A stretch of 36,501 bases of DNA from Deltaproteobacteria bacterium (GTDB lineage: Bacteria > Myxococcota_A > JAADFL01). Where the stretch lies: positions 1-36,501 of the forward strand of contig JAADFL010000010.1 in NCBI GenBank assembly GCA_013152945.1, read 5' to 3'. Below the pieces are notes generated by a model. That model did no database searches, was not told the DNA's origin, and saw only the letters and a program-made list of their open reading frames with translations. The first letter of the stretch is position 1; each line of letters starts with the position of its first letter. The translations under genes and the position numbers were made by a program. Positions 1-36,501 of the stretch are shown here, piece after piece.

Positions 1-43
1 GCGAGTGACGGACAGGCAGCCGCCCTGGACGCCATGAGGTTCA

Positions 44-2518
44 TTATAATATTCGGTTCATCTTGCAAATGAGACAGCCAAGAGCAAAGAGAAACAGGAC
101 GTCAAGCAAGCCTTTTTTTGTGCCCGGGGTTCCACTGCAACCACATCCACTGCTCCCGTTTCTGTGATTGTCTGTTTTGGATTCGGCTGGTTCCTGCTCC
201 TGCATGTCCATGTTGTCCTGTAAATCCCCGGGGTCCGAGTCAGGTACATGGGCCGCATCATCCCGATAACCTGCATCGGCATCTCCTTCGCTTGCAAGTT
301 CATTTTCTCCTTCGGGGCGGTTTTTTTCAGGCAGTGACTCGTATTCGGCCCCATCCTGTTCAGAGCCTGTGCAGACTCCCTGTATGCAATTTTCACCCTT
401 ATTGCAACATTCACCAGAGCACTCCTTATAAAGGCAAATGCACATGCCGCCATCGTCACAGGTTTGATTCGAGCCGCAGCTCGTTGCAGGATCAGGGGAA
501 CACTTGTTCCACTCACCCCACGTGCAATCGTCTTTACAGGACCTCTCATGAAAACCGCAATCCCCGCATTTTTCGTTCCCGGTATCATCCGGTGAGCAAG
601 TGCCCTTTCCGAGACAAGGCCCAAAGTGCCCTTCGCTGTTGCAAGTCCTTGTCCCGCATTTTTCACAGCTTTCGGTTTTTCCCGGTGTACACCCGCCGTT
701 TCTCTTGATGTACACGGGTCCCATGTCTTCCGTGAGTGTCAGTGCGCATGTATTGTCCCGGCAGGTAACGTCCTGGACCTGGTTGCCGTACATGTCATAA
801 AAGGCTGTGACTCCAGGCGCCTGAACATTAACCGTGCTTTGAGTGTTGGGCCGGGTCTCCCAGATCACAGCAGTGGACACATCGGAATTCGTACCTGACA
901 TGAGCATGCCGAAAACATGGCTCAATCCACTATCAATACGGTATACCCTGCATGTACCGGCTGGGCGTAGATCTGCGAACGTCTTTACGGCAAGGTACGC
1001 GGGCTTGGGTTCGAGCGTATCGTGCCACAGGAGGCCGAAGTTGTGCTCGCCGTTCTGTGGGTCATTTCCGTCATTCACAAGGTCGTACCAGACCACCTTG
1101 AGGCGGTTCACCATGAGATTGTACAACAGCTCCCTCACAGCGTACCTGGCCTGGAGCTGGAGGCTTTGTTCTGTATTTCCTCCAAAGGATGTAGTCGTAT
1201 ATCCCCATTCGCTGGATATAACCGGGATGTCCGTCCCACTGTTACTGTCCCTAGCCGCCTCCTCGACGGCAGCCACTTCCTCGTAAAAGCTCTCCGGAAG
1301 CGATACTCTGTACGGGTGAACGCTGATCCAGTCCAAAAGGGACGGATCCAGCTTGGAGAGAACCGCCTGTATGAATGTGAGATCCACCATCGATGTCGCA
1401 AATACCGCCGTATGCATGCCTGGGGCCTCTTTGGCAATGGCGGCGAGGGCCTGGCTTGCCAGAGCGGCATATGCATCGGTATTGGGCCCTGGTTCCCAGA
1501 AAAAGGCTATGTTCGGTTCGTTCCAAACTTCGAGTGTCACGTCTTTTCCTTTGAAATGACGGGCAGCGGCAGCCGCGTAAGATACATACGCAGACCTGTA
1601 CGATGAAGAGGCGGGACCGAAGTGGTCCTCGTATGGCTGTGGGCCGTCATAGTAACTTGGATTGCCATAATCCAGGATCAGGAAGGCCTTCATGGATCTC
1701 GAGGCAAGGGCGGCCACCAGCTTGTCATAGGCTGTAAAATTGAAATGACCGGGTGAGGGTTCGACGGCCTGCCAAAACATGTCCATCCTGATGAAGCCGA
1801 AGCCTGCCTGGCTGGCCAGGTCGAGCTGGTTGTTTTCCGGCGCTGCAAAGTGAACATTCACACCAAGTCTGTTTCTTGGGTCATCTTCGAAGACCTGCTT
1901 CATGGAACCCTGGTCGAATGGATCGAATTCCACGGCCCTGGACTTGATGAATGCGACGTCGTCTATCATTATAGAGCCGCTCCGGTGAAAGCCGGACCGC
2001 TTGTCGACCAGGATCCAAAATTCCTTCAAGCCGCCATGGAACCGGTTGTCGTTTGCCCCATCCCAATAACTCTCGCCTCCGCCGGTCAGCACCCTGTAAT
2101 GAGTCCAACCGTTGGGCATAGTTTTAATGGGAACACCGAACTGGATTGTCTGGCCTGTAGAATCCCCCAACCTGACAAGCACTTCCGAGCCTGCCGGGTA
2201 GTGCTTCAGCCAGAATGATATACCTTCGACCTGCTTAGCCAAGTAGAACTTGTATCCCATGCCTACGTATGAGCCGCCACCGGTGAAATCAAAGGTGAGC
2301 TTGGCACAGGTGGAGTTGTTGCGGCCTTGTCCGCTCGCGAGACCAAGATTGACATCGGCTCCGGATGCATTCATGGTCTTCCAGCCAAAGAGCGGGTTAT
2401 TCGATTCGAAATCGGTAAACAAGTCGTCCGCACGAACCGCCGGGCTCGAAAGGGCTGCAACAATCGGGAACAAGGTTGAAATTATCATATTGAGAAACCT
2501 TGGCAGGTGATCGAACAT
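44..2518 (-). CDS. Secreted clan GH-A glycosidase (GH39/GH5-like) with Cys-rich modules and MYXO-CTERM-like tail
   Basis: Predicted 824-residue surface glycoside hydrolase. I chose the ATG at 2518 because an AGAGAGG Shine-Dalgarno lies 6 nt upstream; an in-frame TTG six bases earlier abuts that site. Order of parts: signal peptide (1-30), beta-sandwich resembling a carbohydrate-binding module (about 34-193), TIM-barrel catalytic domain (about 218-520) with WNEPN (likely acid/base Glu334) and SSEWGY (likely nucleophile Glu437), a small beta domain, a Cys-rich region (608-718) of CxPGxTxxCxxCGxRTC-type modules, an acidic linker, and a C-terminal tail with GCGC, a hydrophobic helix and basic residues. 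That tail matches the MYXO-CTERM pattern, processed by a myxosortase for surface display in myxobacteria. Substrate is unknown; PslG-like exopolysaccharide hydrolases are one relative to consider. The clan call is firm, the family number is not. Confidence 0.85.
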   Translation of the reverse strand: MFDHLPRFLNMIISTLFPIVAALSSPAVRADDLFTDFESNNPLFGWKTMNASGADVNLGLASGQGRNNSTCAKLTFDFTGGGSYVGMGYKFYLAKQVEGISFWLKHYPAGSEVLVRLGDSTGQTIQFGVPIKTMPNGWTHYRVLTGGGESYWDGANDNRFHGGLKEFWILVDKRSGFHRSGSIMIDDVAFIKSRAVEFDPFDQGSMKQVFEDDPRNRLGVNVHFAAPENNQLDLASQAGFGFIRMDMFWQAVEPSPGHFNFTAYDKLVAALASRSMKAFLILDYGNPSYYDGPQPYEDHFGPASSSYRSAYVSYAAAAARHFKGKDVTLEVWNEPNIAFFWEPGPNTDAYAALASQALAAIAKEAPGMHTAVFATSMVDLTFIQAVLSKLDPSLLDWISVHPYRVSLPESFYEEVAAVEEAARDSNSGTDIPVISSEWGYTTTSFGGNTEQSLQLQARYAVRELLYNLMVNRLKVVWYDLVNDGNDPQNGEHNFGLLWHDTLEPKPAYLAVKTFADLRPAGTCRVYRIDSGLSHVFGMLMSGTNSDVSTAVIWETRPNTQSTVNVQAPGVTAFYDMYGNQVQDVTCRDNTCALTLTEDMGPVYIKRNGGCTPGKTESCEKCGTRTCNSEGHFGPCLGKGTCSPDDTGNEKCGDCGFHERSCKDDCTWGEWNKCSPDPATSCGSNQTCDDGGMCICLYKECSGECCNKGENCIQGVCTGSEQDGAEYESLPEKNRPEGENELASEGDADAGYRDDAAHVPDSDPGDLQDNMDMQEQEPAESKTDNHRNGSSGCGCSGTPGTKKGLLDVLFLFALGCLICKMNRIL

Positions 2519-2703
2519 GTCCAACCTCTCTTTTTGAGATGCGGTAGTCTATTATGCAGACTACGAGTCGCCAAAAACACTCATCTGACAATTACCTTGG
2601 ATAATTATAATACAAGCCACGCGGAATTTCACGAAACTTCATGCCCATTGGATACGGGATGCCTGGTAAAAGGGCTCTTTCCAGCAGAAAGGGCAAACAT
2701 TGT

Positions 2704-2728
2704 AAAAATAAAACGGGCGAGGCGCCCG
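2704..2728 (-). terminator. Rho-independent terminator after the radical SAM gene
   Basis: Read on the minus strand, a perfect 6-bp GC stem (CGGGCG/CGCCCG, 2728-2723 and 2719-2714) with a 3-nt loop is followed at once by TTTTATTTTT (2713-2704). It lies 15 nt past the radical SAM stop codon, so it should end the PHP/radical SAM transcript before the glycosidase gene at 2518. Confidence 0.85.
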
Positions 2729-2742
2729 GGTCGAGAAGCAAT

Positions 2743-3675
2743 TTAATTCGAGGCCATTATTCTTTCACGTACTTTTGCCTCGTCCAGGAAAACCGCGTGG
2801 AGCTGATCCAGGTCATAGTATTCGCCACCTTCGAAAAGACCGGCGCAGATTTGATTGAAATTACAAGAGTCGCATGCCTCTGACTTGGTATATCTCCATT
2901 CGGTCTGGCGAACCATGCCTTTCTTGTCCAGGAAAAACACGGTTCTCTCTTCGGCCTTGACTATTTTCCTGGCTTCAGTGGAACAGTGAGCAAAGTCTGC
3001 CATGAAGCACAAGGGAACCCGTTCCACCCGGAACGTACCCCCTCTCTTGTCTATCAGGGCCATGGCCTTGAAAAGGGATAGCTCGAACATCCAGGGTTGA
3101 CTGATGACATCCGAGTGCTTACTCGCCCTGTTCTGCCTTGGATCGATATTGTTGAAGACAAAGTGGGTAACATTCGGGTGTTGATTCATTATGTGATCCA
3201 CGGTCTCGTGAAGATGATCGCAATTGTACCTGTTGATAACTGTATTTACGTCTGTCTTGAGGCCAAGGGACTTTGCATTGTCCAGGGTCTTCTCGGCATT
3301 TTCAAGGCTTGACTCGTTGCCTGTCAGGAATGCCTGCACTTCCGGCCGATATGAGTGCAGGGAGACATGCATTTGTGAGAGACCGGCTCTCACGTAATCT
3401 TCCAGTAGTCCCCGATCTGCAGTAAGTTGCCCGTTGGTGATGATTCTTGCAGGCAAGCCTTTTGCCACGGAATAATGGATAATGTCTTTGAGGAAGGGAC
3501 ACAACGTGGGTTCCCCACCGGTCAGTATCACACCCTCGTATCCCAGCTTGACCAAGCTGTCTAATTGATCCTTGGCAGCTTCTATTGTCTGTGCAACGTC
3601 GTTTGGAGGATTGGAACAGAAGCGGCAGTTCTGGTTGCATTCCCTGGAGACCTGTATGTAACCGAGATTCGCCAC
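2743..3675 (-). CDS. Radical SAM protein with C-terminal Cys motif
   Basis: 310-residue radical SAM enzyme. The CxxxCxxC cluster motif is Cys13-Cys17-Cys20, followed by the SAM-binding GGEPTL motif near residues 53-58. A second Cys group near the end (C-x2-C-x5-C within KSEACDSCNFNQICAG) resembles a shortened SPASM/twitch auxiliary-cluster region and is usually found in enzymes acting on peptides or other macromolecules. Start is GTG at 3675, 9 nt after the PHP gene stop, so the two are probably co-transcribed. No precursor peptide was found next to it, and the substrate is unknown. Radical SAM assignment is near certain. Confidence 0.9.
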   Translation of the reverse strand: MANLGYIQVSRECNQNCRFCSNPPNDVAQTIEAAKDQLDSLVKLGYEGVILTGGEPTLCPFLKDIIHYSVAKGLPARIITNGQLTADRGLLEDYVRAGLSQMHVSLHSYRPEVQAFLTGNESSLENAEKTLDNAKSLGLKTDVNTVINRYNCDHLHETVDHIMNQHPNVTHFVFNNIDPRQNRASKHSDVISQPWMFELSLFKAMALIDKRGGTFRVERVPLCFMADFAHCSTEARKIVKAEERTVFFLDKKGMVRQTEWRYTKSEACDSCNFNQICAGLFEGGEYYDLDQLHAVFLDEAKVRERIMASN

Positions 3676-3684
3676 TAATTCAAC

Positions 3685-4566
3685 TTATGCACCGGGCAAG
3701 AAAGTTTCTTCCCAAGTACGCACGGATGCAAGCCGTTCTTTCCACTCATCGAGGTCGTGAACATCGGTTCCTCTCGATGCCTCGGCCCCTTTTGGAAAAT
3801 ATTTTCCCGCAAGTTCCATGATCTGCCTCATGCCTGAACGGACTCTGTCGATGTCCAAGCCCTTCTCGCCGAATTCGTAAGGATAGAACAACTCCAGGCC
3901 CGCACAACCTGCCGCCCTTCCTGCATCGAATAATCTATCGAGGCCGATGCGTTCGGCAAAGAATAGCGGGTGTGCAAGGAGGCTGTAACCGCCTGCACGC
4001 TTGATTAGTTCCACTGCCTCTTCAATGCCGGGTTTATTCACCGGGGGCGCAGGCCCAAGGTCATCAAGAAGAGCCTTGAACTCCTTGTAACCTGCTTCAA
4101 ATGTTCGGCCCTGTTTTGCAAGGGCCCTGTAGAGATGGACCTTGATTGGTGTTTTTACAAAAGGAGAGAGAACAGAGCCGGGCTCGATTGGTTCACCCTG
4201 CTCGGCCAAGCCACGGCACAGGAAATCGAATCTCTCCGTTCTGTCTTGTTGTACAAGGGCGAGCCTTTTTTTCAAATCCGGGTTGTTTGCGTCGAATCCA
4301 AAGCCCAGGATTTCTGTCTCCTTGTCGCCGAGACAACAGTCGATCTCTACACCCGGGACTATGTACACTTGGTGCGCCTGGCCGAACTCCACGAACTTCT
4401 GATCGATATGAGCCTCGATGCAGTCGTGATCCGTAATGGCTATCCTGGTAAGACCAAGCCCTGATGCACGCCGCACAACATCCTCGACAGATGCCAGACC
4501 GTCGGAGTAGTGGGTATGAACATGCCAATCGGAATCCAGGGATATTTGTTTCGGCCCGCTATCCAT
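3685..4566 (-). CDS. PHP-domain phosphoesterase (RNase AM/TrpH-like)
   Basis: 293-residue PHP-domain protein, likely cytoplasmic and metal-dependent. Visible metal-binding motifs: HVH (His15, His17), TDHD (46-48 region), PGVEI (Glu74), an LLAHP motif in the second half and SRGTDVHD near the C-terminus. This set is that of the YciV/TrpH (RNase AM) group, which hydrolyses nucleoside 3',5'-bisphosphates or trims short RNA 5' ends; the exact substrate here is inferred from family only. Start ATG at 4566 has a poor Shine-Dalgarno. It lies between an endoglycoceramidase-like gene (139 nt upstream) and a radical SAM gene (9 nt downstream). Confidence 0.88.
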   Translation of the reverse strand: MDSGPKQISLDSDWHVHTHYSDGLASVEDVVRRASGLGLTRIAITDHDCIEAHIDQKFVEFGQAHQVYIVPGVEIDCCLGDKETEILGFGFDANNPDLKKRLALVQQDRTERFDFLCRGLAEQGEPIEPGSVLSPFVKTPIKVHLYRALAKQGRTFEAGYKEFKALLDDLGPAPPVNKPGIEEAVELIKRAGGYSLLAHPLFFAERIGLDRLFDAGRAAGCAGLELFYPYEFGEKGLDIDRVRSGMRQIMELAGKYFPKGAEASRGTDVHDLDEWKERLASVRTWEETFLPGA

Positions 4567-4705
4567 GGACGAAGAAATTACTCTACATGGTCTTACGGGT
4601 CAAATGGCAAGTTTTTAGTCAGTTGCCGGTACGGCCTTGGAAATTCAAATTCGGTTGCTCTCCCAATGCGAACAGGATATCCGGATTCCTGCTTTGCCCG
4701 GAGAT

Positions 4706-6142
4706 TTATTTCCACGTGCAGCACATATCGACCTTGCCGTCTTTGGCGCAGTACAGCCTGACTTTTTCTCCGGCCTTGATGTCCATGCCTTCCATGGCAG
4801 CCGGTGCACTCGATGTACAACTTGCTTTTCGGCCGGACAAAATCTCAAGGTACCTTCCCTTTGTACAATCAAACGATGACTTGATGTTTCCTTGCTCCCA
4901 TTCAGCGGTTAGCAGGTCGGGCTTGTTCGGAAAAACCGAGAACATGGGCGCGCCGAAGACCGGATCGAACACGGCTTTTTCGTGTCCCTGGGAGTCGAGA
5001 AAGGCAAAACCGCTGTCCGAAGAATAATAGTCCCACAGTGCGGAGGAGATAAAGTGTTTTACCAGCACGGCATTCAGGTCTTTGATGTATTGCCCGAAGT
5101 TCGGATTGGCGGTAATGCCGCCGTATTCACCCAGCCATATCGGCACGCCCTGTTCCTGGTAAGGCGTTACCAGGGACATGAAGTCTTCTTCCAGCCTGCT
5201 TTTATCGAGGTCATACCCCTTGGCCTCCGGCTCGTGTACATCCCTGGGATAGAAATGGGGTGAAAATGCGATCCTGTCCCTGACACTTTCAGGTATAGCA
5301 AAAGGTTCGCTTATACCCATCTGGTAGGAAATGTTTGGTTCCAGGAAATATATCCTGCCGGGGCAAACCTTTTCTATTGCATTCATTACACGCAAGTAAA
5401 TAGGGAAAAGCACCTTCTTGTCGAAATCCTTATCTCCCAGGCTGGAACCAGGAAAGGGTTCATTGAAGAGATCGAAGCCTACGAGTTTGTCCAGGTGACA
5501 GAGCGTGGATGCCGCCTCTGCCCAGGCCCGGGCAAAGGAATCTATGAGATATTGCGTTGAATAAAAATTGTCGAAGCAGGCTATTACCTGCGGCTTGGTA
5601 TAGTTTATCCACCATGGGCTGGACGATTTGTAACCTTGTTTCAGCTCGTCAGGGCAGGCCCAAGCAGGTGCTCCATGAGAGGCAAACGGATCGCCCCAGA
5701 GGTCCTGGTGCATGTCCAGGATTATGTACATACCGTTTTCCTGGAGTATCCCGGCTTCGGCGTTCAACTTTTCCAGGTAATCACTGTCAAAGGAAGTCGG
5801 GCCGTAGGGCGCAATAGCGCGCCAAAAGGTCAGCAACCTGACTGAATTGACGCTGGCTTCTTTGAAAACATCCAGGTCGGATTGTTTGAGATTGAACATG
5901 AAATCCTTTGCTGTTTTGGCGGTTCCCGAAAGGTTCAGGCCCTTGAGGAACAGGCGGCTTCCATCAGAAGTCCTGATGGCGTTGTCTTTACATGCGTAGG
6001 TGCGATTCTGCTCCTGTGGCGACAGCGGAGAATTTCCACCATACATGGAACAACCAAATACGCCCAATAAAAAAATGTGCGATACCCCGATGATTGCCGA
6101 AAGCAATAGCGTTCTTGACCCGAAAACCATTGAATATTTCAT
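4706..6142 (-). CDS. GH5 endoglycoceramidase-like lipoprotein
   Basis: 478-residue secreted glycosidase. The ATG at 6142 is preferred over longer in-frame options because AGAGGTG lies 6 nt upstream and a lipoprotein signal peptide follows (LGVFGC, lipidated Cys31). The catalytic domain carries LDMHQDLWG (143-150), FDLFNEPFPG (acid/base Glu228) and IWLGEYGG (nucleophile Glu339), followed by a C-terminal beta-sandwich. The MHQD and NEPFPG motifs are those of endoglycoceramidase-type GH5 enzymes, which cleave the oligosaccharide from glycosphingolipids; related bacterial enzymes act on other glycolipids or beta-glucosides. Likely located at the outer membrane. GH5 is confident; glycolipid substrate is inferred. 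Confidence 0.85.
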   Translation of the reverse strand: MKYSMVFGSRTLLLSAIIGVSHIFLLGVFGCSMYGGNSPLSPQEQNRTYACKDNAIRTSDGSRLFLKGLNLSGTAKTAKDFMFNLKQSDLDVFKEASVNSVRLLTFWRAIAPYGPTSFDSDYLEKLNAEAGILQENGMYIILDMHQDLWGDPFASHGAPAWACPDELKQGYKSSSPWWINYTKPQVIACFDNFYSTQYLIDSFARAWAEAASTLCHLDKLVGFDLFNEPFPGSSLGDKDFDKKVLFPIYLRVMNAIEKVCPGRIYFLEPNISYQMGISEPFAIPESVRDRIAFSPHFYPRDVHEPEAKGYDLDKSRLEEDFMSLVTPYQEQGVPIWLGEYGGITANPNFGQYIKDLNAVLVKHFISSALWDYYSSDSGFAFLDSQGHEKAVFDPVFGAPMFSVFPNKPDLLTAEWEQGNIKSSFDCTKGRYLEILSGRKASCTSSAPAAMEGMDIKAGEKVRLYCAKDGKVDMCCTWK

Positions 6143-6269
6143 ATGCACCTCTTTGGACAATATTTTCGAAAGTAATAATAATGTTTCTCTTGCCAATTTG
6201 GAATAGATAAGGAATAGATACGGAGCAGGTAAAAAAATCGCAAATTTCCGCATTCATGGGAAATGGGGT

Positions 6270-6422
6270 ATGCCTGGAAAGGCTTTCGGCAATGACATCG
6301 ATGTCTGGAAAAAGTTGCAAACAGATCTTGACACGCTGCGGCTTCCCATCTATAAGCCACAATTCCTTGGGGTGGGGAGCTTGCCGGATGGTCCGGTACG
6401 CATAACCAGGGCCAAGAGGTGA
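6270..6422 (+). CDS. Possible small ORF, 50 residues
   Basis: ATG at 6270 opens a 50-codon frame ending in TGA 4 nt before the MshEN gene; the frame stays open upstream to about 6197. Composition looks coding (Trp, Lys, Leu, Pro spread, few rare codons) and the stop overlaps the GAGGTG Shine-Dalgarno of the next gene. No family recognised. It could be a short leader gene, the remnant of a decayed gene, or chance. Confidence 0.25.
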   Translation: MPGKAFGNDIDVWKKLQTDLDTLRLPIYKPQFLGVGSLPDGPVRITRAKR

Positions 6423-6426
6423 AGAA

Positions 6427-7191
6427 ATGCCTCCAAAGAAAACAAGACTCGGGGAATTACTTCTGAAAAAGGGATTGATAGACAGGGATCAGCTCAATAG
6501 TGCTCTCGCATTCCAACGCCAGTGGGGCCATAGGCTCGGTACTGCAATGGTATCGCTTGGATTCATCAATGAGCAGGAGTTGGTGGACGTGCTGGGCGAG
6601 ACCCTCAACATCAGGACAGTGGACCTGTCGAAAACATCCGTCGATCCGGCTGCCCTCGAACAGATCCCGTATCATCTTGCAGTAGAGAACGACTTGATTC
6701 CAATTGCCGTTGAACAACCGGGACAAGGGAGAAAGAAGGTACTGACGGTGGCCATTGCCGATCCGCTTAACGTGGCTGCCATCGACGAAATCGAATTCAC
6801 CTATGATTGTAAGATCCAGACCCTCTTATCTCCTCTTTCGATGATTAGCTCCGCTATCCGTAAGTACTACCTCAAAGAAGATACGAACATCAGGCCGCTG
6901 GCCAAGAATGATGAGCAGAAAACCGGCACAAAATCGGAAGAAGAGAAGAAGATGACGATTATTAGGGGCGGTCAGTACGAGGACATCTATGACCAGGAAC
7001 CTGCCGAGCCGACCAGCCCCGAGATTAGTGCCGACATTGTCAAGAGATTCAAGAAGCTTGGAGTCAGGGTCAATGACATGGAACAATTCGAGCGGCTTGA
7101 AACATACGTGTACACCTTGCTTCGGCTTCTCGTTTCAAAAGGTGTTATCACCAAGGATGAGTTTTTCAAGGAATTGAACAAGAGCCGATAA
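6427..7191 (+). CDS. Free-standing MshEN / GspE N-terminal domain protein (likely c-di-GMP receptor)
   Basis: 254 residues with no ATPase domain. The N-terminal ~150 residues match the T2SSE_N/MshEN domain that precedes PilB/GspE/MshE ATPases. Residues 7-30 and 36-59 form two 24-residue RLGxxL..G..L..L motifs separated by exactly five residues, the arrangement that binds cyclic di-GMP in MshE; the final Gln of motif 2 is Thr. A charged linker (about 150-195) leads to a helical C-terminal part. Shine-Dalgarno GAGGTG lies 5 nt before the ATG. Likely a soluble c-di-GMP adaptor for a motility, secretion or regulatory complex; partner unknown. Confidence 0.85.
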   Translation: MPPKKTRLGELLLKKGLIDRDQLNSALAFQRQWGHRLGTAMVSLGFINEQELVDVLGETLNIRTVDLSKTSVDPAALEQIPYHLAVENDLIPIAVEQPGQGRKKVLTVAIADPLNVAAIDEIEFTYDCKIQTLLSPLSMISSAIRKYYLKEDTNIRPLAKNDEQKTGTKSEEEKKMTIIRGGQYEDIYDQEPAEPTSPEISADIVKRFKKLGVRVNDMEQFERLETYVYTLLRLLVSKGVITKDEFFKELNKSR

Positions 7192-7328
7192 GATCCTTCC
7201 CAAATAAACAGGGAACCTTAACCGATTCTATTTCTTCTTAATTTTCCCGGCTTTTTTCGGCCTCAAGGGCAAGATACAAAAGTGGAACGAGTCTTGCGAC
7301 TTTTCGTCAGACGCGCGCAATCGCGCTA

Positions 7329-7577
7329 TCAGGCAGGTACTACTCTTTCCACCTTGTCTCCAAACTTGTTTTTAAGTGCCCTTTCGATACCGAATTGCAA
7401 TGTCATGACAGCACCTGCACAACCGGCACAGGCCCCCTTTAGTCTAACCTGTACTTCCTTGGAGTCTTCCAGGTAATCCACGAACTCGAGGTCGCCGCCG
7501 TCCATTTGCAGTTGCGGCCTAATCATCTGGTGAAGAAAATCTTCGATTTGCTGTCTCGTACTTTCTTGTTCGGACAT
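7329..7577 (-). CDS. NifU C-terminal domain Fe-S scaffold/carrier
   Basis: 82-residue protein corresponding to the stand-alone NifU C-terminal (NfuA-like) domain. It has the MDGGDLEFV motif and the CxxC cluster-ligand pair in KGACAGCAG. Such proteins bind a [4Fe-4S] cluster at a dimer interface and pass it to client enzymes; radical SAM and dehydratase-like proteins are present in this window. GGAG lies upstream of the ATG at 7577. Transcription is probably from the promoter at 7808-7835. Confidence 0.93.
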   Translation of the reverse strand: MSEQESTRQQIEDFLHQMIRPQLQMDGGDLEFVDYLEDSKEVQVRLKGACAGCAGAVMTLQFGIERALKNKFGDKVERVVPA

Positions 7578-7627
7578 AACTGTTCTCCTTTTTGATGTGG
7601 GTGTAATTAAATCCGTTGCCGATGATG

Positions 7628-7741
7628 TTACCCAATTTCCGCCGGCTCTCGAAAGGCCAGGCTATAGTTGTTTCTCCTCGAAATACCAGTAGGCATCACC
7701 TCATCTTTGCGTCTTGCCTGCTCCTCCAATTCTTGGCCCAT
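7628..7741 (-). CDS. Possible small ORF, 37 residues
   Basis: ATG at 7741 to TAA at 7628 gives a 37-residue charged peptide starting MGQELEEQARRKDEV. It lies about 60 nt downstream of a promoter-like site and upstream of the NifU-like gene. There is no good Shine-Dalgarno. No family recognised; it may equally be untranslated leader. Confidence 0.25.
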   Translation of the reverse strand: MGQELEEQARRKDEVMPTGISRRNNYSLAFREPAEIG

Positions 7742-7744
7742 ATT

Positions 7745-7756
7745 GCCCATATGGGC
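7745..7756. repeat. Perfect 12-bp palindrome
   Basis: GCCCATATGGGC reads the same on both strands. It lies about 50 nt downstream of the -10 of the leftward promoter at 7808-7835, where a repressor site or an mRNA hairpin could sit. No regulator identified. Confidence 0.4.
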
Positions 7757-7807
7757 TGAAATACTTGAAAAAACCATCGGCAACGACTCTCATCGCTGCT
7801 AAACGGT

Positions 7808-7835
7808 AATCTAGTTTTTTAGTAACTTATGTCAA
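7808..7835 (-). promoter_or_regulatory. Putative sigma-70 promoter for the NifU-like gene
   Basis: On the minus strand TTGACA (7835-7830) is separated by 16 nt from TAGATT (7813-7808). The predicted transcript starts near 7801 and includes the 37-codon ORF and the NifU-like gene. Confidence 0.5.
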
Positions 7836-7911
7836 GTATTATTTCATATTTCAAACGATCAATAAAAACAAATCTACTTATACAAGCCAGGCGTGAATCC
7901 TGATTCGTGTA

Positions 7912-8784
7912 TCATTGTGGCTGATTGTCGGCCGGTTGAGACTTGACCGCCGGATGGATCTCGGTTCTGTGGTCAGGCAGGAGCACTATCTCAATTCTCC
8001 GGTTCTTGCTCCTGCCTTCAGGCGTATCATTAGAGGCTACGGGTTGAAACGGGCCGTACCCGGCGGCTGAAAGCCTGGAGGGATCTACCCCGTGTTTTTG
8101 GAGAAACCTTACCACTGTTAGGGCCCTGGCAGTGGATAACTCCCAGTTGGTGGGAAATCGCTTGCTTCTGATTGGAATGTTGTCCGTATGGCCCTCGACC
8201 TGAATCACCTTGTCGTTCAGGGTTTTAAGCACCTCCGCAAGCTTTGCAAGGGCTTCCTTGCCTTCGGGATTCAATTTCACCTGCCCTGAAGAGAAGAGGA
8301 TTTTGTCTTTCAGAGAAACGGTCATCCTGCCCTTCAATCTGCTTATGGCCACCTTACCTGCCTTGATCTCCTTCTGCATTTTGTTCATGAGGTCATCATA
8401 GGTCTTGGTCTTTTCCTCGAGTTGCTTCTTTTTTTCCATAAGGGCGACATTGGTGGCCTGGAGTTCATTGATCTTTGACAGGGATGTCTCCATGTCTTTT
8501 TGTAGTTCGCTTTTTTCTCCGGCCAACTTGGCCTTTTCATTCAATACCTTCTTAAGCTGGGATTGTATCTCTGTAACGAGATTCTGGAGCTGTTCCTTCT
8601 GCTCTTTTTCAGAAGCCAGTTGAACTTCCAGGTCCTTGATTTGCTGTTTCAAGCCCTCCCTCTCTGATTTGAGGTTTCTAATATCCGCCAATGCCCGGTT
8701 ATGGATTTCTTTATCGACTCCGCATCCTGTATTAGATACAAAGAATAATATTCCGAGGCTTGCACAAATCCATCTAGTGCTCAT
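7912..8784 (-). CDS. OmpA-family protein with coiled coil, probable lipoprotein
   Basis: 290 residues. A short signal sequence ends in SNTGC, a weak lipobox (Asn at -3), so lipidation is probable, not certain. Residues about 28-150 form a long heptad-rich coiled coil; about 155-275 form an OmpA/MotB peptidoglycan-binding domain with VEGHTDNIPI, NWELSTARA and KNRRIE, including the Asp and Arg that hold meso-diaminopimelate. It should span from the outer membrane through the periplasm to peptidoglycan. It is Pal-like in domain only: the coiled coil and its separation from tol genes argue against calling it pal. Shine-Dalgarno AGGAGG precedes the ATG at 8784. Confidence 0.9.
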   Translation of the reverse strand: MSTRWICASLGILFFVSNTGCGVDKEIHNRALADIRNLKSEREGLKQQIKDLEVQLASEKEQKEQLQNLVTEIQSQLKKVLNEKAKLAGEKSELQKDMETSLSKINELQATNVALMEKKKQLEEKTKTYDDLMNKMQKEIKAGKVAISRLKGRMTVSLKDKILFSSGQVKLNPEGKEALAKLAEVLKTLNDKVIQVEGHTDNIPIRSKRFPTNWELSTARALTVVRFLQKHGVDPSRLSAAGYGPFQPVASNDTPEGRSKNRRIEIVLLPDHRTEIHPAVKSQPADNQPQ

Positions 8785-8836
8785 CGTAATCCTCCTTTCC
8801 TCGCTCCAAATCAGGCAATCAATTAATTATGCAGGA

Positions 8837-8865
8837 TATCTAACATGGCCGGACAGCCCGGTCAA
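8837..8865 (-). promoter_or_regulatory. Putative promoter for the OmpA-like gene
   Basis: Minus strand TTGACC (8865-8860), 17-nt spacer, TAGATA (8842-8837). The -35 lies in a palindrome shared with the opposite promoter at 8867-8895. The -10 is only a partial match. Confidence 0.4.
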
Positions 8866-8866
8866 C

Positions 8867-8895
8867 TTGACATGTACGATCGTGATCCATACGCT
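8867..8895 (+). promoter_or_regulatory. Putative promoter for the dehydratase-like gene
   Basis: TTGACA (8867-8872), 17-nt spacer, TACGCT (8890-8895). The -35 is consensus, the -10 weak (3 of 6). It is back to back with the promoter at 8837-8865. Confidence 0.4.
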
Positions 8896-8938
8896 GATCT
8901 CAAGTCCGGCGGACGGCCTACGAGGCAGGTGGTAATAC

Positions 8939-9916
8939 ATGAGAATCGGTTTTACAACGACCATACCTGTAGAAGTGATTTTGGCTGCGGGGCATGTCCC
9001 GGTGGATTTGAACAACTTGTTCATTTCCGCAGCCGACCGGAATGCCTTGTTGGCAAGGGCGGAGAAAAGAGGCATTCCTGTATCCACGTGCTCCTGGATA
9101 AAAGGCATATACGCATCCGTTATGGCCGGTGAAGTCGACTCGGTAATCGCAGTGGTGGAAGGTGATTGCAGCAATACATCCTCGCTCGCAGAACTCCTGG
9201 AACACGAAGGCGTTCGGACGATACCTTTCAGGTATCCCAGGAATCGCGATCGTGCGGCATTGAGAGAACAGATAGAGTCGCTGTGCCAGGTGCTTGGAAC
9301 CACGATAGAACAGGCAGAAGCCAGGAGAAACGAATTGATGCCTATACGCAAGCGCCTCGACGAGCTGGATAGATTGTCATGGAGCACGCATGTGATTCCC
9401 TATTCAAAGGTGAGGAATCTGCAGCTCGCCTCCAGTGATTTTCTAGGTTCCCCCATGAAATTCGAGGCCCGGCTCGATACGCTGGAACAGGCGACTGGGA
9501 ATGCCGGCCGACTCAAGATGCATGCTGCCAGGATAGCCATAGCCGGTGTGCCCACCTCGTTTGACGACCTGCTTGAAAGGGTCCGGGATTTCGGCGGTGA
9601 GGTGATGCTCGATGAAATGCCCAGGCAGTTTTCAATGCCTTTCTTCGATGCCGAATCCATCGTGGATCAATACCTGGCGTATACCTATCCGTACGATATC
9701 TTTCACCGTGCAAGAGACCTGAAAGAGCAGATACAAAGGCGGCGAATTCATGGGCTCGTGCATTATATCCAGGCATTTTGCCACAGGCAGATAGAGGACA
9801 TCGTTTTGCGGGACCTGGTTGAAATTCCTACACTCACCATAGAGGGGGACAGGCCCGGCCCCTTGGATCAGCGTTCAGGGGTCCGGCTCCAGGCATTCCT
9901 GGAGATGCTCACATGA
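8939..9916 (+). CDS. 2-hydroxyacyl-CoA dehydratase D-component-like protein (HgdB/FldC/BcrC type)
   Basis: 325 residues. The N-terminal part (IGFTTTIPVEVILAAGHVPVDL) and the end (AFCHRQIED, then TLTIEGDRPGPLDQRSGVRLQAF) match the 2-hydroxyacyl-CoA dehydratase/benzoyl-CoA reductase subunit fold. Cys51, Cys77 and Cys281 are placed where family members ligate a [4Fe-4S] cluster. True enzymes need a second subunit and an ATP-dependent activase; neither is in the window, so this may be a stand-alone paralogue of unknown reaction. AGGTGG lies 7 nt before the ATG. Family membership is good; catalytic role is open. Confidence 0.8.
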   Translation: MRIGFTTTIPVEVILAAGHVPVDLNNLFISAADRNALLARAEKRGIPVSTCSWIKGIYASVMAGEVDSVIAVVEGDCSNTSSLAELLEHEGVRTIPFRYPRNRDRAALREQIESLCQVLGTTIEQAEARRNELMPIRKRLDELDRLSWSTHVIPYSKVRNLQLASSDFLGSPMKFEARLDTLEQATGNAGRLKMHAARIAIAGVPTSFDDLLERVRDFGGEVMLDEMPRQFSMPFFDAESIVDQYLAYTYPYDIFHRARDLKEQIQRRRIHGLVHYIQAFCHRQIEDIVLRDLVEIPTLTIEGDRPGPLDQRSGVRLQAFLEMLT

Positions 9917-10042
9917 CAAGGCGCGCATAACACAAGGGGGCAGGCCCTGGGCCTGGGGCGTCCCGGGATTCGGGCTATACACGAAGTCGATAGAAACTCC
10001 CGCCGGAACAAGTAATTACCGATCCCAGCCGGTAAAATTGCC

Positions 10043-10753
10043 CTAGCCATTGTTTCGGACTCTGGCCAAGCGGCCGGCGATCAGCTCGACCATCTCCTGC
10101 TGTGTGATACGCGCCGTGTTGAGCACGGCGTCGTAGTGGCACGAGTCGCTTACATCCTCTGTAAGGAACTCTTTTATTAAACGCCGGCGGACCCGGTCGC
10201 CCTTGTCCACGCGTTGTTCGGCCTCGTCTTGTCCTACACCCAGCTCGGCCGCAATTTGCGAGATGCGGTGCTGGCGCGGCGCCACAAGGCGATAGTGATG
10301 GCCGCCGGGCAGATGGCGGGTGACAATTGCCCCGCCGCGGCCCACCAGGATGGCCCGGCCGTGCATGGCCAGGGTTACCATGGTCCGTACTATCTTACGG
10401 AAGATACTTTCCTGGTCCGGCCAACCACAGATGAGGCTCTCCAAGTAATCGCTCACCTGCCCACGCAGGCGCTCATCAAGGGACTCGAACAGATCCTTGG
10501 ACAGCTTTTCCTGCTGTGCCACGTCCAGAATCAGCCTGCGGTCGTACGCTATCCAGTGCGGCTCTTTCTCGGGCACTGCCTGGTTGAGTCGCTCGGCGAG
10601 TGCATTGGCCAGGGAGAAGCCGCCGCAGCCGAACTGCCGCGAGATGGTTACGAACATATCGGGTCTGTCTTGCTGCTCGGTTGCACCGCGACTGCGCTGC
10701 TCGAAAAGCCGCACTTGCCTGCCAACAAGAACCTCCCAACTTTCCTTTTTCAT
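10043..10753 (-). CDS. Cytidylate kinase-like protein
   Basis: 236 residues from the ATG at 10753, chosen because GGAGGG lies 5 nt upstream; a longer frame from 10813 lacks a ribosome site. The core begins MFVTISRQFGCGGFSLANALAERL, the P-loop-like start of the cytidylate kinase-like family (PF13189 type), and later has HGRAILVGRGGAIVTRHLPGG and a basic RRRLIKEF stretch. True Cmk function is doubtful because this family is distinct from housekeeping Cmk and often of unknown nucleotide specificity. Base composition is much richer in G+C than its neighbours (about 71% over 10261-10380), suggesting recent acquisition. Confidence 0.82.
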   Translation of the reverse strand: MKKESWEVLVGRQVRLFEQRSRGATEQQDRPDMFVTISRQFGCGGFSLANALAERLNQAVPEKEPHWIAYDRRLILDVAQQEKLSKDLFESLDERLRGQVSDYLESLICGWPDQESIFRKIVRTMVTLAMHGRAILVGRGGAIVTRHLPGGHHYRLVAPRQHRISQIAAELGVGQDEAEQRVDKGDRVRRRLIKEFLTEDVSDSCHYDAVLNTARITQQEMVELIAGRLARVRNNG

Positions 10754-11004
10754 TACGCCCTCCGTGATGGCTGTGGCCCCATGGCCCCAGGCTTTTTTAA
10801 ATATGGTTAGCATTGGTATGGCTGTTGGTCAATGCAGATTCGGCTCGCATGTTTCGGCTTTTCGCATAATTGAAGAAATGACGATGGAAAATGTCTTGCC
10901 CGGGAAAATTATCGTACGAGAAAAAATGTGATGAGCGGACATCTGGGTGCGAAGCCGAAGAAACCAGACGCTTCACATATTAACAACCAGACACTCCCGT
11001 CGGC

Positions 11005-11034
11005 TTGACCCTTGTATGAGCGCTGTGCTAGTAA
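11005..11034 (+). promoter_or_regulatory. Putative tol operon promoter
   Basis: TTGACC (11005-11010), 18-nt spacer, TAGTAA (11029-11034) preceded by an extended -10 TGC. The -10 match is weak, but this is the best candidate upstream of tolQ. Confidence 0.35.
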
Positions 11035-11063
11035 ACAATTTACTATGATTGAATAGACAATAG

Positions 11064-11081
11064 GGGCTCACGACAGAGCCC
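11064..11081 (+). promoter_or_regulatory. Hairpin in the tolQ leader
   Basis: GGGCTC (11064-11069) pairs with GAGCCC (11076-11081) across a 6-nt loop, 3 nt before AAGGAG. It could modulate ribosome access to tolQ. There is no T-run, so it is not a terminator. Confidence 0.4.
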
Positions 11082-11102
11082 GTTAAGGAGTAAAAGAAGA
11101 TT

Positions 11103-11843
11103 ATGGTAGAGAGCACATGGCCGGTACTGCTGCTGATACCATCCGAGATCAGGACAGACGTGGTCAGCCTGGTAACTGGTTCAGGGACTGTTGTGTTCGG
11201 CGTGCTCATGTTACTCATCTTTTTCTCGGTTGCATGTTGGGCAATCATAGCATTCAAGTTCACGCAGGTACGAAGGGCCCATAAGGAATCGGCCCAGTTC
11301 TTGGAAATGTTCTGGCAATCAAGGAAGCTGGATACCATATACGAACAATCCGAGCGCCTCCGGAACAGCCCGGTGAGCGAGGTCTTCAGGGCAGGCTATA
11401 TCGAGCTGTCGAAACTGAGGAAAAGAAAGGGGGCTGCCCAGGGTGGAAACCAGGCTGATTCCATGCTTTTCGAAGAGAGCGGGCTGGAAAACGTGGAGCG
11501 GGCCATGAGAAGGGCCGCCAGTGCAGAGAGGACCCGGTTGGAGAGATTCGTGCCTTTTTTGGCGACTACAGGCAGTTCGGCGCCTTTCATCGGCCTGTTC
11601 GGCACGGTCTGGGGAATCATGGATGCCTTCCATAAGATTGGGACCCAGGGTGGAGCCAGCCTGCCTGTAGTGGCCCCCGGTATCTCCGAGGCATTGATCG
11701 CAACCGCCACCGGACTTGCGGCAGCCATTCCTGCTGTTATCGGTTATAATTACTATGTGGCCAAGCTCAAGGAACTCGACTCAGAGGTCGAGAACTTTGC
11801 TAATGATTTCTTGAACATCGTAAAACGGGTCTTTTTCAGGTAG
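11103..11843 (+). CDS. tolQ: TolQ inner-membrane proton channel subunit
   Basis: 246 residues, MotA/TolQ/ExbB family, normal length for TolQ. Three membrane segments are visible: about 31-53, 151-173 and 190-215; the second carries LATTGSSAPFIGLFGTVWGIMDAF, the conserved TolQ/ExbB channel region, and the third the GISEALIATATGLAAAIPAVIGYNY pattern. With TolR it forms the proton-driven motor that energises TolA for outer-membrane constriction. It is first in a tolQ-tolR-tolA-tolB cluster, 28 nt before tolR. The Shine-Dalgarno AAGGAG is 12 nt from the ATG, rather far. Confidence 0.95.
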   Translation: MVESTWPVLLLIPSEIRTDVVSLVTGSGTVVFGVLMLLIFFSVACWAIIAFKFTQVRRAHKESAQFLEMFWQSRKLDTIYEQSERLRNSPVSEVFRAGYIELSKLRKRKGAAQGGNQADSMLFEESGLENVERAMRRAASAERTRLERFVPFLATTGSSAPFIGLFGTVWGIMDAFHKIGTQGGASLPVVAPGISEALIATATGLAAAIPAVIGYNYYVAKLKELDSEVENFANDFLNIVKRVFFR

Positions 11844-11871
11844 GATCTGTTTTTGGAGGTTGGTGACGAGT

Positions 11872-12381
11872 ATGGGCATGACAGGCCCAAGCAAATCCAA
11901 TGGCGGAGTGATGTCCGAAATAAACGTCACTCCATTGGTGGATGTCATGCTGGTGCTGCTCATTATCTTTATGGTGACCGCGCCGTTGCTGAAACAGGGA
12001 GTAAAGGTGGATCTTCCCCGTGCAAGGGGAGAAGAGTTGAAGTCGGACAAGGAAATGCCCGCTCTCACCGTTACAAGGGACGGCAGATATTTTTTGGGCA
12101 AGTACGAGATTCCTGCAAAAGATCTCGAAGAAAAATTGGCTGGAAACGAAAGAATAAAACGAGAGAAGCGCGTAAACGTCTATTCAGACAGGGATGCACC
12201 GTACGGTACGGTGGCTGCGGCATTGGCCGCATTGCATAAGGCAGGTGTGGATCAGGTGGGCTTGGTGTTTGAAAATCTGAGTGTGCATATCACATCGAAA
12301 GGTCCCGAGTATATACCTGTGCCTAAGGATACCGGATCAAAAGGCGATAAACGCAAAAGCAAACCTGGAGTTTCTAAGTGA
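11872..12381 (+). CDS. tolR: TolR motor subunit (ExbD/TolR family)
   Basis: 169 residues from ATG 11872. GTG 11863 and TTG 11860 are in frame, but they sit only 3 and 0 nt from GGAGG, so the true start is uncertain by four codons. A single transmembrane helix follows EINVTPLVDVMLVLLIIFMV, with the essential channel Asp at position 24. The periplasmic part holds the ExbD/TolR beta-alpha domain with VNVYSDRDAPYGTV. The C-terminus ends in a lysine-rich tail. Its TGA overlaps the GTG start of tolA by 4 nt, so translation is coupled. Confidence 0.93.
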   Translation: MGMTGPSKSNGGVMSEINVTPLVDVMLVLLIIFMVTAPLLKQGVKVDLPRARGEELKSDKEMPALTVTRDGRYFLGKYEIPAKDLEEKLAGNERIKREKRVNVYSDRDAPYGTVAAALAALHKAGVDQVGLVFENLSVHITSKGPEYIPVPKDTGSKGDKRKSKPGVSK

Positions 12382-13178
12382 GAGGAGACAACGAGTTGGT
12401 CCGCCGCCGGATTTCCGGTGATGAGCGCGTACTAATGCGTATGCTTTTGTTTTCATTCGCAGTACATATCCTCGTTCTGGGCGGAATCGTGATAAAACAG
12501 CGCTTTTTAAATCGCCGCGGCTCGCAATTCGAAGAAAAGATCATGGCAGCCAGGCTCTTGAGGCTCGGTACTCCGCCACGCAAACTAAAGCACAGGGAAA
12601 TGCCCAGGAAAATCCCCAACCTGCCTGCAAAACGAAACGAGGCCCTGGTCCCTGGAAGCAAAAAATCCAGGCATATGGCCGAAATGACAACCCGGAGAAG
12701 GAACAACGATTATACAAGGGAAATGAACAAGGCTCTCGAGCGAATCAGGGCACAGGTGAAAACCGAGAACAACAGGGAATTGCCCGATAACCTCCCACCA
12801 ACGCCGGGCAGTCCCGATGGTGTCAAGGAAGGCGATGTGATTGATCCCAGGACCGTGAATGCAGTCAACACCTATGTTGCCAGAATCGGGATGGAGCTGC
12901 GTACAAAGGGAGGCTGGAACATTCCGTCAATAATACCGAAAGAAACCGCAAAGAACCTTTCAGTAACCATTTTGGTTATATTGGATGCCCAAGGCTACAT
13001 TCTCAAGAGAGAGCTGGTCAAATCCAGCGGCAACACGCTGTTCGACAATGCAGCCCTGTCAACAGTGTCCAATGTCAAGAAGGTATCTGCACCGCCGCCT
13101 GATTTACCGGATAAAATCAGAAAAGAGCTGCTTGATGAAGGACTGGAGGTCGAGTTCACCGGGGTAAGCTTGAGGTGA
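12378..13178 (+). CDS. tolA: TolA-like energy-transducing protein with TonB-type C-terminal domain
   Basis: 266 residues, starting at GTG 12378 in a GTGA overlap with tolR. A transmembrane anchor (about 19-38) is followed by a basic, proline-bearing stretch and short charged helix, then a TolA/TonB C-terminal domain (about 165-266) with YVARIGMELRTKGGWNIP, a VTILVILDAQGYI strand pair and DNAALSTVSN. It is much shorter than E. coli TolA (421 residues) because the long helical domain is reduced. Position between tolR and tolB supports TolA over TonB. Confidence 0.85.
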   Translation: MRGDNELVRRRISGDERVLMRMLLFSFAVHILVLGGIVIKQRFLNRRGSQFEEKIMAARLLRLGTPPRKLKHREMPRKIPNLPAKRNEALVPGSKKSRHMAEMTTRRRNNDYTREMNKALERIRAQVKTENNRELPDNLPPTPGSPDGVKEGDVIDPRTVNAVNTYVARIGMELRTKGGWNIPSIIPKETAKNLSVTILVILDAQGYILKRELVKSSGNTLFDNAALSTVSNVKKVSAPPPDLPDKIRKELLDEGLEVEFTGVSLR

Positions 13179-13194
13179 ACGGTAAGGGGTTCAA

Positions 13195-14532
13195 ATGAAG
13201 AATGTGGCGAAAGCCGGTCTGTTGACCGCAATTTTTTGTATGGTTCCTTGCCAGGGCATGGCAAGAATCAAGGTGGTGATAGACGACCCCAATTTCCAGC
13301 CCCTGCCTATAGCAATCCCGGACCCGGAGGCGGTAGGCAACAGTGCCAAGGGAAAATCCGTTGTCATCGAGGCCGGGAGGGTTTTGAGGGATGACTTCGA
13401 TTTGTCCGATTTTTTTAAAGTCATTCCACCTGCCGCGTACCTGGTTAAAAAAGGTTCGCACATGCTGAAGGCCGGGGATATTGATTTCGGCGCATGGTTC
13501 GAGGTAGGTGCCCAAGCCCTGATTGGAGGATCCATCCACTTTATGGCTCGTGGAAAAATGGAACTCGAGTTAAAGCTTTTCGAGGTGGCCAGAGGGGAAG
13601 AAGTGCTCCACGCCCGTTATAACGGGCCTATAAAAATGGTTTCCAGGTACCTGCACAGGTTTGCGGACAGGGTCGTTAAACGCCTGACCGGTGAAAGAGG
13701 AGCCTTTGCAACCAGGATAGTATGTGCAAGAAAGATAAAAGGCATCAAGCAGATATACGTCATGGATGCAGATGGTAGACACGGGCGGGCCCTTACACAC
13801 AACAGAACCATCAATATTCTTCCCACATGGGCGCCGGACGGCATAACCGTATATTTCACCTCGTACATGAGACACAATCCCGATTTATGGAAGGTAGCAA
13901 TTTCAGGGGGCAAACCTGTGCCCGTGTCCGAGTACAGGGGATTGAACGTGGGGGCATCCTTGTCTCCGGATGGCAACTGGATTGCCCTGACACTATCGAA
14001 GGACGGCAACTCCGAGATATACAAGATGCACCCGGACGGTTCGGGTATGCACAGGCTGACCAATTCATTGGGAATAGACTCGAGCCCGGCCTGGTCGCCG
14101 GATGGAACCAAAATAGCATTTGTTAGTTCCAGGAGCGGTAATCCCCATATCTATTTGATGAACGCCGATGGCTCGAACCAGACAAGACTTACCTTTGTGG
14201 GAACGTACAACCAGACCCCGGCATGGTCACCGAAAGGAGACAAGGTGGCCTTTACTGCAAGGGATGAGAGAAACGTTTTCGATTTATTCGTCATTGACCT
14301 TGAAACCAAGGAAATAAAACGGCTGACCCAGGACCAGGGTAATAATGAGAACCCCTCGTGGGCTCCAAACGGCAGGTTTTTGACCTTTGCATCCAGTCGC
14401 GAGGGAATATACAAGATATATGTCATGGATGAAGACGGCTCGAATCAGAGAAAAATTTCCAGGGGTACTGGAAGTTTCACTACCCCGGAATGGTCTCCCT
14501 GGACAAAGGAGCCGTATGCCGGTCTGCCCTAG
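13195..14532 (+). CDS. tolB: TolB periplasmic beta-propeller protein
   Basis: 445 residues. Signal peptide about 1-22 (cleavage after GMA), an N-terminal TolB-N domain (about 25-165), then a WD40-like propeller with repeated PD40 motifs such as SPDGNWIALT, SPAWSPDGTKIAFVSSRSG and IYVMDEDGSNQRKIS. TolB links TolA, Pal and outer-membrane proteins. ATG lies 16 nt after tolA. No pal follows, which is unusual for a tol cluster. Confidence 0.95.
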   Translation: MKNVAKAGLLTAIFCMVPCQGMARIKVVIDDPNFQPLPIAIPDPEAVGNSAKGKSVVIEAGRVLRDDFDLSDFFKVIPPAAYLVKKGSHMLKAGDIDFGAWFEVGAQALIGGSIHFMARGKMELELKLFEVARGEEVLHARYNGPIKMVSRYLHRFADRVVKRLTGERGAFATRIVCARKIKGIKQIYVMDADGRHGRALTHNRTINILPTWAPDGITVYFTSYMRHNPDLWKVAISGGKPVPVSEYRGLNVGASLSPDGNWIALTLSKDGNSEIYKMHPDGSGMHRLTNSLGIDSSPAWSPDGTKIAFVSSRSGNPHIYLMNADGSNQTRLTFVGTYNQTPAWSPKGDKVAFTARDERNVFDLFVIDLETKEIKRLTQDQGNNENPSWAPNGRFLTFASSREGIYKIYVMDEDGSNQRKISRGTGSFTTPEWSPWTKEPYAGLP

Positions 14533-14568
14533 TCTGGGCATTGCCGGGGAGTTATGGAGGAATCGAGT

Positions 14569-14616
14569 ATGCCTTTAAAGATTGATTCTATTATCAAATC
14601 TTTTGTGGGTGGTTGA
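14569..14616 (+). CDS. 15-residue mini-ORF ahead of the J-domain gene
   Basis: ATG at 14569 has an excellent GGAGG 8 nt upstream (14556-14560), far better than that of the large gene following. The frame encodes MPLKIDSIIKSFVGG and stops at 14614-14616, one base before ATG 14618. It may be a translated leader that couples ribosomes into the next gene, or show that the large protein once began here with a frameshift. No sequence family recognised. Confidence 0.5.
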   Translation: MPLKIDSIIKSFVGG

Positions 14617-14617
14617 T

Positions 14618-17560
14618 ATGTCCCTCTTGTATATTGTCAAGAGGCCTGATGGAACAACATCCAAGCCTATTGGCTTCGAGCAATTACAATCCATGGCGGA
14701 AACCGGTCTCTTGGATGGATGCACGGTCGCGGTACATGGAACCGGCCATTTTGTCACTCTTGCCGATGCCTTGGGTAATTCCGTGCCCACGGGACATGGA
14801 ATCGAATCCATGCCGGAAAAATTAAAAAATGTGGATGAAATCCCGGGCGGAGAACAGAATTTGGAATTCGACCTGCCATCTCCCGAAGAACTGGAGTTGC
14901 CTGATCAAAGAGAGAACTTTTTAGAAGTCCCTTCAGACCGTAAACCCGAAGAACGGCGCTTGGAGCCTCCGGATGTTTCAGATGAAGATAAGAACCAGCT
15001 TGAGGAAGCTGCTCCTCCCCAGTTTTCGCATCCTATTCCGGCGGCAGTTCCCGGAGAAAACGATGCCGGAGAAAACATTGTTGCAGATGTGCCTTATCAT
15101 GGTGAAGATGGTTATAGCATCAAGAATCCCGATGGACTCATTCTTGGTCCCTTGTCCATACAGGAGGTGACCGAACTGGTCGGTAGCGGCGGTTTGTCGA
15201 AACAAGATCCAGTCTCCATTGGCGGAAGCGAATTCCAACCGGCCGATCAATTGCCGGAGTTGGCAATACTTTTCGAGAGGAGGGGACCGAGGGAAACACC
15301 ATCAAGAAGCGAGGCCGAACCATCGACAGATCCCGGTGTCTTGGATTTACCTTCCATGGAGGAAATTGAAAAAGACGGTGCACATGAAATTACAGACAAC
15401 ATAATATCGAAGGACGTGCATGCTCCGGCCATAGATAAAGAAAATATGTCGCCTGGACCCGTGGAGGCGGAAAGCATTGTTGCCGGCGGGGGATCGGAGC
15501 CGGCGATAAAACCCGGTGAAATCAACCGGCCGTTCGATGAATCGAGTAAAGATGATGCAGTCCGGCCGGCGGAGGCTTCCGGGGAGCCTGAAGCATCAGG
15601 GGATGATTCGGATAATTATACTACGCCGCAGGCGCTTTGGCCGGAACTTTCGGGCCGGCTTGAAGACAAGCAACTACCCGCTGTGATATTTCAAATTTAT
15701 AAGGAACGAAGAGATGGCGTGCTGAAGCTGGAAAGGGGCAAGGATAAAAAATCCATATTTTTCAAGCAGGGCAAACCGGTCAGGGTACAGTCCACAATCG
15801 TAGGCGAACGCTTCGGTGATGTATTGGTGCAAAGAAAATTACTCACAGAGGACCAGTTGCTCTCATCACTTGATTCGGCAAAGCAGAATGAAAGCTATCT
15901 CGGTACAGAGTTGGTTCGCCAGGGGTTCTTGTCTGCGCCTTTATTGTTTGAGATGCTGGGAGATATAATAAAAAACCAGATAGTATCTTCGTTCTCCTGG
16001 AAGGAAGGATTATTTTCATTTCAGTTGGAAAAGTTCAAGAGCCCCGAGCATGTTGCTGCCGAGGTAGACCCGATACATTTGTTGCGTGACGGCATAGCCA
16101 GGCATTTCGACTTGAGAAGGTTGCTCGGCCCGTCTTGTCTCGGAAGAATCATGGATAAAAAAGTCATGATCACGGATCCTTCCGGAAATGCCCTGCAGGA
16201 ACTGAAATTGCCACCCAGAGAATTCAGGCTTGCCTCCAAGATAGAAGCTGGATCCACTATCCGCGAAGTGTACGAATCACTACACAAGGAAACCAGAGAG
16301 GAAGTAAAGGCGGCAAGACTATTGTTTCTTCTCATTTCGACCGAGGTCGTTTCCACCTTGGAGGAAGAGAGCGATGATCATGGCGGAGAGGAAGATAGTA
16401 CAATAGACGGTGGCCCGGGCCTCGGCGAACACACCGGCTTCACCGGGGAGGTCGATTTCGGGAATGTGGATTTGTCCTCCAAAACAGAAAATGATGATGA
16501 CAATCTCGACCTGTTAACCGGCTCGACGCCCGGTTCAGAGATTGAAATGCATTCATACGGTGAAGAGGTTAAAGATGTTGAAAAGACCCCGGTTATGGCC
16601 CCTGACATGGATGTAAATCTTCCCCTCGATTCAGGCTGGGAAGAGGAACCGGAAATTGAGCCGGAGCAGGAACAGCCCATGGCGGCTGCTGGTTTCGAAC
16701 TTCCGGAGCAGGAACAGCCTATGGCGGCTGCTGGTTTCGAGCTTCCGGAGCAGAAGCAGTCTATTGATCGACCTGAAAAATTGTCAGGAACTGCCGCATC
16801 TCAAGGTGCTGGTCGAATCGAGGAACAGAGAAAAGAATTCCTGGAGTTTGCAAAAGACCTGGATAACAAGTCATATTTTGAAATTATGGACGTACCAAAA
16901 GACTGCACCGACCAGCAGGTGAAGACGAGTTATATGGCCTTGGTAAAAAAATATCATCCTGATGCCGGTGGAGGAGGAGAAGGTGTTCCAGACGATATAC
17001 GTAGACTCAAGGAACAAATATTTGCAAGAATAAGTGAAGCTTTCGAAGTATTGAAAGACCCTGAAAAAAGAGAGGCCTATCGGGTCCATATAGAAGGTGG
17101 GGGCGATACCTCCGAACTTTCCGGGGACAAGGTGGATGTGAGCCCGATATTTCAATCTGAAGAATTGTTTCTTCAGGGTAAGCGATTGATCAAGGGACAG
17201 AAATTTGCAGAGGCTGTAAAAAGGATCGAGGAGGCATTGGAATTATATGACCGGGAACCTTCGTACCATGCCCACCTTGCCTATGCGAAAATGATGCGGG
17301 ACGGTCCGTCGGATCCCATGAATATTTCCAGGACCGCCAAGACCCTGGTCAAGATCCTGGAGGCTTCTCCCAACATGGAAGATGGATGGATGTTGCTGGG
17401 CTACGTTTACAAGAGAGCAGGACAAATCGATTACGCGCTGCAGACATTCGAGAAGGCGCTGGAAATCAATCGTCACAACAATGAGGCAGCCAGTGAAGTT
17501 CATTTCCTAAGGAAAAAAAGGGAACGAGGAGAAGGCAAGAAGAAAGGCCTTTTCAAGTAG
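14618..17560 (+). CDS. Multidomain GYF-like / DUF4388 / J-domain / TPR protein
   Basis: 980 residues, soluble, with no signal peptide or membrane segment. Order: two GYF_2-like modules (about 3-48 and 163-220) of the pattern YxIKxPDGxxxGP, an acidic linker, a DUF4388 (PATAN-like) domain (about 340-490), a long acidic linker with two exact 14-residue repeats (near 682-709), a DnaJ J-domain (about 735-825) with the HPD motif at His780-Asp782, and C-terminal TPRs (about 840-970). J-domain proteins recruit Hsp70; DUF4388 and TPRs bind proteins. DUF4388 fusions of this kind are typical of deltaproteobacteria and Myxococcota. ATG 14618 is chosen for its coupling to the mini-ORF; an upstream TTG at 14582 is in frame. 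Partner proteins unknown. Confidence 0.85.
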   Translation: MSLLYIVKRPDGTTSKPIGFEQLQSMAETGLLDGCTVAVHGTGHFVTLADALGNSVPTGHGIESMPEKLKNVDEIPGGEQNLEFDLPSPEELELPDQRENFLEVPSDRKPEERRLEPPDVSDEDKNQLEEAAPPQFSHPIPAAVPGENDAGENIVADVPYHGEDGYSIKNPDGLILGPLSIQEVTELVGSGGLSKQDPVSIGGSEFQPADQLPELAILFERRGPRETPSRSEAEPSTDPGVLDLPSMEEIEKDGAHEITDNIISKDVHAPAIDKENMSPGPVEAESIVAGGGSEPAIKPGEINRPFDESSKDDAVRPAEASGEPEASGDDSDNYTTPQALWPELSGRLEDKQLPAVIFQIYKERRDGVLKLERGKDKKSIFFKQGKPVRVQSTIVGERFGDVLVQRKLLTEDQLLSSLDSAKQNESYLGTELVRQGFLSAPLLFEMLGDIIKNQIVSSFSWKEGLFSFQLEKFKSPEHVAAEVDPIHLLRDGIARHFDLRRLLGPSCLGRIMDKKVMITDPSGNALQELKLPPREFRLASKIEAGSTIREVYESLHKETREEVKAARLLFLLISTEVVSTLEEESDDHGGEEDSTIDGGPGLGEHTGFTGEVDFGNVDLSSKTENDDDNLDLLTGSTPGSEIEMHSYGEEVKDVEKTPVMAPDMDVNLPLDSGWEEEPEIEPEQEQPMAAAGFELPEQEQPMAAAGFELPEQKQSIDRPEKLSGTAASQGAGRIEEQRKEFLEFAKDLDNKSYFEIMDVPKDCTDQQVKTSYMALVKKYHPDAGGGGEGVPDDIRRLKEQIFARISEAFEVLKDPEKREAYRVHIEGGGDTSELSGDKVDVSPIFQSEELFLQGKRLIKGQKFAEAVKRIEEALELYDREPSYHAHLAYAKMMRDGPSDPMNISRTAKTLVKILEASPNMEDGWMLLGYVYKRAGQIDYALQTFEKALEINRHNNEAASEVHFLRKKRERGEGKKKGLFK
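16661..16744 (+). repeat. Two tandem 42-bp repeats inside the J-domain gene
   Basis: 16661-16702 and 16703-16744 are near-identical (two third-position changes) and encode 14 residues each, PEQEQPMAAAGFEL; a third partial copy begins at 16745. They form part of a disordered acidic linker and keep the reading frame. Confidence 0.9.
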
Positions 17561-17573
17561 AAAATTTGGAACT

Positions 17574-20525
17574 CTAAAATACCCCGATCGAGAAATGGAA
17601 TGCGCCTACAGGTTCGCCCAGTTCTTTGCGCCTATCGAGGTTGAAACCGTAATCAAAGGCAATAGGTCCAACAGGCGTTGAGTAGCGCAAGCCGAGACCC
17701 GCAGCATATCTTACCTTGATCAAATCACCTGGTTGAGGGTTTAACCAGAGATTGCCCGCATCCATGAATAAAGCCAATTCGAACCCCCAAAACAAGGATT
17801 TACGTAGTTCCACTTTGAATGTAAAAAATGAATTGCCTCCTTCGGAACGCTCCATATTTCTGGATTTGATTTCCTCTACGGATAGATCCGCCGGGTAGAG
17901 AGTCTTTTCCGGCAATGACCGCAAATCAGATCTTCCTCCAAGGAAGAAACGCTCCTGAACCGGTGTGGGGTTGGTCCTTGAAAAATTCTTTATCGCACCA
18001 ATCCTGATGGAAACGGCCATCCTCAACCTGCCCGGTCTGTATATCGGAAAATACCCGCTCAACATGATATCGCCTTTGAGCAAATTCACGTCTATATCCT
18101 TGTTCAGTTCCGGCAATGAACGTTTGTATTCGCAGCTCAGGCTGGCTAAAAAACCGAGCATGGGATCGAATCTGTCATCACGCAAATCAAGCACGATATG
18201 GCCTCTCGGCCCATAGGACCAAGATATTCCCTCCGGCGGGATATCCCCGCCCCCCCTTGTTCCCGCGGCCAATTCGACATCGTCATAAGTAAACTCGAAT
18301 TCGAGAATGCCTGTGATACGATCCATTGGATCAGTGAAAGCAGAGATGCTGAACCTTTGTTCGTCCAGGCCGTAAGCTGGATGGTTTTCCCTCTTCAAGA
18401 GACTGATATCTCCACGTATGCCCAACTGGAACTGCCTGGTGACCAATAGGTATGGATAGCTGACTGATAGGTTGATGTCTCTCTCAAGTCTGTCTTTGAC
18501 AGGCAATTGGTCGAGGAATTCCTGGAACTGTGGGTCGAGAAAATAAACCATCGGATAATTGGCCCTGGCTGACGTCATGGCCCGGATTCCCCTTCCTGCC
18601 AGGTTCCTTCTTTCGAATGAAGATCGAACAGACGGTCCTTTCTCGGAACTTATTCCACCTGCAACTTCAAATACCGAACCAGGGGCTTCGCGTACTTCGA
18701 CGACTATTTTCTTTATGGCTTGTCTCGCCTTGTCTTCAAAGGGTTCGATGATTACTTCTGTAAAGAGGCCGGTCCGGATCAACCGTTGCCTGCTCTCCTT
18801 GAGGGCATCTCTGGTCAGTAGGTCTCCGGGCCGGATCGTCATGCGATCCTTGATCAAGGATGATCGTATTTCGTAGTTGCCCCTAACCATGATCTCGCCG
18901 ACCTTCGTTAACGGCCCCGCTTCGACTTTAAAAATGAGAATCGTCGAGTCGCCCTGTTTTTTTTCGGTTTTTTTTACGTCACAATAATAATATCCCATTA
19001 AGCGGCATTGGGACAATATTTGCTTAAGTGACTTATCCACCTTCCATGGATTCAAGCCGCCCCCGGGTTTCAACACCAGATTTTTTTTCAACTCATTAAT
19101 GCTGCCGGGTTGCGGCCAACCCTGGATAACAAGGCCGGCTATTATTGTTCTAGGCCCTTCGTGAATCGGAATCTTGATTGTCAAATTCGTTCCGTTTTTC
19201 GAAAATACCAACTTGTAACGGCCTATCGATGATGACAGGTAACCCAGGGAACGGTAATAATTCACAACTTCTTCGAGACCGTTTTTAAACGTATCTTCGA
19301 CGTAGACATCCTTGCCGGACAGGGGTTTTCTAAAGCCGCCGGACCTGTCAAAGGCTTCTCCCAATAGACGCTCCCTTGCCAACAAATCCGGATCGACCGG
19401 TTGATAGAGAATCGGGCGGGAATTCTCTTCCTCCATGACCGCCCTTAGGATCTTGTTGAGCTTGGAATCATTCACCGCCTTATTTCCAATAAAGTCGATC
19501 CGTTTGATTCGCACCCTTGGGCCTTCCTTTATATGGAACACCACTTTGGACAGATCCGGTGTATAGTTTATTCGTTCGCCAGTCACAATAGCATGAAAAT
19601 AACCCAATCTCTTATAATATTCCGTCAAGGACCCCGCCATCGCATCGATGACATCCTTTGTTATCATCTTTTCCGTGCGTGGTTTGAGCAGTTTTCTCAA
19701 GCGCGATGATGTTACTTCTTGATTTCCCTCGAATGTGAAGATTATTTTGGGTCCTGATTCAATCCTGAGTCTCACAAGAGCATGGATGTTTTTTCCATCC
19801 CTGTGTATCTCGATACCGGGATCACCGACCTGTGCATCGAACCTTCCCATGTCCTGGTAGAATTTCCTTATATTCTTTCTGTCTTCATCGAGCCTGTCCA
19901 GGTCGAGAATTCTCCCTTTTCTCGTATCCATCAAGTCGAGAATTTTTTTGAACTTCACCGCCGGATGGCCTGTCAACAGAATGCGACTTATAATCAATGG
20001 TTTTCCTTCGATTACTTTTATTTTAAGCAATATGCCTCCCCGGTCCTTTTCCGGTTCGAACAGAACTTTCGCATAGTGATACCCGGCACGTCGATAGGCG
20101 TACTGAACCGCATCAACCCTGTTTTCCACTTCATCGAGTAGGTAGTCATCCCCGGGCCTGACATGAAGGAGCCGACCGATTTTTGCGCTGGAGAACCTCT
20201 TATTTCCGGTAATATCGATTGCAACTATTTTGCGACGTGCCCTGCAATGGAAGGTAATGATCAATCCTTTATGGCCGGGTTTTGCCGTTGCTGTGATCTG
20301 GTCGAACAAGCCCAGTTGAAACAGCCTCTCCAATGTTCGCCTGACTTCTTTCATGGATAGAGGCTGGTTCTTCTTTACATCGATCAAGTCTTTAATCGTA
20401 TTTACATCGATACCGGCCGGAATGTCCAATATTACGCCTGATACTACAGGGCGGGAATTTGAAGCAAATATGCCGGGCTGGACCTGGATCATCAACATTG
20501 TCATCATGAGGCTGATGGAATTCAT
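17574..20525 (-). CDS. Omp85 protein with about seven POTRA domains (BamA/TamA-like)
   Basis: 983 residues. ATG at 20525 lies 1 nt after the TamB stop with GGGAG upstream. A signal peptide (about 1-21) is followed by seven POTRA-like units over roughly residues 25-600, each ending in EGP/EGK-type turns and containing the GxxxFxxxxx alpha-beta pattern. A 16-strand-type barrel follows (about 600-983), ending in Phe. BamA has five POTRAs and TamA three. The loop-6 motif, normally (V/I)RGF or RGY, reads GGRSDLRSLPE here, with Gly replaced by Ser. Genomic pairing with TamB suggests a TamA role, or BamA-type assembly. Convergent with the J-domain gene, 13 nt away. Confidence 0.9.
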   Translation of the reverse strand: MNSISLMMTMLMIQVQPGIFASNSRPVVSGVILDIPAGIDVNTIKDLIDVKKNQPLSMKEVRRTLERLFQLGLFDQITATAKPGHKGLIITFHCRARRKIVAIDITGNKRFSSAKIGRLLHVRPGDDYLLDEVENRVDAVQYAYRRAGYHYAKVLFEPEKDRGGILLKIKVIEGKPLIISRILLTGHPAVKFKKILDLMDTRKGRILDLDRLDEDRKNIRKFYQDMGRFDAQVGDPGIEIHRDGKNIHALVRLRIESGPKIIFTFEGNQEVTSSRLRKLLKPRTEKMITKDVIDAMAGSLTEYYKRLGYFHAIVTGERINYTPDLSKVVFHIKEGPRVRIKRIDFIGNKAVNDSKLNKILRAVMEEENSRPILYQPVDPDLLARERLLGEAFDRSGGFRKPLSGKDVYVEDTFKNGLEEVVNYYRSLGYLSSSIGRYKLVFSKNGTNLTIKIPIHEGPRTIIAGLVIQGWPQPGSINELKKNLVLKPGGGLNPWKVDKSLKQILSQCRLMGYYYCDVKKTEKKQGDSTILIFKVEAGPLTKVGEIMVRGNYEIRSSLIKDRMTIRPGDLLTRDALKESRQRLIRTGLFTEVIIEPFEDKARQAIKKIVVEVREAPGSVFEVAGGISSEKGPSVRSSFERRNLAGRGIRAMTSARANYPMVYFLDPQFQEFLDQLPVKDRLERDINLSVSYPYLLVTRQFQLGIRGDISLLKRENHPAYGLDEQRFSISAFTDPMDRITGILEFEFTYDDVELAAGTRGGGDIPPEGISWSYGPRGHIVLDLRDDRFDPMLGFLASLSCEYKRSLPELNKDIDVNLLKGDIMLSGYFPIYRPGRLRMAVSIRIGAIKNFSRTNPTPVQERFFLGGRSDLRSLPEKTLYPADLSVEEIKSRNMERSEGGNSFFTFKVELRKSLFWGFELALFMDAGNLWLNPQPGDLIKVRYAAGLGLRYSTPVGPIAFDYGFNLDRRKELGEPVGAFHFSIGVF

Positions 20526-20526
20526 A

Positions 20527-23500
20527 TTAGAACTCCCGCCTGTAACGAAGCTCCAAGCCGAAATTGCCACTTTGAAGAAGGTCGCTGTTCTCCCACTGCC
20601 CGAGCAAACCCAAACGGGGATTAAACCGGTATTCTATTTTCACCTTTTGATCTTTTGTATCTCCGACACCGGTCTCTATAGTCAGCAAAAGAGCATCAGT
20701 CAGTTGCTTGCCCACCTCCAAGTACGGAAGGAGGTATCCACCCTTTTCTCCCTTGGTCCAACCTGGGTAAAGCCTGAAAAAATCCAACTTAAGTGTTTCC
20801 CTGAGTTGTTCGTCCAGTCCTGTTATTTCCATGAGGGCGTCGGAAGTAATTTGTGAAAGGGCCTGTTCTGTACTTCCTTCCACATTGCCGCCAAGGTCTG
20901 TTGTCTTGACCCCGATAACAAATAATGAAAAAATATCTTCTTCGGGTAATGGAGGCTCGGATACGGCCCTCAATTCATACTTGTCAAGGTTACCCTGTAC
21001 TTTAAATTCCACATCGTAGTAGGAAGACTCGCCGTCACGTTCCTCCCCGGCCGGTTTGAAATCCTTTAGCCTGGTAGTCGCCCGAATATCGAACCAGGGG
21101 AATATCCTGCTCGGATCATTGAAATCGAGGTACATTTGCTTTATTTCCAACTCGTGTCTCTGGAGCCTAAGCCTTCCCCTTATCAAGTGCAGGGCTCCAA
21201 TAAGACCGACACTGTCGGTAGTACCACTAATAGTAACCTGGCCTCCCATCTCTATGTCGGCGATGTTGTTTTTTATCAGAATGTTATTTTCCGCATTTAA
21301 TCTGATTGCAAGCTTGATCCCGGCCTTTTTCTGATTGGACACAAAGGCCAATCTTTTTGGTTTGAACAACCTTTTAAGCCTGGGCACCAGGTCTTTCAAC
21401 CGAATGTCTTTTGAAAAACGCGCCCATAACAAATCCAAATCTCCTGAAAACTCGACCCTGTCTGAATCACCTTCCACCATGAATTCACCAGCCACTCTGG
21501 CTGGTAGATCGCTTGGAAAAGCCAGCGAGCAATCATCCAGTGTGCTTTGCAGATGAATCTTGAACGGCATGTAATCGATCTCGCCGCTCGTTGTGGTTCC
21601 TCCGCTTCCCAACCTTGCACGCACTTGATCTAAAACAACCCTTCTCGAACTTAACAAGACTCTACCGGTTGCTCCTTCCAGTAACGGAGGAAACCCCCTA
21701 AAGCCTATCTCGACGTTCTTCACCTTGGCTGTGATCAAGGGCTCGGGCTTGAAGAATCGGCCCCTGATAGTTCCCTTTAATATTGCTGTCCCGTCACTTT
21801 TAACAAACACCGATGGCACCAGGTGTTCCAGGAAGTTTGTTCCTATCTTGCCTTCCAGCGACAGATCCCAGCCTTTCTCTATAGACAGGTTGCCTGCCAA
21901 ATTGATTTGACCTGAAAGGGTCTTCAGTTTCAAATTGTCTATACGGACCATGCCTGATCCGATACGGCTCTTCATCTCGTCCACAAGGGCCAAATTAAGA
22001 ACTCCGAATTTGTTTTCGGACAAAGTCAGCTTTGCAAGGTCAACATGTCCTTCCCATTTTTTCGGTTTGGCCATTGGCCCGGACAGATCAAGCCGGCCGG
22101 TAACCGCCCCGGAAAATACAGATCCCTTTATCCTGTCCAGCTTGAAATCATTCAGCCTCAGAACGAGCCAAAACGGGTAATCACGGACCAATTCCACCTG
22201 GGAGGAAAAAGCCAACTTCCGTCCGGTCAGGTTGCCTTCCACGAGTAAGCGGCCATCACTCAATTTCCAGGTGAGTCTGGATGTTTTATCAGGCTTCATC
22301 GAATCGGCTAGTTTTACGTTTTTGAACTCAAAAACGCCGTTTCCCTCCGGCATATCGATATTCCCATGAATCCATGCCGATCCATTGATACGGCCCGAGC
22401 CTCCGGGCAATATAGATTTGAAGTATTGCAGTTTTTCCAGCCTGGCATTCTTTAGCCTGGCCGTGAGATCGAGTCCCCGAGTTTCTCCACTTATCATACC
22501 TGCAATTCGGACTCTTCCTCCGGCAAAAGACAACTCGGCCGTAGTGATCTCCAAATTTTGTCCATGGAGTCTTCCGGTAAGCCGGCCGTTCAAAGGGCCC
22601 TCCCCGGCCAGCTTGATGCCCTTTCCCTTCAAGCTGATTGTTCCAGACAGGTTATGCAAAGGGCCTTCTATTCCGACATTTCCCGCCAACAGGCCGTCCG
22701 GCTTCAGGACAGTAGCGATTTTTCGGGGTAAAAACTTGATGATGTCGCGAAGATGAAAATCTTCCCAGGCAAGGTCTACTTTTATCCTTGGCATCGAATC
22801 AATGATCGCGCCCAGTTTCAGTTCTACCTTGCTTTTGCCTGAAAGGATTTCACACCTTGGAAGGACCAATCGCCTGGTCTTGTAATCGAAAACAGCTTCT
22901 CCCGTCAAGGCGACACTACCCAGCCGTCCAAGCAATAGCTTGTCGAAATTGTAGTCCACCCAGATTTTTGGTTGTCTCAAGGTACCGGCGCAAATGGCAT
23001 CGATTAGGCCTTTACCTTTAAGATCATTCCCTTTGGAGAGATACGGCAGGTCATGCAAATAGGGCAGGTCATGCAATGAAATGGAAGCGCCTTTTGTTTC
23101 CAGGTCAAGCTTGCCGTTCAGTCCTATAGTTCCTTTTATTGCGAGATTTGTTTCGTTGGTGGACAAAAGGATATTGTCGAAAGCGAAATGGTCATCCTCG
23201 AATTTGCCCTGTCCCCTTACGGCTATCTTGTGCATATGAAATCCTGATTCGTTTTTCAATTCATCGATTGAGAGGTTCATTGAAAAAACGGCTTTCATTG
23301 GGGATTTCAGATTCGATTTGATTGTCAGTTTTCCGTCAATATCTGCCTGTATACCATGCAAATCAGTAAGCAGCATTGCCATGAGACGGCTGAGTTTCAA
23401 ACGGTTGAACTTGAAAGTAGCTGTCATTTTATCGGAGTCTGACGTGTTTAGCACGGCTTCGGCCGAAAGAGTGTCCTTGGTTATGCTCGAAGTGATAGAA

Positions 23501-24504
23501 GTCAATTTTAGCTCGGATCCGCCATAATTGAAACGACCCCTGAAATCACCAATTGTCCCGGTTCCAATCGACACGTCCATAAGGTTGAAATCTCCAACCG
23601 CCTTGACTTTCAATGAATTCATTTTCACCTTGGCCGAGACAGCCAATTTTCCGCCCAATTTACGGTGTATGCCAAGCATCGATGCTGCTTCTGCCAGGGA
23701 AGTATGAAATATCAGATCCGCACTGGCCTCTTGGGTTGTCCTTGAATCAAATATTCCAGAGAAAAAAAGTGCTGTCTCTCCCATTACAATAGCTGCTTTT
23801 TCTATTTTGAACGTTGGGCCGCGAGAATGAAGGGTAATCCTGACTTTATCTATGTTTTCTTTGATATGGCCAAGGTGTAGGCGCCCATTTTTTGCTGATA
23901 AGTCTATATGGTATCCTTTTCCGGATCTTTCAGCATGGAGGGCGATATTACCAATGTCCAAAGAGTGCTGTTTGCCCAGGCCGAAAGTTGCACGGCCATC
24001 CTGGACCTCCAATTCGCCAATGCGGATTGCAGATCCATTTGTAAAATCAAGAAAGGGGATATGCTGATCAACTCCTTTGTTGTTGGAAATTTGTATCATC
24101 TCTTCGGCTTCGGACCTGGATTTCAAATATATGGCTAGGACGGGTGCTTGTAAGACGATTCTATCCGCAGATAGTGTGCCAAAGAACAATTGCAATGGCC
24201 GCAGCCACAGCTTAATTGATTTGACATAGAGGTTGAATCGCCCCTTTGGATCCTTGATTTTCAAAGTATTTATGTCAATCGATGATTCACTGATATCTAT
24301 ATCCAGTCCTGCAAGCGTACAGTCCGCTCCCAGTTTTTCGGTCAGCAACCGGGCCAATTCGGCACCAAGCCATTTGCCGACAGTCTGTGTTTCCAGAGAT
24401 GCTACGAGAATTCCCGCCAGCAGGGCGGCAATGAGGAAAAACAATACAGCCAGCCTTCTATGCAACGGCCGACCCTGCCACTTTTCAGTTTCCCGATCCT
24501 TCAC
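20527..24504 (-). CDS. tamB: TamB-family translocation and assembly protein
   Basis: 1325 residues. An N-terminal membrane anchor (about 17-39, RRLAVLFFLIAALLAGILVASL) precedes a very long repetitive beta-rich region of the AsmA/TamB kind, and the last ~350 residues match the DUF490/TamB C-terminal domain, ending in LELRYRREF. TamB forms a hydrophobic periplasmic groove that moves phospholipids and aids some autotransporters. GTG 24504 overlaps the TPR gene end by 20 nt; no Met is available for a later ATG start. Ends 1 nt before the Omp85 start, so the two are coupled. Confidence 0.92.
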   Translation of the reverse strand: MKDRETEKWQGRPLHRRLAVLFFLIAALLAGILVASLETQTVGKWLGAELARLLTEKLGADCTLAGLDIDISESSIDINTLKIKDPKGRFNLYVKSIKLWLRPLQLFFGTLSADRIVLQAPVLAIYLKSRSEAEEMIQISNNKGVDQHIPFLDFTNGSAIRIGELEVQDGRATFGLGKQHSLDIGNIALHAERSGKGYHIDLSAKNGRLHLGHIKENIDKVRITLHSRGPTFKIEKAAIVMGETALFFSGIFDSRTTQEASADLIFHTSLAEAASMLGIHRKLGGKLAVSAKVKMNSLKVKAVGDFNLMDVSIGTGTIGDFRGRFNYGGSELKLTSITSSITKDTLSAEAVLNTSDSDKMTATFKFNRLKLSRLMAMLLTDLHGIQADIDGKLTIKSNLKSPMKAVFSMNLSIDELKNESGFHMHKIAVRGQGKFEDDHFAFDNILLSTNETNLAIKGTIGLNGKLDLETKGASISLHDLPYLHDLPYLSKGNDLKGKGLIDAICAGTLRQPKIWVDYNFDKLLLGRLGSVALTGEAVFDYKTRRLVLPRCEILSGKSKVELKLGAIIDSMPRIKVDLAWEDFHLRDIIKFLPRKIATVLKPDGLLAGNVGIEGPLHNLSGTISLKGKGIKLAGEGPLNGRLTGRLHGQNLEITTAELSFAGGRVRIAGMISGETRGLDLTARLKNARLEKLQYFKSILPGGSGRINGSAWIHGNIDMPEGNGVFEFKNVKLADSMKPDKTSRLTWKLSDGRLLVEGNLTGRKLAFSSQVELVRDYPFWLVLRLNDFKLDRIKGSVFSGAVTGRLDLSGPMAKPKKWEGHVDLAKLTLSENKFGVLNLALVDEMKSRIGSGMVRIDNLKLKTLSGQINLAGNLSIEKGWDLSLEGKIGTNFLEHLVPSVFVKSDGTAILKGTIRGRFFKPEPLITAKVKNVEIGFRGFPPLLEGATGRVLLSSRRVVLDQVRARLGSGGTTTSGEIDYMPFKIHLQSTLDDCSLAFPSDLPARVAGEFMVEGDSDRVEFSGDLDLLWARFSKDIRLKDLVPRLKRLFKPKRLAFVSNQKKAGIKLAIRLNAENNILIKNNIADIEMGGQVTISGTTDSVGLIGALHLIRGRLRLQRHELEIKQMYLDFNDPSRIFPWFDIRATTRLKDFKPAGEERDGESSYYDVEFKVQGNLDKYELRAVSEPPLPEEDIFSLFVIGVKTTDLGGNVEGSTEQALSQITSDALMEITGLDEQLRETLKLDFFRLYPGWTKGEKGGYLLPYLEVGKQLTDALLLTIETGVGDTKDQKVKIEYRFNPRLGLLGQWENSDLLQSGNFGLELRYRREF

Positions 24505-27001
24505 CTGGTATCGCGAGATCTTTCAACTTTTTAACCACGTCTCTGAATTTGCGGTCTTCGCGATAGATGCGGGTGAAGCATCGCTTCGCATCTTTACGGC
24601 GTCCCATGTCTTCCAAAACATCACCAAGTTCATAATAGATGTCCAATTTTTGAGCATTCGTTGCGCCCTCGATTTTCAGGCCCTGTTTGAAAACGCTAAC
24701 AGCCTCTTTGAGTTTGCCTTGTGCTTTGGCAGACAATCCAATCATCTTGTAACAATCCGCCTCACGTCCGTCATGGGCCTTGACGGCTATTTTGAACTCC
24801 CTTACCGCCTCATCATACATTGCCATTCCGAAGTAGGCCATACCTACATCGAAATGGTCTTCCCTCCCGAGTTCTTCTGTAGCCGTTGTCTGGGTCATTT
24901 CCTCATCATCCAGGAAATCGGATCCAAATGACTTGTCGTATCCATCGTTTACTGCCGGTTTTTTATCCGGAGCGGGCTTGGCATCTGACGAGCTGTTGCC
25001 GGCGATGGTTTCCTGTTTATTATTCTTGCCCTCGATATCTTGAATTCGTGCAATCAATGCTGTTGCCTCGGCATGCCCCGGGCTCTTTGCCAGTATCTCT
25101 TCCAGTAAAGCACGAGCATCATCATACAGGTTCTGTTGAATGAAAAAGTTTGCCTCCTCGATTTCATCCGAAAAATCTTCTTCATCATCCGGTGCTGTGT
25201 CCTTGTTAACGGCACTTTTATTAGAGGCATTATCGTCGGTCGCCGATTCCCTTGATTCTTGCTGAAACAGGTCTTCAGGGGCCATTCCAAGAAGACTGGG
25301 TTCATCAAAAGAAAGTCCAATCGCCGGTTCCTGCTTTTCAGAGGTATCCAACGACCAATCGTCCTTGTCCGATTCGGCACCGGTTCCCGGTTCGCTGAAA
25401 GATTCATTAGTATCTTGGGATTCTCCGTCCTCGCTTCGGGGCTCTCCATATAATTCATCTTCACTGAGAGGCTGGAAATCCAGGCCTTCATCAAAAGAAA
25501 AGTTCTCTACATCCAGTGATTCCAAATCTCCGGTTTCATCAATGGAAAACTCCTCGATTTCATTATCTATGCCCAACTCGATGACATCTTCATCAGCCGC
25601 TTCTTCCTCAAAACCATCCGTGTAGTCCATGCCCGGAACTCCGGCATTTTCAGAACCGGGTTTTAACTCAGCAATCTGTGCCGTGTACTTGGCCGTCAGA
25701 TCAAGGTCGCCCAATTCTTTGGCCATTTCGACCAAAGTCTCAAGTTCTGCAACGGCAGCATCCGTTTCTTCCATGTTTGTCAGAATCTGTACAAGTTTTT
25801 CATGTAGTAAAATAGATCCTGGATGGTTTTCGAGACTTTCCATGATATGAGACTTCGCCCTGTCCATCAGCCCGTATTTTATGAAAACATCTGCTTCGGT
25901 AAGTTTTTTTTCAACTTCCGGGTCACGGTCAAGGGTGGCGGTGGAGGTCGGCGCCTTTTTTACAGCAGGAGAAGGGCCGGCCATGATTGTGGGAGCTTCG
26001 AAGCCGTTTTCTGGATTGTTTGGCATAACACTCGGAATTTCAAATCCGTCCATTGAACCTGATTCATCTTCCAGAAAGAAATCCTCTCCATCCTGGGCGG
26101 AATCGGTTTCTTTTTCCAAGGCAGTACGAGCCTCTACATCACCTGGATTCAAAGCCAGGATTTTTTGATAGATTGCATCTCGTTCGTTATTTCTCCCTTG
26201 AGCTTCATAGACTCGAACCAACTCATGATATACCGATAACAACTTTGCATCCTGTCCAAGGCTGCGGAATGCCTTTGCCAATAAGAGGAGCGTTTCGGCA
26301 TTTTGAGGGTCTTCTTGAAAACATATTTGTAACTTTGTGAGGGCACGCTTTATTTCACCACGATTGATGTAAATTTCAGCCAATTCCCGTAACGTGTCAT
26401 GATCCTCGGGGGTTGCTTGGCTCAAGAGTTCCAGAACGCGGAGGTAATCATCGAAATTGTTGCTGCCTTTTAACTCGTCAGCCAACTGTTTATAAAGATC
26501 TAGGGCTTCATCTCTCCTTTCGGCTCTTACCAAAGCCTGGGCATACCTCAACCTGGCCTGGAAATTTTCCGGATCAAGTTCTGTCATCTGCTCCAGTACT
26601 TGCAATGCCTGGTCGATGTTACCACTGCTCTCGAATTTTTCGACCACATGTTGAAACTGGATCATGGCATCACTGATAAGGCCGAGTTGTTGGTACAACT
26701 CTCCCAGCTTCATCATGCCTTCCAGGTAATTATCATCTAACTTGAGCACTTGTTTAAGAACAGCTACCGCCTTTACATAGAAACCCTGTTTGGAGTATGA
26801 GTCCGCCACCTTTCGATAATGCTGGATCGCCTCTTCTTTTCTCCCGAGCCTTGCGCAGATTTCAGCTACTTTCAGACGTATCCTCTCATCCTTTGGATCC
26901 TGTTCTATTATTTTGTTATATTCCCGAAGGGCCTTTTCGTAATTTCCCTTTTGGATAAATTTCTGGGCGCTATTTATTAGCTTGTTCTTATTGACCACCA
27001 C
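24485..27001 (-). CDS. Large tetratricopeptide-repeat protein
   Basis: 838 residues, no signal peptide. N-terminal TPRs (about 8-290) follow the 34-residue helix pair pattern, then a linker, more TPRs (about 365-455), an acidic low-complexity stretch (about 460-620) and TPRs to the end (about 735-830). Starts at a GTG (27001, or 26998) with GGAG 5 or 8 nt upstream. It probably acts as a cytoplasmic scaffold; similar proteins in myxobacteria bind gliding or secretion factors but no specific role can be assigned here. First gene of the TPR-tamB-Omp85 unit, read from the promoter at 27057-27085. Confidence 0.82.
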   Translation of the reverse strand: MVVNKNKLINSAQKFIQKGNYEKALREYNKIIEQDPKDERIRLKVAEICARLGRKEEAIQHYRKVADSYSKQGFYVKAVAVLKQVLKLDDNYLEGMMKLGELYQQLGLISDAMIQFQHVVEKFESSGNIDQALQVLEQMTELDPENFQARLRYAQALVRAERRDEALDLYKQLADELKGSNNFDDYLRVLELLSQATPEDHDTLRELAEIYINRGEIKRALTKLQICFQEDPQNAETLLLLAKAFRSLGQDAKLLSVYHELVRVYEAQGRNNERDAIYQKILALNPGDVEARTALEKETDSAQDGEDFFLEDESGSMDGFEIPSVMPNNPENGFEAPTIMAGPSPAVKKAPTSTATLDRDPEVEKKLTEADVFIKYGLMDRAKSHIMESLENHPGSILLHEKLVQILTNMEETDAAVAELETLVEMAKELGDLDLTAKYTAQIAELKPGSENAGVPGMDYTDGFEEEAADEDVIELGIDNEIEEFSIDETGDLESLDVENFSFDEGLDFQPLSEDELYGEPRSEDGESQDTNESFSEPGTGAESDKDDWSLDTSEKQEPAIGLSFDEPSLLGMAPEDLFQQESRESATDDNASNKSAVNKDTAPDDEEDFSDEIEEANFFIQQNLYDDARALLEEILAKSPGHAEATALIARIQDIEGKNNKQETIAGNSSSDAKPAPDKKPAVNDGYDKSFGSDFLDDEEMTQTTATEELGREDHFDVGMAYFGMAMYDEAVREFKIAVKAHDGREADCYKMIGLSAKAQGKLKEAVSVFKQGLKIEGATNAQKLDIYYELGDVLEDMGRRKDAKRCFTRIYREDRKFRDVVKKLKDLAIPGEGSGN

Positions 27002-27056
27002 TGTAGCTCCGTCCAGAAGGCTGGCGTCTCAAGCATTCGCTCGGCCTAGAATATTT

Positions 27057-27085
27057 AGTTTATTCCAAGTGATTTCAGTCGTCAA
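27057..27085 (-). promoter_or_regulatory. Putative promoter for the TPR-tamB-Omp85 unit
   Basis: Minus strand TTGACG (27085-27080), 17-nt spacer, TAAACT (27062-27057). Expected start near 27050 gives a 5' leader of about 50 nt before the GTG. This is the best promoter match in the gap between efp and the TPR gene. Confidence 0.55.
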
Positions 27086-27162
27086 GGTAAAGTGAAGCAT
27101 CGGTAATGTATCAATGGGATCAACAAGACGCTGGCAAAAATTGCATTGATCCATAAGATGCA

Positions 27163-27720
27163 TCAGGCTCGTTCTACATATGCCTTGGTTCGGGTATCTA
27201 TCCTGACCACGTCACCTTCCTCCACAAAGAGTGGCACCTGAATCACTCCTCCCGAGGCCAATGTTGCAGGTTTTGTGGCTCCACTTGCCGTATCTCCCTT
27301 GATTCCCGGCTCTGTGTGAGCAATGGGAATTTGAACGAAATTGGGTAGTTCCATGGCAAGAGGTTTTCCATTGTGCAATAGTATCTCTACCTCGGTGTTC
27401 TCGGTCAGAAAAAGTCTGTCGTCACCCAATTGGTCCGGGGTCATACTGATTTGTTCATAATTGTCCTTGTCCATGAAGTGATAGTTTTCCCCGTCTTCGT
27501 AAAGGAATTCCATATTCCTCTCTTCCAGGTCGGGTACATCAACAGTTTCACCCGACCTGAAGGTTCTATCCAGGACCCTGCCGCTGACAAGGTTTTTCAA
27601 CCTGGTTTTTACGAATGCCACGCCCTTACCAGGCTTTACGTGTTGACATTCCACTATCACGTATGGTTCTCCGTCCATCTCGATCTTCAAGTTTCTTCGA
27701 AATTCGCTGGTAGAATACAT
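27163..27720 (-). CDS. efp: Elongation factor P
   Basis: 185 residues, normal length. It contains the EF-P KOW domain with HVKPGKGVAFVKTRL; Lys32 sits at the tip of the PGKG loop and is the residue modified in many species. The context resembles Bacillus-type EF-P more than the Arg32 rhamnosylated group. EF-P helps ribosomes through polyproline stretches. No EpmA, EpmB or EarP gene is in the window. ATG 27720 has AAGGAG about 14 nt upstream and AAAGGAC adjacent. Confidence 0.96.
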   Translation of the reverse strand: MYSTSEFRRNLKIEMDGEPYVIVECQHVKPGKGVAFVKTRLKNLVSGRVLDRTFRSGETVDVPDLEERNMEFLYEDGENYHFMDKDNYEQISMTPDQLGDDRLFLTENTEVEILLHNGKPLAMELPNFVQIPIAHTEPGIKGDTASGATKPATLASGGVIQVPLFVEEGDVVRIDTRTKAYVERA

Positions 27721-27798
27721 GTCCTTTGCCTCGTTCTCCTTTCAGAAGTACCTTGCTACCAGTAGTTGTTCAGAGCTGCCGGCACCCAATGCCATTGT

Positions 27799-28158
27799 TC
27801 AAAGTTCGTTCAGCAATAACGGCCCGATAACCCTTAAATAATATCGCCCCATTCCAATAGCTTTTTGTGAATCCAGGATCAACATGAGAAAGTATTCATT
27901 GGTCAGAGTACGTACCAGTATCGTGGACTCTTTTGATTTCAACATGAGTTCTTCCGGCCTGCCGAGACCGGCCCCGGAAAAAGAACCGAACAGTTCCTTT
28001 ATTTTCATGGAAAGTTCTGCAGTTACAGACTCCATGTTAGGACCTTTTTGGCCCTTTGGATATGACTCCACTGTCAGGCCGTCGAACCCGGCAACTCCAC
28101 AAGCTACAGAACCGTCTACTTTTTCATAAATTTGCTTCAGATAATCATTGAAGGCCAT
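27799..28158 (-). CDS. Roadblock/LC7-domain protein (MglB-like)
   Basis: 119 residues, one Roadblock/LC7 domain: VDGSVACGVAGFDGLTVESY, followed by helices and a strand pair with TILVRTLTNEYFLMLIL. In myxobacteria MglB of this family controls a Ras-like GTPase (MglA) for polarity. No MglA-like gene is in the window, so the role is open. Overlaps the upstream small TPR gene by 14 nt, showing co-translation. Confidence 0.85.
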   Translation of the reverse strand: MAFNDYLKQIYEKVDGSVACGVAGFDGLTVESYPKGQKGPNMESVTAELSMKIKELFGSFSGAGLGRPEELMLKSKESTILVRTLTNEYFLMLILDSQKAIGMGRYYLRVIGPLLLNEL

Positions 28159-28459
28159 TTCTTCGTCCCCTACGAACTCTTTCCAAGAGTTCCATCAGAT
28201 AATCAACGATTTCGCCATCCGAGACCAAAGGGCCGGAAGCATTCTTTTGCCACCCGGCTTTGTGGCGTGTTTCCAACTCGTGGATTTCGGCTAGTTTCTT
28301 TCTGACCTCGGGATCGGCAGGTTTTTTTTCAAGCAATTTGCTGTATACAAACTTGGCCCGATTCAAGTGCCCCTGTTGCTCATAGATGCCGGCCAGGGTT
28401 TTTGAAAAAATAGGGACTACTTCCACTTTTCCTCCGGTATCGTCTCCATCTCCGTACAA
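28145..28459 (-). CDS. Small TPR protein
   Basis: 104 residues. A TPR-type helix pair (about residues 15-60: IFSKTLAGIYEQQGHLNRAKFVYSKLLEKKP) is followed by a charged helix and an amphipathic end (DGEIVDYLMELLERVRRGRR). The start is TTG at 28459, supported by GGAGG 7 nt upstream. It overlaps the Roadblock gene and is likely its partner or regulator. Confidence 0.75.
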   Translation of the reverse strand: MYGDGDDTGGKVEVVPIFSKTLAGIYEQQGHLNRAKFVYSKLLEKKPADPEVRKKLAEIHELETRHKAGWQKNASGPLVSDGEIVDYLMELLERVRRGRRNGLQ

Positions 28460-28497
28460 GTAAAAACCTCCACAATCACCATCGAGACATACGAAAT

Positions 28498-28526
28498 TGA
28501 CTAGCCCATGACAGTGTTTCTGTCAA
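28498..28526 (-). promoter_or_regulatory. Putative promoter for the small TPR-Roadblock genes
   Basis: Minus strand TTGACA (28526-28521), 17-nt spacer, TAGTCA (28503-28498). The -35 is consensus, the -10 poor. An inverted repeat at 28509-28525 overlaps the -35. Confidence 0.35.
28509..28525. repeat. Inverted repeat overlapping a -35 element
   Basis: TGACAG (28509-28514) and CTGTCA (28520-28525) form a perfect 6-bp dyad across a 5-nt centre. Its place on the -35 of the leftward promoter suggests an operator. Confidence 0.4.
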
Positions 28527-28624
28527 GGCTGTCTCTTTGAATTACCCATTAAAATTCGGACAAGGAGCAGGGACTTGAATCTGTCTCTTGACCAATTGAA
28601 CGGTCAGCGCAATTGTATAATGTG

Positions 28625-30088
28625 ATGATTGTGGTAAATTCCGGACTGAAACCTAAACTGATCATAGCCTTCCTCGTGCCGACTGCCGTTGCTGTATCCG
28701 CCTCGATAGTTGCAAGTTATTTGGAAGCGCAAAAATCCCTGGAATCGGAACTTGGTGAGCGCCTGATGGTTGCAGCCGGTAGTGCCGCCGCCGCTCTTTC
28801 AGACGATCTTGTATATGATTTTGCTCCCGGCGACCAGGATACAAGAATGTATAAGAGGACGCTTCGAAGATTGATTGATCTGAAGAATGCTACACACACC
28901 GCCCGGTTGTTTGCTTTTTCTCCGGGCATGAAGGCTCTTGTCGATACCGATCCGAACGTGGAACCGGGAGACGTTCTCTATCGACTGGAAAGAGATAAGG
29001 TGGAAATTCATCTGGCTCTCGAGGGAAAGCAAGTCTCTTCTTTCCTGTTCCGCGGCAAGGATGGAAATTTATATAAGACCGGATACGCGCCAATATTTAA
29101 TCGGGAAAAGAAAGTCCTTGCAGTTCTTGGCGCCGATGGTTCAACAGCCTATTTCACGGCTCTTTCGAATCTTTGGAAACACATGGCCGTCGTAGGAGCT
29201 GTTGTCAGCCTGTTGGCCGTATTGACGGGACTATTCGTTGCCTCTAGATTGATTCGTCCGATACAGAACCTGGTAATTGCTGCAAAGTCGATAGGGTCGG
29301 GTGACCTTGAACAAAGGATCGAAATCAAAGGCGGCGACGAGATTGCATTTCTAGGCAAGACCCTGGAAGAGATGAGAATGGAATTGCTCGAGCGGGACCG
29401 GAGAATGCAAATGATGCTCGCCGGAATAGCACACGAAATCAGAAATCCCCTGGGAGGGATGGAACTTTTCCTCGGCATCCTGGGCGAGGAGCTTGAATCC
29501 TCGCCTGAACTGCTCAAGCACCTGGAAAAGGTCAGGAACGAATTGTCCTCTCTATCGAGGATAGTAAATGACTTTCTGGGATATGCCAGACCTGTCAGGC
29601 TGTCGCGGAAAAAGTTCGATTTACAAGAGCTGCTGAATGAAGTCAAAGAACTCATGAGAAAAGAAGCAGCGGAGAAAGAAGTGAAACTCGATATTGAAAA
29701 GAATGATACGTCCTTGGTCACGGCTGATCAGGATCTTCTCAAGAGGGCGATTTTGAACCTCGTGAAAAATGCTATACAGGCAGTGCCTTCGAAGGGAAAC
29801 GTGACTCTTTCCGCAAGGCTTGAAGATGGCGAATATTATGAAATCGATGTTACGGATGATGGTATCGGCATGGACGTAACAGTCTTGGAGAAAGCGACAG
29901 AGGCATTTTTCACCACCAAGCCCAGGGGCTCCGGTCTCGGCCTGGCCTTGGCCGCCAAGATCGCCGAAGAACACGGCGGCCGCCTCATCCTGAGGAGCTC
30001 TCGCAGCCGTGGGACAAGGGCTACGATAAGAATTCCAAGTAAGCAGTCGGGTAACATTGATTCCAGGTCGTTGGAGGCCCAAGAATGA
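28625..30088 (+). CDS. Membrane sensor histidine kinase (NtrC-partner type)
   Basis: 487 residues from ATG 28625; a TTG at 28613 is in frame. TM1 (about 11-32), a periplasmic sensor (about 33-182), TM2 (about 187-207), HAMP, HisKA with GIAHEIRNPLGGM (phospho-acceptor His270), and HATPase_c with NLVKNAIQAV, DDGIGM and GSGLGLALA. The sensor ligand is unknown. TGA overlaps the regulator ATG by 4 nt. No Shine-Dalgarno is seen before ATG 28625, and TATAAT lies just upstream (28616-28621), so the start or mRNA 5' end is odd. Confidence 0.92.
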   Translation: MIVVNSGLKPKLIIAFLVPTAVAVSASIVASYLEAQKSLESELGERLMVAAGSAAAALSDDLVYDFAPGDQDTRMYKRTLRRLIDLKNATHTARLFAFSPGMKALVDTDPNVEPGDVLYRLERDKVEIHLALEGKQVSSFLFRGKDGNLYKTGYAPIFNREKKVLAVLGADGSTAYFTALSNLWKHMAVVGAVVSLLAVLTGLFVASRLIRPIQNLVIAAKSIGSGDLEQRIEIKGGDEIAFLGKTLEEMRMELLERDRRMQMMLAGIAHEIRNPLGGMELFLGILGEELESSPELLKHLEKVRNELSSLSRIVNDFLGYARPVRLSRKKFDLQELLNEVKELMRKEAAEKEVKLDIEKNDTSLVTADQDLLKRAILNLVKNAIQAVPSKGNVTLSARLEDGEYYEIDVTDDGIGMDVTVLEKATEAFFTTKPRGSGLGLALAAKIAEEHGGRLILRSSRSRGTRATIRIPSKQSGNIDSRSLEAQE

Positions 30089-31491
30089 GTAAGATTCTCG
30101 TGGTAGAGGACAATGAAACGATGAGAACGGGTATGGTAACGGTAGCCGCCAGGCTGGGACATGAGGCCATGGAAGCTTGTGATGGTGTATCAGGGATTTC
30201 CGTAGCAAGGTCCTTTAAGCCGGATCTGGTGTTGACCGACCTCAAGCTGGGAGACGTGGACGGCATAGAAGTGCTACGAAAAACAAAAGAAATGAACCAG
30301 AATTGTCAGGTCATAATAGTAACCGCCCATGGCACTGTTGAGTCTGCTGTCGAAGCAATGAGGCTTGGTGCATTTGATTTTGTAGAAAAACCGTTTGGCC
30401 CGAAACTCCTGAAAGCAAAGATCGACAAGGCACTTGAAGTCGTTGAAGTCAAGGCAAAGGCGAACAGGCTCGAAGAGGAAAATGAAGCCCTTAGGGCGGA
30501 ATTTTCACTACCCCCGGACCTTGAAGAACTGGTTGGAAAATCCGAAGCCATGAACAAGGTTTTTCGGGCCATAGGCAAGGTTGCTCCTACTGATACGACC
30601 GTCCTTTTGACAGGTGAGAGTGGAACAGGAAAGGAGCTTGTTGCAAAGGCTATTCACTCGAGAAGCAAGAGGGCGGACAAGGTCTTGGTCAAGGTGAGCT
30701 GTGGCGCGATTCCGGAAAACCTCATCGAAAGCGAGTTGTTCGGTCACGAGAAAGGAGCATTTACAGGGGCGATAAGGCGAAAAATGGGACGATTCGAATT
30801 GGCACACAAAGGGACCCTGTTCCTCGATGAAATAGGAGAATTACCCAAGCCGCTGCAAGTCAAATTGTTGAGAGTGCTCCAGGAAAGAGAATTCGAGCGG
30901 GTCGGTGGTGAAGATACGTTGAGGGTGGATGTCAGACTGATTGCCGCTACAAACAGGAATCTTAATCTGGATGTCAAGGAAGGAAGATTCAGGGAAGACT
31001 TGTTCTATCGACTGAATGTAGTACCTATTGAACTGCCTCCCTTGCGGGTTCGAACCGGGGATATACAGGCCCTTGCCCATCATTTCATCGAAAAGCTGCA
31101 AGTGAGAACCGGTGGCAAGGCTGTTAAAATCGATCCCCATGCACTGGATATGCTGGAAACCTATTCCTGGCCGGGCAATGTAAGGGAATTGGAGAATACG
31201 ATTGAAAGAGCGATGGTATTTTGCGAAGGGGACACGATAAGGACAAGTGATCTTCCACCGTCGATTGCCGGCTCCAGCCTGCCGACACATACGGCGACAA
31301 GGGAGAATAACCGGGAATCTTCCCCTCATCTTGGAGAAAAGCCCCTACCAGAACTTTTGGAAGAAGTCGAACGTAACATGATTTTGCAGGCATATGAAAA
31401 ATCGAATGGCATAAAGGCTGAAGCAGCCAGGGTACTGGGTGTGAAGGTAAGTGCATTGTACTATAAGTTGCAGAAATATGGGATTGAGTAG
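30085..31491 (+). CDS. NtrC-family sigma-54-dependent response regulator
   Basis: 468 residues. Receiver domain (1-120) with phospho-acceptor Asp52 (LVLTDLKLGD) and Lys102; AAA+ sigma-54 activator domain with Walker A GESGTGKE (177-184) and the GAFTGA sigma-54 contact (224-229); Fis-type helix-turn-helix at the end (AEAARVLGVKVSALYYKLQ). It should be phosphorylated by the kinase that overlaps it and open sigma-54 promoters. A candidate target promoter lies 12 nt past its stop codon. Confidence 0.95.
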   Translation: MSKILVVEDNETMRTGMVTVAARLGHEAMEACDGVSGISVARSFKPDLVLTDLKLGDVDGIEVLRKTKEMNQNCQVIIVTAHGTVESAVEAMRLGAFDFVEKPFGPKLLKAKIDKALEVVEVKAKANRLEEENEALRAEFSLPPDLEELVGKSEAMNKVFRAIGKVAPTDTTVLLTGESGTGKELVAKAIHSRSKRADKVLVKVSCGAIPENLIESELFGHEKGAFTGAIRRKMGRFELAHKGTLFLDEIGELPKPLQVKLLRVLQEREFERVGGEDTLRVDVRLIAATNRNLNLDVKEGRFREDLFYRLNVVPIELPPLRVRTGDIQALAHHFIEKLQVRTGGKAVKIDPHALDMLETYSWPGNVRELENTIERAMVFCEGDTIRTSDLPPSIAGSSLPTHTATRENNRESSPHLGEKPLPELLEEVERNMILQAYEKSNGIKAEAARVLGVKVSALYYKLQKYGIE

Positions 31492-31502
31492 AAGGCCGAA
31501 TG

Positions 31503-31516
31503 GGCATGAAATATGC
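31503..31516 (+). promoter_or_regulatory. Sigma-54-like promoter element (-24/-12)
   Basis: GGCATG at 31503-31508 and ATGC at 31513-31516 give GG and GC spaced by exactly 10 nt and match most of the TGGCAY-N-TTGC consensus; the leading T and one T of the -12 are replaced. The expected start is about 31527, close to the second possible ATG (31531) of the next gene. A chance match is possible. Confidence 0.35.
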
Positions 31517-32577
31517 ATAAAAAATTGTACATGAAATTTCGATGGGTTATAGCCATTGTAGTACTATTTACAATGCCGGCCGTAGGCAATACCCACGAAT
31601 TAAACACCTTGAGCCGGGACATGGCTTCACTAGAAGATTTGTACAATAACCTTGTTAGAGAGTCCAGGCATCTCAAAACTCGCCTTCAGGACCTGGCAAC
31701 AAAAATTGGACGACTAAAATCAGGCTATATAACGAGGAGCGCAAAACAAGACCTGGCGAATTTCTTGGCCGAGTCCCAGGAGGTCTCCATTCGATTGGAA
31801 GCGGTTTCCAAAAGGCTCAAGGCGGCCCGTAAGGCTTTGAATGAAACCAGAAGAGAGATGGTCATGGCTCTGGATTCAAAGATGTCAAAGCTGGAAAAAA
31901 TCCTTCTACAAAAAGGCCAGGGGGCACCGGACAAAGAGCAAATGCTTGCCGAGTTGATCAGGCTGCAAAAGACCAGGAATAGATTACTGAAATCCATGAA
32001 GGTCCAGACACCTCCTGGTCATGTATATTTGGAAGTCGATCCCCTGGATGGCCCCAAGGAGCTTAGGCGCAAGGCATCCTTTTTGAAGGAAAGGGCCGGG
32101 AAACTCAAAAAATTCGCATGGGAACTCGAAGAAAGAAAAAAAATTGTCGCCCGTTCGATACGTCTTGAGGGAAAGCTTAGGGATGTAGCCGAGGGGGAGG
32201 CGCTTTTCGATGAATCACGAAGCTGCCTGGGTGGGCCTCAAAGCGGCATTGGACAGAGGGGACGGGAAAATGCTATCGGATCCGGCAATAATATGAGCAA
32301 AAATACGAATGAAGGCCCATCAGCTCATACCGGTGACATGGCTTCCGATGGCGGGCTGTCCGGATACGGGCAAGAAAAGCCTGCCGAATCACGAAGTACT
32401 GGCGTCAAGCTGGAAGACATGTATGCAAAAGATTCGATTGGCTCGAGCAAGGTCATGTGGAACGATGTCGAGTGGCTTGAGAACAAGCGGCAAGAGGCAC
32501 TGAAAGAGGCTAGAGAATTGGAGTTAAAGGCCAAGGCGATAATTGAGCAAGCCGAGGCCCTGGAGAAAACCGATTGA
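31513..32577 (+). CDS. Exported coiled-coil protein, family unknown
   Basis: 354 residues. Signal peptide about 1-25 from either ATG 31513 or ATG 31531; neither has a clear Shine-Dalgarno. Mature part: long heptad coiled coil (about 30-115), a second charged coil (about 175-225), a Gly/Ser-rich disordered stretch (about 235-300) and a C-terminal helix (about 325-352). Likely periplasmic. Its TGA overlaps the next TTG start by 4 nt. I do not recognise the family; context ties it to the OM barrel and lipoprotein that follow. Confidence 0.75.
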   Translation: MHKKLYMKFRWVIAIVVLFTMPAVGNTHELNTLSRDMASLEDLYNNLVRESRHLKTRLQDLATKIGRLKSGYITRSAKQDLANFLAESQEVSIRLEAVSKRLKAARKALNETRREMVMALDSKMSKLEKILLQKGQGAPDKEQMLAELIRLQKTRNRLLKSMKVQTPPGHVYLEVDPLDGPKELRRKASFLKERAGKLKKFAWELEERKKIVARSIRLEGKLRDVAEGEALFDESRSCLGGPQSGIGQRGRENAIGSGNNMSKNTNEGPSAHTGDMASDGGLSGYGQEKPAESRSTGVKLEDMYAKDSIGSSKVMWNDVEWLENKRQEALKEARELELKAKAIIEQAEALEKTD

Positions 32578-33743
32578 CAAATCGATTCGTTTTCAGTGTT
32601 CCGATTCGGACAGAACATCTTCGTGCGGTAATCTTGCTGTTGATACCATTATTTTCCACACATCCGTGCCGGGCATCCGACCGCCCGGAACACGTGCATC
32701 TCGCTCTCAAGGCATCCCTTTCATCCTTGTATGACTCAAATGTCCACAGGGCGTACAGGATCGATAATGAAAACAAAACGATGTACACGGACAAGGTGTC
32801 AGGCGATGTTGCAGCCAGGATGATACTTCAGGGACTTGCGTCTTTCCGGACTTCGACGAGCCTGCGCGGCAATCTCGCTTACACGGTCGGATTTAAAAAA
32901 TTCGCAAGATTCACGGATGAAGACGTTCTTGTGAACAAGCTTGAGGCAGGTGTCTGGGCAAACCTGGGAACAAGGTCTGTCATGGGGCTGTACGGGTCTT
33001 TCAAGGACAAGGATCAACGTGGCAGGGAAGAGGTTTCTTCCCGTCTGCCTGGTGCGAGGGATTACAGGAGAGGTGGTGCTGGTATCAGAGCAACGACATT
33101 CGCGGGACCTCTGAGATTCAACATAGGTGCCGGTTACTCTTTCCTGGACCACAAGCCCAGGGAATTCACCCCGTACTCCAACCAGTCATACACGATAAGT
33201 TTCGAAAGCATATACCTGCTTGCAAAGGGTGAATTCAGAATCAAGGCAGGCTACTATTTCAGCCGGTTGTTTTACAAGGGAATGGCATACACTGAAAAGG
33301 GCAATACAATATCGGAAATGTCTGTCCACAGAAAGGACAGTCTCCACGTCCTTGAAGCGTCCACTGCATGGCATGGACCGTTGCTGATCGAGGTCGGTTA
33401 CAGGTTTTGGCTCAATCAGTCAAACTCGGCAGGTGAAACCTTTCAGGCACACAGTGTGCGCCTGACCCTGTCCGCAGACCTGTTCGCCAATGTGGGTGCA
33501 AGGCTCATATGCAATTTGAAGTTGAAGAAACTGGTCGATGGTTTCTATCTGTCGGGCGTGCTTCCCCTGGCGGAAGAAGATGAAAACCAAAATAGTGTGC
33601 TGGCCGTCTTGGATACTGATCTCTCCGACGACATTTCAGTAGAGTTGGGTTTTGCCTATTATGGTAACGAACTCTCCAAGGGAGGGTATTCTTTTTCCAG
33701 GAGCTTGGCTTTCCTGTCCATGACAGGTAAGTGGGGAAACTGA
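32574..33743 (+). CDS. Predicted outer-membrane beta-barrel protein
   Basis: 389 residues from TTG 32574, overlapping the previous stop by 4 nt. A signal peptide (about 1-35, cleavage after CRA) precedes alternating amphipathic strands throughout, e.g. RFNIGAGYSFLDH, YTISFESIYLLAKGEFRIKAGYYFSRLFYK and DISVELGFAYYG, as in OM barrels. Possibly a porin-like, DUF-type or surface-secretion barrel; no name assigned. Shares its last base with the first base of the following lipoprotein start. Confidence 0.7.
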   Translation: MTNRFVFSVPIRTEHLRAVILLLIPLFSTHPCRASDRPEHVHLALKASLSSLYDSNVHRAYRIDNENKTMYTDKVSGDVAARMILQGLASFRTSTSLRGNLAYTVGFKKFARFTDEDVLVNKLEAGVWANLGTRSVMGLYGSFKDKDQRGREEVSSRLPGARDYRRGGAGIRATTFAGPLRFNIGAGYSFLDHKPREFTPYSNQSYTISFESIYLLAKGEFRIKAGYYFSRLFYKGMAYTEKGNTISEMSVHRKDSLHVLEASTAWHGPLLIEVGYRFWLNQSNSAGETFQAHSVRLTLSADLFANVGARLICNLKLKKLVDGFYLSGVLPLAEEDENQNSVLAVLDTDLSDDISVELGFAYYGNELSKGGYSFSRSLAFLSMTGKWGN

Positions 33744-35200
33744 TGAAGAGCATTTTGTTTATGCTGTTTATGCTCGTTATGCTTGCCGTTTTTGCGGGAT
33801 GTGGAACCAACCCGGGTACAAAGGGCCCCTACTTGGTGGATCAACAACTTGCACGAATCGACTTTGTCGAACACCCTTCTGCATTGGAGCAGGGGGACCC
33901 CCTGACTTTGACAATAGGCCTTTCCATGGATGAAAGATGTTCGCAGATAGGCAGCGTTCAAACGAACATCCTGGATCTCGAAAGCAAGAGTGGACAGGAA
34001 CAAACAGCTATGTTGAAGGTCCAAGTGCGGCTGAATAGACTTTTTTCGTGCGATCAGGAGCAAAATGTTGACCTGGTTTTCACCCATGATGTTGTAAACC
34101 TGTTGCCCGGTAACTACTTGATCGAGGTAAATAATCAGGACTTCGGCGTGGTTCGCGTCGGTCTGCTCGAAGGAGACTCGGATTCAGATGCGGACGCGGA
34201 TACGGATACGGATTCCGATACTGATACCGATTCGAATGATGCAGGAGAAATATGCAGGAAAGCGGTTTCGGCAGACCTGGAATACATAGACGTGCCCTCA
34301 TCCTGGCCGCTTGAAGAGGATGCACCGGTCAGGATGTGGATTTCCGCTGAAAGGCCTTGCACAAGAGTCAAGGAGATAAATGAAAAATTTTCAGGCACGC
34401 GATTGGATTTGTCTGTTACCACATGCAGACTCAAGTCATGTACGGGCATACGGGGGTACGATTTTATTCAGCATGATATCCGGTTTCCGGGAAACGGAGA
34501 ATACGCTGCCTATTTCGGCGGCGAACTTTTTGGGAATATCAGCATAGCCGCTCGTTCATCATGTCGAAAACAAGACGCGGTGATACTTGCAGGGGCGGGA
34601 CCTGGTGTCTTCAGAGTCGGCGAGCCGCTGAGCATACTCCTTACTGCTCAATTACCGGGACCAAAATGGGTCGTTCATGAACTGCAAACCCGAACGATTG
34701 GAAACAGGACGATTCAATTGGGCATTTCCGCAATCGACTGTGGCAAGGATCTCAAAGAAGAACCGGCGACCGTACAATCACTACAGCAGGTAAAAGGGCT
34801 TAAAGAGGGCAGATGGTTCCTGCTCGCGGGTCAAAGCACGCTGGAAGTTATCGGCTATGCAAGAGGTCAGGGAGCAAACGATCTCATTCTCAATGATGAT
34901 ATAGGGGAATTGATTGTCCAGAACAGAGAAAAAACCGCCATGAGTCATGGCATGTTGGAAGTAGTCGCTCTCGGCAAGCTGCCGGAGGGATGCTTTGAAC
35001 CGCCTGGTTCCCAGGTTTACATCGATCGTGTATCCAGGGAAATGCTTTTCGCCGTATGGTCCCGGCCGGCCCGGCCGGGGTTGTTGTGTGCGGGCAGGAA
35101 CTTTGTTGCATCAACAGCAGTCAACGGCCCGTTCGAGCCGGGGAATTGGAAGATAGTGGTATCAAAGGATCTCCAGGAAGAGATATCCATCGAACCATAG
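33743..35200 (+). CDS. Lipoprotein with Asp-Ser/Asp-Thr linker
   Basis: 485 residues from ATG 33743, which shares a base with the preceding TGA. Lipobox AVFAGC gives lipid-modified Cys20. Two similar halves, each starting with a beta-rich module holding a Cys pair and phrases such as PLTLTIGLSMDERCSQI and APVRMWISAERPCTRV, are split by a low-complexity acidic linker (about 145-164). A third part repeats the pattern (EPLSILLTAQLPG). It probably lies on the outer membrane and may cap or partner the barrel. Acidic linkers of this type are common in Myxococcota lipoproteins. No family recognised. Confidence 0.75.
   Translation: MKSILFMLFMLVMLAVFAGCGTNPGTKGPYLVDQQLARIDFVEHPSALEQGDPLTLTIGLSMDERCSQIGSVQTNILDLESKSGQEQTAMLKVQVRLNRLFSCDQEQNVDLVFTHDVVNLLPGNYLIEVNNQDFGVVRVGLLEGDSDSDADADTDTDSDTDTDSNDAGEICRKAVSADLEYIDVPSSWPLEEDAPVRMWISAERPCTRVKEINEKFSGTRLDLSVTTCRLKSCTGIRGYDFIQHDIRFPGNGEYAAYFGGELFGNISIAARSSCRKQDAVILAGAGPGVFRVGEPLSILLTAQLPGPKWVVHELQTRTIGNRTIQLGISAIDCGKDLKEEPATVQSLQQVKGLKEGRWFLLAGQSTLEVIGYARGQGANDLILNDDIGELIVQNREKTAMSHGMLEVVALGKLPEGCFEPPGSQVYIDRVSREMLFAVWSRPARPGLLCAGRNFVASTAVNGPFEPGNWKIVVSKDLQEEISIEP
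34175..34234 (+). repeat. Hexanucleotide repeat encoding the Asp-Ser/Asp-Thr linker
   Basis: Ten degenerate hexamers of the GAT-NCN kind encode ten Asp-(Ser/Ala/Thr) dipeptides. The run is in frame and gives the lipoprotein a flexible acidic spacer. Confidence 0.85.
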
Positions 35201-35418
35201 AGCCGTTGTCAAAAATTTTTCCACATCCCTCCGGCTCCACATTCACAAAGTCAATCAGGCCTCGATCCCACGAGCCGCCTCGACATTGATATCGACCGGG
35301 TTTTCAACTTTTCATATTGACCATTGACTACTGGAACGACAATGGTGCATATTGAAAAAACTAAAAGTAATATAACAACATGTATAGATAAATTGTTTCG
35401 CGGTTATCCGGATGGCAT

Positions 35419-35448
35419 TTGGGAGAGACTGCGATATTGTTATATAAT
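35419..35448 (+). promoter_or_regulatory. Putative promoter for the sensorless kinase
   Basis: TTGGGA (35419-35424), 18-nt spacer, consensus TATAAT (35443-35448), about 33 nt before the first likely start codon. Confidence 0.5.
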
Positions 35449-35480
35449 ACCCAAGATGGAAGCTCTCCGTGGAGGAAATA

Positions 35481-36197
35481 GTGGTGGAAAACGAACAGGA
35501 ACAAAGGGAATGTTGTGAAGAGCTTGAAAAACTGACATACAATATCTCTCACGACCTGCGAGCACCATTGAGGGCGATACAGGGTTTTGTCACGGCCTTG
35601 GTAGAGGACTATGAGGATATTCTTGATGAGACCGGTCAGGAGTTTTGCCGGAGAATAAAGAAGGCGTCGCAGGATCTGGATGGATTACTTGATGACCTAT
35701 TGGATTACAGCAGGATAGGGAGGCCGCCCATGGAGTCGGTTCCCACCGATCTCTCGGCTGTTCTCCATGTTGCCATGGCATCAATGGAGAAGGAGATCCT
35801 TGAAAGCAGGGCGCGGATAGATTTCCCTTCAGAAATGCCCGATGTTCAGGGTAATGCTCCTGTCCTCGTGGAGGTTACAAGGCGGATACTGTCAAATGCC
35901 TTGAAATTCGTCGATGATGGCACTACCCCCGTGGTCCTGATAACTTGTTCGAGAAAGGCCGGGAAGGTAAGGTTGGTATTCGAAGATAATGGACTTGGTG
36001 TCCCTGCTCATAAGCGTGGCGTTATTTTCGAGTTGTTCGAAAAGGCTCATGATATAAGGTTCGAGGGCAATGGTGTTGGTCTTGCTATTGCGAAGAAGGG
36101 CATTACCAGGTTGAATGGTTCAATAGGATTGGAACCGGCTCCTAAAAAAGGATCGAGATTCTGGATCGAATTGGATGAAGCAAAAGGAAATATCTAA
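35481..36197 (+). CDS. Soluble histidine kinase without a sensor domain
   Basis: 238 residues from GTG 35481; GGAGG at 35471-35475 rules out the GTG at 35469, and GTG 35484 is an equal option. HisKA with NISHDLRAPLRAIQGF (His24) and HATPase_c with NALKFVDDG, EDNGLGV and GNGVGLAIAKK. This HisKA form is that of bacteriophytochrome and related kinases, which normally carry sensor domains; none is present here. It overlaps the Rcp1-like regulator by 1 nt, the usual partner of that kinase type. Confidence 0.9.
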   Translation: MVENEQEQRECCEELEKLTYNISHDLRAPLRAIQGFVTALVEDYEDILDETGQEFCRRIKKASQDLDGLLDDLLDYSRIGRPPMESVPTDLSAVLHVAMASMEKEILESRARIDFPSEMPDVQGNAPVLVEVTRRILSNALKFVDDGTTPVVLITCSRKAGKVRLVFEDNGLGVPAHKRGVIFELFEKAHDIRFEGNGVGLAIAKKGITRLNGSIGLEPAPKKGSRFWIELDEAKGNI

Positions 36198-36501
36198 TGG
36201 AAATAGCCGGCCTTATGGATGCAGAAAAGATTATTTTGCTCGTGGAAGACAATTCCAACGATGTCTTGTTGATGAAGAGGGCTTTTAACAAGGCCAAACT
36301 GGTAAACCCGATAGTGGTGGCTTCGGATGGGCAGGAGGCTGTGGACTACCTGGAAGGAGCGGGCAAGTTCATGGGCAGGGACCGTGCGGAACTCCCGGTA
36401 TTGATGTTGTTGGACTTGAAACTACCCAAAAAGAACGGTCTCGAGGTTCTCGAATGGGTAAGGTCCAGGGAAGGGCTGAAGAGGCTGCCCGTGGTTGTTC
36501 T
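36197..36501 (+). CDS. Rcp1-like single-domain response regulator, cut by the window end
   Basis: At least 101 residues; the window ends inside the gene. ATG 36197 overlaps the kinase TAA; ATG 36215 is another choice. IILLVEDNSNDVLLMKRAF gives the acidic pocket, LLDLKLPKKNGLEVL the phospho-acceptor Asp73, and LPVVV the strand before the switch Thr/Ser. The NDV and ALxKAxL features fit the Rcp1 group, which pairs with phytochrome-type kinases. Confidence 0.9.
   Translation, partial: MEIAGLMDAEKIILLVEDNSNDVLLMKRAFNKAKLVNPIVVASDGQEAVDYLEGAGKFMGRDRAELPVLMLLDLKLPKKNGLEVLEWVRSREGLKRLPVVV

Follow-up and report, generated by a model that had tools for sequence, protein, structure and literature searches.

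The question raised by this locus is whether a two-component pair and the three envelope proteins encoded behind it make up one regulated system and, if so, what such a system might do. The five ORFs lie on the + strand at positions 28625-35200 of the window (by which we mean the whole 36,501-nucleotide stretch of DNA analysed) and correspond to a membrane sensor histidine kinase (HK, 28625-30088), an NtrC-type sigma-54 activator (RR, 30085-31491), a coiled-coil protein predicted to be exported to the periplasm (CC, 31531-32577), a predicted porin-like outer-membrane barrel (BAR, 32574-33743) and a putative lipoprotein with the lipobox VFAGC (LIP, 33743-35200). The first-pass annotation had described five same-strand genes overlapping at three of the four junctions (by 4, 4 and 1 nt), and this layout was confirmed, the overlaps falling between HK and RR (4 nt, ATGA), CC and BAR (4 nt, TTGA, with TTG as the start of BAR) and BAR and LIP (1 nt, TGATG, with ATG as the start of LIP). 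HK starts at the ATG at 28625, in a reading frame that is open from a TTG at 28613. The sole correction concerns CC, for which the listed start was 31513; an in-frame ATG at 31531 opens a good signal peptide and is the more likely start, since a sigma-54-type promoter (31502-31517) overlaps the listed one. At the loci of relatives, genes were called with a composition-scored caller together with stop-to-stop frames (greedy longest-ORF calling misread the GC-rich loci).

The order HK-RR-CC-BAR was found in the window (family f1) and in families f20 (L009), f44 (L044, L046 and L051; L047 is cut and shows RR-CC-BAR), f17 (L057; L121 has an insert between HK and RR), f25 (L126) and f27 (L130, with 2 kb separating RR and CC). 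As it recurs in other families, the arrangement is not due to chance. In f19 and f54, CC and BAR are adjacent and HK and RR are not next door, and in f7 and f33 CC and BAR are found at separate places. Profile searches covering 282 genomes of the host phylum recovered BAR in 44 and CC in 41 of them at strong E-values, and the RR ortholog was present in 43 (E 1e-125 or better, a count that leaves out the weakest match, G068). All three were found in 37 of the 282 genomes and at least one of them in 46, a shared presence that extends to genomes where the genes lie apart. Each pairwise co-occurrence (BAR-CC, BAR-RR and CC-RR) gave a Fisher p < 1e-37 over these 282 genomes, values that overstate independence because the genomes are related to each other. 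One f44 BAR query matched only itself and one Myxococcales MAG; the named records among the loci are a Proteobacteria MAG (L143) and a Myxococcales MAG (L144). Coiled-coil stretches of probable flagellins from f6 (L055 and L056), which a single-sequence search had matched to CC, were dropped because the CC profile did not recover the f6 genomes.

The earlier proposal of a five-gene unit stood for its first four members, found in this order in at least five other families, but not for LIP, which is absent from the conserved set. No Pfam family matched LIP above cut-off, and we found no relative of it beyond a low-complexity Asp/Ser/Thr linker; elsewhere the slot after BAR is occupied by other proteins, namely a PEGA-type protein, a CarboxypepD_reg lipoprotein or an f7 lipoprotein family. 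LIP is probably co-transcribed with BAR without being a conserved part, and would be a local addition. By these sequence comparisons, HK, RR, CC and BAR are a conserved four-part system, with LIP outside it.

The kinase carries an N-terminal sensor domain with HAMP, HisKA and HATPase_c domains (Pfam), and its sensor region gave a sub-threshold sCache_3_2 match in three relatives. RR has the Pfam domains Response_reg, Sigma54_activat and HTH_8, i.e., the receiver, the AAA+ domain with GAFTGA (present in the translation) and the Fis-type HTH of an NtrC-type regulator. These domains are the defining ones of NtrC/AtoC-type two-component systems, but RR is a distinct ortholog group within the phylum and has a palindrome and a target of its own. 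In the RR tree the window and 20 other loci form a clade apart from the paralogs (support 0.958), with the window RR as its deepest branch, and the genomes in which RR is unlinked to CC and BAR have a single ortholog 60-71% identical to the query, the next paralog being at ca. 48%. An HK ortholog precedes RR in L009, L044, L046, L051, L057, L126 and L130, and also at the f7 and f54 loci unlinked to CC and BAR.

A sigma-54 site of at least 10 bits was found upstream of CC in 28 of the 28 CC loci examined, from 10 families, with a chance expectation for each site of 0.01 to 0.04 in the stretch searched (the matrix was hand-written from the consensus, and controls were taken from the same loci). 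In the window, the -24/-12 promoter GGGCATGAAATATGCA (31502-31517, + strand) scored 11.5 bits, against 0.021 sites expected by chance over the 320 nt that were searched; its GG and GC elements are intact, it is otherwise weaker than those of the relatives, and its position is as in the 27 other CC loci. No site of at least 10 bits was found upstream of HK (five regions) or of BAR genes that stand apart (eight regions); the best reached 9.2. RpoN is encoded in the genome of the window. A palindrome with the consensus TCAGAAATCTGA lies 42-144 nt upstream of the sigma-54 promoter in most CC loci, including loci without a linked RR, and is likely the binding site of RR. The palindrome matrix was trained on f44 alone; in most of the other families, at most ca. 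2% of control windows matched its best site, which was weaker at three f19 loci (ca. 4% of control windows), and this matrix detected no palindrome before CC in the window or at the f33 locus. The DNA-binding segment of RR is near-invariant in the relatives and is changed in the window to GIKAEAARVLGVKVSALYYKL, which fits a palindrome site that has drifted. A search for palindrome plus promoter over 14 genomes returned two extra sites, one of them plausible. At L140 (G041), positions 1501-1620, a palindrome and a sigma-54 site precede a small ORF that may be one more target of RR. Envelope functions are already known to come under sigma-54 control (PMC3162934).

The first-pass annotation had supposed that the two-component pair sets the expression of the genes behind it; for CC and BAR this is very probably so, considering gene order, shared presence, the sigma-54 promoter and the upstream palindrome. 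From what is known of these protein families, HK would respond to a membrane or periplasmic signal by phosphorylating RR. The comparative evidence argues strongly that RR would then bind the upstream palindrome and activate the sigma-54 promoter just before CC, turning on CC and, where it is linked, BAR. We are highly confident of this regulatory half of the proposal. In f7, where BAR is separate from CC and lacks a sigma-54 site, BAR need not be co-regulated.

As for CC itself, the AF2 model has helices at residues 19-64, 69-128, 135-155, 175-231 and 295-347, with a disordered linker between the last two. No Pfam family matched above cut-off, no known fold matched the model at E 0.001, and PDB sequences gave short or coiled-coil matches only. 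In ZraPSR, a kinase and an NtrC-type regulator control a helical periplasmic protein through sigma-54, and the same logic is seen in HK, RR and CC. It could be that the locus is an envelope-stress circuit like ZraPSR or Cpx, with CC as a stress-induced periplasmic helical chaperone or a feedback inhibitor of HK, and BAR as a stress-induced porin or a client; the ZraR/AtoC and ZraS/AtoS models give RR and HK good scores, though below cut-off. However, the window CC matches none of the CpxP/Spy, ZraP and Skp Pfam families at E up to 1, and in its AF2 model it is longer and has another layout. Besides, BAR comes after CC in most families, and ZraPSR is not known to have a barrel partner. We consider a stress circuit of this kind unlikely.

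The AF2 model of BAR has 16 strands and a signal peptide (pLDDT 86.7, pTM 0.81), the helix of the latter being all that precedes the barrel. General porins, whose 16-stranded barrel BAR is predicted to share, occupy the top fold rows (VIA-align Z ca. 19, many tied), and fold matches include DcaP (6eus, Z 19.1) and OmpM1 (8bys, Z 18.3). We take BAR as a predicted outer-membrane barrel on this model, the fold matches and profile hits. By sequence, the window BAR matches no curated porin family, nor any Pfam family above cut-off; weak matches to BBP2_2, OMP_b-brl or Porin_4 were seen for a few of its relatives. The last three proteins had at first seemed unfamiliar, and HMM and structure searches bore this out for CC and the window BAR, which belong to families without a name in Pfam, NCBIfam or the PDB, the fold of BAR being the porin-like one predicted. 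If the termini are placed on the periplasmic side, where porins have them, the polar residues of BAR that are best conserved are at the extracellular strand ends and loops, not at the periplasmic turns. As these residues are at the outer mouth of a porin-like barrel, BAR would most likely be a channel specific to one kind of solute.

A further reading is an exporting barrel, in which BAR would release cargo such as a polymer and CC would act as periplasmic adaptor. AlgE is among the Foldseek matches of BAR, eight of 39 BARs weakly match BBP2_2, and in one f17 genus (L053 and L059) HK-RR-CC is followed by apparent export genes, HlyD-like and ABC transporter-like, and by no BAR, with a TolC-type outer-membrane factor-like gene also present in L053 (all judged by eye from their N-termini). 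Against this, in the other families no genes for synthesis or inner-membrane export were recognised next to the module, and the top fold rows are general porins; an export conduit seems to us improbable.

By analogy, a barrel plus a coiled coil would be a workable design, as DcaP and OmpM show (PMC12338516, PMC10628300). The DcaP porin of Acinetobacter has a 16-stranded barrel and a periplasmic coiled coil, and is induced by its own substrate class (PMC12338516), but its coiled coil is on the barrel chain, whereas CC and BAR are separate genes. OmpM of Veillonella is a single chain, a porin barrel joined by a coiled-coil stalk to a wall-binding SLH domain (PMC10628300), and Pfam detected no SLH domain in either CC or BAR. 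We found no sequence relation to either protein. OmpM, with OmpM1 among the fold matches, would suggest a mechanical two-piece outer-membrane tether, CC being the stalk and BAR a mere anchor; yet no wall-binding domain was found in CC, and the conservation of BAR is at its outer face, which makes such a tether very improbable.

With slightly better than even confidence, we propose a system of four conserved parts under its own two-component control, in which a signal governs an outer-membrane channel and a separate coiled-coil protein of the periplasm is the partner of that channel. CC would work with BAR, whether as a stalk, as an adaptor or by helping its assembly. Fold, conservation and gene pairing suggest that BAR would be a selective channel with CC as its partner, a reading that we hold at a little under even confidence. 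More speculatively, CC and BAR might form a two-piece, signal-switched stalked channel across periplasm and outer membrane, a connection or conduit not described before, with its own NtrC-type pair in several families; we find this rather doubtful. The absence of the palindrome and the weak promoter in the window, and the export-like genes that replace BAR in one f17 genus, count against the preferred explanation. A search of literature titles and abstracts found no description of the HK-RR-CC-BAR set. What emerges is a four-part envelope regulon defined from sequence alone and common to many members of the phylum, for which the regulator and its binding site, the promoter and both targets are predicted. 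A sensing circuit in a little-studied group becomes directly testable, and the regulon could show how these bacteria control outer-membrane traffic.

Other genes of note were seen in the window. Downstream of LIP (35469-36501) there is a second histidine kinase and an apparent response-regulator gene that runs off the contig end. Tol-Pal-like genes, with OmpA-family, MotA/TolQ/ExbB, ExbD/TolR, TonB C-terminal and TolB N-terminal domains, are located at 7912-14532, and at 17574-24504 an Omp85 protein with POTRA repeats adjoins a TamB-domain protein, forming a TAM-like pair.
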